Shown here in pieces: positions 1-64,000 of a DNA stretch of 64,000 nucleotides (within the stretch, counting starts at the first letter, position 1; the number at the start of each line of letters is the position of its first letter). Under the pieces are notes generated by a model. That model was not told the origin of the DNA and did no database searches. It saw only the letters and a list, made by a program, of their open reading frames with translations. The stretch lies in contig JBBHKE010002422.1 in the NCBI GenBank assembly GCA_037447655.1, positions 1 through 64,000 on the forward strand, read 5' to 3'. Both the position numbers and the translations under genes were made by a program. Source of the DNA: Zygnema cylindricum. Its lineage: Eukaryota; Streptophyta; Zygnematophyceae; Zygnematales; Zygnemataceae.

Positions 1-45
1 ATTAAAAAGTACATTTTTATAAGCACCGACACGTTTCGTACTCCA

Positions 46-209
46 CACTAATAAAAAAATACATAAATTAAGATGGTGTACACTAATTGTTCTTCTCGTA
101 ATTAGCGTAGAGGAAAAATTAGTATCATTTACCCTATTTTAGGTAAAACCCTCAAAATTTAGGGGCGTTGAATTAGTGTTTAACACGCTAAATACGATCG
201 ACGGTGTAC
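46..209. repeat. TA-type MITE, one clear end
   Basis: The right end reads CTAAATACGATCGACGGTG followed by TA, identical to the termini of the elements at 43597 and 44205. The left end is uncertain. Confidence 0.45.
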
Positions 210-407
210 TGAACCTTGCGTTTTTCGCGCTACGGACAAAGTGTGAGACTTTTACTCTCGACGTCCACACTCATTTCGTTTTACGACGCGCCGCGCCGCG
301 CAGACTTCCTGTGTATAAATATGTTTAAGGTTATTTTCTCATTCGTGTTTTAAAAAAAAAACACAACCAATAACCCTATGACCCTAAAATCGCAAGGTAC
401 CCGGGCA

Positions 408-630
408 GTACACCGCCAATCGCTATTAGCGTTGTGTACGCTAATCCCGTCCCGCTTTTTTTTGTTTTTATTCTCAAATAGAATTATCCACACTATTTAA
501 AAAAGGCCCTAATTCCTAAATAGAGTAATCGATTTCTTCCAAAATTTCCAAATTCCCAATTAGCGTACACCACGCTAAATAATAGTATACGCTAATCAAA
601 CCTACACGCTAATAGCGATTGGCGGTGTAC
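408..630. repeat. TA-type MITE, full copy
   Basis: Terminal inverted repeats CACCGCCAATCGCTATTAGCG and its complement, flanked by GTA/TAC (TA duplication). About 220 bases, no coding. A truncated relative lies at 18055. Confidence 0.8.
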
Positions 631-729
631 TTTGCGAAGTGTGTCACTAACTCGTTTTTTTAATCTGTGTCACTATGTCCACACGAAACACACCGCGGGC
701 CAAAATTTAAGAAACCTAGACTGTACTGT

Positions 730-1180
730 AGTGTTATATATCGGGTGAAATTTATCACAATAATTTCTATATTCGATATAATGGACAGGGAACGGTTAAG
801 GGCCCGATATATCGCTTTGGGGCCAACAAAAATTATCGCGATATAGGAGGTGGGGGTCCGTACAACGTTAGTACGGTAAATCGTACGAAAAATAGCACTG
901 TAAATCGTACGATAAATCCAGTGGAAATTCCCCCCCCCCTTCCCAATGACGGTGCGCCACGGGGGGGAGGGGAGGGGAGGGGAGGGGAGGGATTGAATAT
1001 TTTTTGACCTAACGTCACTTCGATATATCGCGATACAAATATTTTGTAATATCGGCCAATATATCGGCTAAATATCGCGATATTGAGCTTTTCGGTATCA
1101 AAACGATATCCCAATTCACAAGTATCCAAAATTAAGTACATATTGAATATCGAAAAAAGGCCTAATCGATAAACAACACT
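730..1180. repeat. CGATATATCG-rich inverted-repeat element, copy 1
   Basis: Starts AGTGTTATATATCGG and ends CGATAAACAACACT (imperfect terminal inverted repeat). Dense in CGATATATCG and TATCGCGATA palindromes. Shares collinear sequence with 19906-20293, including the AACAAAAATTATCGCGATAT and GGGGGTCCGTA segments. A poly-C/GGGGA stretch at 931-991 is unique to this copy. Confidence 0.7.
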
Positions 1181-1225
1181 AATAATCTCGCACGTCTCCT
1201 CGCACTGAATAAGTACTATGTAGGC

Positions 1226-2246
1226 TTGTTTTGCATCAACTCTAATAAATCCTTAATGTTAATAATGATGGGCAGTGTAGTGCCCATCTGCTTATTTGGG
1301 GAGTTTGGCTCTAGTAACGTCTATCATCACTTCGAGGTTGTGGTGGACTATGCTCCTATCTTGGGCCATGCAGTCTCTACCATCAACGAAGGTTCATTAC
1401 CATTTCAACAAGCGTTACTGTCTACTCGTTCGCTTTTTTCGGTCGAGGACCAAGATGCAATTCCTCTATTATCTTCCCTCATCACCTTCAGTCACTCACG
1501 CGTACAACAACCTATTGTTGATAAGGTAACCGCCGCCAAATTAAAAAACCTCATTGAGGCGCTACCTACGGCTAAAGCTCAAGCTCGACTTTGATCTTGT
1601 TCATGATTAGGGGTTTGGGCCCATCTCGTTTTTTCTCCAAATTTTGCGTCAATGCGCTTATCTTCTCCTCAATTTTATTTTGCTTGTCGCACCCCTCGCT
1701 CTTAGGCAAGCCTCGTTGGATATGTGGACAGTCCATTAACGAGCTAGACAACAATTTGCTTCATTGCTCACGTGATGAGGAGCGTGCAACAACACATGAT
1801 ATGGTCTGGCATTAAATCGCTTCAACGGGCAACGAAGAAGATACACAATCAAGCATTAGGTGTCGCATATACTCCTACTACGTTCTCAATGTTAGGGTAC
1901 ACGCAACCCTCGCCTAGATCTTGTGTTTTCGTATGGAGTAAAAAGAACAACAGGTGATGTAATTCTCACGGACCTTGCCGGATCCCAAGTTTCCCCACGT
2001 TTGGCATTGCATATTGGTGTTGCAGCTCGGGGCGTAACGACCTCCAAAGAACGTGACTACCCGCATTATGGCCTAACTAACAACTTTAAACCATTCGCCC
2101 CGGAGATTTTTGGGACGTTGGACACTTCTTTCGACAACTTCATACATGATTACCCTCAATGGTATTTTAAAGTTAAAGGACATGATAACCCTCTCCCAAC
2201 TCTCGTGTTAATTTTATACCGCCAGGGTATCTCTGTCGCCCTTTAG
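1226..2246 (+). pseudogene. Broken ORF cluster, possibly a retroelement C-terminal region
   Basis: Two ORFs (1226-1594, 122 codons; 1923-2246, 107 codons) and a shorter one at 1591-1815 lie head to tail in different frames, with non-repetitive composition unlike the surrounding AT-rich repeats. The second contains KERDYPHYGLTNN, then FKPFAPEIFGTLDTSFDNF. That pattern (basic/aromatic stretch, then F-x-PFA-x-E-x-FG-x-L) resembles the C-terminal tails of algal and plant retroelement polyproteins. This is inference from memory of the pattern only. The frame changes suggest decay rather than introns, since no good splice joins were found. Confidence 0.35.
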
Positions 2247-4772
2247 TGGCCTCAATCTTCCACTTTCATTCGTCCACGCACGGTGATGAATAACGGCAGT
2301 GGACTGCGAGACTGACCACCAGCGGCGCACATAGATGATATTCGTAATCTCGACCTTTAGTGTGGAATTGTTTTAGGTTTTAGGCTGACGTCCCATTTTC
2401 TCTTTCAGAGTCTGTGTACATAGTAATTTTTAGTGCTCTTATGGTTTGGTTTATAATTTTTTTTTTTAGCTTTCATTTTCATGCTTTTAGTGATGTCTAG
2501 CTTTTACAATGTTTGTTAGTCCTTTTGGGTTTTTCATCTCTTACCTTTAACAGTAGTCTTCCATCTTAATCATGTTTTGTACTTTTTGGTTTCACCATCC
2601 CATTTTTTATAATTGAATATTCTTCACACCAATGAGTGTGAAGTGTTTTTGCAACTAGTCATGGGCTTTTTTGGCACTAGCATGAAGGGATGACATGGCT
2701 CGTATTCAATGAAAAATCGCGATATCCAGGATAACACACAAATTCACATACAATGAAAGTGTTGCCAACGGTTTTTGCACCTTTTCTGTTTTTAACTACG
2801 CGGAAAAAAACCGCATTTAATCGTTGTACCGGATGGCGTATATCTTCAACATCGACCAACAGGCTCAACATGACAAACTATTTAGGCACAAGTCAATGTG
2901 ACCTGTCTCCCTCTTTTCCTGTCTCTCCCCCTCTTTCTCCCCCTCCCTTTTCCCCTAGCTCTCTCTCCCTCCACCTACCCCTCCCTTTCTCCCCCTGCCC
3001 GTCTCCCTCCCCCTCTTTCCCTCTCCCTCTCCAAATATTGTAATTTATGAAGTTTGGTCTAATTACTCCATGAAACACTATTCAATTGATTAGAAAGTTT
3101 TTCTTAGGTTTTTTTATGCTTAGAATTATTTTGTGTTTACAATCGTAGCTTCGTTGTAAATAACAGATGATGCGTTCTGTTTGTCAGTTCCGTTTCAACT
3201 TTTTTGTTTCTTCTCTTTCCATGTGATAGTTTACCATCGCTACTTTTTAACAAAGCTCGCTAGTGAAAAGAAAGTGTTAAGATACAAAGTTATACTATCA
3301 GCACTATTTTGCATTTAGAGGGCAAAAGAGAAAGTGATAAAATTAATGTTATCAACACTAAAACCCTCAATGTGATCAAGGTTTACTTTATCAAAAATTG
3401 TTGTTAGAAGCTTACAATGGAAAGGAACCATAAGAATGTACAATTTTTTTCAAACTTTTTCGCATGTATGATTTTGAGAGTATATTGTTCATTATTTATA
3501 GAACCATTTTTTCCTCATTCATTTATATAGAAAGAAAATGCTTCTAGAAAATCTTCGAGGAAAAAACCGTTTTGAGAACCCGATACGAAACCACAAATGA
3601 CAATGAAAGTGTAGAAAAATTAAAAAATGCACTGTATTGTAAAAGTGTTTATCAACATATGCGTTTCACGAGGTAGAAATAATATAAAAACAATCTTGAA
3701 AAAGTAAAAGCTTTTAGGTCTTTTTCCTAAAAATAATCATTTTCTTCAAAGTGCGTTTTGAAGCCGTGTATTTAACAAAATTATTTCACTTCTCTTCTTC
3801 TGTCACACGGCACACAAAAAGGTTTTCCAATAAGAAAAATAGGTCCTCATAATCTCATATGTACTATTTTCTGGGTATAAACGTAATTTAGAGAAGTATA
3901 TAAGGGGAAGGGTGAAATTGTCGAACTTAAAATTAAGAAATTAAAGGAAATTCAAATATGTCTTTCTTTCTGTTTTTTTTGAGCGTTTTTTAAGTTATTT
4001 CTATATGAACAAAATATCTCACAAGACAACAACAACAAAAAAAAAACCCAAGAAAAATGCAATCAACATATTGATTATTGAAGATAGAAATACCCAAATT
4101 TACCAGAAGAACCGCTAGCCATAACAATAAAAAAATAAATTTTTTCCCTCAAATTCAGTGAACAGTTATTATTCCGGCCATTGGGCGAAAATCCGGAAAC
4201 TAATTTTACTTAAAAAGGAAAGGAAAAAAAATGTAAAAAGTAGAAGAAATAGGGGGTACTCCATCCCAAATAAATCTATTAATCCATTGAAAAATAATCG
4301 TTTACTTTTTCCTTCAAGGTTAACTAATTGTTGAAAAAAAAAAACAAGAATACAGAAAAAAAGGACCATTTTTTCACATCAACAATCTGAAAAAAAAAAT
4401 TTGCAGTGAAAAATAAAATAAAATAGGACAGTCATCATTTTTTGCATTCAGGAATTTAAATCCATCAGAAACGACAACAACAAAAAAATCTTTCAGAGTG
4501 TGAAGAATTTTTACATATAATCCAATTTCATGTAAAATCCTGTTTCCAAATCCACACTACTTTTAGTCAAGCAACATATTTATATTATTATATAACACTG
4601 CCCGTCAAAAAGGGGCACCTTAAAAAAAAATTCCGCCCCCAAATATTAATATTCCAAACCCAAAATTAAAATAAACCCTCAAATAAAATCCACACATTTA
4701 TTTTCCTGCACAAAGAACCCATCTTCTGTCTTTAACCAAAAAAAAAAAAGGGAAAAAGTACATCTTTTGTCT
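2247..4772. other. AT-rich stretch with no gene seen
   Basis: Contains a CTCCC-rich run at about 2905-3035 and many homopolymer A/T runs. No coding exon, RNA gene or clear element ends were recognised. Confidence 0.5.
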
Positions 4773-4929
4773 TTATTTAGAAAAAAAACTAAGCCTTCCT
4801 ATTCTTCCACATATCGATTTTTCCAGACATTTCCTACACCTCCCGGAAATCCCGCCGGAAAAACCGCTGACATATTCGTTAGAGCATCTGCCATCGAATC
4901 CGACCATCCTTTCACCACATCCGTCCAAT

Positions 4930-5168
4930 GGTCCAGCCAATAGATCCGCCGCAATATCCGCCGCAATGTCCGCCGAAATGTCCGCCGGAAAGTCCGCCAA
5001 AAAGTCCGCCGAAAAGTCCGTCAAAAAGTCCGCCGAAAAGTCCGCCGAAAATTCCGCGGAAAAGTCTGCCGAATATATCCGCCGGAAAGTCTGCCGAAAA
5101 TTCCGCCGGAATTTCCGCGGGAAAAGTCCGCCGGAATTTCCGCCGGAAGGTCCGCCGGAATGTGCGCC
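4930..5168. repeat. Degenerate GTCCGCCGAAAA tandem array
   Basis: About twenty imperfect units of 9-12 bases built on TCCGCCGAAAAG or TCCGCCGGAA. It is open in several frames on both strands (Ser-Ala-Glu-Lys-like, Pro-Pro-Lys-Ser-like, or Ala-Asp-rich), which creates long spurious ORFs. It sits at the 3' side of the small secreted-peptide ORF. Confidence 0.85.
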
Positions 5169-5172
5169 GGTT

Positions 5173-5397
5173 TTATGTGGAGTCCATCTCCTCGATGAGT
5201 TGTTTGATGGACTTTTGCTGACGTGTCACTGTGGCGCCGTTCACAAACACGGGTTTGGCGCCCGTCAAGTCGACCTTGACGCCCGTCAACTTTTGGCCGA
5301 CAACGGCAGGATCCGCACGTGCGCCGACCAACAGTACGGACAGAATCAGCATCACTGTGAAAAAGAGAATACTGAATGGGGACCAGCGAACAGCCAT
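5173..5397 (-). CDS. Possible small secreted or membrane peptide, 74 aa
   Basis: The ATG has a good context (gccATGGCT). The product begins with a classic signal-peptide pattern: MAVRW, a hydrophobic core at about residues 8-25, then small residues GARA followed by DPAV (likely cleavage after Ala28). The remaining 46 residues are polar and end IKQLIEEMDST before TAA. The coding part has balanced base composition against its repeat-rich neighbours: a GA/CT simple repeat lies directly upstream (probable 5' leader) and a CCGCCGAAA-type array directly downstream. No family was recognised. It could be a complete single-exon gene or the first exon of a longer one. Confidence 0.45.
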   Translation of the reverse strand: MAVRWSPFSILFFTVMLILSVLLVGARADPAVVGQKLTGVKVDLTGAKPVFVNGATVTRQQKSIKQLIEEMDST

Positions 5398-5399
5398 GG

Positions 5400-5425
5400 C
5401 TTCTCTCGCTCTCCCTCTCTCTCTC

Positions 5426-5459
<34 letters not shown>

Positions 5460-5461
5460 CT
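5400..5461. repeat. CT/GA microsatellite
   Basis: Nearly pure CT dinucleotides with occasional CCCT interruptions, immediately upstream of the minus-strand ATG at 5397, so it would be a GA-rich 5' leader there. Confidence 0.9.
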
Positions 5462-5606
5462 TTTTAGTCGGAGTCGTCTCCTCTCTCCTCTCTTCCCTCG
5501 GCGTCTCAAAGCTTTGGAGGTTACAAGATGAAATGTGGATTTCCTTGCCGTACGATTCTCTCAACTACACCGAATCGCTATTAGTGTTAATGTTTTTTTC
5601 GTCGCA

Positions 5607-5798
5607 AGGGGAAAACGCCAAAATGCGTTCACATAACGACAAACAGGTCGTACATCCAAAGTATGAATTGACGTTCACTTTACTTTGGTAAAAATGAATT
5701 TCTCGTACGGCTAAAGTTTTTTTCAAAGTTCCATGAATTTTAGGGCAAAAAGACAGAGAAAAGTATGTACTTTAACACATGGGGACGTACCCTTAGAT
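5607..5798 (+). repeat. Dispersed repeat, copy 1
   Basis: Matches 50430-50608: shared blocks include CCAAAATGCGTTCACAT, GACGACAAACA-like sequence, TCGTACGGCTAAAGT, and CATGGGGACGTACCCT. It is preceded at 5563-5595 by a lone TA-MITE left end. Confidence 0.7.
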
Positions 5799-5923
5799 AT
5801 GAAACGATGAAAGTCTGCAACATTTGTTGATTTATGTGGATAATACGACAGTAAAGTTACGATTTCAGTTATTCAGTACATAATATTTAGGAAATGTCGG
5901 TAGAGTCAAAAATTACTTGTCAT

Positions 5924-6146
5924 CTACACCGTGTACCGCTATTAGGGTTAATGTTTTTTTTGCCACTTAATGCATCTTTTATCCGTACACACTTGTCGGA
6001 TTGTAGATCTGACGGTTAATATTGAAAGGTAAGATTCTCAGCTTCCGATTGATGGTCTCCAATTGAAAATCTGGCATGTGTGTACGCAGAAAATATGTAT
6101 TAAGTGGCAAAAAAAACATTAACACTAATAGCGATTCACGGTGTAG
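5924..6146. repeat. TA-type palindromic MITE, full copy
   Basis: Ends CTACACCGTG and CACGGTGTAG. Near-complete inverted symmetry, with inner arms TGCCACTTAA / TTAAGTGGCA and CCGTACACAC / GTGTGTACG. About 220 bases. Confidence 0.85.
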
Positions 6147-7041
6147 TGTCTAAAATAGTACGACAAACCACCCGCTTGAATCCAAATAAACCGCTTAATA
6201 TTTGACTTCGGCTTGTACCCGGTTAATGTGAAAGCGATCATTTCAAGGACGTTTTTTGTCCTTTTCATTTGTCTTTTTGGGGAAAATGTTACACCTGTAG
6301 CTCGAGTTTGTCTTCGCGCTATTGGTTGAAATCCATTGGGCCGATTTGCGGGTCCGAGAAATTCGTTCTGAAAAACGATTTTATTGGTGGACGGATTGCA
6401 GAAAGCAGAATTGAAAATAAAGCCACTTAAAATTTGCCACGTGGCCATTCTGAAAAATTCCTGGAAGCACAAAATAAATGCATATATATATTAAAAAATT
6501 ATTTGTCTGCACCTGCTTTGCGCGTCTATTTTGGTTTTTTTCTCTGGATCAATAACCGATTTTGGCGAATCAATTTCCTGTTTAAAGGAGACAGAAAACG
6601 TTTTTCAAATACTTGAAGGCACAACTTGTTTTGTTTTTTGGTTTTGTCTTTATGTGCCTTAACTAACACGTGTAAAAAAGTAAAAGCCCGCCGGATTCTG
6701 CCCGGCTATTCCAATCATTGAATTTGCGCAGCTATATTTTGATTTTTTAGTCATAGTTTTTTTCAAAAAAAAAACATTCTTTTTGGACCGAAAATTAGCC
6801 CAATGGATTCCATAGGTATTTTAGTAATTACTTGATTAAATTCACATTAAATATTAACGGATACAAACCGGCCTAGGTCGTAAAATACTGTAAATTTAAT
6901 TATTTAGTTTATAGTGTTCAGTACGGCTGTGAGTCCTACTATTATAGTAGGAAAAGACAAAGAGCTTTTCGCTCTGCCGGCTTTTATTAACGATGACAAC
7001 TTTTTGCGTCCACCGACTGAAACGTGTCGAACAGTTAACTA

Positions 7042-7255
7042 AACCGTGAATCGTAATTAGCGTTGATGTTTTTTTATCTCTTAAAACATCTTTTCTTCGT
7101 CACACCTGTCGGATTGTAGATCTGACGGTTGCGATTGAAAGGAGGATTTTCAGCTTCCGATTGGCGGTCTTAAATTGAAAATCGGACAAATGTGTACGGA
7201 GAAAAGATGTTTTAAGTGGCAAAAAAATTATTAACGCTAGTTACGATTCACGGTT
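7042..7255. repeat. TA-type palindromic MITE, full copy
   Basis: Ends AACCGTGAATCGTAATTAGCG and complement. Inner arms as in the copy at 5924. The flanking TA is degraded. Confidence 0.8.
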
Positions 7256-7264
7256 GGGGTATTT

Positions 7265-7373
7265 AATTGGTTCGAATAGTTCCAAATACAATATGGATCT
7301 TAAGGTCATATTGTATGTTTTGCGTAAAATAGGCACATTGTATAGGCCTACTTTCACCTACTTTTGATCTATG
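7265..7373 (-). repeat. Fragment of the hAT-like element
   Basis: Carries the CAATATGG...TTAAGGTCATATTGTATG...CCTACTTTCACCTACTTTTGA end shared with 12536-12840 and 13494-13996. Confidence 0.75.
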
Positions 7374-8930
7374 CATTTAACCACATTTTTTTGTTATTTC
7401 CGTGAAATTCTATATTTTGTATGTAGCGCCAACGTGGCGAGGAATGATTGGTCAAACTTGAGAGACTGTTCATGCGATGGAATGACCACCGTTTCGAGTT
7501 TCAACGTTTTTAGGGTTAAGAAACCCTAAAAGTAGGGTTAAAAAAACCTAAAAAACCCACATGGGACTGCAATTCCCAATGGAACCCGATTCATAAAAGT
7601 ACAATACAATACTTTTTGACTGCAGCCAAAGTCCAAGTGACAGCTCTATAATGTCACGAAATTCTATGGGCTCCATTGCCAACAAAATTTGCAGATCCAA
7701 AAGAAGCTAATCTAGATAGTGCCGACTCTAAGTTGATATAAACCTAAATGAATGATCCCTTGACAATTAGAACCCCAATACACCTTCACCCTGTGAAAAG
7801 AAGACCTTCTGTGTGCTCAGTTCCACCACAGAATGCAAAGCTTGAATATGTGTTTTGGACAATATTCCCCACTTTTACTTTCCCACTGAATAAGTGTCAC
7901 CCTGGCACGCAAAAACTATAACTGACTACACCCTTGTGTAGCTTGGACTCCCCTGAGTCGGCAGCAAAAAGAATCACTGAATTTGCTCACCCGAGCATTA
8001 AGTTATGGTTGGTCAAAGATGACCTTTATAGTTACAAGCTTTCTTAGAGAGAGGTAGCTAAATATCACTAAGTCTTGGTCTGCCTACTCACGACTACCTA
8101 CTACTAAACCCTAGTCCAATTGGAACACTATATAGTACAAGAAGGTACAGTAGTCGATGTACTTATTGTACGGCCATTGTACAACATGGTCTACAAGGTG
8201 ACATCTGCCAAATCGGGAGCCATGGTTCCTCCTCCCATCTTCTCCGGTATCAAAAAATGTGGCGCCACGTGGCAGCGCGTGACGCTATCCTCAAAGGCCA
8301 CCGAAAGCTTATTGTGGGTGGCGGCTGTCATGTTGGCCGTCCCATCAGTTGTATTTATACGGCTTCGATTCGCTTCCATGCACGAATTGATTAATGCACG
8401 TTTTCGTTAGTTTGTTACGAATTAGTCCTTTGGATCAATAGATAAATATGCGTAAAAATATTTCATGTGCATCGTTTCGTTAGTGCCTTAATGGATAAAG
8501 CGTGCGTCTACATAGTATTCCGTAGACCCCGCTTCAAATCTGGCCAAAGGCAATATTTTGCTAAAACTAGTAAAATACCTTATAATTCATTCTGCCTCCT
8601 TCTAAATGACGCACCAGCCATGGCCTGCCTTTGGTCCTCTCTTTCTCTTTACATTCTAACTAAAATATAGAAGTGAACTAGTAATTACCCTTTTTTTAAC
8701 ACTCTATTTGTTTTTCCAATACAAACCTAGAAAATACATAAATTTCAACATGTCAGAGATATTTCTGTCAGTTAAGGGATCCACGTCATCTCGCGCGTTA
8801 AGGGTTTAACAAAATTTGACACCATAAATTCTATATCGCCCGGTCTGAGTGAGATGAGGATCCGACGACCGAACATTGCATAGGTTGTATTGTCCTATGC
8901 AAAATGATTGACCGATGGGACTCTGTGCAA
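7374..8930. other. No gene seen
   Basis: Unique-looking sequence with no exon recognised. A tRNA-like stretch near 8484-8545 was examined and not accepted. Confidence 0.5.
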
Positions 8931-8940
8931 AATTAAAAAG

Positions 8941-9999
8941 CGAATTGATCATGATAGTGATTGTTTTGCTTGCGCACAGTCACTTATGTCATTTTGTCAA
9001 AAATCCTACGTTTAAAGTACAAATTGGTACGAATAGAGTACCGTTGAGTACAAATTTGACGGTCAATCGGTTGGACGACTTTAACTTTCAAAATATTGTT
9101 TCAACCGCTTAAAATTTTGTTGCGCTTGCGGACGTCGGCCGTGATATTAAAATTAGCAATTCACGCGGCTGCGAATGTTTAAATTAAAAAAATTGCGACA
9201 GCCACATGTAAATAAAAGCGTTGCAGACAATCACTTTTTGTCTTTACGTGAGCTCCACGGTGAGAGCACTAACCTTCAAAATTGAAATTGAATCGTCTAA
9301 CCGTTACATTGAACTTAGACGCAAAAGTGAGACGGAGCCTCTTTAAACTAAACTGAACTAGTGTAAGTTTTGTACGGAAATTCTAAAACACACGAAACAA
9401 AATTTTGTTGTCAATGTAAAAATGTTGATTCGTAGATAGTGTGGCTGAATTTCGTCGCGCGTGACGACGCACATTTTATTTATTTAATTTCAAATGATAT
9501 TTTTACGCCGATTCGTTTTATTATAGTGTACAAAGCTTATTTCGTTTCAGCGTTTTAATATTTCCGTACAAAACTTATAGTAACTCAGTTTAGTTTAAAG
9601 AGGTTCCGTTTCACTTTGCGTCTAAGTTCAATGTAACGTTTAGATGATTAAATTTCAATTGTGCGGCTAAGTGCTCTAGCCGTGGCGCTCACTTAAAGAC
9701 AAAAAATGACTGTCTGCAACACTTTTATTTACATGTGGTTGCCAAAGTTTTGTTACCGTAAACGTTCGTCGGCTGTGTGAACTGCTAATTTTATTATGAT
9801 GGTCGACGTTCGCAAGCGCGACAAACTTTTAAGTGGTTGAAACAATATTTTGAAAGCCAAAGTTGTCCAACAGATTGACCGTCAAATTTGTACTCAGCGG
9901 TACTTTATTTGTACCAATATATACTTCAAACGTACATTTTTTGACAAAATGACGTAAGTGACTGTGCGCAACGAAAACATTGACTGTCATGATCAATTT
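8941..9999. mobile_element. Long inverted-repeat (foldback-like) element, 1.06 kb
   Basis: The left half and the complement of the right half match along almost the whole length: outer ends AATTGATCATGATAGTGATTG and its relative, CTTGCGCACAGTCACTTATG / complement, TTTAAAGTACAAATTGGTAC, GAGCCTCTTTAAACTAAACTGA / complement, with the centre near 9470. It is related to the larger element at 17142-19611 (shared GCGCTTGCG...GACGTCG...CGTGAT and GCGACAGCCACAT blocks). No transposase ORF. Confidence 0.8.
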
Positions 10000-11256
10000 C
10001 CAATAAAAAACCCTACAAAAATAAAAAGGTACTTATTTCTCCGGAAATTCGTAGATAGATTCAGACACAATATTGTAAGTCTAAAATTGAAGTCAATTTA
10101 CGGCAAATATCCATCGAATCGATGAGCTGTCCGCTTCGGTGTCATTTGAGATGTATTAATGGTACGGAGAAGAAAATTATATTGCCATTAAGGGTACGGG
10201 AAAGATAAATTATATTAGAAGAATTTTCTACTTTGTCGTTTTGCAACAAAATTTTCATAATTTCACCTTTGCTCATTTCCGCGCTACAATACAATGCCGA
10301 CATTTTAGTAATAATTAAATAATCTCTTCACATTTAAAGAGATACAAACCAATATCACGTAAGAACCATCTAATAATACATATGCTTCAATATGGTCGGT
10401 GTCAAATTGACAAAATTGTCAATATTATTTAGGAGAGGAAACGACAAAGCACTTTTGACTTTGCCAGCTTTTATTCGTAGCGTTGTGTATCGGTAAATTT
10501 CAGATCGCGATAATTCCGATACTTGATACTATCGGTTATTGAAAGGTGAAAGGCTCCGATATATCGATCTAGGACGAATATATTTGTTATTGCCGGTATA
10601 CAGCATATAACTATATACGCAAATGCATTATACAATGGTAAGGTTCAATTAAGGGGAAAATGTCGTTGTTTTCTGAAAGTCGTACTGTTTTGTACAGTGT
10701 CGTACAAAAAAAAAAGAATGTTAGAAAAACAAGCCATCTAATTGAGGGATTTGATTCTCTACGTTTTTGGGCGTAAACGTGGACTGTCGGATACATAATT
10801 GGATACGTTATCGTCTGACACTTCCAGTTCGCAGCAAGTGACCTGGAGTAGGTCAATTCTAAGCGCTTGAAGGTATAGCATCGTGCCTCATGGAAAATAT
10901 AACAAACATCCACGACGATCGCGCGACCAGGTGGGTATACGTCGCATATGACATGTGCCTTCCGCCAAGGAGGACGCGAGGCCATCGGAAGCCGCAAGAA
11001 AATCTTTGACAAAAGATATTGTTTCACGCTTCTATTGCCATCCACTAACCATTGTGATATATTCGTACGCTTTTACAAATCTCAAGTTTCGTCCGCCCGT
11101 ACATATTTTATTCAATACGTCGTACGAGTCACTTTTTACCTTTGCTGGTACAAATACGTGGTCACAATTTGTTGTCGGAGATTCTTTGAAGATTACCATA
11201 AATCGCATTCATCGCTTACGTAGACCAATAAAAGTGTGCCACGCAAATAAAATGTC
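10000..11256. other. Gene-free stretch with a CGATATATCG-type relic
   Basis: Around 10480-10615 there are TATCGGT/CGATATATCG palindromes starting GCGTTGTGTATCGG, a decayed member of the family at 730 and 19906. Two overlapping ORFs near 10611-11266 have no recognisable product. Confidence 0.4.
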
Positions 11257-11443
11257 GGTTTACTGACCCGACACAATGGAACGATGGCTTCAGTAAACGA
11301 ATTTTTGACGTTTACTGAGACCGCATAATGGAACAACGCTCTAAAGCCTCGATTCCATTAGGCGGTCCCAATAAACGTACAAACAAGCTTAATGATAGGG
11401 TTTACTGGAAGTCCGCTCCATTGTGTCGGGCCAGTAAAAAACC
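11257..11443. repeat. Short inverted-repeat element
   Basis: About 20-base terminal inverted repeats: GGTTTACTGACCCGACACAA at the left, and the complement of TTGTGTCGGGCCAGTAAA at the right. Length 187 bases, no coding. Confidence 0.6.
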
Positions 11444-11755
11444 TTTCACAACTTTGATTGGTGCCACATAGGTTAGCACTCAAATTTCAAAAATATAAAA
11501 AAAATCTTCAAACGTAAAGTCAGTTTGAAATATATGTACCAGCGGAGGTAGTTAATGTTTCGTACAAAAATTTTGCGGCCAAATTTTGATTTTGAAAATG
11601 GAAATCAAAATTTCAAAACGTAATGGCAAAAAGACGCGGCAAAATTTGAAGGTTGGTGGATGTCAAATGCAACGTGCGAGGATATTTTAGGTTGACACGT
11701 ATATAGCGTGGAATGAGGCACATGACGTGTAGAATTGTGAAAGCGTGTTCGAGGT

Positions 11756-11758
<3 letters not shown>

Positions 11759-11805
<47 letters not shown>
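11759..11805. repeat. (TA)n microsatellite
   Basis: More than 20 uninterrupted TA dinucleotides. Confidence 0.95.
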
Positions 11806-11808
<3 letters not shown>

Positions 11809-12535
11809 TTTTCACGTATACCAATGGCACACGATGAGGTGTGAAGCAACTCTCCTTGCAACGAGAGTTTTTTCACACTGGGTGATATGCGCGATTGCTT
11901 CGCGGATCTCAAAAAGGGAAATATCCAACGGTCAAGAATTACGCCTACAGCATTGCAGCATCTCGACAGCTTTCCGGTAACGGTGTTTCGTCTGACAAGA
12001 AAAAAATATGGTACGGTTATGTACGAAAACGTACGGTTTCTAGTAACCAACTCCACTTTTCGTCGAATGGAATCTTAGGGTACTTTCGCATGAAACCGAA
12101 ACTTAGTCTTGTTACTTTGTTTTTTAACGAAGATTCTCCGTACAACTTTCAAAGTATTTGGATGTAAACGCAAATAACTTGTCACTAAAAATAGTGACTT
12201 ACGTAGATGTGTACGAAACATTGTGGTAGATGACGCGGTACACACAACGAGTCGAAACTTCCACGCGGCTTCGATTTGAGGCGTTTCTCGGCACGCTATG
12301 CAATTTTTGTGACTTCGTAATGTTCGTACGCCACATTGTCGACGTGTCGAAACCCTGAAATACCTTTCGATGTCGCACAAAAATGCAATTTCGTTTTTCG
12401 TTTTCCCACTTGCCGACAGGTGGCCAGTGTTTTTCATATGCCATACGTGTGAAGACACGTGTTTTTGAGAGAGACTTGTACGAAAATCAACGCACGGAAA
12501 ATAACGCAAGGAAAATAGTGCGCACAGCCTGGAAA

Positions 12536-12840
12536 CATAGTTCAAAAGTAGGTGAAAGTAGGCCCATACAATATGCTTATTGTATGCAAAACATACAATA
12601 TAACCTTAAGATCCATATTGTATTTGGACCTATTCGGACCAATTAAAACATTCGGACCATAAATTGGACCAATCAACACATTCGGACCAAAAAATTTTAT
12701 TTGCACCGATGATTCGGACGGTCGGACGGTCGCTGATCAATGTAGCGATCTAAGAAGATGACATGAAAATCCCATAACACAACTTACGATAAAGGCGCCG
12801 ACCAAAGGTCTACCATAAAAACGCCTACTTTTGAACTATG
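12536..12840. mobile_element. hAT-like non-autonomous element, internally deleted (305 bp)
   Basis: Terminal inverted repeats CATAGTTCAAAAGTAGG and complement. Flanked by CCTGGAAA (12528-12535) and GCTGGAAA (12841-12848), a 7/8 match read as an 8-bp target duplication. The interior lacks about 200 bases present in the 13494 copy. Confidence 0.85.
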
Positions 12841-12952
12841 GCTGGAAACGTGCAGTGTGCTTTTTTTCTGATACTCCCCGCACAAAAATTGTAAAAAACT
12901 TCAGACACGTGCGACAGCGTCTGCCTATTCGCTCACCGTATTGGACTTTATT

Positions 12953-12978
12953 TCAAATCACCTCCCGAGGTGATTTGA
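12953..12978. repeat. Perfect hairpin
   Basis: Twelve-base arms TCAAATCACCTC / GAGGTGATTTGA around CC. Function unknown. Confidence 0.7.
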
Positions 12979-13028
12979 TGTAAAGTTTGAACATGTGTTG
13001 AAAGGACGGGAAAGTGGGTCGAAATGAG

Positions 13029-13252
13029 CTACACCGCGAATCGTTATTAGTGTCAAAGTTTAAATAGCGTAAAAAAATAATTAGTGTTATTGATTCTAAT
13101 TTAATGCCAGAAACGTGGCAGATTATGGTCCACGTACTTAAATAGCGTTGCTAATTTAATTACAAAAATCATGTATACTAATTGCGGAAAAAAATCAAAA
13201 TTTTAAGAACCCTAATTAGAGTTATATACTCTAACAACGATTTGCGGTGTAG
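13029..13252. repeat. TA-type MITE (second subfamily)
   Basis: Ends CTACACCGCGAATCGTTATTAG and complement. The interior holds CCACGTACTTAAATAGCGT, shared with the copies at 44205 and 44426. Confidence 0.8.
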
Positions 13253-13493
13253 AGTGGTGCGCTTGGAACAACAAAAATACTGTATAGGAAACGGGAGAAA
13301 ATGTACGGAAAAGGATTGGACAAAAGCGCTATTGCAGGCCGCCTGTTTATCGATCGGACGGCCTTTACAACTTTCGTGAATTCTACACGACGAAGGTTGT
13401 TATTTTACTTTTATTTCTTATGTATGAAGGAAGGAGCGCCCGACAACGAGAAATACTCGAGCGACAAAATCGTCACATCCAAAGTTGTTTAAA

Positions 13494-13996
13494 CATAGTT
13501 CAAAAGTAGGCGTTTTTATGGTAGGCCTTTGGTAGGCGCACAAAACTTGGCACAAAACTCGCGTAGAGTAGGCATACTGTATGTGTGTGCGTTTGTGCAC
13601 ACTTGTACGAACGTACGAATCTGACGTATGATCATAGTACAGCGCACGCCGCTGGACGAAATTTTTCAGCAAACTGACACGGCGTAGGATGAGTTGTGTT
13701 ATGGGCTTTTGATGTGAACTTCTTAGATCGATACTTTGATCAACGACCGTCCGATTGTCCAAATCTGACGGTTTAAATAAAATATATCTCAAAACTCACA
13801 GAAAAAAAAAATTGTCCGAATGTTTTTCAAAATTTAGACATGACGTTCAATTCTATATCGACCGATTTGCAACTCAACCCTGTTACTATTTTTTTCATTT
13901 TGCGACCAATACAATATGGGTCTTAAGGTCATATTGTATGTTTTACATAAAATAGGCATATTGTATGGGCCTACTTTCACCTACTTTTGAACTATG
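13494..13996. mobile_element. hAT-like non-autonomous element, full copy (503 bp)
   Basis: Termini CATAGTTCAAAAGTAGG and CCTACTTTTGAACTATG. Flanks TGTTTAAA and TGTTTGAC agree at 6 of 8 positions. The interior is shared, in reverse orientation, with 16515-17055. No transposase ORF. Confidence 0.85.
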
Positions 13997-14054
13997 TGTT
14001 TGACAAACGAGGTCGCTGTCATTAGCAAGGCAATACCAGCTTTCAAACATCACA

Positions 14055-14274
14055 GTACACCATGAATCGCTATTAGTGTTGATATTTTTTTTGCCACTTA
14101 AAACAACTTTTCTCCGTACACACTTGTCGGATTTTAAAGTTGAGATCGCCAATTGGAAATTGGGAATCGTGCCTTTCAATAGTAACAGTCCAATCCACAA
14201 TCTGACAATTGTGTACGGGGAAAAGATGTTGTAAGTGAAAAAAACATTAACACTAATAGCGATACACGGTGTAC
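14055..14274. repeat. TA-type palindromic MITE, full copy
   Basis: Ends GTACACCATGAATCGCTATTAG and complement, inner palindrome as in the copy at 5924. Confidence 0.85.
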
Positions 14275-16195
14275 CTTCTACATACATAACTAAAATTTTA
14301 CAACACACGTACAGTCCTATCAATAACACGGATGGTTTTGGAACATGGCACATTGCAATTTTCCCGAGTTAGATTAGGTAGGAGGGAAATGCAGTGCGCA
14401 CCATGGTTAGTCACGTGATGTACTATTTCTCATAATGTTATCGAACCTTTAGCCATGGCTTCCTCATTCCGTTTTCCTGCCTTTTCTTTTCCGACTTTTC
14501 ACCACATCTTTCTTGTAGACTGTCAAAACAAATACCTTTTAAAAATCCTTGCTTCTCATATTATGACTGTTATCTTTCATTCACTCTTTGCGTTTTAATG
14601 GGTCTCGCTGTATTCATAGGTATTTTTTAATTTTTTTTTTTACCGTTTCGTTCTCGAATCGTCACCAACTTTCGAGTAAGGGTACTCAAAAAAGTAAATT
14701 TCTTGAGACTTTTCCTTTGGAACTGATCTTCTGGTATTTCACTCGCATTCGGCGTTTGATTTCATCCTCAAGTAATAACAATTTCAGTTTATCATTTTCC
14801 TCTTCATCCTCTTTGCTAACTCGTTCACATGCATAGTGACAACCACATCCACATATCAAATCCATTGTGGTGAGTAACCACATTCTTGTGCATCTTTTGA
14901 CTTTCACGACTCACATGGGGCACAAATAATGGTGAGCGTAAGCAATTTTCGCGCGTTCCACATAATTCTGATAAGTCATTTAAGGTGAATGATAGCTCTC
15001 ACTTTGGTATACGACATACTAATAAGACAATTTTACATATTTTCCTCGTGTTTCCCCTTTAGTTTATATTTTTACATCCCATGCGGGATAGCCATTTGGG
15101 CACGTGGAACATGATAAGGTTGTTAACATTTCATAGCTGGACTGGGAACTTATATGACAACAACAAATATGCAGATTGGTTACGCTTTTCTTGCCCATTA
15201 CTCGAGATCATGCACATTTTCCATTTTTTTTTGCCCGTATACGTTGTGTCGTGCGTCTGGTGGCTGATTCTCTCATGTTCCTCAGATACTTTGACCTTAC
15301 ACACCATCACTAACCGCATAAGCGATGACTAAATTCATTTAAACATTTCACCCCCCAAACACTGAAATAAATTTTCCATTATATTAAATCTTAAAGTCAT
15401 GCGAGTAAACCATTGTAGCTCTCACACACGTCCGGTATTATATAAGGTTATACACATAATTATGTAGATAGTGCTAATTGTTGAAAAGTCGTCAGGGCCT
15501 CTCGTAATGCACCCAATGTGAATGTACAAATTGGAAAAGAGTATTATTTGAATGCACGTTGCATGGTAGTGTTGTAAAACTTGAAACCTTTCCATCAAAT
15601 TTAATAAAACTCTTAACAACCTAAATGAGAGAAAAATATGTGGCAAACCACGAAGGTAAAAGACGGATGGGCAAACAAAGCACAAAAGGTGTTCCCTAAC
15701 ATATAAACTTTACTGTATCCGCATTCACCCTTTAAAAATTCACATGTTCTTTAAAACGTTTGGAAGAGTCATGACCATCCATCGTTACATTCACCTTTTT
15801 TGTCGACGTGGAGCATTTGTGCAACCATGAAATTGACTATCTTCTTATATGAGGATGTTACTGTAGCCATCTAATGGTTAAATGGGTAGATTGTCTCATA
15901 GATACTAAAAAAAATAAAAACGAGCGGTCAATAGTTACTCTTGTACAGTGAGCGAAGTGTTGTTAACAAACAATGATTAGTGGTAGTAGGGATAGAAGTA
16001 AACTAAAGTTACACATTAATAGCTAATAGCGATAATAACACTACATAGGTGCCCTTAAATGGTGGCCATTGAACCTATAATAGTTTGATAGTTTTGATTG
16101 CTTTTGTTAACGCTAATACATTAAACAGTTCAAAAGAATATACGTTATTCCGAAGTGAATTATAATCAACGAAACTGGTTTAAACCATAGTTTAA
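14275..16195. other. No gene seen
   Basis: AT-rich. Several ORFs of 60-90 codons have no recognisable product or splice context. Confidence 0.5.
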
Positions 16196-16514
16196 AAGTA
16201 GGTGAAAGTAGGCCCATACAATATGCGCATTGTATGTAAAACATACAACATGACCTTAAGACCCATATTATATGGGTCGCAAAATGAAAAAGAATTAACA
16301 GGGTTGAGTTGCACATCGATCGATAGGGAATTAAACGTCATGCCTTAATTTTGAAAAACATTCAGACATTTTTTTTTTGTGAGTTTTGAGGTATTTTTTT
16401 ATTTATACCATGAAATTCGAACGATCGGACGGTCGCTGATCAAAGTAGCGATCTAAGAAGATCACATGAAAATCCCATAACACAACTTACGATAGGACTA
16501 TCTGTCATATTAGC
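16196..16514 (+). mobile_element. hAT-like element, right end missing
   Basis: Begins CATAGTTTAAAAGTAGG and follows the family consensus to ATAACACAACTTACGATAGG, then stops. The next copy begins immediately after its neighbour's target duplication. Confidence 0.8.
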
Positions 16515-17055
16515 CATAGTTCAAAAGTTGGTGAAATTAGGCTCATGCAATATGCCTATTGTACGCAAAACATACAATATGGCCTTAAGACCCATATTGT
16601 ATTGGTCGCAAAATGAAAACGAATAGTTACAGGGTTGAGTTGCACATCAATCGATAGAGAATTAAACGTCATGTCTAAATTTTGAAAAACATTTGGAGAA
16701 ATTTTGATTTTTTCGTGAGTTTTGAGGTATTTTTTATTGAAACCGTCGCTGATAAAAGTAGTGATCTAAGAAGATCACATGAAAAGCCCATAACACAACT
16801 TACGATATGACTTACGTCCGCGTTATTTTTTGTTCGGGTTTTTTTTCCAGGTTTTTTTTCCCGCGGAATGTCATTCTACGCCGTGTCAGTTCGCTGCGGC
16901 GTGCGCTGTAATATGATGATACGTCAGATTCGTACGTTCGTACAAGAGTGTGCACAACGCACAAACATACAGTATGCCTACTCTACGCTAGTTTTGTGCC
17001 AAGTTTTGTGCGCCTACCAAAGGCCTACCATAAAAACGCCTACTTTTGAACTATG
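16515..17055 (+). mobile_element. hAT-like non-autonomous element with perfect 8-bp target duplication
   Basis: Bounded by CATAGTTC and GAACTATG, with ATATTAGC at 16507-16514 repeated exactly at 17056-17063. Length 541 bases. This copy fixes the element ends and the 8-base duplication, the hallmark (with CA...TG termini) of the hAT superfamily. Confidence 0.9.
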
Positions 17056-17554
17056 ATATTAGCGTCTGCAATTTTAAAGGCCACACTAAATAAAGCCTCA
17101 AATTGACTTACCAGGCAGTATGGGACGATAAAAAAAAAAAAGGGAATTGCTAATCGCAGAGACGGTTTTTGCTGCGCGCAGGTAGTTGTCATAAATTGTA
17201 CATTTGAAGTACAGTTTCGTGCAGGCTACGTACCTTTGATCTCAGATTTGACGGTCAACCCGTCGAACAAATTTGACTGGCGAAATATTGTAACGGCGGT
17301 TAATAAAGTGTCGCGCTTGCGAACGTCGACCGTCATAAAAAATAAAACAATTCACACGGCCGGCGCAGGTTTACTGAATAAAAACTGTAACAAAACTGCG
17401 GCAGCCACATATTAATAAAAATGGTTGCGCGCAGGTACTGTAGTTTCTTACTTCACGTTTCTCACATTCATAGAGGTACCAAGCGTTTTATACGCACGCA
17501 TGAAACGTCGAAAAAATAATGATATATGCGCACAGAACAAATGCAAAAAATTTT

Positions 17555-17872
17555 AAAATGCGTTGACCGAGTTTGACTTCATTGTAAAATGTAAAATATG
17601 AAACATCTAATCCAAAGTACTACTAAAATTCAGGGTATGTGCTCATGCATAAAAGTACGGGGTTTTTATTATATCTGTCAAAGATTTTCTCGCGGAGTGC
17701 GCTAGCCTCGCATCGCATATTTTTAGATAGTGTAATGTACCAAATGTGTCACTCCGTACTAAAACTGCTCATTATTTCGTACATACGTAGAAAATATGTG
17801 TCAGGTAATTGCGTCGACAGGGGAAAATTGAGTGCGTCGAAAGAAAAAGCGTACTCATTTATTGGTCCTGTA
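17555..17872 (+). repeat. Dispersed repeat, copy A
   Basis: Collinear with 45466-45885: AATGCGTTGACCGA, AAAGTACTACTA, GGGTATGTG, AATGTGTCACT, CGTACTAAAACTGCT, and AAAATTGAGTGCGTCG blocks. Part of it repeats again at 17915-18055. Confidence 0.75.
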
Positions 17873-18054
17873 CTGTTTCAATAGCGTTAGTTACTAATTT
17901 CGATTTTTTTAAAATAGTGTAGCGTACGTAATATGTCAGTCCGTACTAAAGCTTGTTATTATTTTGTACAGACGTACAAAATAAGTGTCAGATCAAAGCG
18001 TCGACAGTGGAAATTGAGTGCGTCGCATGGAAAAGCGAACCCAGATATTGGTAC

Positions 18055-18197
18055 TGTACACCGCCAATCGTTATTAGCGTTGTGTACGCTAATTCCGTCC
18101 CGCTATTTTTTTATTTTATTCTCAAATAGAATTATCCACACTATTTAAAAACAAACCTAATTCCTAATTAGAATAGACGATTTCTTCGAAAATTTCA
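18055..18197 (+). repeat. TA-type MITE truncated by the assembly gap
   Basis: Same sequence as the left two thirds of 408-630 (CACCGCCAATCGTTATTAGCG onward) up to the Ns. Confidence 0.8.
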
Positions 18198-18207
18198 NNN
18201 NNNNNNN
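18198..18207. other. Assembly gap (10 N)
   Basis: Ten ambiguous bases. Adjacent repeat structure may be collapsed here. Confidence 1.
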
Positions 18208-19905
18208 GCATTGTCAAGCGCTAATCTAAGGTAAAAACGCCGATTCAGTTTACACTCTTTGCACTTCACTCTTTGATGAACGCGCGTCGGTAAAATAAAT
18301 ATACACCGACGGCGTCAAAACAATGTCATTTGAACGCGGCCGTCACACTTAACAAAAAAAATATTGTAACGGCGGTTAATAAAGTGTCGTGCTTGCGAAC
18401 GTCGACCGTAATAAAAAAAAAAACAATTCACACTGCCGGCGCAAGTTTACTGTAACAAAACTGCGGCAGCCACATATAAATAAAATGGCTGCGCGCAGGT
18501 AGTTTCTCACTTCACGTTTCTCACATTTGACTTAGCCGCAAAAATGGAATCTAATCGCGAACTGTTACGACGTACAACATGTATAAAATCGCACGAAACG
18601 AAATAAACTTCGTACAAAATAAAATAGCGTACCCGCGTATAAATATCGATGAAACTATAATGACGCGTCGTCACGCGCGACCAAATGAAGCCACGCTATT
18701 TACGAATAGATATTTATAAGCGATTACGCTATTTTATTTTGTACGAAGTTTATTTCGTTTCACGAAAATTCATGTTATAAATCGTAACAGGTCGCGTCGT
18801 CAGCGGCAAATAAATGTAGCGTGAAGTGAAATACCACGCATCGTTATTATGTCAAAGTTTAAATAATGTGTAAGTAAATATACCCGTCGTGGCTAATTAA
18901 GAATTTGAAAATTAAAAAAAAGGTTTATTCTAATTTGAAATTAAAGCTAATTTGGAGCAGAAAATGGAAAGTTTTATGCGATTATACATTGTATATGTAT
19001 CCGTGCAAAATATAAAAATCGTAACCGTGGTGAAATTTAAATATCCATATGTCAACTTATTTACATGTCGACCAATTCCGTTTTAGCGCCCCTTTATGCG
19101 AGCGCGCCCGATGAATTCATTTTGTAAAATTTTCAACTAAAATTTTGTTATGGTGCGACATCGACCATTACACCACACTATTACATATTAATGTACTTTA
19201 GTTTCAGGCTAATTTATGCGGAACCTCAATTGCGTCAAGGAAAAATTAAAATCCGATACTATTTTTTGAAAAAATCAAAATTTTAAGAACCCAAATTGGT
19301 AAGTAGTGACACAATACAGTACGCAATACCTGGGCGCAGCCATTTTATTTATATGTGACTGCCGCATTTTTTTTACTGTAAACTTGCGCCGGCCGTGTGA
19401 ATTGTTTTTTTTTTATGACGGTCGACGTTCGCAAGCACGACACTTTATTAACCGCCGTTACAATATTTCGCCAGTCAAATTTGTTCGACGGGTTGACCGT
19501 CAAATCTAAACTTAAAGGTACGTAACCTGTACGAAACTGTACTTCAAATGTACATTTTCTGACAACTACCTGCGAGCAGCAAAAAACGTCTCTGCAATTA
19601 GCAATTCCCATATAATAATTTCTCAGGGTGGCGTTCCATCAGGAAATTCTGTAATCGCAGTAACAAACTTAAATCACGTAAAAATTAGATAATGTAGGAG
19701 GGGTACGATCACATAAAAAATGAAAAACCAATGAAACCTTACAAATATATTTAAAAGTCAAAACTCAATAACTGCTACATTTTATATCGTTGTATTGGGC
19801 CGATATATCGATTTACCATCGCGATATTTCTCTTATCGACATAAACCAATAAATTAATTATCAGTGAGTCAAAAAAAGGTCAATATCGAATACCTAATCA
19901 CTAGT

Positions 19906-20293
19906 AGTGTTGTGTGTCGGCCGAAAATTTATCGCGATAAATTTGATAACGGTTAGAGGGCTCGATATATCGCTTGGGGACCAACAAAAATTATCGCGAT
20001 ATATTTGGTAGGAAATGGGGGTCCGTATAGATTTGGTACAGTAAATAGTACGGTAAATCGACAAGATTCACGAGGGCGTGCCACGGGAGAGGAGTGAGGC
20101 GCGCTTTTGAATTTTTTTGACCTAGCATCACTTCGATATATCATGATGGAAATATATCGTGATATCAGCCGATGTATCAGCCAAATATCACGATATTGAG
20201 CTCTTCGATATATTGAAACGATATATCAATTACCAGGAACCCAAAATTAGGTACATGTCGAATATTGGCCAGGAGCCTTCGATACACAACACT
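19906..20293. repeat. CGATATATCG-rich inverted-repeat element, copy 2
   Basis: Starts AGTGTTGTGTGTCGG and ends CGATACACAACACT. Collinear with 730-1180 across most of its length. Confidence 0.8.
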
Positions 20294-20304
20294 ATTAATA
20301 AAGC

Positions 20305-20519
20305 TACACCGCTAATCGTTATTAGTGTTAACTTTTTTTGCCACTTAAAACATTTTTTCTCCGTGCACACTTGTCACTGTCAATCGGATGGTTGCTGTTG
20401 GAAGGCAGATTCTCGCCTTCCTACTAGCGATCTCGGATTGACAATCTTACAATGTCCACGGAAAAAATATGTTTTAAGTGGCGAAAAAAACTTTAACACT
20501 AATAACGACTATAGGTGTA
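20305..20519. repeat. TA-type palindromic MITE, diverged copy
   Basis: Ends TACACCGCTAATCG...GTGTA with the TTGCCACTTAAAACAT / ATGTTTTAAGTGGC arms. Confidence 0.75.
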
Positions 20520-22119
20520 TTGATATACAACACTTTCGTAGATCTTTAGCCATGTTGATTCAAGCACAATGTTGTGTCATTACTTTAGGGACGGTTGCTT
20601 CTTTGAGTGACTTTATCTTACGTGTTATTTGTATGTGTGTTAGTTTCTTTCTGTTTGTTTTTCCGTTTTGTTTGCTTTGCTCTGCATTTAGTTTTTCAGT
20701 TTTGGCTTTGCCGTCCACAGTTTTTTGGTTCCCATGTACCCAAACGATTTACCATCACACTTTCCGAATAAAGAGTTCCGTCTCGATAATTTCTTGGTAA
20801 AATTATTTGGTTGGAAAGAAAAGTGCTCGCAGGTCCATTAACTTTTTCCGTAAACGGAAGGGCTTTTGTAGAGAATGACTTGCGCACATTACCATTGGGA
20901 TAAAGGACTCGACATCAAAAACAACAAAATAGATTCAAATAGCTTTGAAACGACCAAATAGCTTTGAAAGTACAGTGCCGTACTACTCCGGTGACATCAA
21001 CAAAGTCAAATTTCTTGCGACTTCAGAATGACATAAAAAAGTCACAAATCTGGCGTTTGCATATGTTAGTATATCATACTCCGCATTATACACAAATTTC
21101 GTTAGTTTCATGAAATCAAGATTCTTCTACATTTTAATGAACATGCATTTAAGAGTTTTAAGACACTTTTAAAAAAAGCACACCATGTGAGTTTGGGGGA
21201 GGGTTAGTGGTGAATTGGGCGCTGGATTTTTTTTTAAATTTGATATTTTGAATTCTGGTGCTCTCTTTGGATAGTTTTAAATTATGCTTTTTATTCTTTT
21301 TTCCTACAGATTTGTTCACATTTTCTCTTCACTCGTTCTTGTACCCAGAAGGGGCACCAATACTATGGTCTGGTGAAAATATGCTATTTCGCAAAGTATA
21401 ATACAAATTATTGATCGTATTACATGTATACGTGTGTGTGTGTGTATATACATCATGTATTCAAACGAACAATATTGATCCATGTTATCTATAGAAAGAT
21501 CATCTGTTTGAGGACTGGGACATGGAACTGTAATACCTGCAAAAACGGGATATAGTGTGTCACATTTCTTCGATAGAAACGGGGAAAGACGCTTGCTTTC
21601 CATAGTTTTGGTTTAGTAGAAAAAAGAATTTGTACCAATGTGAGAGGAAGGGCGAGAAAATGCCTCGACACATGATAAGAATGCCCCAAAGGATCTCTGG
21701 TGGAAACAGTCTACTTAAAAAAAAAAAAACAGAAACAAAAAGAACAAAAATGCTTTCTCCAATGACTCCGAAATCAGTAGTGAACTATTATCAAACCACC
21801 GAGTATTTGGACATTTCTGAAATGAATAACTTAATGATTTTTGCTAAGAAAAAAAAAAGTACACCGGTAACTTTCCACAAAACATACAACTACAGATAAT
21901 ACTAAAAGCGCATTTGCGATTGTTACATACACCCCTGCGGAACTTCTATTCACTACCAAAAAATTAAAACACGTACTCAAACTTGCCACGTGTTTAAGTT
22001 CCTCGATGTAAAAACTCTAACAAACAAGCAAAACGGACAAGGCAAAAAAAGTACAATAAACACAAAAATATGCACACTACTTAGTACACACCCTAGCTCT
22101 TGAAAATTCTCTTTCCCTT
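20520..22119. other. 3' flank of the thylakoid APX gene
   Basis: No exon recognised. It will include the tAPX 3' untranslated region (minus strand, below 22120). A short GT repeat lies at about 21430-21446. Confidence 0.5.
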
Positions 22120-25100
22120 TTAGATAGCTCCGGTGAGTTTACTCAAAATAGCCAAAACACTGATTGCAATTATAATGTTGAGAAAATAATTCCCTTTCAA
22201 TGGCTGATCCGGTGATCCCCCCACGGCCAAATATTCGGCTCTTAATCTCTCCTTCATGGCAGGGGAGAGATCCTTCTGCAACATATATTCACAACCTGCC
22301 AGCTGTCAGATTATTCATTCGTTATTTTGCTTAGGGTTTTTGTAAAAAGTTTTGGAAGTCAAATTATTCTCCTCTGTTAACTACTTTCCCAGTATTTGCA
22401 AAAAAATCTTGCGAGTCAAATTATTCCTTTGTTAACTACTTTTCCAGTATTTGAGAAAAAATCTTGAAAGCTTGAAAGCTTGAAAGCGGATAATTTCTAA
22501 GTTAGTTTCTTTCCAGTAAAAGTCTTGCAATAGAAAATTCTTAGTGCTGGGAGTTTCTAAACTATACCTATATTCCAATCCCCCTCTCATCTAACATAAG
22601 AATAGGGTAAAGAGAAAACCGACCTAACCACTCACTTGACCAGATGAATAGTTGGCAGCTTTGAATTTTTCGGGTTGAGGAGCATCAATCACAATACCCT
22701 GCAAAAAAAATAATAAAAAAGAGGAAACCAACTCACAATTACAAATAAACCCGGCTTCACAAATTGGTACTGACCAACTTCACCGGAAACATAGAATGCC
22801 CGAGAACTGAAAAATTAAATAGATAAAAAAGACGACCAATTGAGAACCGAAAATGGTAAATAGATAGGATAGAAAAACAAATTACAGTTTATTAGCAGAG
22901 GAGCTCCATCTGCTACACCTTACATCGATATGAGAATTAGTAAATTATGTGTCAAAGCGGATTCGGTATCAACTACACTAAATTAAGTTTTAAAACATAG
23001 CTCATTATAGGCTACTTAATCATGTAGTGTCATCAACAGTATTCTACGATGCCAAATTACATCAATCTAACCATAACAATGCGTCACAATAAACTGAATG
23101 TGAAATAGAGTACAAACCTCAGGGGGGTCAAATTGTGCTCCCAGTTCACTAAGTTTTTTGTGAGCCAGAGCATAGTCTGCAAAAAACGCAGCCTCGTCTT
23201 CTGCATATTTCTCGGCGTAAACCTGAACACATGTACAAAACATTCTTTCAACGAACAGCTTGTACAAAACAAACAGTGAGGCCCCATACTTTTCCAAACG
23301 ACGACTTTCTCTATTATTCTAAAAATTGAAAGAGATTTAAATCAAGTGCAACATAATGTAAAGGGAAGGGAATTTGCTGTGATGCAAAGTATTTTCATGT
23401 ATGGCGACAGATGATTGAGCCACAGAATTTTATTCATGGGTTCCTACTACCATATGCTGACTCCCAATACCTGACAGGATTGCAATGAAGCCATTCCTGG
23501 ACTATATTAATTTTTACTCACACGAGGTATACAAAACTAAGTAAATACACGGGCCACCGATTTATCGGTTTTAAACAGCCCCCACCTTAAAGCTTGGGTC
23601 TTCAAAAAGAGCTGCATCAGTAGGAAGAACCAGTAAGTCTTCATCCTTCTTTGCCTTCACATCCTGCAAAACCCAATGTCCAGATGAACAAACAATTTTT
23701 TGCATATTTAGTCACCAGGAACAACTTCATACCACTTTCATACCACTTTCATGAAATTTCCTAGTGTTGCTCATCGGTGGCCTGAGACAGAATAACCAAT
23801 AACACAGTTTGATTTACTTACACATAATCAACATATCTTTCAATATATCGTTCGAGATATCGACGGTCATGATACAGGATATTGCTCAAAAAACAACATA
23901 TTTCAGGATTTAGTGTTTTCTATATCTCTTGGAAGTTTTGTCGTTGGAAATGATTTCCTGTCAGTTTGATACGCTGCAAATGAACATAGGACAACGCTGA
24001 TATTTTTGCAGAGTAAAAATACGTACAGGTAAGCTGCCTCCCAATCCACACTACCAAAAAAATTTGTGATTTGCGAACAAGATAAAATGATACCTCCTGT
24101 ACAGTACAGCTTAGGTAAGTGTACCGTACGGTATGGTGCAATAGAACACCGATAATATATCGCGACAATTATCGATCATCGGCAACCATATGAACTATTA
24201 TTTTTGATGGGTCACCTACCAGTACTATAGGCTAGCTGGATCGATCGACAACCAATAATATCGTTATCGTAGTTTTGACTCGCCATCCAATGAGCAACAA
24301 GAAATGGCAAAAGTTCCCGATGACTAATTGAGAGGAAACAGAGAGTGATTGGCACCATAACTAAAACCTCTGTTACCTGGGACCAAACTAAACTCAACCT
24401 CCACTTTTAGTCTATTTCAGGTGCCAAGACATCACTGAAAGAAATCCATTCATTCCCTTCACGGAGAAACAAAAAATGTCTGAAGCCTGCTTGATGTTGA
24501 CAAATCCCAAAACAGGTTGACTTTTTTATAATCGTTCATATTCACAAAACAGCAAACTCTGCGGGCTTACCTTGAAATAAGAGTTATCAAACTTCAGCCA
24601 TTCAACAGTCCAAGATTGACCTCCTGGTGAACCAGGTCCATCTTTCTGCCCACCCCCATAAAAATAGGTGATACCCGTCGTAAGTGACATGTTTAACATT
24701 AATCAGGGGAAAGATTTTAACATTAATGTAAAAGACTCAAGGAAGAAAGACAGTCTAAAGTCATGTCCATTTCTATGCTGACTATCAACTCAAAAAATTG
24801 TCACATGGCAACGATTCACAGTTGAACTAGCAAACCAAGGGACAATTGTGATGTACTTGACAGTTTAATCATTAGTAAACAAAGAATGATTCCGTTACAT
24901 CCAGAAGCTTGCTCTTTTTGTGCGACCACATAGTAAGAAAGATTTCACTGCGCAAAAATCACTATGATTTAAGCACCTGACAGGACATTTCTTTATTGAA
25001 CACAAGCTTCAATGCTCCATGAAGAAAGATCAGGTTTTGCATTGGCTGATTATCACACGTGAGAAAGTTTGAGCTACATGACTTAAATATCAGACTATGC

Positions 25101-28100
25101 TTTATTTTGTAGAAAGCTCTCAAAACAAAAAACTGTAGTTGGGAAAACAAAAAGAGAAGTTGTCATATATGTCCAAAAAGTCGCACAACCACAGAGATTT
25201 AAACCTCCTACATACCGTATATTTTGTCTCTTGCTTCCCCCATCCACTACGTTCTGGACGTGAACGACCCAATGTATGGGCACCTGACAAGGCCACAATT
25301 TCCTGCATTTGGAACACCTCAAATCCCGCTTCAGAATGAGAAAAACTTCAATGTTGTAAATACAACAAAATATATCATAGGCCAATACACTTCAAGGAGA
25401 AGATAAAGGACTTTTCACAATATCATTACAAGTGGCTAAATTACTGGGTGACTATAATAGCTCTAACCTCTGGGTAATCCTAAACTTTCCCTGCAAATTG
25501 CTCAGCCTCTAGCTTTTTTGAAGCCTGCATGCCTGCTCACTGATAAAGCATTAATAGCCGGTATATATAAATTGTTACTTTCAGGTCTACTGTTGTATAA
25601 AAATTCGCCTCCGAATGGCTAAAGGATGTACATCAATAACACCTACAGGGGCTGACTCCGTTACAAATTTCTCCGCGAGAAAAACTACTTCTTTGATAAT
25701 GACAAAAATCTGCAACAAGGACTAAAAACAAAAATAAGGCCTGGGGCAAGAATAGCCCCAAACAGCCCTTACCTGGTCATTCAGCCCCATCCTGTAGAAG
25801 ACGTTGCGGAGATGCTCAGCAGGATTAGGAGGGCCAGCATCTGCACAACCATAAGAATAAACAGAATAAAAGTTTTAAATTGAAGATTCTCACAGAGCAT
25901 TTAATGGCACATTTCTTTGCCCAATCGACCATCAACAAGTCATGTAGGTGGAGCCAAGCTTTATTATTGCAGTAGAAAGGCAGTAAGACTTAACACATCA
26001 AATCCCCGTCTTAAGTTAGGCGGCAGTTTCGAAGTCACGGAGACTTGAAAATATCATGTCAGTAATCATCTGTATTTCTGAGACAACAGCATTGGTGTTA
26101 TCCCAAACAAAAAAAAACCATCTATTGCACAGACAATCTTATTCGAAATCCTGTGCTTCCTGTGTAAATCAGAGATGCTTTAGTTCGATCGATACCCATA
26201 TCACACAAAAAAATTATAACTATCGAAAATTGATGCGACAATTTTCTTTTTAATCACACACAAAAAAGCACACGGGTTGACATTGTTGACAACCAAATAA
26301 TGCAGAACATATGTCAAACTTGAGACTTCTACAGATTAAAATACACCCAGCTAGGAACCGACATTAATCGATGTAATGTGACACACACAAATACAGTGAA
26401 TAATATGACGACTCTTTCACACTGCAAAAACCAGCGTTTGGGGAACATATTGCATAAACTGGCACTAACCAACAGGAACGTTAGATACAGATGTAAATCA
26501 AGAAGTCATGCCCTTAAGACTGCGTCCATACAGATTACTTGAAATAATTATTCAAAGTGCTCTCGGAAAAACATGAACCTGTTTACTTTTTATCAAATCT
26601 GAATAAGCTTCATGAAGAAAGTAGTCAGGCGCATATGTCATTGCTATACTAATTCATAAATAGAACTGAGAAGAATCTTGCAGGTCAAAATCAGAAGACA
26701 AATGGGGGCGAGGATAAGAGTAAAGTCCAAATCAAACACCAAGAATCGAGAAAATTCTGTAATTTCACGAACAACATCATAAGCTCACCTGTAACGCTTT
26801 TACAAGCAAAAGAAAAAAAAAAAATAGGGCTAGAAAACAACCTTCAGTTGTCAACTAATCTCGTACACCTTGAATGTCAAAATTCAAAGTGGAAATTTCA
26901 CTGACAACTAACGAGCACTGTTTGCTGAAAGTCAGAAAAGAAATCTTGAAAATATCAAGCTACATTCTAATTTAGAATTCAGATAAATTCACCAACAAGT
27001 GTACATATAATTCACTAACAGACCTGGCAGGTTACCCTCGCGTGAACAATCATCCGGGGATCGTGCATCTACACGCCCATATTTCATAGGAATCTTTGGG
27101 CCACCAGCAAGCTGCAATGCACACAAAATACGGATAAATCTTTTTGGTAAGGACACTGCACATCCCTATTAGTGGTTAGAAATCATGAGTGCAAATGCGG
27201 AATTAGAATTTATAACACTAATTCAGTGGAGGGAGGCCTGGGACCCTGTAGCCCACTCCCTTAAACAGTGTTAATAATACTGTTTTTGATTTTTGGTCAA
27301 AAATCCGTGACATAAGCTATTAACACTACTGGTGATAGGCAGTGTACTGAATGTATCCTCCAGTTGAAAACATCTGATCGTAAAATGAGAATGTCTCAGC
27401 ACTTCCAACAATGGTATTCAAAATTTATCCTTGTAATTGAAGGTATGAGAATGGAAATGCTGCAATTAGTTCAATTCTCAAAACCTGCCACTCACACACT
27501 TATTTGCACCATTGCATTGCTAACAGCTGTAAATATACAGATAGGTCACATGATCATGGGTATGACTATGATATGCATATTCTCCTGAACCTAAAACAAA
27601 CGAATGCTAGCAACTTAGCCACTTAAGAATTCAATATTTTTTTAAACTGCCCAACCTTTGAATAACCATACTTTACTAACATCTACAGTCTGCAGCCCAC
27701 TCCAAGGAGCAAAGGACTGAAAAAACTAGCTTCAAAATTTGCCAAAGATGTAAAATCTTTTCAGACTTATGCAAAATTTGTAACCCGAATGCCAAAATAG
27801 CTCAAAGAAAAGGGAAAATGACATGAACCATACCTCCACTGCTGTGGCGCTGGCCAGTTGGAACAAATCGGCATAGCTCACATTTGGAAACTTTTGGCGG
27901 ATAGGCTCCAGCAGGTTAACTGCTTTCAAAAGACCTGCAGGTGAAAATCAAAACACAAGATTAAAACGTGTTAATGTGTACATTGCCAGACTATATAATC
28001 ACTTGTACAAATACCCAAACAAAATAACAATGTGCCAAGACAAGAAAATCAGTCAAACTTATCCAAAAAACATAATTATGTGTTTGAACCTCCAAAAGTT

Positions 28101-29698
28101 AATAAAATTGATATAGTGTTCAAAGCACAAGAGGACGGCTGCTTTGGATGCAGAGGACCTTTGTAACATTTCAGATTCCATGAAGGACTCCTGAAGTTCC
28201 TGAAACAAAGGAACAAACAAACAGAAACCCTTTTGCAACACTCCAAAGCATTACTAGGTTCTTTCACAAACCAATTGACAGCTGAAAGTAGAAAAACACT
28301 TCAAATAAAAAAAGATACAGCAACAAAAGTTCCAAAAAGGACCATGCTTCATAAACCACATTAAAATGAAGATGAAAAACTGAAAAAAAAAAAAAAAAAA
28401 AAAATCAAATTCCCATTTAGATCAATTAAATACCGGCATTGGCGGCATGGTCGCTTTCGGGCTTAAAACGAAGGCTGCCATTGGCCCCTCCATGTCTGGG
28501 CCACTCTGAGATGTTTTTGTCGTATGTGCCAGCATCATGCCAGCCAAGCCGAATCTGAAAAAAAAAAAAAAAAGGTAAATCTGTAGAAAATGCAACAACT
28601 ACTTGCATTAACATAACATTCACAAGGCGCCTTGGCTTTAACACACGAAGTACAAATCACAAATTACGAAAAAATTCCGATTGCAGGAGTCAGTCCAGAC
28701 GTCCACGCTAAATAGAGAAAGGGAAAAAAATCTCCATCTTGGCGTCAAAATATCACTTTTTGATCTCTTCTCAGCTGTTCACAAAGCGAAAAAGGAATTA
28801 AAGTCTCACATAGAAATATAATCTCTGTCTTGACATCAAACTATCACTTTTTGATCCCTTCTCCAAATAGCGAAAAGAGCAGTCAACCTGCCAAGCCATT
28901 TTTCATGTTTGTGAAAGGAAGTCTTACAAGAATAGGATTGCTGTTGGTGCTTTTGATAAGTTCCTTAATCGCTTCCTTTGCACCTTTTAACTGTGCTGGA
29001 TCCGAGGCCAATGAAGTGACCAAAAGCTTGTCTTTTTGTGCACTCCCTCGCGCTTGTTGCTTTGAATGCTGAAAAAGAACAGGAGGAAGACTAAGCTTCA
29101 TAAGCGGAGAGAGTTTGAAATAAAACGCACACAGTCGTAATACACAAACAATAACACGCAAAAAAAATACAGAAAAATAATAGAAGAATAATAATACACA
29201 AGCAAGAATACATAAACAACGTACAAACAAAAAATCATACAGAAACGATAACATACAAGCAATAATATCATACAAAAACAATAATGCACAAAAAAGTAAT
29301 ACACAAACAATAATACACAAGCGACAATATACAAAAGATCTTACACAAACAATAATAAACATTCTTATTTTTATTAATGTAGTCATTTCTTCGTATGTTT
29401 ATTTATTTATTCATGTGGAAATAAAAACAAAAAGATCAACGCCATCAATCACATTTTTGGGCATTGAAAACACTTAGAAAATAAGTTGCAAATTAGAACC
29501 CACCTTTAGAGCAGAAACGTCAGAAGTTCTGCAAAACTTGAGCCCTTCTGCAGTCAAGGATTGATTTCTTATGCCTGACTTCAAAGCACAAGAACTAATC
29601 TGAGAGCGTCGAAGACCTTCATTTTTCCGTGCACTAGGAGAAATAGCTGTCGTCAACTTTGACGTGGAGTATACTGCTGACGAAGATACTGCAGCCAT
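22120..29698 (-). CDS. tAPX: Thylakoid-bound ascorbate peroxidase, 12 exons, 425 aa
   Basis: Reduces H2O2 with ascorbate at the stromal face of the thylakoid. Exons (minus, 5' to 3'): 29698-29504, 29068-28928, 28554-28434, 27934-27834, 27111-27024, 25840-25773, 25302-25216, 24645-24571, 23663-23586, 23222-23118, 22698-22636, 22275-22120; all introns are GT-AG and phases join, giving 425 residues, the normal length for plant tAPX. Seen: Ser/Thr-rich N-terminus (transit peptide, residues 1 to about 75), distal motif [10 protein letters not shown] (Arg114, Trp117, His118), proximal His247 in LSGAHTLG, Trp279 in SWT, Asp308 in LPTD, and a C-terminal hydrophobic helix (about 404-421) after [13 protein letters not shown], typical of the membrane form. 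An in-frame TAG lies just upstream of the ATG. Divergent to the APX-DNL gene. It looks intact. Whether a soluble form is also made by alternative 3' splicing cannot be seen. Confidence 0.95.
23838..24188. repeat. CGATATATCG-type relic inside a tAPX intron
   Basis: TATATCGTTCGAGATATCG near the left and AATATATCGCGACAATTATCGA near the right recall the family at 730 and 19906. Ends decayed. Confidence 0.4.
29098..29360. repeat. ACAAACAATAATAC-type degenerate tandem repeat in tAPX intron 1
   Basis: Many imperfect units of ATACACAAACAATA and variants. It creates artificial cysteine/tyrosine/phenylalanine-rich minus-strand ORFs. Confidence 0.75.
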
Positions 29699-30827
29699 GG
29701 CTGCTGCTGACTAAGTAGAGAGCAGTGATGAGATACCAAGACAGGCTCACTACAATTTTAACGAGCTTCTAGTGACTCTGCAGAGTTACAACTTAAAGCT
29801 AAATAAGTAAATATGCTATCCACAATGTGACTTATGTACCAGTACAGGGAAGTTACTGAGCAGCTAGCTGCAGTACAAATGTACAATACTAATTGGACTG
29901 TAGATAATACACACGTCAAATTCTTATGACATATTGGATGAACTTGACAAAGACGTACTGTAAATAATTAGAATCAGTACCACATCTTTCGACACCAGTG
30001 AAGCGATAGCTATTTACTGCAACTATCGTGTACTGATTTTGAACATATGAAATTACTGAAGAATAGATACCTTTTGGTAGTTATGGGCGCAAAATACAAA
30101 TTCTGGTATAATTGGCCATGCCTTCTAAGTACATTTCTCTCATTAGATTTTGTACGGTACCGTTTTTCTCTTGGAAAGATACCGGAAGTACCGATTTCCT
30201 CCTTGGGTATCATCTAGAAACTCCGAGAAAATTGGAATTGATGACGTCCTGCCTGTTTGTGGACTACAGTACCACGTCTACACCATGTATCGCTATTAGC
30301 CTATTACCGTTGATATCTTTATCGGCCGTTAAAGTTTTAACTCATGTTTTAAATGCACACTCTTCCTGTTTTTAATCTGACGGATAAACTACACTATTTA
30401 AGGACGTGGACCATAATCTGCCACGTCTCCTGGCACTAAATTAGAATGAATGACGCTATTTTTTTCTTTACACTAATAATTTCTCAACGCTAATAACGAT
30501 TCGCGGTGTACTGTACCGTTAATCTTTTTTCGGCCGTTAAAGTTTAAACTCATGTTTTAAATGCACACTCTTCCTGTTTTAATCTGACGGTTGCGATGGA
30601 ATACCAATATTTTTGCTTTCCGGTTGGCAGTTCTCGATGAAATTTCGACGAAGTGTGCACGGAGAACATTTGATTACGTGGCCAAAAAACATGACGCGCA
30701 ATAGCCATACACACTATATACTTGCATGTTCTTTGCCTTCGCTGTACTCCATCTCTGGAAGTACTACAGTTCTAATTGAGCTTCCTTTTCTACTCGTTTC
30801 CTCTGCTGCAAAGCCTAAACAGCAGAG
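29699..30827. promoter_or_regulatory. Divergent intergenic region between tAPX and APX-DNL
   Basis: The 1,129 bases between the two start codons must hold both promoters. Specific boxes could not be assigned with confidence. It contains a composite MITE (30278-30719) on the APX-DNL side. Confidence 0.6.
30278..30511. repeat. Composite TA-type MITE
   Basis: The left part is the palindromic subfamily (CTACACCATGTATCGCTATTAG, CGGCCGTTAAAGTTTTAAC) and the right part is the second subfamily (GGACGTGGACCATAATCTGC to CGATTCGCGGTGTA). The next about 200 bases (30512-30719) restart with CCGGCCGTTAAAGTTTAAAC-like sequence and continue the first subfamily, so one element seems inserted in another. Confidence 0.7.
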
Positions 30828-33800
30828 ATGTCTACGGCTTCCATTGTAACAGTATCCACAGCTTCAAGCTGGACTTCAACTGTTTCATTACCGATTCGAT
30901 CTCATTTAAGTCCTCGATATTCTCAGAGTGGCTCACCTTTTCTGAAATTAGGCAGCAAAGGCCATCGATGTACATCAGAAGGCTTAGAATTTCGGCATTT
31001 GTCACGCCCCTCTGATAATTTAGTGTTGAAGGTGAGGCTAACATGTTGAAGCTTCGATTGTTTCAATTGCATTATTAGCTAATCGAGGTTGTTTGCTTTT
31101 TTAGCCAAATTATTTGCGCATGTCTTCTATGACATTGTTGAGTGTGTATTTCGTGTGTATTATCATCCTTTCAATAATTTTGTGTTTTTATTTAATTTCT
31201 AAATAAAATTCATGGATTCTTCTTTTTGACATTTGCCATCTTTCAACATTTTAATGTTGTTATTTCAAATTTAAAGTTGCATTCAATTCTCTTTTTCTCA
31301 AATTTGCAAGACAATGCATGAAATTAAAGGTGATATGCCCTCATATTCTAATTATGTTTATTGATTATACGATCAAAGCTAGATTCTATTAAAACCAAAA
31401 CATTACTAGAGTAGTCCTTATAATGAATCTAAAATCTTTGTCTTCTCAAAATTTATGTATTCTGAAAAACTTCGTACTCTCAAAATATTTTTTTGTCAGC
31501 GTTCCACTCAACAAGGAAAAGTAAATACATCAAGAAACAGGTCTTTTGTCACTTTTTCAGTGGCTTTAAACCCTGCGGAGCACAAAACTGCACAATTAAA
31601 AGGAGCAAAGGAGGCAGTCAAGGAACTAATTAAGAGCACTCACTGCACTCCTATTCTTGTAAGTTTTTTTTTATTTTTCTTAACTCAGTTACATGGCACC
31701 TTTTGTTTTCAGTTTTAGCCTTACTAGCTGTACAAACTTGTAAATAAGAAATGATGAGGTGGTGACTATCTGGCATCTACTTTTTTGACTGTCACTATTA
31801 GTGTTAATGCTAATAATTTGATCGCGGCTTATTTTGACAAAAAAACACAAAATTTTGTTACTAACAGTGTTGAAGGGAGTGGACTGCAAGTCGCTATGAC
31901 TCCCTACTAATAAGTTAGTACTTTTTAGTTCCGCATTTACACTAAAAGTTCCTTTACACTAACAGCGATGGGAAGTGTACTTCTATTCTTGTGATTGGTA
32001 GGCTATGCTGTAGTGGAAGCTATTTCTGTTCTTGACTTGTGCTAATTAGTAGTGATACATTTTCCTTCTCTTTTTTTTTTTTTTTCAGATTCGTCTTGGC
32101 TGGCATGATGCTGGCACATACGACAACAGCATCTCAGAGTGGCCTAAACATGGAGGGGCCAATGGCAGCCTTCGATTTAAGCCCGAAAGCGACCATGCCG
32201 CCAATGCCGGTATTTATTCAATCTGAATTACGGTGTTGATTTCGGCGTTAATTATTTAATCCGTTTAAATCTGGTGTGCGTGTTGGTAGCTGCTTGGAAC
32301 TTGAAGTGACAGATTTTCTGAATTTTGAAATACCTGGTATCAGTGTTAAAGTAAATCTGTTATTTTGTCATTTTTTTTGTCACTTAAATCAGACTTTCTC
32401 CATTCACACATGTCCGATTTTCACTTGAAAGTGGCCGATCGGAGATGAGAGTCTTACCTGTTCATCACAACTTTCCAGTCAAAAATAGGACAAGTGTGCA
32501 CACGTAAAAATGATTTTAGAGGGTGAAAAAATCTCAACTTAAAATATATGTTTCACGGTGTAGTTAAGTAAACTTGAAAATTGGAGTGTATATTTTGTGC
32601 AAGCCTGTTTTTGACACAGGTGGAGCAGAGTATTTTACATTTTGGTGAGTACTTTTAACTTAGATTTAGACTTGAGTCGCTTCATCAATTCTGAATTGTT
32701 CACAAGAGCCTTGTTCATGTTGATATGGATTCTTTAGAAATTCATTTCCTTTATGCTCTTGCTGTTTTGTGTCAAAAAAGGGGAATTTGCCAATTATGTT
32801 TCACTTTTTGTCTTGACATTTTCCTTGCCAGAAAGCTGATTTTGTGGATGAAAGGATGCATCTTGCGGCGAAGGCAATAGCAGTACAATATAATATAATA
32901 TTATGTTATTGTGCTGCTGTAACTGTAGGCCTTACAATTGCTATTGGCCTATTGGAGCCAATTCACCAAAAGTTTCCGGATGTGAGTTATGCGGATCTGT
33001 TTCAATTGGCCAGTGCCACAGCAATTGAGGTATGGAGTTACAATGCAATCGTTTGCCGTAAATGCAAATTTTCTATCCTGAGTGCCAGTTATTTTCAGTT
33101 TATGCCAATTCTTTACAGTAAATGGCGATTTTAACTGTGAATTGCTGTAATTGCAATTGTTTACTCTGAGTTCAGGCCTTTCCTCTTCCTACAATAAGTA
33201 GCAGCTGGAAGCTTTTCTGTGCAAACGTTTAGATTGTAAAATGAAAACTGTGTGGGCTAGTATTGTCCAACGTTTCTTATATCTCTGTGGCCATGTCGCT
33301 GCTATCTTTTAGCTATGTTTGGCGATTCAATCAGTGAGTATAAATTATAAGTTCTGAGCTGAATGGCAATTCACACACGAGAGAAGTTGAGATCGATGAT
33401 AAATTCTTACTAGTCTTTGCTTTGAAAGTCTTCTTATGACATAAAGAAAGTGCTTCAAGCACGCAGAAATGTACTCTTTTGACTAATTAGTAAAGTGATA
33501 CATATTGAACATTATTCTCTGGAGGGAAATTCGTAACAAATTCGACACATAAAAATTTTGAACTTCGAGAGCTTAATGATTTTCCTTATCATTCTGCAAA
33601 TCTCCTATTCTTCCGGGTGTGGATGAAAGATGTTAGCTGGAAGTGTAGAAGGAACTATCGCCTTACTTGAGTGGAAAGTTCAAAATGAAGGATACATTCA
33701 GCAGTATGTTTGTTGGTTACAGTATCCTACTTGTGAAAGTCAAATTCCTACTCCATTGAAACTATTTCTAAAAACTTCATTAGTAAAATTATAACCTGTC

Positions 33801-36800
33801 TTTTGTATAATACAGGTTGCTGGAGGCCCACAAATTCCAATGAGGTATGGTCGTGTTGATGCACGAGACTATCTCGATTGCTCAAAGGAGGGAAACCTGC
33901 CAGGTTTGTCCATTAACATTGTTTATATAAGTGGTTTTTTGAGAGTCTGTGAGATTATGTTAAGAATGGTAGGATTATTTCATCAGCGACGCCAATCAGC
34001 GACGCCATTATGGCTTGAATAGTGCACTTTTATAGATCTTATATTAGTTATGATTTTGCGCTAGGTGGTGGATAGATAAGAGGAGTTTTAAATTAGGCCG
34101 TTAATACTATGGTTACATTCTCAGAATTGATTTTGGGTGCAAATGTGACCTTTACAGAGAACTCATTGGAGTTGCAAATGAAGGCACGCCGAATAACTCT
34201 AATTCAGTCGCGGGTTTTTTCACCCAAAATCATGAAATAGTGTTAAGAGCACTGTTTTAGTAAGTGGCCGAAGATGAGCCACGCCGTCTGCTCTATTTAG
34301 TGTAATTAATACTAGTACGGCTCTGATACTAATTTTGCACTATTAAGGTGTACTTCTCTGCCATCGCTATCAGAGTTAATAGCAATAGTGTTAGGGTGAG
34401 TTTTTTCCCCCGAAGATCATAAATTTGTGTTAATAACACTATTTAGTTAGGTGGCCCATTATGAACCACCGGGGCAACACAGAATTTATTGTAGAACGTA
34501 CTAAATCCGCTTTAACGTTGATAATTCTCTATCTCTAATAGTGGTGGAAGGTATTCTCTTCTGGTGATGTAGGGTCGTCTGTAAAACTGTTCGGGTTTCT
34601 GTGCTTTGTGGATATCATTTTGGTTTAATGTCTAAAGAAATAATTCGTTTTTTGAAGTGATGATGGAATGTCAATCCTGCATTTTTTTTAGTGTACTGGT
34701 TCCAAATTGCTTAAAAAGATGGATTCGAGGTTGTGAACATTTGAGCTATAATGTTGTTCACAAACTTTCATGTCTCTAGCATTATTGGCATTATTTTTCA
34801 AAATCTACCGTACAAGTGCAATTCGAAATTGTCCAAAATTATAGCATGCTCTTAAAGTTGTAAGTTAAGAGTATCTCAATGGAATAACCACCTCCATAGG
34901 AACATTGCCTTCATTATCGCATTTTTTTGGTACTCGTTGAGCTTCAACTATGTGTACTTACAAATGTGTACTTAGTTCTGAAGTTTTGTTACTTTTTTAA
35001 ACAAAGTTATAAAAATGAAGGTGTCCTTTCTTATTGAGGTATTCTTTCTTTCAGTTTTGGTGAATTTTGTGCAATGATAATGTTTGTACATGGCATCTTC
35101 CGGTGCAGACGAAGAAAGTTATCTTGTGCCAACTATTGAACTTTGAGTGATTTTTTTCCCAAAATTAAACTCTATTCATGCATTTCTCATATTTTGGGTG
35201 CAGATGCTGGCCCTCCCAATCCGGCAGAACATCTTCGTAAAGTTTTTTACAGAATGGGGCTCAATGACCAGGCACAGCCTCCTGCTTCTCTTTTTCCTTG
35301 AGATTTTCGATTTGTCTGATTCTCACATCTTTCTCTTTTTCACTTGAGGTGGCAATGATGTTGCGATTCTGGAACAAGTTTGGTCCTAAAGTGTTGTCAT
35401 CATCCCAAAGGTTTATTGCTACTTAAGAGTGCTGTTAAGGAGAGATTTCTGTGTCACTGACTGGAGAAGACATACATGGATAGATTTTTTGTCTTAAGGC
35501 GCAAATACATAAATATGTCTGTATGTATACATTTATACAGAATTTGTCGTCAATGAGTTATCCTTGGTGCAAGACGTAATGGGGAAGTGTGAGAACGATA
35601 ACATGTTGAGCTTACAAGTTATAATATTGATCAATTTTCATACTGAACGAGCACTTAAGTTATTTCTGGTGCAGGAAATTGTGGCCTTATCAGGTGCTCA
35701 CACTTTAGGACGTTCACATCCAGAGCGTAGTGGATGGGGGAAGAAGGAGACAAAGTATACTGTAGGTCTTTTTTTTGACTGTATGCGGTCATGCTATTGC
35801 ATAGAGGTTTGCGCTATATTTGTGATTTTTTAGTCATATTTCATTTATTCTGGGCAGTTGCCCTTGGATTTTCCTCATGGATAGGGTTGGAGATCTTTCT
35901 GTCAAGCATATGCCTGAACTCTTTGAAAATCAACTCGAATTGTGGTAAAGAGTTTAAATGTTGACTGTTCTCCCTTGAAGACTGGTTCGAATGGGGAAAA
36001 GAGTTAAAATAATGTCTGTTCTCCCTTGAAGACTAATTCGAGCTGAAGTGTGGATTTAGATCAATTAGGTTACACTTTACTGGCTAGCAGAAGTGCTTGA
36101 CTGGTGTAACTAATCTTTCCCTGTTTTCAGAAAAGCCTCTTTGCTCCATTAATATGGTGTTACTTGTCTTTTGTTTTTTTTTCTCTCTCTGCTGCACTCT
36201 CTCTTTCTCTTCCTCTTCCAATCATTTTTCCTCTCCTATTTTCTTCAACTCTATTTTGACTCTCCCTCTCCTAAAACATGAAAGTTTGCAAATAATTTTA
36301 AGAATTCAAATAAAGTACAAATAGTGAATAACTTTGAATTTACATAAAATATCAATGTCTACTATGAAAATCCTTCAGGAGGATTTGACTCATTAACCCT
36401 GATAAAACGAAGGCTATAGCTACCCAAAATACACCTGGAAAAATATCCAGTCTCCCTCCTCCCTTTCCATCATGTAAGACAAATGGTTCTCATGGGGATG
36501 GACAGAAAGACGGCCCGGGCACCCCAGGAGGTCAGTCTTGGACAATTGATTGGCTTAAGTTTGATAACTCTTACTTCAAAGTAAGTCATTGAGATTTTGT
36601 GTTGCACTCGAAACGCCATTCATTTCTACTGGTATAAGTACATAATTTGGTTTATTTTCCTTGGAAAGGTTGTTTAAGCCTGGTCTTTCTAGCTTTTGTT
36701 TCTGGTTTTTTTTTTTTACTCGTGACTCTTGACAAATGGACTTTGCAGGATATCAAGGCAAGTAAGGATGACGACTTACTTGTTCTACCCACAGATGCAG

Positions 36801-39629
36801 CTCTCTTTGACGATCCAAGTTTCAAGGTGGGTCTCCACTGAAAATATATAGGTTTCATGTATTGCTTAATGTGATTGAAACTGCTTAATGTGATTGAAAC
36901 AGCTTAAGGCGATTTGAACAGCTTATGATGATTTGGACGGCTTTAACAGGAGTGTTCAGTTACCATACTGTGCGACAAAACTTTCAGATTCTGACGATCA
37001 TCACTTTGTAGACGCAGCCCATTACCCCATTAAATTGATTTACTTCTAGAGTCTCCAGATTGAATCTCTTTGCTTTGTTCAATTCATGTTTCTCTGTTTT
37101 AGCACAAAGGGGACATTGACAAACTGGGTTATCCTTTTTTATTTCGTTCGCCGTTGCTTACTTTTTCGAAAGAACTGATTTATAACACATTTAAAAAAGA
37201 ACTGAATTATAATACTTTTACAGAAGGACTGATTTATAATATCTATACAAAAAACTGATTTATAAGTGGACGTGAGGACAACGGTTGTTAGAATGTAGTG
37301 TGAATTTTTTCGTTTGTTTCCAAGAGTAATCCAGAGAAATAACCGACTTGTAAGACCTACACAAAAGAATCGATTCATAAGTAGAAGGTCGGTGCAGCAG
37401 TCGTTAAGATTAAGTGTGAGTTTTTCCGTTTTTTTTCAGGTGTATGCTTATATAGAAGAATTTATTTATAAGTAGAACGTCGACACAACAGTTTTCAAGA
37501 TTTAGTGTGAGTTTTTCTGTTTGTTTCCAGGTGTACGCAGAGAAATATGCAGAGGATGAAGCTGCATTTTTTACAGACTATGCTGCAGCTCACAAGAAGC
37601 TTAGCGAATTAGGGGCAAAGTTCGAACCACCAGAGGTGTGTGTTTCTTTCTAATCTTGTGTTTACTGTTATCGTATAGTGAATAAGGAGCAAATTTCGGC
37701 TGCCCAAGGTCTCTGTTTTTTTTCCATATCTTGTTATTCTGTTGTTGTTGTTTCTATGTTGTTCTTGTATTGGGTTTTCATGAAGTTATTCTTCTCAAAG
37801 GAGGAGGTATGTTTTGCAAGTAGAATCACGTAAAGATATTCTTGTGTTGTTGTTGCAAGCACATGAGAGGTACCTTTTGTAGGTCTTTCAGTTTAGAATG
37901 GAGTTACTTTTATGAAGCGGATTCCTCATTGATTTGTTACTATTGTTTCTTTGACATGTTTCACAGGGGATCTCCATTATCGAAGGTTTACCAGAACTTT
38001 CCGAAGTGAGTATTGGTCCATCGATTTTTCTCTGCCTTTTCTTAGCATTTTCTTTTTACTTATTTTCTTAATCGTCTTGTGTCTCGGTGTGATTTTTCGT
38101 GTTAGCCTTTTTTACAGTAGCTCCAATATAACATTTATGTCAGGGTTCAGCGTTAGAGGTTGTCACTCCGAATTTTTCAGTAATGACAAGAGGCTCCTTT
38201 TACTTACAGATTATTCTTTGAACTTAGGCATGTCTCTCCCTCTCCCCCTCCTCCCTCTCACTCTCTCACTCTGCCTCTCTCCAACTCTCCACCCTCGACG
38301 AAGTCCTAACAATGTTAAGTAAAGGAGCTTCTAAATTTTCAGTAACAAGGGACTCCTTTTCTGACAAACGCTCCTCTGGACTTAGTCGAAGGTGGAGTTG
38401 GAGAGGGGGACGAGTGAGAGAGGAGGAGCGAGAGAGGGAGAGACGTACCTGAACTCAGCCATGATGCTTTGGACTCACAACATTATGGGGTCTTTGCTTT
38501 CGCTATTGTTCCGTCTAGCAGAAAAGTCTAGACAAGTGACAAGCCATTATTTGTCTTTTAGGAAAATTGAGGGTACCAGCTGGAGTATGAAGACACCCTT
38601 TGTCTATCAACAGAAATTTGAGCCTTCTATAGGTGAGTGTGAAGCCGTATGTTTTTGTTTTCAAGAACGTCACGTCACATAAACAATAGAAGAGATTCCA
38701 ACGAAATGGCATTTTTTTTCTTGCCAATTTGGGCGGTTTTATCTCCAAGAAATGAAATGTGAGTCGGTTTCTCCACGGTCGTTACTTGGAAGTGTAATGT
38801 TATGGAGCACTTCTTCTGGTGGGAGCAGAGAATTCTTTTTTTTTTTTTCAAAATGAAGTGGCAAATTTCAGTTTTTTCGTTTTTTTTTTTGCAGGCAAAG
38901 GTTCATCAAACGAATGGAAACAGTTTTGGGGAAGGAGGACCGAGCAACTTCACCAATGTCGATTCAAAAACAGTCCAGGTAACTGTCCACTGGTTCATTT
39001 CCTCTTTCCCTCCTTTTCCTCCTCTTTCTCCTCATCCTCCTTTTCCCCTTAGTATTTTTCCTCTTTGGTTTGCCTACTTCCGTCCCTTTTCTACTCTCTT
39101 TCTCCTTTCTCGCCTTCTTATTCTTCGCTTCTACTTATTCTTCTCCTTCTCCTTCTTCTCCCTTCTTTCTCCCTTTTCTCCTTCATCTCCTCCATCTCCT
39201 TTTTATCCTTCTTCTTATTCTTCTTATTCTTCTTCTTCGTCTTCTCTCTTCTTTCTCCCTTTTTCTTGAATAAGCTACTAGGTCCGAAGATGCGGTCATT
39301 TTTTCCTTCTCAGTCTTCACCGTCATCTTCCTTGTCCTCTCTGTTTTTTGCGTCTTTGCAATTGATTTTTAACTATTGTTGTGTGATTTTGACAGATTCC
39401 ACTCGACATGCCTCGGAGGAGAACGCAACTTTCTTTCACTTGTAATTTGTGTGGAGTGCGGTCGACTCGTATGGTGAACCCACTTGCCCTCGCTCGAGGA
39501 ACCGTTTTTGTCCAGTGTGAGGGGTGCACTAAATTTCATCAAATTGTGGACAATCTAGGACTTATTAAGGAGTACAACTTCAAACTGGAGGATGAACTAA
39601 AACGCCAAGATATGCCTGTGGAGGAATGA
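30828..39629 (+). CDS. Ascorbate peroxidase fused to a C-terminal DNL-type zinc finger, 13 exons, 480 aa
   Basis: Exons: 30828-31031, 31500-31658, 32089-32209, 32929-33029, 33816-33903, 35204-35271, 35675-35761, 36506-36580, 36749-36826, 37531-37635, 37967-38005, 38895-38978, 39396-39629. The reading frame is continuous. Exons 3-10 have exactly the lengths and phases of the neighbouring tAPX gene. Residues 1-68 look like a plastid transit peptide; an in-frame TAA lies 12 bases before the ATG. Peroxidase residues are intact: Arg123, Trp126, His127, His256, Trp288, Asp317. Residues 363-403 are a linker. Residues 404-480 are a DNL zinc finger: Cys419-x2-Cys422, Cys444-x2-Cys447, and HxIVDNL at 451-457. 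Known: DNL proteins (Zim17/HEP) assist organellar Hsp70. There is no membrane helix, so a soluble stromal location is inferred. The intron after exon 6 starts with GC. It remains possible that exons 11-13 also serve a separate short transcript. Confidence 0.8.
31795..31982. repeat. Decayed TA-MITE-like sequence in APX-DNL intron 2
   Basis: CACTATTAGTGTTAATGC at the left and TTTACACTAACAGCGATGGG near the right recall the MITE termini. Confidence 0.4.
32337..32566. repeat. TA-type palindromic MITE, diverged, in APX-DNL intron 3
   Basis: Keeps TTTGTCACTTAAATCAGACTT, a CACATGTCCGATTTT / AATAGGACAAGTGTG pairing and a TTTCACGGTGTAG end. Confidence 0.65.
34080..34560. other. AT-rich repeat-like stretch in APX-DNL intron 5
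   Basis: Repeated motifs of the type TAGTGTTAATAACACTATTTAG and GTGGCC...GAGCCAC suggest old inverted-repeat insertions. Similar motifs occur at 27205-27350 in a tAPX intron. No coding. Confidence 0.4.
38562..38632 (+). other. Possible 71-base cassette exon in APX-DNL intron 11
   Basis: Bounded by TCTTTTAG and GTGAGTGTG. Preserved with both splice sites in the pseudogene copy (about 61390). If included after exon 11 it gives an early TGA, so it would truncate the protein before the zinc finger. Read in another phase it encodes [11 protein letters not shown]...QQKFEPS. Confidence 0.35.
38990..39265. repeat. CTT/TCC-rich low-complexity tract in APX-DNL intron 12
   Basis: Polypyrimidine simple sequence, copied at 61825-62090 in the pseudogene. 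It produces artificial Ser/Phe/Leu-rich ORFs. Confidence 0.85.
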
Positions 39630-40560
39630 CGGGAACACATTTTTGCCCGTTCCTTCGTTTCCAATTTTTTGCCCGTCCCTTCTATTCCAATATTTTGCCC
39701 TTTCCATTTATTTTTTTCGCGATGGAGCATTTTTTAGAAGATCCGTACACTAGTGTCGAAGCCACGAAGCCGTTGTTATGTTATGATATTATTTTTTGCG
39801 CAATAAGGTTTAGATGATAGTGAGTGTATTTAGACTGTAATAATAGTTTTATTCATCGTTTCTGTTCTCTATATTAGTGGGTTTACTTCTGGTTTGACGG
39901 AAACTCGGTGGTTGAGGTGCTTTACTATTGGTGCGTTATTTAAGTTGCAAACAAGGAAAGATTTGCTGTAAAGGTGTACACTGTATTCTTATATACCGTT
40001 GTTTTTGTTTTGCGGTTAGCTATTCAGTGTTCATATTGTTTATGTTTAAGCTGTCTCTTGGTTGCATATAGAAAAAATGTATTCCATCATTCGTGGTGTT
40101 CAAATTGAGTTTAAATGAAAACAAAAACAACATGATCAAAACATGATTTGTACAATCATACTTGTTGGGGTTTAAACAATCGGTTTTCGCAATTTTTGGA
40201 GTGTTATCGCGGTTACTTTCACCAGGTCTATGCGCAAAAACTCGAAACAACCATTTTTTTTTCATGGTTTTCAAATGGTGGCTGCCAATAAAGTTGTTTC
40301 CTCCATTTTTAATAAAGTTCCAGAATTGCATGCAGTAAAGTTTTGAACCTTTCATACGGAGGAATCTCAATGATTTAAAATAGTCACATCTATTCAAATC
40401 AGTTGCACGTACTACTTTATTTACTGTACCTAATTATTATTCTTACGTGTTATTGACTTACTACTTTTACTAATTCTGGTAACTAATACTGATCACATAT
40501 ACTGATTAGTATTTAGCTCTTACTGTGATTACTACTGCTAATTGTTTTTGTTATGTAGCA
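39630..40560. other. 3' flank of the APX-DNL gene
   Basis: Homology to the pseudogene block continues to about 39946, so the 3' untranslated region was duplicated too. No further exon seen. Confidence 0.5.
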
Positions 40561-40639
40561 CTACAAATTATTCTGAGACGGGAATACAACATGCAAATTA
40601 AATGCACCTGCCAGATTTATGATTGCAAAATAAAAAAGG

Positions 40640-40923
40640 GGGGGGCTACTAAGGAGAGAGGATGTGTTTAAACAACAAAAAGAGGAAGGAAATGAGAAAG
40701 GAGGAAGGGTTTGATGAAGAGAGGGAGAGAGGGAAATACAGAGATACGGAAAGAGGGAGACAGGGAGAGGGAGAGAGCCAAAGACCGACTGAGGGACGGA
40801 TAGAGAAAGAGAGGAAGAGAAACAAAAAGAGTTATATTTCGACAATCGAAGATGAAGTGCGAGACAGGCAAATTTCTCAGAAGTCGAAAGAGGAAGAAAT
40901 AAAAGGAGAGAGCCTGATGGCAG
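40640..40923. repeat. Purine-rich (GA) low-complexity tract
   Basis: GAGAGGGA/GAAAGAG-type sequence directly before the cytosolic-type APX exon. It may mark the point where that gene's 5' part was lost. Confidence 0.75.
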
Positions 40924-41284
40924 GATGAAGATGTTTTCTTCAAAGACTATGCCGAGGCTCACAAAACACTGTCCGACTTGGGGTGAGTTTTGTTTTACGC
41001 CTTTAGTTAATGAAGTTCTTTTATTTTATTTTTGTTAATTTAAACGTATGTGGAACTCAATCTTGTTGCAAGTCTTTTGTTGGTCTGGGAAATCTTTTGT
41101 TGGTGAATCTTGTCTTTTGTCTTATGTTGGTCTGTGACAGCTATCGGTTGTAAACCTTTGACCAAAAACTTTTTTTTTTATTCAAGCTGTATTGCTTTTT
41201 GAAAGTGAATATTTGTATCCTGTTGATAATTTATTTCTTTTTGGTGGTCTGTGGTTTTTTTGCAGATTTGCTACCGAGGACTAG
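40924..41284 (+). pseudogene. Last two exons of a cytosolic-type ascorbate peroxidase (5' exons missing)
   Basis: The segment 40924-40982 reads DEDVFFKDYAEAHKTLSDLG in frame, ends at a GTGAGT donor, and joins in phase to 41266-41284 after a TTTTTTGCAG acceptor, giving ...LSDLGFATED then TAG. Ending directly after LGFA-like residues is the known C-terminus of cytosolic APX, unlike the plastid forms beside it. No upstream APX exons were found: the exon is preceded by about 280 bases of purine-rich simple sequence. It is therefore read as a truncated gene tail. It could alternatively serve as an alternative 3' end of the APX-DNL gene, since its start is also phase 0, but it lacks the VYAEKYA part of exon 10. 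Confidence 0.7.
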
Positions 41285-42642
41285 ATAGTATTACCAGCAT
41301 TGAACTTACCGTGGAAGGTTATAGAAATTGGACAATTGCCTCTTGAGAAGATGGAAATTATTTCATGTGAAGACGAGAATTATGTTAAGGGAACTCGAAT
41401 CGTTATGATAGGGACTACTTAAGTAGACAGTAGCAGATGATGAAATTGTCGTCCGTAATATGCCTTTGGATCTTTACAAAAAGTAATTATTACAAAAAGG
41501 ATTATTTATTCACAAAAAGGAGTTTTTTTTTCTCTTGTTTAATCGTGACGACTGCCATAAAGTATTTGCATAATACGAGATTCGAGGTTTATGTTTTCTT
41601 CGCCTCTTCAATCCACTTTTTCTCCGTGCACCTTTTTGTCCAATGAAGAACCTGGTGGTTTTGTTGGAGAAGTAAGGTTCTTATGACAGGTTCTCTTGAG
41701 ATCGGCGTTCTTTTAACAGAAATTGGACATGTTTCTATAGAAAAGTTTATTTAAGTGGCAGAAAAAATGAGAACGCTTCTAACTTTACATGCTGAAGCAG
41801 TTTCTATCTGTTTGTTTGTGTTTGCTGTATAAGGATTTTACCAAGTCCAACAAAATGAAGAATGAGAAATTAATGTTGAATCCAGGAAGTAATAGTTTAC
41901 GTTTATGTTCTCGTAACAAATGGTTTACATCGTCTGTTGACTATCTTTTTCAAAAATGCTTTCTTCATTAGTTATTACTGATATTTCCACTGCTTTATAT
42001 TGAAAGTATGAATACGACAATGTCGCAAGGCGATTGCGCTCTGAAAAATCCTCTGACGCCATCGCTTGCAAATCTTTCGAAATCTACACAAAAGCTTTTT
42101 AAACCCAGTGTTAACCTATCTTTTGTCCTCGTTTTTATTGGTTACTGGACATGCATCCAGCCGAGAGCAGTACATAAGTCCTGGTCCCGTGCCATACTTT
42201 ATTTGCTATAATTATACCTCCATCTTCCTTAGTATAATAGTATCTCTAAAGAAAATAAGACTATCAGATCGATTATTCTTTGTCAGTACTAGAAATTTGA
42301 GCACATTTCAATTGCCCTCTGGAGAATGCTTGTTAGCATTGTGGTGTCATGTGCGATTTAAAAAAAAAAGTCTGGCTTAACTTCTCATTTCCTTTGAAGT
42401 TACCATTCCGCTTAAATTCTGAATTTAATCCATTCGATACCTTTTTTGCATTAAATAGTTCAGTTAGTTTACGTATTTCACATAACCAAGCGACATCTTC
42501 CTATATGTGCAGAAGATGCAGCTCTCCGAAATACTTTTGCTAATTGCTAGTTCACAAACCCATTCTTGATTTGAACTTTAGTAGTTCATTTTTTTTAGCT
42601 AGTGCATTTTTCCATTTTCAATTATTTGTTTCCTCGTGAGAG
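41285..42642. other. No gene seen
   Basis: Between the APX tail and U2. AT-rich with no recognised exon or element. Confidence 0.5.
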
Positions 42643-42838
42643 GAAGGGGTGCGCCTTTCTCGGAGGTAGTGCAAAACCGAGACGACGCTCAAGGTTCCGA
42701 CCAGCAAGCTGGCCTTTGGACACCTTCGCCAACAAAAATAAGGTTAATATCGTGTGGTCCGATGGACCACGTATCAGATATTAAACTGATAAGAACAGAT
42801 ACTACACTTGATCTTAGCCAAAAGGCCGAGAAAGGTAT
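42643..42838 (-). ncRNA. U2: U2 spliceosomal snRNA gene
   Basis: The minus strand starts ATACCTTTCTCGGCCTTTTG and continues with the near-invariant U2 5' half, including the branch-point recognition sequence GTGTAGTATCTGTTCTTATC, the Sm-type run in TTATTTTTGTTGG, and a 3' stem-loop containing GCACTACCTCC. The 3' end is set from the usual plant U2 length of about 196 nt and is approximate. U2 pairs with the intron branch point in the major spliceosome. It appears intact and has its own promoter elements upstream. Confidence 0.93.
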
Positions 42839-42864
42839 GATTAACCTAATGAAAATTCGAAAAG

Positions 42865-42907
42865 TTATAGCTATCCCGAAACAACGTTATGTTCCGCAAT
42901 GTGGGAG
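42865..42907 (-). promoter_or_regulatory. U2 snRNA promoter: upstream sequence element and TATA box
   Basis: On the minus strand CTCCCACATTG (42907-42897) matches the plant snRNA upstream element RTCCCACATCG, about 60-70 bases before the RNA start. A TATAA (42869-42865) lies about 27-31 bases before the start. The pair is the known plant snRNA promoter architecture and supports both transcription of U2 and a green-plant source. Confidence 0.8.
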
Positions 42908-42970
42908 AAAATGATGTTACTTCCGCTTTTCAAGCATGTGTAATTTTTTATGGCGCATCACATGGACAGT

Positions 42971-43188
42971 ACAACCGTGAATCGTAATTAGCGTTAATTA
43001 TTTTTTCGTCTCTTAAAAGTTAAAACATTTTTTCTCCGTACACACATGTCAGATTGTGGATCTGACGGTTGCGATTAAAAGGTAAGCTTACGAATTTAAA
43101 TTGAAAATGGGACAAATGTGTACGGAGAAATAATGTTTTCAGTGGCGAAAAAATTATTAACGCTAATTAGTAATTACGATTCACGGTG
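42971..43188. repeat. TA-type palindromic MITE
   Basis: ACCGTGAATCGTAATTAGCG at the left and its complement at the right, closest to the 7042 copy. Confidence 0.8.
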
Positions 43189-43302
43189 ATTGTACGGAGA
43201 ATGAGTCATGGGCTGATTTTGAAAGAGTCAATCGCATGAAACTTCCAAACTGAAGTTCTACATATTTCCACTACACCTTCGATCGTATTTAGCGTGTATG
43301 TT
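43185..43302 (+). repeat. 118-base direct duplication, copy 1
   Basis: GGTGATTGTACGGAGAATGA through the MITE left end CACCTTCGATCG to GCGTGTATGTT. It recurs without a visible difference 326 bases downstream. Confidence 0.9.
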
Positions 43303-43416
43303 TTTTTCGCATTCAATCGCAACCGTCAGATTGGAAGTCCGACAAGTGTGTACGGAGAAAAGATGTTTTTTAAGCGGCGAAAAAAACATTAACCCTAATA
43401 GTGATGCACGGTGTAC
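43271..43416. repeat. TA-type MITE, short hybrid
   Basis: Left end CTACACCTTCGATCGTATTTAG, right end AATAGTGATGCACGGTGTAC. 146 bases, so internally deleted. Confidence 0.75.
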
Positions 43417-43510
43417 TGTACAGTACACTGTCCTGTACATTATCTCCAGCCTGGCGAAGGGAAGTTGTATCCTTTTGCCAGGTCCGGTGATAATATTTTG
43501 TAATGGCACC

Positions 43511-43628
43511 GGTGATTGTACGGAGAATGAGTCATGGGCTGATTTTGAAAGAGTCAATCGCATGAAACTTCCAAACTGAAGTTCTACATATTTCCACTAC
43601 ACCTTCGATCGTATTTAGCGTGTATGTT
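43511..43628 (+). repeat. 118-base direct duplication, copy 2
   Basis: Same sequence as 43185-43302. Confidence 0.9.
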
Positions 43629-43797
43629 ATTTTCGCCACACATTTGTCCAATTTTTAATTTAAGACCGCCATCCGTAAGCTGAGAATACAACCTTTCAAT
43701 CGCAACCATCAGATCCACAATCCGACATGTATGTACGGAGAAAATATGTTTTAAGAGACAAAAAAAACATACACGCTAAATACGATCGACGGTGTAC
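43597..43797. repeat. TA-type MITE
   Basis: Ends CTACACCTTCGATCGTATTTAG and CTAAATACGATCGACGGTGTA, palindromic interior. Confidence 0.8.
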
Positions 43798-44204
43798 TGT
43801 ATTGTAGTCCTTAACTGTACGGTATTTGTTTCCGCACCGATTTCTAAATTTTCAAAAAAAATCAAACAATTTCAAGCGTTGAGGAAAAGTACACAATGCG
43901 CTAAGTTTTGTGTGTTTGCGTTCAGTACGACGAGGAAAAGTACACAATTTGTTTTGTCCGTATTCGTCTCGTACGAATATTTTTTTGCAGGGGTCACAAG
44001 ATTCCGATGCCATTTCAGGTGGACCGGACAGGAGACGCAAAAAGCAAAGTGCATCTTCTTCAACCGTGAAACGGCACAGGCTGGAAGTCGGTACGTCTAC
44101 AATGTCATGGAAGGACATGCGACGTCACAAGCAGTTCCAAATAATAGTAGCGGGCGACCCGGTGCTTTGCCCTTTGGTTGCTAAGGGCCTTTCGATTTTG
44201 TACA

Positions 44205-44409
44205 GTACACCGTCGATCGTATTTAGCGTGTTGAACACTAATTCGGCGCCCCTAAATTTTGACCTTTGAACCTTAAATAGAATAAATGACGCTATTTAAG
44301 GACGTGGACCATAATTTGCCACGTCTCCTGGCACTGAATTAGAATTAATGACGCTAATTTTTTCTTTACTCTAATAATTTCTACACGCTAAATACGATCG
44401 ACGGTGTAC
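44205..44409. repeat. TA-type MITE (second subfamily)
   Basis: Ends GTACACCGTCGATCGTATTTAG and complement, with GGACGTGGACCATAATTTGC inside. Confidence 0.85.
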
Positions 44410-44425
44410 TATGTGTAATGCGATA

Positions 44426-44630
44426 GTACACCGCGAATCGTTATTAGCGTTGAGAAATTATTAGTGTAAAGGAAAAATTAGCGTCATTCATTCTAATTTA
44501 GTGCCAGGAGACGTGGCAGATTATGGTCCACGTCCTTAAATAGTGTAGTTTATTATATTTAAGGTATTAATGTCCAAATTTTGGGGTGCCGATATAGAGT
44601 TCATAACGCCAATAACGATTCGCGGTGTAC
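44426..44630. repeat. TA-type MITE (second subfamily), opposite orientation
   Basis: Ends GTACACCGCGAATCGTTATTAG and complement. Interior GACGTGGCAGATTATGGTCC is the reverse complement of its 44205 neighbour, only 16 bases away. Confidence 0.85.
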
Positions 44631-45465
44631 TGTACGTATTTTGTACGGCCATTTTACGTGACGCTATCACTAAAATTATGGTGGTGACATGGTGTGACGC
44701 GATAGCACTTACCGCTCCGAACACTTGCGTTTGGGAGACCAAACTTCAAGTCAAAGTGAAAAGTACGGTTCTGAATCTTGCATTTTTAGGAGTTAAGGTC
44801 GCGTGTGAAGGGGTCCACGTCGCCTTTCACTCCTTTCACTCCAATTTTGCTTTACGCGCCTCGCGCCGTTACTGTACCGTACTCAACCGGCATTGATAAC
44901 ACGACATTTTGGCGTGACGTCGATTTTGCCTGGCCTTTAATCATACCACTACAACCACGCGAAATACAACAAATAAGACTGTACCACGTGTCTCTTTTCA
45001 TTACATCAAAATTGGAACATGACAAAGCCAATCAAAACTCAAATCACTCAACGGCTCAAGATCTTACACAAAAACAATCGACGGTCAATTTTCGTTGTCA
45101 CCAGAGACGAAGGCGACTACAATGCTTTTCCCTTTTAGAAAAAGGGCAAAGCAAAAATAACGTGCGACAGCACAGATCGTATACGCTGACAACCATCACA
45201 GGTATTGTCGACGTATACAATCGTCACAAACGAAAGTTGCGATTTTCGATTTTACACATAGGGACACTTGAAAACCGGGGCGGATCCGCGCTAAAAATAC
45301 AAAGTAAGTTCGCTAAGTTAGAAGTGCATGGGGACATACCCTCTATCTCCATAGGATTTCCGAGAATCCCGCGTAGAGCATTTGAACCATAGAGGTTTCA
45401 TTCGTAGTATGCGCAGGGTAAAAAACTTTGAAAATGAATGCATATGCGCATTATTCAAAATTTCA
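44631..45465. other. No recognised gene; one 195-codon ORF of unknown status
   Basis: 44805-45392 is open on the plus strand without simple repeats, but no motif, splice context or homologue was recognised. Confidence 0.3.
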
Positions 45466-45885
45466 GATTTTTTAAAATGCGTTGACCGACTTTTACTTAA
45501 TTATATAATAAAAAATACGAAAATTTTCATCAAAAGTACTACTACAACTTAGGGTATGTGTCCATGTATTAAAGTACCGGGTTTTTATTAGCACGAAGGA
45601 GAGTACTCCCTATTTTTTTCATTGCCCGTCACGCGCATATACGTAAAAAAACTGCAGTTAATCAAATTTAACTCAAAAGAAAGTTTACATCAACATTGGT
45701 ACTGTTTAACCAGCGTTAAATATTCTAATGTCGAATATTTATCGATAGTGTAATGTAGAAATGTGTCACTTCGTACTAAAACTGCTTATTATTTCGTACA
45801 TACGTACAAAATAAGAGTCAGAGAATGGCGTCGAAAGAGAAAAATTGAGTGCGTCGCACGTAAAAGCGTACTCAAATTTGATTCC
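45466..45885 (+). repeat. Dispersed repeat, copy B
   Basis: Collinear with 17555-17872. The extra block at about 45597-45660 (GGAGAGTACTCCCTATTTTT, CCCGTCACGCG) resembles the ends of the inverted-repeat element at 48588. Confidence 0.7.
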
Positions 45886-47003
45886 AAGTCAAAACGTGCT
45901 CACACATATTCAGGCGTCGAATATGTGAACACAAACTTTCGCGGCTACCCTAAAAGCATGGGAAAATATATTGATTTCTTAACTCTAACAGCGATTCACG
46001 GTGTACTTTCAACATTTTTTTTAGAAACTCCGTACATTATAGCCGTACAGTTAACCCGTACACGAAAAGTATACACAATTTATGAAAAGTTAAAAAAACC
46101 CTAAAAATAATGCATAATCGTAAAAATTTAAGAATTTTAACTAATGAAACCTCTATAATTTGAACGTATAAACAAATGTTTTAGGGACACTATGACTGGA
46201 CATCGTTATAACGGTTCAGGATTTATTATTGTTAATGCGAAATTAGTCGTGTTGTGTATCGATAGATTCTACCGATAATTGATATTTAACTATTTTTCCT
46301 TACCGACGATCGATATATCCAACCGATATATCTGTAAGGAATTCAATGAAGTGATATATTGATATATGAGTACGCTGATTAAAGGTTAATGCGATAAATG
46401 GCGTGGTTTTCGGAGATTTTTGTAGGGTTTTCATTAGTACGACATTTATGTACGGAAATGTTGTGCAGACGTACGGGAATTCTGTACTGGACTGTAGTTT
46501 CATTTATACAAAGTACGGACAGGGTTGTGATATGTGAAATCACATACTATATACTGTATAAAGTACAATATGCTATAGTATGGTGTTGATATATAATTTC
46601 ATACATATTGGCGAGAACAAATTTATCCGTTCCAGAGCCATATGTCGGTCGCTTTGCCGGTCATCATCAAAATTATCGCGACAAGAAATTTAACGATACA
46701 TAACTCTAAAAACTAAAATATATAATATTAAATTAGTGCAGAGTGGCGGGTTGTAGTCCACTCCTTTAAATAGTGTTGTGAAGGGCCAAAAAAAGTTGCG
46801 ACCGATTTAGTGTTCTTATCTCTCATAAGTCATAACGATGGCATTTGTACATAACTGTACCGTACTCTACAATACTATACCGTACTTTACAGTACTTCTT
46901 GTTGGATTGGCACGTGAAGCCAGTCCAGTACGGGGTAGAATATGGAATATCCATACTCGAGCCGCCCGTAATAAATCGGTACGGACCTGCCAGTCTCTAC
47001 ATC

Positions 47004-47074
47004 GAGCTGGTGGCATAGTGGTAGTGCCTTCGCAGCTGAAGTGAAAGGTCCCAGGTTCGAACCCTGGCCGGCTC
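47004..47074 (+). tRNA. tRNA-like sequence (SINE head or tRNA pseudogene)
   Basis: GAGCTGG/CCGGCTC acceptor pairing, GCAT/GTGC D-stem, TTCGC/GTGAA anticodon stem and CCAGG-TTCGAAC-CCTGG T-arm all fold. Box A TGGCATAGTGG and box B GGTTCGAACCC are good. The anticodon loop AGCTGAA lacks the invariant T33, so it is probably not a working tRNA. It resembles 50935-51006. Confidence 0.55.
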
Positions 47075-47187
47075 AATTTTCCCAAGTGTCAGATATGCCG
47101 AATCCCGGATTTCTAGGAAAATATAACACTTTCGTGACCGAGTTTGATATTACACCGCGAATAGCTATTGATGTAAAGAAATTATTA

Positions 47188-47922
47188 GGGTGAAGTTCCA
47201 TCAGGCAAAAAGTGGCGTAGTTTACAGAAATCCGCGACCCTCTGTACCAAATCGTATCGCCTATTTTGTTTTATACAAAAAACTACATTACAGAGAATCT
47301 TGCCGATACTCTCCGAAGGTCTTGGAGGTAATACTGGCCGTCGAATGTTCATCTGCGAAGAGTTCGCTTCATTTTTTTCTGTAACTGTCAACCCACCTCA
47401 AGGAGGTGGGTTGGCGGATACATAAAAAAAAATCGTGACACGCTGGACGATTAAGCTACGTGTCATGATGGAAAACCAACGAAAAATCTTAAGGTTTGCA
47501 CATGACACGCGGTTTCCAAAATACAACCGAAAACAAAAACGAAATTTCGAAACATTCCTTCGTCACGCTATTTTCGGTAACTTTTGTTCGTCACACTATT
47601 TCTCTCAAAGGACTTTCGTTATGTCGAAAAACTGAATTGTTAAAAAATGAGTTGGCGTATAGACAGGCGTTTGCAAAAAGTATATAAGTTTTGTCGTATG
47701 ATTTATTCGTACGTAGGTACATGGTACGAAAGTCAAGATTTGAAGTTAATTTTGTCATTGCTAAAAATTTGAAAGATATTCAATATCGGATCGCAGCTTG
47801 CGTGGCGCCAGTCAATTTATAACACGTGGCTTACAGACTCTACGTGATGGAACTTCGACTCAATCGACCCGGTCTGTAGAGTTTGCCGCACAATTATAGA
47901 AATGTATGATGGAACTTCACCC
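47188..47922. mobile_element. PIF/Harbinger-like non-autonomous element inside a TA-MITE
   Basis: Sixteen-base perfect terminal repeats GGGTGAAGTTCCATCA / complement, flanked by TTA on both sides. The flanks (AAATTA before; TTAGTGTGAAG after) rejoin the sequence of the TA-MITE family, whose left end CACCGCGAATAGCTATT is at 47153. No transposase ORF. Confidence 0.8.
47390..47412. repeat. Hairpin inside the Harbinger-like element
   Basis: Ten-base perfect arms AACCCACCTC / GAGGTGGGTT. Confidence 0.65.
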
Positions 47923-48587
47923 TTAGTGTGAAGAAATGATAAATAAAATTTATTTCCAGAAACACGTTGGTAAAACCATCAAAGTAAAAAACATGATTAT
48001 CACTAAAAAGAATTGGTGACCAAGACCAAAATCCTAGAGGACTTAAAACACAACAAAATTGCTTTAAAAGCCTAAAAGAAAGGAAATATAACAAGTACAA
48101 TAAAACTAAACTATTAAAACACTACAAACTACCCTATACACTAATGTCTCAAACCACGCCTAACTAAAGATCAAAACTACGAAGATCGTCTACATGCGCC
48201 AAGTGAAAAAAGAAGAACACTAACGCTAATCTACACATTTGATACTAATTAGGATACATATTCCCATGTGGTTTTTTTGCACATTTTCGTTGGATGTGTG
48301 CCCATGTGTTCAAGTAAGGGTTTTTTTCCGTCGTTTTCACAAAAAATGGGACTAGCAACGAGAAAATCTTACGCCGTACGAGAAATGGGCAAGAACCAAA
48401 GTACATTTTGCGTCAACTTGGAACTTACATGGTACGTCAATTTGGCGTTATTATCATCGCGACCCACTTCCACCTCACGCCAGCTTATCTTCACACTTGT
48501 ACTGAAATCAAATCGCGACCTGGTTGTAATTAAACTAATACATTGTTGACGAATAGCAAAACGGTATTGCACGCATGAAATGTCTTC

Positions 48588-49816
48588 GAAAAATTTTGAA
48601 CGAGGGAGAGTACACGCTATTTTTTTCCATGCTTGTCGCACGCATGTACAAACGAAAATGACAAGCATGTACTGAAAAAATTTGCTGGGGTCTCGGACCT
48701 CCACTTTAATTCATGGGTCCTTTGCAAAAGTTTACGTCGTCCTCGTCTCTTCCCTTCTTTCTCAATCGACGGCTCCTCTTTCTCTCTTCTTTAAATGAAA
48801 TGAAGCAATAATAGTATCAAATGAAAGATATTTTTGATTTTTCTTTTTTTTTAATATTTTTCGTCTTAGTTTGATGGCATATTGAATGATAAAAGATAAG
48901 AAAAAGAAATCGGGAAGCCATGGCGGAAAATCTACGTACTGATGACGTCACAAGGTAGCATGATTTCGCTATGTCACAAAACCCTAAACATCTACAATGT
49001 CACAAAAACCTCGACGTCTACAACCGCCGCCGTTTTTGTAGACGTCACCAATTTTAAGTAGTTTCGCAGTCGTCTTCATTTCGTTTCGTAGTTTCATTAC
49101 TCTGTCGCACATTTTGTAGACGTATACAACTGTCACATATTTGAAGTAATGAAGGCGCAAATAACGATTGACATATGGGTACGTCCCCATGTAAGTGATA
49201 CTTTGAAAAAGTATTTTGGATTGTAGTGAAGTGTTCCGTACTACTTTGAAAAGCGTCCCTATGTGCGAAAATGGAATCGGAACTTTGAAATGTGACGGTT
49301 GTAGACGTAGGTACAACTTTGTGACGGTTGACGACGACTACGAAATTGTTGACGCCAACAAAAATAGCGACAGTTGTAGACGTCTACAATTTTGTAAGTT
49401 TGTGACATGGCAGAAGTTTAGGGTTTTGGAACATTGTGACGTCACGCTCACTTGTGACGTCACAGATTCAAGAACTTTCGGCCATGGATACCTGATTTCG
49501 TTTTCTCAACTTTTTTCGCTCTACTTGCCATAAAAATATACATAAAGGTAGTCAAAATAATTATTTTTCAAATATGTTTCATTTCATACCAGTTTTGTCG
49601 TGCCTCATTCTAAAAAGTGTGAGATAAAAGTGATAGTGTGAGAGGGAGAGGGGAGAGGCGACGACGATGCAAAATTCTACTGAGGACCCATGAATGAAAT
49701 TGGAGATCAGAGACCCCACGCAGTTTCTTTTCCGTACATCCTCGTCTTTTCCGTACATGCACTTGACGGGCAGGGAGAAAAATAGTGAGTACTCTCCCTC
49801 GTCCTAAAATTTTTGT
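48588..49816. mobile_element. Long inverted-repeat (foldback-like) element, 1.2 kb
   Basis: Ends AAAAATTTTGAACGAGGGAGAG and the complement of CTCTCCCTCGTCCTAAAATTTTT. Further paired blocks: GGGGTCTCGGACCTCCA / complement, CATGGGTCCT / AGGACCCATG, TGTCACAAAACCCTAAAC / complement, ACGTCTACAAC / GTTGTAGACGT. The centre is near 49200. No transposase ORF. Confidence 0.75.
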
Positions 49817-50429
49817 AAAAGGGACAATATAGCACACAGCACGCCACAATGCACAGCGGAAATCACCAAGGATCTTCCCGTAGCAACACTAGGAGCACAC
49901 AGCACTGGCAGATAAGGTTGCGCTTTATTACTTGGAAGAGAGTACAAGGTTGCGCTCGCTGCGTAGGTCTACTTAAAGTGCTATATTGACAAGCCTACCT
50001 GACTATTTAAACTAGCTAGCTTCTAGTGAACCTAGTACGATACAACTATACACGTGGACCTTCTCGGTCAACCTAGATCAATCCAAACATTCTTCCAAAA
50101 CTATACCGCTCATTCTACATTCTGCGACGTTGCTATGCTGCGCTACTATGTTGCGGCGCTACTAAGTTGCTACGCCGCTAAGTTGCTATGCTGCTACGTT
50201 GCGTTGGTCTGGAATCGCAGCTGCGCTGCTCTGGAACCGCAACTATAGCAGCCTAGCCCTAGCCACTAAGTACCCGAATCCTGTAACCCTCTTACAATTT
50301 CCCACTCGTGTGGCTTTTCATTCGTTGTTTGGGTGGTACTTTCCCTAAAATCAGGTCGCAAGGTGATTTTTGATGAAGTTTTTTGACGGGTTGGATTATC
50401 TTGCCCGGGGGTAAAAAAAAAGGAAAACT

Positions 50430-50608
50430 CCAAAATGCGTTCACATGACGACAAACATGAAGTACATTCAAAGTATTGACTTGAAGTTTGTTGTACTTTT
50501 AAAGAATTGATTTATTTGTACGGCTAAAGTATTTCTCGTACGGAACTGCGTTTTAAGTGAAAACCACAGATTAAAGTCGATACTTTAATACATGGGGACG
50601 TACCCTCA
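50430..50608 (+). repeat. Dispersed repeat, copy 2
   Basis: Partner of 5607-5798. Confidence 0.7.
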
Positions 50609-50934
50609 TTCACTAAAGAGAATATGGGCTAATTTTAAACAAAGATTAACCTAACAAAAAAACGCTTATTAAACAAATTATCTACTTGAGTAAATAGTGA
50701 TCATACCCATAAAAAAAATAGCAGCAATAGGTGACCATTTACAATCCTCACAAATGTAGGCCCACAACCATGAGGATCGTGGATGTGAACCAGATCCTGT
50801 GGTGGAAGAGCTCGTAAGCCCCACCCGTCATCCGCCATGGTGCTTCGTCTGTTTACTTACGAAAATTGTTCCAATCAATATCCGGATCCACACTACATAA
50901 CTAAATAAAAAAGGACTCACCAGCCATGATATCC

Positions 50935-51006
50935 ATGCTGGTGGCGCAATGATTAGCGCATTCACTGCTAAAATAAAAGGTCTTAGGTTCAAATCTTGAC
51001 CGGCTC
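50935..51006 (+). tRNA. tRNA-like sequence, decayed (SINE head or tRNA pseudogene)
   Basis: GCTGGTGGCGCAATGATTAG then GGTCTTAGGTTCAAATCTTG and CCGGCTC. Aligns with 47004-47074 but has more mismatches in box A and the T-stem. Sequence after CCGGCTCA differs between the two. Confidence 0.5.
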
Positions 51007-51546
51007 ATCATTCCCTTTATATTGATCGTTCATTATATCATTTGATTATAGGAATCTTAACATCGTCAAAGGTGGGCCGCGGTTTGAGCCCGCATTTCCA
51101 CACGTAACAACTAAAGGATTGGTAAAGGACTCTTTGAACCTTTATATTCAAATGTTTTTTTTGCACAATCGGGAAGGAAATAGTCGACCAACGATCTAAA
51201 CATGTCCATTGTAAAATGGGACAAACTGAACCGCTAAAACTTAATGGGTCTCACCTTATTTGTAATTCGTTGGGTCTTGAGTCGCCACACTCTTATGTCG
51301 CAAAAGAAAAAACTTGTGTATGTACTAAGTTTTTGAGGTCCAAATGATAACGGATTCTTCCAACATCTGGAGGCAAGCTAAGTGAACCTGCGGCCTTTGA
51401 TTACCTCTATGTTGGGAGGCCAAAAGAGTGGACGCGAGAAACATGTCATTTGAGGGTGTACTCGCCATCGGCGCCAATAAATTAACAAGTCTTTCTGTCA
51501 TAAAGAAGTGCACGGAAAACTGTTCAGCAGTATTATCCGCGTACAC

Positions 51547-51755
51547 TACACCGTGTATCGCTATTAGTGTTAATATTTTTTTCCCACTTATCCGTACACA
51601 CCTGTCCGATTTCATATTGGAGATCGCCGATCGGAAGGTGAGAATCGTGGATTTCAATCGCGACCGTCAGATCCATAATACGACAAACGTGTACGAAGAA
51701 AATATGTTTTAAGTGTCAAAAAAAAACATTAACACTAATAGCGATACATGGTGTA
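51547..51755. repeat. TA-type palindromic MITE, full copy
   Basis: Ends CTACACCGTGTATCGCTATTAG and AATAGCGATACATGGTGTA. Confidence 0.85.
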
Positions 51756-51834
51756 TACCCTAGAACAACTGGAATTGCTGACGTTGAAGAAATTCGCCCA
51801 GATATTGCGGGTTCATCGTACATTTTTAGAGTAA

Positions 51835-53932
51835 GGGTAAACCTTCCATCAGGCGTTCCCAGTAATCGTACGGTCGCGTTTACTGGCAGTAATTTTTGTA
51901 ACATCTTTCCATCAGGTCGTGCCAGTGAAGCAAAAATTGCTTACGTGTTAGATTGCGATTGGTACCACGTAGGATCCTGCTGAGCCGTCGGGGATTAATG
52001 AAAGATTTAAAAAGTACAAACTCTCAACTGTGTATCCGTACGGGCGGACGCCGTTTAAATTTCTAGTACACCGCGAATCGTAATTAGAGTAATGAAAAAA
52101 TTAGTGTAAAAAAAAACAAAAAAAAAACAATTAGAGTAATGAACTCTAACTTATGTGATAGAACTTTTTCACAGTCGAAGTTTAGGGTGAAGTTCCATTA
52201 GGACATTCTGTAATTGTACGGCCAACATTACAGGATGCTACAATTTGAACGAAATTCCATTGCGGAGAGTCTGTAATCCACGTGGTAGCAAAAGAGTGGT
52301 GCCACGTATCTATAGATTGATATTGAAAATCGTCAATGATTTTCACACCGACCAAAAATCTTCATTTGCGTACCATGCTCGTGCGTACCAGGTCATCGTT
52401 CAATACAGGTTTTGTACTTTTTGTAGACGCCTTGTGAGATACCACCGCATTTCTTTAGGGTTCCTGTTTTTACGCGTGACGAATGAGCGCTGTCAGAAAT
52501 AGTGTAACGAATGGGCGACAACAAAAATAGCGTGAAAAAAGTGCGTTACGAGATTTCGTTTGTATTTTCTGCTAGATTTTTGAATGCGTATATCATGTGC
52601 GAAATTTTTTGATTTCCGTTGGTTGCCAACTTGACACGTATGCTCATTATCCAACGTGTCGTGGCTCAAATTTTTCTGTAATTGGTGATGTACCTCGCGA
52701 GGTACATCACCATTTACAGAAACTTTCGAAGCGAATGCTTCGCGAAAAAATATCCAACGGTCACTGTTAACTCCCAGACTTTTGGAGAATATTAGCAAGA
52801 TTCTCTGTAATGTTGTTTTCCAAATAAAAACAAAATAAGAAGTACGGCGTAGTACGGAGAGGTCCGAATTTCTGTAAACAAGCTCACTTTTACTCTAATT
52901 TATTTAAGTACTCTATATTGGGTTATGTCGGCGATAAATATCCGCGCTGAAATTATAAACACTAAATTACGTAGGTGTACAAAATCTGTCAGTCCGTATA
53001 GTTTTGACGTCATTATGACGCTAGTATTATTTGTCGCGCTGAATGTCAGTTAATGTTCACACTGACGACGATGCTGTCGACGGACGAGAGTTATGCGAAC
53101 GGCTTTTTTTCGATGTGATTGATTTTTCGTTTAGTCCGATTTCACGTGCGAGCGCGATTGTATTAAATCATTATTTGTACCTTTTTACTTAAAAAAGTAC
53201 AGTTTTGCACGGTCGAACGTCGTCCGTATTCCACACTATTTAAAACGAACTTATATTACAATTCTGTTACGCTAATAAACTTACCTAAATTAGAATAATG
53301 AAAAAATTAGAATCGTTTACTCTATTTGATGTCATAGAGTCGAAATTTCGAGCGACCGAATTAGAGTAATTTACTCTAATTACGATTCGCGGTGTAGCGT
53401 CACGCTAATGTACAATCTGTACGACCTTGTATTTGTCGTTGTACCAACGGTCACGAAAACCGTTGAAAAATGAAAATTTGTACAAATGTCCATGAATGTA
53501 CCATTTGTACGTTCATGTATTATCGCTGTACCAGCGGAGGCGTGACGGGATGTCCTACAACCAAGATTTTGTCGTCGAACAGGGTGGCTTTGATGTCAGA
53601 AGGTACACGCCATTTGCCACATGTAAGTTTATAACTTCACGTCCGTCGTGGATCGACTCTAAATTTTTAAGTGGACCAATACACGCGTCCAGTAAGTGCA
53701 AAGTGTCCTCCTGAGGACAGTCGGAGGAGACTCGCCAGGTACTGGATAGAAGGGGCGTTTGCATCGAAAATTCAAAATCGGACGGTGGAAATTTTCGCCA
53801 AAAAGTCTGGAGAATCTTAACGAATTTCTGGTAAACATCTTTTGTAAAAAAAAAAAAAATACAGTACGCAATAGTACGAAAAGTACTTTCTCCAGTAAAG
53901 AACCCCACTTTTCGCCTGATGGAAGGTTACCC
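51835..53932. mobile_element. Harbinger-like element with TAA target duplication, about 2.1 kb
   Basis: GGGTAAACCTTCCATCAGGCG at the left and the complement of CGCCTGATGGAAGGTTACCC at the right (one-base difference), flanked by TAA on each side. It contains partial TA-MITEs (52067 onward; 53228-53396), a GGGTGAAGTTCCATTAGG relic at 52189, and a 30-base palindrome. No transposase recognised. Confidence 0.6.
52683..52712. repeat. 30-base perfect palindrome
   Basis: Arms TGGTGATGTACCTCG and CGAGGTACATCACCA with no loop, followed by ATGCTTCGCG...ATATCCAACGGTCA, which recurs at about 11890-11935. Confidence 0.85.
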
Positions 53933-53972
53933 TAAACCGTGCGTAAATTACAGTAGCCCAAGAAGCTGTACG

Positions 53973-54187
53973 TACACCGTGTATTAGTGTAAATATTTTT
54001 TTCGCCACTTAAAACACCTTTTCTCCGTACACATTTGTCCGATTTTCAATTTGAGACCACTAATTGGAAGCTGAGAATCTTACCTTTTATTCACGACCGT
54101 CAGATCAAAAATCCGACAAGTGTGTACGGAGAAAAGATGTTTCAAGTGGCGGAAAAAACATTAACACTAATAGCGATACACGGTGTA
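53973..54187. repeat. TA-type palindromic MITE, full copy
   Basis: Ends TACACCGTGTATTAGTG and complement. Inner arms CGCCACTTAAAACACCTTTT / complement. Confidence 0.85.
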
Positions 54188-54748
54188 GTATCCGTTTTAC
54201 CCTCCAAACGTCCGATACTGGAATTACTTAGTAATTACTCTATGAGAATCTGCAGGCTTAGTATTGACAGATTCAGAATTTCCTTCGTACATTGTACGTG
54301 GATGAAACTTAGAGCAAAGCGAAGGTTGCAAGCAATAAATTGAATAAAACTACAAAACTTTTAGAATAACAAAGATATTCTACGAATAAAAAAAGTAAAA
54401 GTATTGTAGCGTCGAAAGTTACAAAGTTTATCATCGTTTCCTAATTTTCTGCAGTGAAATTTTGAAGGTGAAAGGCACCTTTTAATTCTTCACGTGAAGT
54501 TTAAACCTTGCAAAGAAAAATTGCAAACCTTTGTTTATACAGCAATAGAACGCTTATTTGTCGCTTTTAAAGCCAATAGCAATAAACACTTTCTGTATTT
54601 TTTGTTTTAACTGCCATCAAAGATTTGTCTTTTTTTGCTATTTGAGTCAATAAGATTGTACTTTTTGTTTTATCTGCCATCAAAGATTTGTCTTTTTGCT
54701 AGTAGATTCAATAAGATTGGTAATCAGGCGTCTTCTGGCGGAGGAAAG

Positions 54749-56331
54749 ATGGCTTTGGCAAAAGCTCAAAAGCTTGCGGCGGATAACGCAGTGATGGTTT
54801 TCAGGTGCTTTTTTTTTTTCTTTTTTTTTTTGTTTTTTGCAATCTCTTTAGGTTGTTTTAATCGAACATTGTGTTTTTTTGGTGCCTATCTTGACTCTTA
54901 ACAGTAGAAAGGCGTGTTTTTTTTTCGTTTTTGTTTTTTTTTATTTGTTTATTTTTTTATTTTTTGTTTTTTATTTTATTTTTTTATTATAATTAATGTA
55001 TTTATTTTTTTATTTTTCAAGGTCTGATGAGGTTGTAATTAATTGATGCCAAAAATTTGTTTTTTTATTACGATAGACTTTTTTCCTGGAAAAAAAAAAA
55101 AAAAATCTTTCCTATTTTTGTTGTTCTGGAAAATTGGCTGTAAAAACTATTTAAAAAGTAAACCTCTTGTTTTACTTTCCTTTTTCTGCGTTCCCTGAAA
55201 AATTGATGCGTTTTTTTTTTTAGTCTTCTGTTTTTTTTTTCCTGTTGTGGCCTTTCCTGCAAATCTTACTCTAAAAAAAACTTTTTTTTTTTACTATTTT
55301 GCCATTTTTTGCAGTAAAACATATTGTCCCTATTGCTCGAAAGTGAAGCAACTTTTTAAAAGCCTGGGAACTTCACCAGTGGTATTTTTTTTTCCTCCAT
55401 TCTTTTTTCTTTTTTGTCAAGTACTGTGACAAATTTCACCTTTGGGATGGAAGAGTCAGAAAACATTTTTTTTTTATAATCATAAGTTGGAAAAATCAAA
55501 ATACATACAGTCATAAAAGTTATTGCTTGTTCAGTTACCTTTTCCTCACACTTGGTATGTTGATTCTTTGCATTTAATTATTTTTATATCTATTTTTTTG
55601 TGTTAAATATAATTCAGTCCAACTTGATGTTTGTCTATGCTAATAGGGTAATACTGAATAACCAAAAGCACAGTTAAAGGGTTTTTTAATATTTATTCCC
55701 ATCGTTTTTTGTTAACTTTTTTTTTTGGGTCGGAGTGTGCTTATTTTGTACTTGTTTGTATGTGTGTGTGTGTGTGTATATATAATATCTTTTTTTTTGT
55801 TTAATCTCTTGTCAGAGCAGCAACTTACTTTGTCTATGTTTTTGTCTATTTTTGTATTTTTTTTTTTTTTGATACAAGTAGTTTATTAACTTATTTTATT
55901 CCCTTTTTTTTATGTAGGTTTATGAACTGAACGAGGAGGCCGATGGAGACGAGGTGCAGGCAGCTCTCCACCAATGGACTGGCCAGCGATCCGTGCCCAA
56001 CGTCTTCATTTCGGGGAAACATATCGGGGGCTGCGACAGTAAGTAGTGCGAGCTTATTTGTTCGGTTTTTGGTTTTTTTGTTATTTGTTTGGTTTTTAAT
56101 TTCATTTTTTTGTTATTCATTTGGTTTTGTTCTTTTGGTATTCGTCTTTGGAGTTGTGAGAGTAAGTATTGCGATCTTATTCATTTGTTTTTTGGTGTTT
56201 ATGTTATTAATTTGGTTTTGTTTTTTTGTGATTCATTTGCTTTTTGTTTTTTTTGTTTTTTTTGTCATTCGTCTGGGTTTATATTTTTGTTGTTTGTTTG
56301 TCTGTCCGGTTTTGTTGTTCATTTTTTTTTT

Positions 56332-56411
<80 letters not shown>

Positions 56412-57031
56412 TCTTTTTTTATTCATTTTTGGCAATTGTTTTGGCACTACTCTCCTGGTTATTTTTCTTACTGAAGGATGTGTTACGTCATTCAATTTTG
56501 TGTATGTTTTTTTCTTGATTACCGTATTGTAAAATGTTTGTAGTAGAAATAATTACCTTTTCATTTCAGGTAAATAATGGTGATTGTGACAGTAATAAGT
56601 CTTGCAATCTTATTCATTTGTTTTCGGCATTATTTTTTTGGTTAAGTTCATATTTGATTCATATGGTTATTTAATTTTGTCTTCCTTTTTTTTTTAACCT
56701 ACTGTATGATACCAAGTATATATTATGTACCCACTAATGCTTACTACAACAAATGACAGTTTTATTGACTTCTTTGTCCCTTTAGAACTCTGAGCGCCAA
56801 AAATCGTGCAAAAATTTCACTGTTTTCCTTTTTTTTTTTAGCCTTCATGAAACCCTGATAAACAAAGCCTCTGTGAAGCCCTAAGAAATCAAGCCTATGA
56901 TTTTGAAGTCTATACCCCGAAAAAATAACACTGTCGATTACCTTTTCCCTTTTGTCTTTTTTGCAGATACTGTAGCTCTCCATAGTCAAGGAAAGCTGGT
57001 ACCCCTCCTTAAGGACGCCGGGGCTCTCTAA
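54749..57031 (+). CDS. Class I (CPYC) glutaredoxin, 4 exons, 102 aa
   Basis: Glutathione-dependent dithiol oxidoreductase. Exons: 54749-54804, 55315-55381, 55918-56038, 56967-57031; all GT-AG introns, phases 2, 0 and 1 join correctly and end in TAA. Seen: active site Cys23-Pro-Tyr-Cys26 after KTY, SVPNVFI at 66-72 (cis-Pro68; the family usually has TVP), glycine pair GG at 78-79 followed by CDNT, and the C-terminal LHSQGKLVPLL. The length of 102 fits a soluble single-domain glutaredoxin. An in-frame ATG at 54635 would add 38 residues, but that stretch contains a roughly 60-base imperfect tandem duplication and looks untranslated, so the ATG at 54749 is preferred. If an upstream exon exists, an organellar form is possible. 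Introns are extremely T-rich. Confidence 0.92.
56333..56410. repeat. Poly-T run of 78 bases in glutaredoxin intron 3
   Basis: Uninterrupted T from 56333 to 56410; the true length may be uncertain. It could be the tail of a minus-strand poly-A retrocopy or simply slippage. Confidence 0.95.
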
Positions 57032-57969
57032 ATCAAAATTGTTCTCTCTCTTTCTCTCCCTCCCCCCCTCCTCCCAACACTCCCAAGGGATATGCTGAAT
57101 GGCTTCGGGGTTCTGAATCAATCTGATTCTCTTGTCCGATAAGTTTTTTTTCAAAGGGAAAGAGAGTTTGCAAAATATAATTGTATACGTGCCAGAGATG
57201 GCAATAATTCGAAACACCGGTTTGGAAACATGAAAAAAATTGACAAAGCTTAGCGAAAGGAAATGGCGAAGATGGATAGTCTGAGAACAAAACTCCCTCT
57301 GGTTGACATTTTCTAAGCACGTTTTATTTATCTGTTAATGGGTATTTTGTATCCGGCTTATGAAGTGTTTTACGTGTTACTCAAATAATATAGATCCGTT
57401 TGTAAATTGTGACCATAAATTGTTTTATCTTTGCCTTTCAGGGGGTGTCTTAAAAATCTGTTGATTTTGACTAGTAAATGAGTCACATATTAAAACCCTG
57501 AAAATTCTTTTCGGCTCGTCTGGTGATGGATGGGGATAAGAACTGTTTCAGTGTCTTTTTATTATTTTTAAAATGTTGTCAAATGACTGTTGTTGTGTAT
57601 TGCATCTAAATAAAGTAAAAATAGTTGGGCGCAATCCCTTGAAGGTCCATCTGTGAAGGATGGTTGAAGGGATCCCCTTGAGTGCTGCCATTGGGCGATA
57701 CTCTCTGGTCAAGGTTCAAACTTCAGTTCTAGGGTTTAACACATGGGAAGTTGTTCCATTCAACTCGCGCCCAAGCATTAGTAACATAGCCAAAAACTCT
57801 ATTACTCTACCTCGCTTGTAAATGCCAATTCTTGGAGCATTGACCAACCCTATGCCTCAGTTTCTTGAATTCCAACCTTTTGGATTGACGGTAAGAGGAG
57901 AAGTATGCTACCCTTAATTGAGAGAGGTGGGATCAGTTTTCCTGTAGCCTACCTAAAATAGGTGCAATG
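57032..57969. other. 3' flank of the glutaredoxin gene
   Basis: A CTCTC-rich run at 57041-57080 follows the stop. No further exon recognised. Confidence 0.5.
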
Positions 57970-59037
57970 TCAAATTTTATGAAGATTTTTCACATCAATA
58001 TTGAGATGAAAGTCTTTGACGGACCTGCGCCCCGGCGAAGTTTTTGAGAGCGTGACCTCGGTCAGTTGGAGAAAGACTTGAGAACCCTGACAGGTAAAGA
58101 ACTCATTAGAATCCCCCGCTTTCCCCTTCTTGATATGATGAGGAAGGAAGAGAACATGACGCATCCAAAATGGACCGTTGGAAGGCAAACACACCGTCTG
58201 AAACACGAGGGACAATGGTAGCAAAAAACGAGAGACAAGAGTGGAGGTAATAAGGCGCCAACTTCCCAAACAGGTAGCGAGAGCAGATAGTAAACCCAAT
58301 TAACCGGTAGAGACAGGAAGAAAAGCTTGAAGGCGAGCCGTAAGCCTAGACTCGCGATCAAAAGCCCCACGATTTAACAAACTAGGAAAGATATCCATGA
58401 GGCGATGAGGCGATCATGCTGAGGCGATGAGGCGATCATGAAAGGCAGGCAGAAAGGGATGAGACAAACGTTGGGGTGAGCTATTAAGGTAGGAGGAGCG
58501 GTGGGGGGAAACACCGTCAAATGAGCAAAAGTCACCTTGGGATAAGAAAGGTTGGAAAAGTCGTCCATGTGTGACAAATCTGTATGAAGAGCAGAATCAA
58601 GAAATTGGGTCACGAAAGTATCGGAATCGAGAGGACAACCCAACACAACTGAAAGCGCAACCCAACACACAAATGCCATGAGAAGGGGAGTCCGAAAACC
58701 AAGAGGGGAAATAAAAGTAGGGATATCACGATAGCACCAAACAACACACTTTGAGGGTTGGACAGGAAGGTTGTGTTCTGCCAAACGATCCTTAAAAAAG
58801 TTAAAAGCCGGTAAATTACTTGGTTTCAAAGGGCCAATAATGTGTGTATTGCCTGCAACCGAAGGGAAGAAGGAAGGGAAGAAGCAAGAAAAGAAAGCGG
58901 TAGCGGAAGCGCGAAGGGCCTAGTAATGAGCAAGGTCTCCCGCGAGGGTCGCCTTGACGAGTGCCGATCGTAGAGGAGAGCGGAACCAAGTCACCATCAG
59001 CGGAGAAAGTGAGGTTGCTGGTCAAAGAATAAAACAA
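57970..59037 (-). pseudogene. Degraded reverse transcriptase fragment of a retroelement
   Basis: On the minus strand 59037-58816 encodes a segment with STIGTRQGDPRG, resembling the conserved G-x-x-QGDPLG motif of reverse transcriptases. Downstream, 58829-58374 carries AEHNLPVQPSKCVVW, resembling the segment after the catalytic YxDD region of non-LTR-type enzymes (leading into xxKCxxW). The pieces lie in different frames with stops between them. No complete polymerase, YxDD box or element ends could be located, so it is a relic. It abuts the left edge of the APX-DNL pseudogene block. Confidence 0.55.
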
Positions 59038-59039
59038 AG

Positions 59040-62000
59040 AAATAAGTACAATTAGTGAAAAAAATTGGATTTACATAAGATCTCAATGTCTATATGAAAA
59101 TCCTTCAGGAGGACTTTACTCATTAACCTTGATAAAACGGAGGCTAAATCTACCCAAAATACACCTAGAAAAATATCCAGTCTCCCTCCTCCCTTTCCAT
59201 CATGTAAGACAAATAGTTCTCAATGGGGATGGACAGAAAGACGGCCCGGGCACCCCAGGAGGTCAGTCTTGGACAATTGATTGACTTAAGTTTGATAACT
59301 CTTACTTCAAAGTAAGTCATTGAGACTTTGTGTTGCACTCAAAATTCCATTCATGTCTACTGGTATAAGTACAGTATTTGATTTATTTTCCTTGGAAAGG
59401 TTGTTTAAGCCTGGTCTTTCTAGCTTTTGTTTTTGTTTTTGGTTTTTTTTTTTTTTTTCATGACTCTTGACAAATGGACTATGCAGGATATCAAGGCAAG
59501 TAAGGATAAAGACTTACTTGTTCTTCCTACTGATACAGCTCTCTTTGACGACCCAAGTTTCAACGTGGGCCTTGACTCAAAATATATAGATTTTATATAT
59601 TGCTTAATGTGATTCAAACAGCTTAAGGAGGTTGAAAGAGCTTAAGGTGCTTAAGACTGCTTTCGTAAATTTAAACGGCTTAGGTTGATTTAAATAGCTT
59701 AAGGCGATTTTAGACAGCTTAAATCGATTGAAACAGCTTCAGGCGATTTGAACAGCTTATTATAGACACAGCCCATTACTTCACTAAAATTGATTTATTT
59801 CTAGAGTCTCCGGATTGAATCTCTTTGCTTTAGCACAAAGAGGACATTGACAACTTGTTCATTCTTTTTTATTTGGTTCTCCATTGCTTACCCTTTTGAA
59901 AGAACTGATTTATAACACATTTAAAAAAGAACTGAACTATAATACTTTTACAGAAGGACTGATTTATAATATCTATGCAAAAAACTGATTTATAAGTGGA
60001 CGTGAGGACAACAGTTGTTAGAATGTAGTGTGATTTTTTTTGTTTGTTTCGAAGAGTATCCAGAGAAATAACCGACTTGTAAGACCTACACGAAAGAAAG
60101 GAAATATAAGTAGAAGGTCGGTACAGCAGTCGTTAAGATTAAGTGTTAGTTTTTCCGTTTTTTTTCAGGTGTATGCTTATATAGAAGAATCTATTTATAA
60201 ATAGAACGTCGACACAACAGTCTTCAAGATTTAGTGTGAGTTTTTCTGTTTGTTTCCAGGTGTACGCAGAGAAAGATGCAGAGGATGAAAGAGGATGCAG
60301 CTCACAAGAAGCTTAGCGAATTAGGGTTTAAGTTCGAACCACCAGAGGTGTGTGTTTCTTTCTAAATCTTGTTTTTCTATTGTTGTTTTTTTATACTGTT
60401 ATCGTATAGTGAATAAGGGGCAAAGTTCGGCTGCTCAAGGTCTCTGTTTTTTTTCCATATCTTGTTATTCTATTGTCGTTGTTTCTATGTTGTTCTTGTA
60501 TTGGGTTTTCAGGAAGTTATTCTTCTCAAAGGAGGAGGTATGTTTTGCAAGTAGAATCACGGAAATATTTTATTGTGTTGTTGCAAGCACATGAGAGGTA
60601 CCTATTGTACCGTTTCTTAAAAAAAAAAAAAAAACCTTTTTAGCCTTTTTTTTGTACCTTTTATTGTACCTTTTATTATTATTATTATTATTTTTATTTG
60701 TAGGTGTTTCTGTTTAGAATGGAGTTACTTATATGAAGCGGATTCCTCATTGATTTGTTACTATTGTTTCTTTGACATGTTTCACAGGGGATCTCCATTA
60801 TCGAAGGTTTTCCAGAACTTTCCAAAGTGAGTATTGGTCCACTGGTTTTTCACTGCCTTTACTTAGCATTTTCTTATTAACTTATTTTCTTAATCTTCTT
60901 GTGTCTCGGTGTGATTCTTCGTGTTAGCCTTTTTTACAGTAGCTCCAATATAACATTTATGTCAGGGTTCAGCTTTAGAGGTTGTCACTTCGAATTTTTC
61001 AGTAATGACAAGCGGCTCCTTATACTTACAGATTATTCTTTGAACTTAGGCATGTCTCTCCCTCTCCCCCTCCTCCCTCTCACTCTCTCACTCTGCCTCT
61101 CTCCAACTCTCCACCCTCGACGAAGTCCAAAGAATGTAAGTAAAGGAGCGTCTAAATTTTCAGTAGAAACAAGGGACTCCTTTTCTGACAGAAGTATTTC
61201 TGGACTTAGTCGAAGGTGGAGTTAGAGAGGAGGCCGAGTGAGAGAGGAGGAGCGAGAGAGGGAGAGACGTACCTGAACTCAGCCATGATGCTTTGGACTC
61301 ACAACATTATGGGGTCTTTGCTTTCGCTATTGTTCCGTCTAGCAGAAAAGTCTAGACAAATGACAAGCCCTTATTTGTCTATTAGGAAAATTGAGGGTAC
61401 CAGCTGGAGTATGAAGACACCTTTTGTCTGGCAACAGAAATTTGAGCCTTCTGTAGGTGAGTGTGAAGCCGTATGTTCTTGTTTTGAAGAACGTCACGTC
61501 ACATAAACAATAGTGTAAGTGGAAGAGATTCCAACGAAATGGCAGGTTTATTCTTGCCAATTTGGGCGGTTTTATTTCCAAGAAATGATATGTGAGTCGG
61601 TTTCTCCACGGTCGTTACTTGGAAGTGTAATGTTATGGAGCACTTCTTCTGGTGGGAGCAGAGAATTTCTTTCTTTTTTTTTTCAAAATGAAGTGGCAAA
61701 GTTCAGTTTTATCTTTTTTTTTTGCAGGCAAAGGTTGATGAAATGAATGGAAACAGTTTTGGAGAAGGAGGACCGAGCAACTTCACCAATGTCGATTCAA
61801 AAACAGTCCAGGTAACTGTCCACTGGTTCATTTCCTCTTTCCCCTCTTTTTCCTCCTCTTTCTCCTCATCCTCCTTTTCCCCTTAGTATTTTTCCTCTTT
61901 GGTTTGCCTTTTTCCGTCCCTTTCCTACTCTCCTTCTCCTTTCTCGTCTTCTTATTCTTCTCTTCTCTTTCTTCTCCTTCTCCTTCTTCTCCCTTCTTTC

Positions 62001-62722
62001 TCCCTTTTCTCCTTCATCTCCTTCATCTCCTTTTTCTCCTTCTTCTTATTCTTCTTCTTCTTCTTCTCTCTTCTTTCTCCCTTTTTCTTGAATAAGCTAC
62101 TAGGTCCGAAGATGCGGTCATTTTTTCCTTCTCCGTCTTCACCGTCATCTTCCTTGTCCTCTCTGTTTTTTGCTTCTGTGCAATTGATTTTTAACTATTG
62201 TTGTGTGATTTGGACAGATTCCACTCGACATGCCTCGGAGGAGAACGCAATTTTCTTTCACTTGTAATTTGTGTGGAGTGCGGTCGACTCGTATGGTGAA
62301 CCCACTTGCCCTCGCTCGAGGAACCGTTTTTGTCCAGTGTGAGGGGTGCACTAAATTTCATCAAATTGTGGACAATCTAGGAGTACAACTTCAAAGTAGA
62401 GGATGAACTAAAACGCCAAGATACGCGTGTGGAAGAATGACTGGAGCACATTTTTGTTCGTCTCTTCGTTTCCAATTTTTTGCCCTTTTCATTTATTTAT
62501 TTTCGCTTTTGGCGCCTTACACAAGTGTTCTAAGCCACGAAGCCGTTGTTATGTTAATGATATTATATTTTGTGCAACAAGGTATAAGGTTTAGAAGATA
62601 CGTGTGTGTATTAGATTGTAATAATAGTTTTATTCGTTTTGTTCTCTATGTTAGCGGTTCTACTTCTGGTTTGACAGACACTCGGTGGTTGAGGTGCTGT
62701 ACTTGTATGTGTAGTTAAGTTT
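59040..62722 (+). pseudogene. Partial duplicate of the 3' half of the APX-DNL gene, inactivated
   Basis: This copies about 36310-39946, introns included, in the same orientation. Exon equivalents: 59237-59311, 59487-59564, 60260-60347, 60788-60826, 61728-61811, 62218 onward. Damage: a Trp codon became TGA at 59282-59284; the exon-10 copy is 88 instead of 105 bases (frameshift); an 11-base deletion near 62382 shifts the zinc-finger exon and gives a stop at 62404-62406, just after the VDNL motif. All APX exons before exon 8 are absent. The linker and zinc-finger exons keep their splice sites, and the four zinc-binding cysteines still encode in frame. It is read as a non-processed 3' partial duplication. 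Transcription of a short zinc-finger product cannot be excluded. Confidence 0.88.
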
Positions 62723-64000
62723 TGCTTCAAAAAAAGAAGTGGAATTGAGTACATGGAAGGAATAGAAAGGGAGTGAAGAATGGCCCATAAAAACAATCGA
62801 CAAATAATTGCAGTCCCCACATTTGTTAGATGAATTGTTGCATACGAGAAACATTCGGCTTGAGACGAGGGAAAATTTTGAAAAAACTGGTGATCTTTGT
62901 TACATTGCATGTCAGAAAATCGAACGTTTATCACAAAATATGAGCCAAAGTGCAAAAAACAGAAAAGTGAATGCTTATTTTTCTGTTATAAATCCATCCA
63001 TAATAGTGACATGTGTCTCATGCCAAAATGGAATTTAATATGTGAGTTTGCACCAAGCTGTGCATCTATATCTGAATATTTTATGTTTTTAGAAACGGTA
63101 TTCATCCCATTTCATGTCGTTCTTGACTAATGATGTCATTTACGGCACTTCTCAGCGACGCAAGTTAGTCAATGTGGTACACTTTTTTAATCCGATATTA
63201 TTTTTTGCCTGAGGGCATGTCCATTCTCACTAAATGCCACAGAAAACTCCCGAGATTTTGTCGTTGTTTGTGCAAATTAAATACTTGTTTGACATATTAT
63301 TAATGACACAATATTTGACACATTTTTCTTATGTTCATCGAATCAAATCAAATCAAAACATCTTTTTATTTCACCGAAAGTCATTCATCAAAATGTGAGA
63401 AGGTTTTTGCAAAAGTGAGCCATCCTTGTTATGTTGGTCAATCAGATCGAAAAAAAAAAAATCAATACTAGACTTACAATATATTTGGAATACAGAGAAA
63501 CCAGTCAGAAGATTCCCAAAAATATAAAAAACAAAAAAATAAACAAAAATGAATCAGAAATGAATACAACGGCGGAGAGATTTGCAGATTGTATAAAATA
63601 ACAAAAGAGACAATTGTCACTCAGGCTAGCACTCACGTTACCAGACGAGACTTTATTTTAAAATAACTTAATTAAAAAAACTTTATTTTGAATTAGACAG
63701 TCTGAAGGATTCAATCACAAAACCTTTTTGCAATGACTTTAAAAAAAAAAAAAAAAGTAAAGAATATTCAGTTATCAAGCCCATACCGATTAAAATACCG
63801 TTACAAAATAATACATTTCAAAGAAATTCAAATTAGCTATACTTTCTTTAGTACCATTTGTTAAGGGAAAAAAAAGGGGAGAGAGAAGAAATTCCAACAA
63901 TAAAAAAACTCAAATTTAAAATCCAAATGAAGCACATCTTGAAGCCAAATTATCGTCCCCTTTTACTCCTCCCCCTCCCCCTCCCCCTCACTATCTCTCC
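62723..64000. other. No gene seen at the right edge
   Basis: AT-rich sequence with A-runs, ending in a CTCCCC-rich tract (63955-64000). No exon or repeat terminus recognised. Confidence 0.5.

Follow-up and report, generated by a model that had tools for sequence, protein, structure and literature searches.

An ascorbate peroxidase gene of Zygnema cylindricum predicted to continue in frame into a DNL-type zinc finger

Chloroplast ascorbate peroxidase (APX) genes of some plants yield stromal and thylakoid forms through splicing. DNL proteins, the Hsp70-escort family (HEP, Zim17/Tim15), bind organellar Hsp70 and prevent its aggregation. In Arabidopsis, Physcomitrium and Chlamydomonas the APX and HEP2 parts are separate. 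For plastids, passages of PMC9695410 that cite other work state that DNL (Tim15-like) proteins interact with cpHsp70. Unusual APX relatives also occur in charophyte-grade algae; according to sections of PMC8069737, these APX-R, APX-L and hybrid APX proteins are set apart by changed residues at 38, 41, 42, 163 or 172.

Here we describe a gene of the zygnematophyte Zygnema cylindricum that combines features of the first two groups. It lies in a 64,000-nucleotide stretch of DNA, hereafter the window (GCA_037447655.1, contig JBBHKE010002422.1, positions 1 to 64,000 of the forward strand), and is referred to below as the APX-DNL gene. Its active-site residues are identical to those of chloroplastic APX (sAPX/tAPX, such as tobacco 1iyn), whereas in place of the short stromal tail or membrane anchor of those enzymes a linker and a DNL finger follow exon 11. 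With the plastid DNL/HEP/ZR Hsp70-escort proteins it has in common the zf-DNL domain and its four cysteines; the relatives of this type that we found stand alone, are 101-328 aa long and lack a peroxidase, whereas here the finger comes after the peroxidase. Unlike the APX-R, APX-L and hybrid proteins, APX-DNL keeps the standard R38, W41, H42, H163 and R172 equivalents, and judged by its predicted protein it is none of these in the sense given in the sections of PMC8069737 mentioned above. We think it probable, if only just, that the gene arose by duplication of a thylakoid APX (tAPX) gene and had its anchor exon replaced by linker and DNL exons of the plastid HEP/ZR type, giving a soluble protein of 480 aa.

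The APX-DNL gene occupies 30828..39629 on the forward strand. When its 13 exons were rebuilt they formed a single open frame of 480 codons without an internal stop, with an in-frame TAA immediately 5' of the ATG. Exon 1 (30828..31031) carries the start codon and a putative plastid transit peptide and is paralogous to exon 1 of the neighboring tAPX gene (35% identity, E 3.8e-5). Exon 2 (31500..31658) is followed by exon 3 (32089..32209), which encodes the distal Arg, Trp and His (R123, W126 and H127), and by exons 4 (32929..33029), 5 (33816..33903) and 6 (35204..35271). Exon 7 (35675..35761) holds the proximal His H256 and the ascorbate-site Arg R265, exon 8 (36506..36580) W288 and exon 9 (36749..36826) D317, and the peroxidase body ends with exon 10 (37531..37635). 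Three further exons, all joined in phase 0, complete the frame: exon 11 (37967..38005), with 13 codons that resemble the start of tAPX exon 11; exon 12 (38895..38978), a hydrophilic linker of 28 codons; and exon 13 (39396..39629), with 77 codons plus the stop and the complete DNL zinc finger (C419, C422, C444 and C447).

Pfam finds both domains in the 480-aa product well inside their limits: the peroxidase PF00141 at residues 105-336 (166.5 bits, cut-off 27, E 1.2e-48) and zf-DNL PF05180 at residues 414-474 (59.2 bits, cut-off 27, E 3.9e-16). As domains the two are beyond doubt, and the gene model is firm; a joint protein product, as predicted from it, is likely. A preliminary description of this locus had proposed an in-frame fusion of an APX with every catalytic residue to a complete four-cysteine DNL domain, with exons 10 to 13 all joined in phase 0. 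At the level of the gene model, with its 480 codons, 13 exons and two domains above their cut-offs, this is borne out, the rebuilt coordinates agree with the phases, and all the checked active-site residues and all four cysteines are present. The statement that the splice sites follow the consensus stood for exons 11-13, which are bounded by GT-AG introns. Overlooked at that stage were a GC donor at intron 6 (CAG|GCACAG), the one exception among 12 introns of which 11 are GT-AG, and, both treated below, a broken copy of exons 8-13 and an exon-like stretch together with ATG frames in intron 11. A retrocopy origin of the gene was rejected, as it was for a second, partial copy described below, because introns are kept in both.

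The peroxidase part is of the chloroplastic type. R123, W126, H127, H256, R265, W288 and D317, all present, are taken by us to be the equivalents of pea APX Arg38, Trp41, His42, His163, Arg172, Trp179 and Asp208, the pea numbering having been checked against alignments with cytosolic APX. Among PDB entries the predicted protein is matched best by tobacco chloroplastic APX 1iyn (E 1.1e-135), in an alignment of residues 97-371 that reaches into exon 11. The extra loop of chloroplastic APX is present, where the two cytosolic chains aligned have a gap. The likeness of exon 11 to tAPX exon 11, noticed at the outset, held up on comparison with the sister gene, and the exon aligns also to the C-terminus of the tobacco enzyme.

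The sister gene lies head to head with APX-DNL on the minus strand (29698..22120). It encodes a thylakoid APX of 425 aa in 12 exons, one of them a membrane-anchor exon, and this exon is found in the sister tAPX only; the anchor is indeed absent from APX-DNL, as had been claimed. The roughly 1.1 kb between the two genes (29699..30827) is a candidate two-way promoter. This shared upstream region contains one copy (30384..30512) of a repeat of about 120-130 bp, with further copies at 44282..44410, 44425..44553 and 13030..13148 and identities of 82-98%.

Phylogenetic analysis used 28 proteins, namely 26 picked by hand from 127 fetched plus the two window proteins, with variable ends included. APX-DNL groups with the window tAPX and P0009 (support 99/97), and inside this group tAPX and P0009, the nearest relative at 88.7% to the window tAPX, form a pair (support 97/92). 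The APX duplication therefore seems to predate the split from the source of P0009. Over exons 3-10 the comparison of APX-DNL with the sister tAPX gives dS 0.875, dN 0.078 and an omega of 0.089, and the peroxidase part is under purifying selection. In a core of 258 sites, with P0011 serving as the outgroup, APX-DNL has 12 unique residues and tAPX has 13, and APX-DNL departs only twice from columns invariant in 11 other sequences, both times by an Asp/Glu swap. In the whole-protein tree APX-DNL has a long end branch (0.45; tAPX side, 0.16 + 0.05), whereas the two genes are balanced in the core. A decayed peroxidase was rejected on the balanced core rates and on the omega values, of which that for exons 7-10, past the weak GC donor, is 0.048.

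The same value bears on the one irregular splice site. The intron 6 donor (CAG|GCACAG at 35271/35272) scores -3.3, the lowest of the 23 donors scored, versus 11.2 for CAG|GTAAGG at the same site of the sister tAPX. If this donor had decayed from GT to GC in a recently damaged locus, most product would end after exon 6 and little peroxidase or fusion would be made: reading through intron 6 meets a stop after nine codons, and a nearby partial copy of the gene is already broken. We rate such damage as improbable, the least probable of the readings considered here, given that 480 codons contain no second lesion, that exons 7-10 downstream of the donor show the low omega of 0.048 and that the GC base may also be a sequencing error. 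GC-AG introns form a minor class that is known to function.

The DNL part is equally complete. Exon 13 contains two CxxC pairs (cysteines 419, 422, 444 and 447), which are among the invariant columns of six aligned DNL sequences, and covers positions 1-61 of the 64 of the PF05180 profile. Its identity is 66% to the Chara protein P0001, 61% to the Klebsormidium protein P0002 and 51-57% to three more. Yeast Tim15 (2e2z) is the sole PDB sequence match of weight (E 3.7e-07). A structure predicted from an alignment of six sequences only (mean pLDDT 71.7, pTM 0.47) had 2e2z as its top fold match as well (E 0.027, probability 1.00, TM 0.54). The predicted fold agrees with Tim15 without the agreement being strong, since the TM is 0.54 and no match reached an E of 0.001 or better. 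Going by the known types and by the plant relatives found, the finger presumably belongs to the plastid type and not to the mitochondrial one.

Whether peroxidase and finger are made as one protein turns on the joining of exons 10 to 13. The exon 12 acceptor (score 17.1) is the best in 37600-39420. Among 1000 random intron stretches free of stops, 0.4% had a codon score as high as that of exon 12; for exon 11 the share was 6.1%. Per codon, exon 12 scores 0.26 in its own frame and 0.19 in another. Exon 12 taken alone could be chance, because three other pseudo-exons that are open in phase 0, with donor and acceptor scores of at least 6, occur in the introns of the two APX genes.

An alternative that we regard as possible and rather unlikely is that two genes are present. 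One would encode a stromal APX and stop in intron 10, in intron 11 just past exon 11, or a little farther on; the other, a nested DNL gene, would begin with an exon in intron 10 or 11 that encodes its own transit peptide and is spliced in phase 0 to exon 12. Reading through intron 10 would give a natural sAPX-like end, and P0001 (328 aa) and P0002-P0006 are standalone DNL proteins with their own N-termini, P0007 starting at the finger. In introns 10 and 11, nine donor choices in ATG frames of at least 15 codons reach exon 12 in phase 0, and an unspliced ATG frame of 31 codons from 38802 enters it directly. The rival start, an ATG frame of 62 codons at 38461..38646 (forward strand) with a phase-0 donor to exon 12, scores -0.04 per codon, near the real transit-peptide exons (-0.10 and -0.11), and not one of 1000 random intron stretches free of stops attained its codon score, taken over about 62-63 codons. 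Yet this stretch does not favor its own reading frame (-0.11 and 0.12 in the others), its donor (4.7) scores lower than 21 of the 23 model donors, and an imperfect inverted repeat immediately precedes it. Moreover, the splice sites of exon 11 and its open phase-0 frame towards exon 12 have been kept, neither of which two separate genes would need. Codon use does not decide the matter, since random stretches are outscored by exon 12 as well as by the rival frame, and transit-peptide exons score as low as the latter. The inverted repeat itself (38219..38457 in intron 11; arms of 36 nt, 81%) is possibly a fold-back element and by eye is present also in the second copy.

Intron 11 also contains an exon-like stretch of 71 nt (38562..38632, forward strand) whose acceptor (7.1) and donor (7.2) scores are within the range of the model sites. 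Included after exon 11, it shifts the frame to ...PELSE-EN-stop, and the protein ends before the DNL part. One locus might in this way give several products through alternative 3' processing, APX-DNL alongside a short soluble APX that would arise by retention of intron 10 or by inclusion of the 71-nt exon. We consider this, too, possible and rather unlikely, and it is compatible with the fusion. The splice scores are ordinary and the stop follows two codons after the frame shift; on the other hand, the stretch is but one of nine pseudo-exons in the introns of the two genes that pass both thresholds.

The order of the two parts is repeated elsewhere in the window. Exons 8-13, together with their introns and 3' flank, recur at 59040..62703 on the forward strand as a 5'-truncated and broken copy, which has a stop in exon 8 and deletions in exons 10 and 13. 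Its homology begins in intron 7, and none of exons 1-7 was detected beside it. Because the APX-then-DNL order is present twice, the second time in a diverged copy with introns, an assembly chimera is unlikely, and this order most probably predates the duplication that gave the second copy. Substitutions between copy and gene amount to 1.3% in exon 8, 10.3% in exon 9, 9.1% in exon 10, 4.8% in exon 12 and 2.7% in exon 13, versus 8.3% in intron 8, 14.9% in intron 9, 4.0-5.5% in introns 10-12 and 20.4% in the 3' flank; the rival 38461 frame differs by 3.7%. Exon 12 is no better conserved than introns 10-12; the copy is dead, and the comparison is a weak one for exon 12 and for the rival frame alike. 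Broken frames at 58377..59070 (minus strand), by eye remnants resembling reverse transcriptase, adjoin the 5' end of the copy; two pieces of them had no Pfam match up to E 0.1. Downstream of the DNL exon, an isolated remnant of APX exon 10 (40921..40983, forward strand) has diverged from both full genes.

Homologues were sought in a set of 5.8 billion proteins that includes transcript-derived entries. With the DNL part as query, one of 55 candidates among proteins of about 265-841 aa matched at E <= 0.01, the Chara braunii protein P0001, a standalone DNL protein of 328 aa without similarity to peroxidases. A 167-aa DNL query gave six matches out of 74 candidates, all of them DNL proteins without a peroxidase; P0006 and P0007 appear by eye to be distorted models. 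The whole fusion gave 7993 candidates and 2569 matches, and among the 120 of these 2569 that were listed all had PF00141 and none PF05180. The expectation that a single sequence in a relative would match both the peroxidase and the zf-DNL profiles was thus disappointed among the matches listed, in which the DNL relatives stand alone. Such a lack of fused homologues is weak evidence against the fusion, because the searches find close relatives only.

Among the open-licence PMC articles listed, judged by title and start of abstract, there was likewise no description of an APX-DNL protein, and none is described in the parts of PMC8069737, PMC9695410, PMC12854088 and PMC7571209 that were covered. 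APX4 and a DNL-type protein are separate entries in those parts of PMC7571209, and the main text of PMC8069737 uses neither 'zinc' nor 'fusion'. The remark that no such protein had been described therefore holds for the articles and matches listed from the open-licence PMC literature and the 5.8-billion-protein set. Both domains are known; their combination was not seen within these searches and on that basis would be new.

The arrangement that we favor, an anchorless tAPX duplicate carrying a DNL finger, suggests the following scheme. A thylakoid-type APX would have been duplicated, the last two exons of a plastid HEP/ZR gene, encoding linker and DNL finger, would have come to lie behind exon 11, and the anchor exon would have been lost. 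The APX transit peptide, to go by the paralogy of exon 1 with tAPX exon 1, would carry the protein into the stroma, where the finger, like plastid Tim15-like proteins, would bind plastid Hsp70 and help to keep it soluble and active. The tethered peroxidase would remove H2O2 beside a chaperone and import motor that would suffer from oxidation. Less surely still, oxidation of the DNL finger might act as a switch. A further extension, which we think improbable, is that APX-DNL is made and serves as the plastid Hsp70 escort of this alga, or as one of very few, with the 71-nt exon as a splice switch between free APX and the tethered form. If expressed, APX-DNL would link H2O2 removal and the upkeep of plastid Hsp70 in one molecule, would suggest that stromal chaperones need local protection against oxidation, and would offer a natural gene-fusion hint of an association between APX, HEP2 and Hsp70. 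It would also represent a third fate of the variable 3' end of chloroplast APX genes, beside the stromal tail and the thylakoid anchor.

Elsewhere in the window, a tRNA-Gln (ctg) gene lies at 47004..47075 (forward strand), and a CPYC-type glutaredoxin gene of four exons occupies 54749..57031 on the same strand, its hand-spliced protein matching PF00462 at E 7.8e-20.
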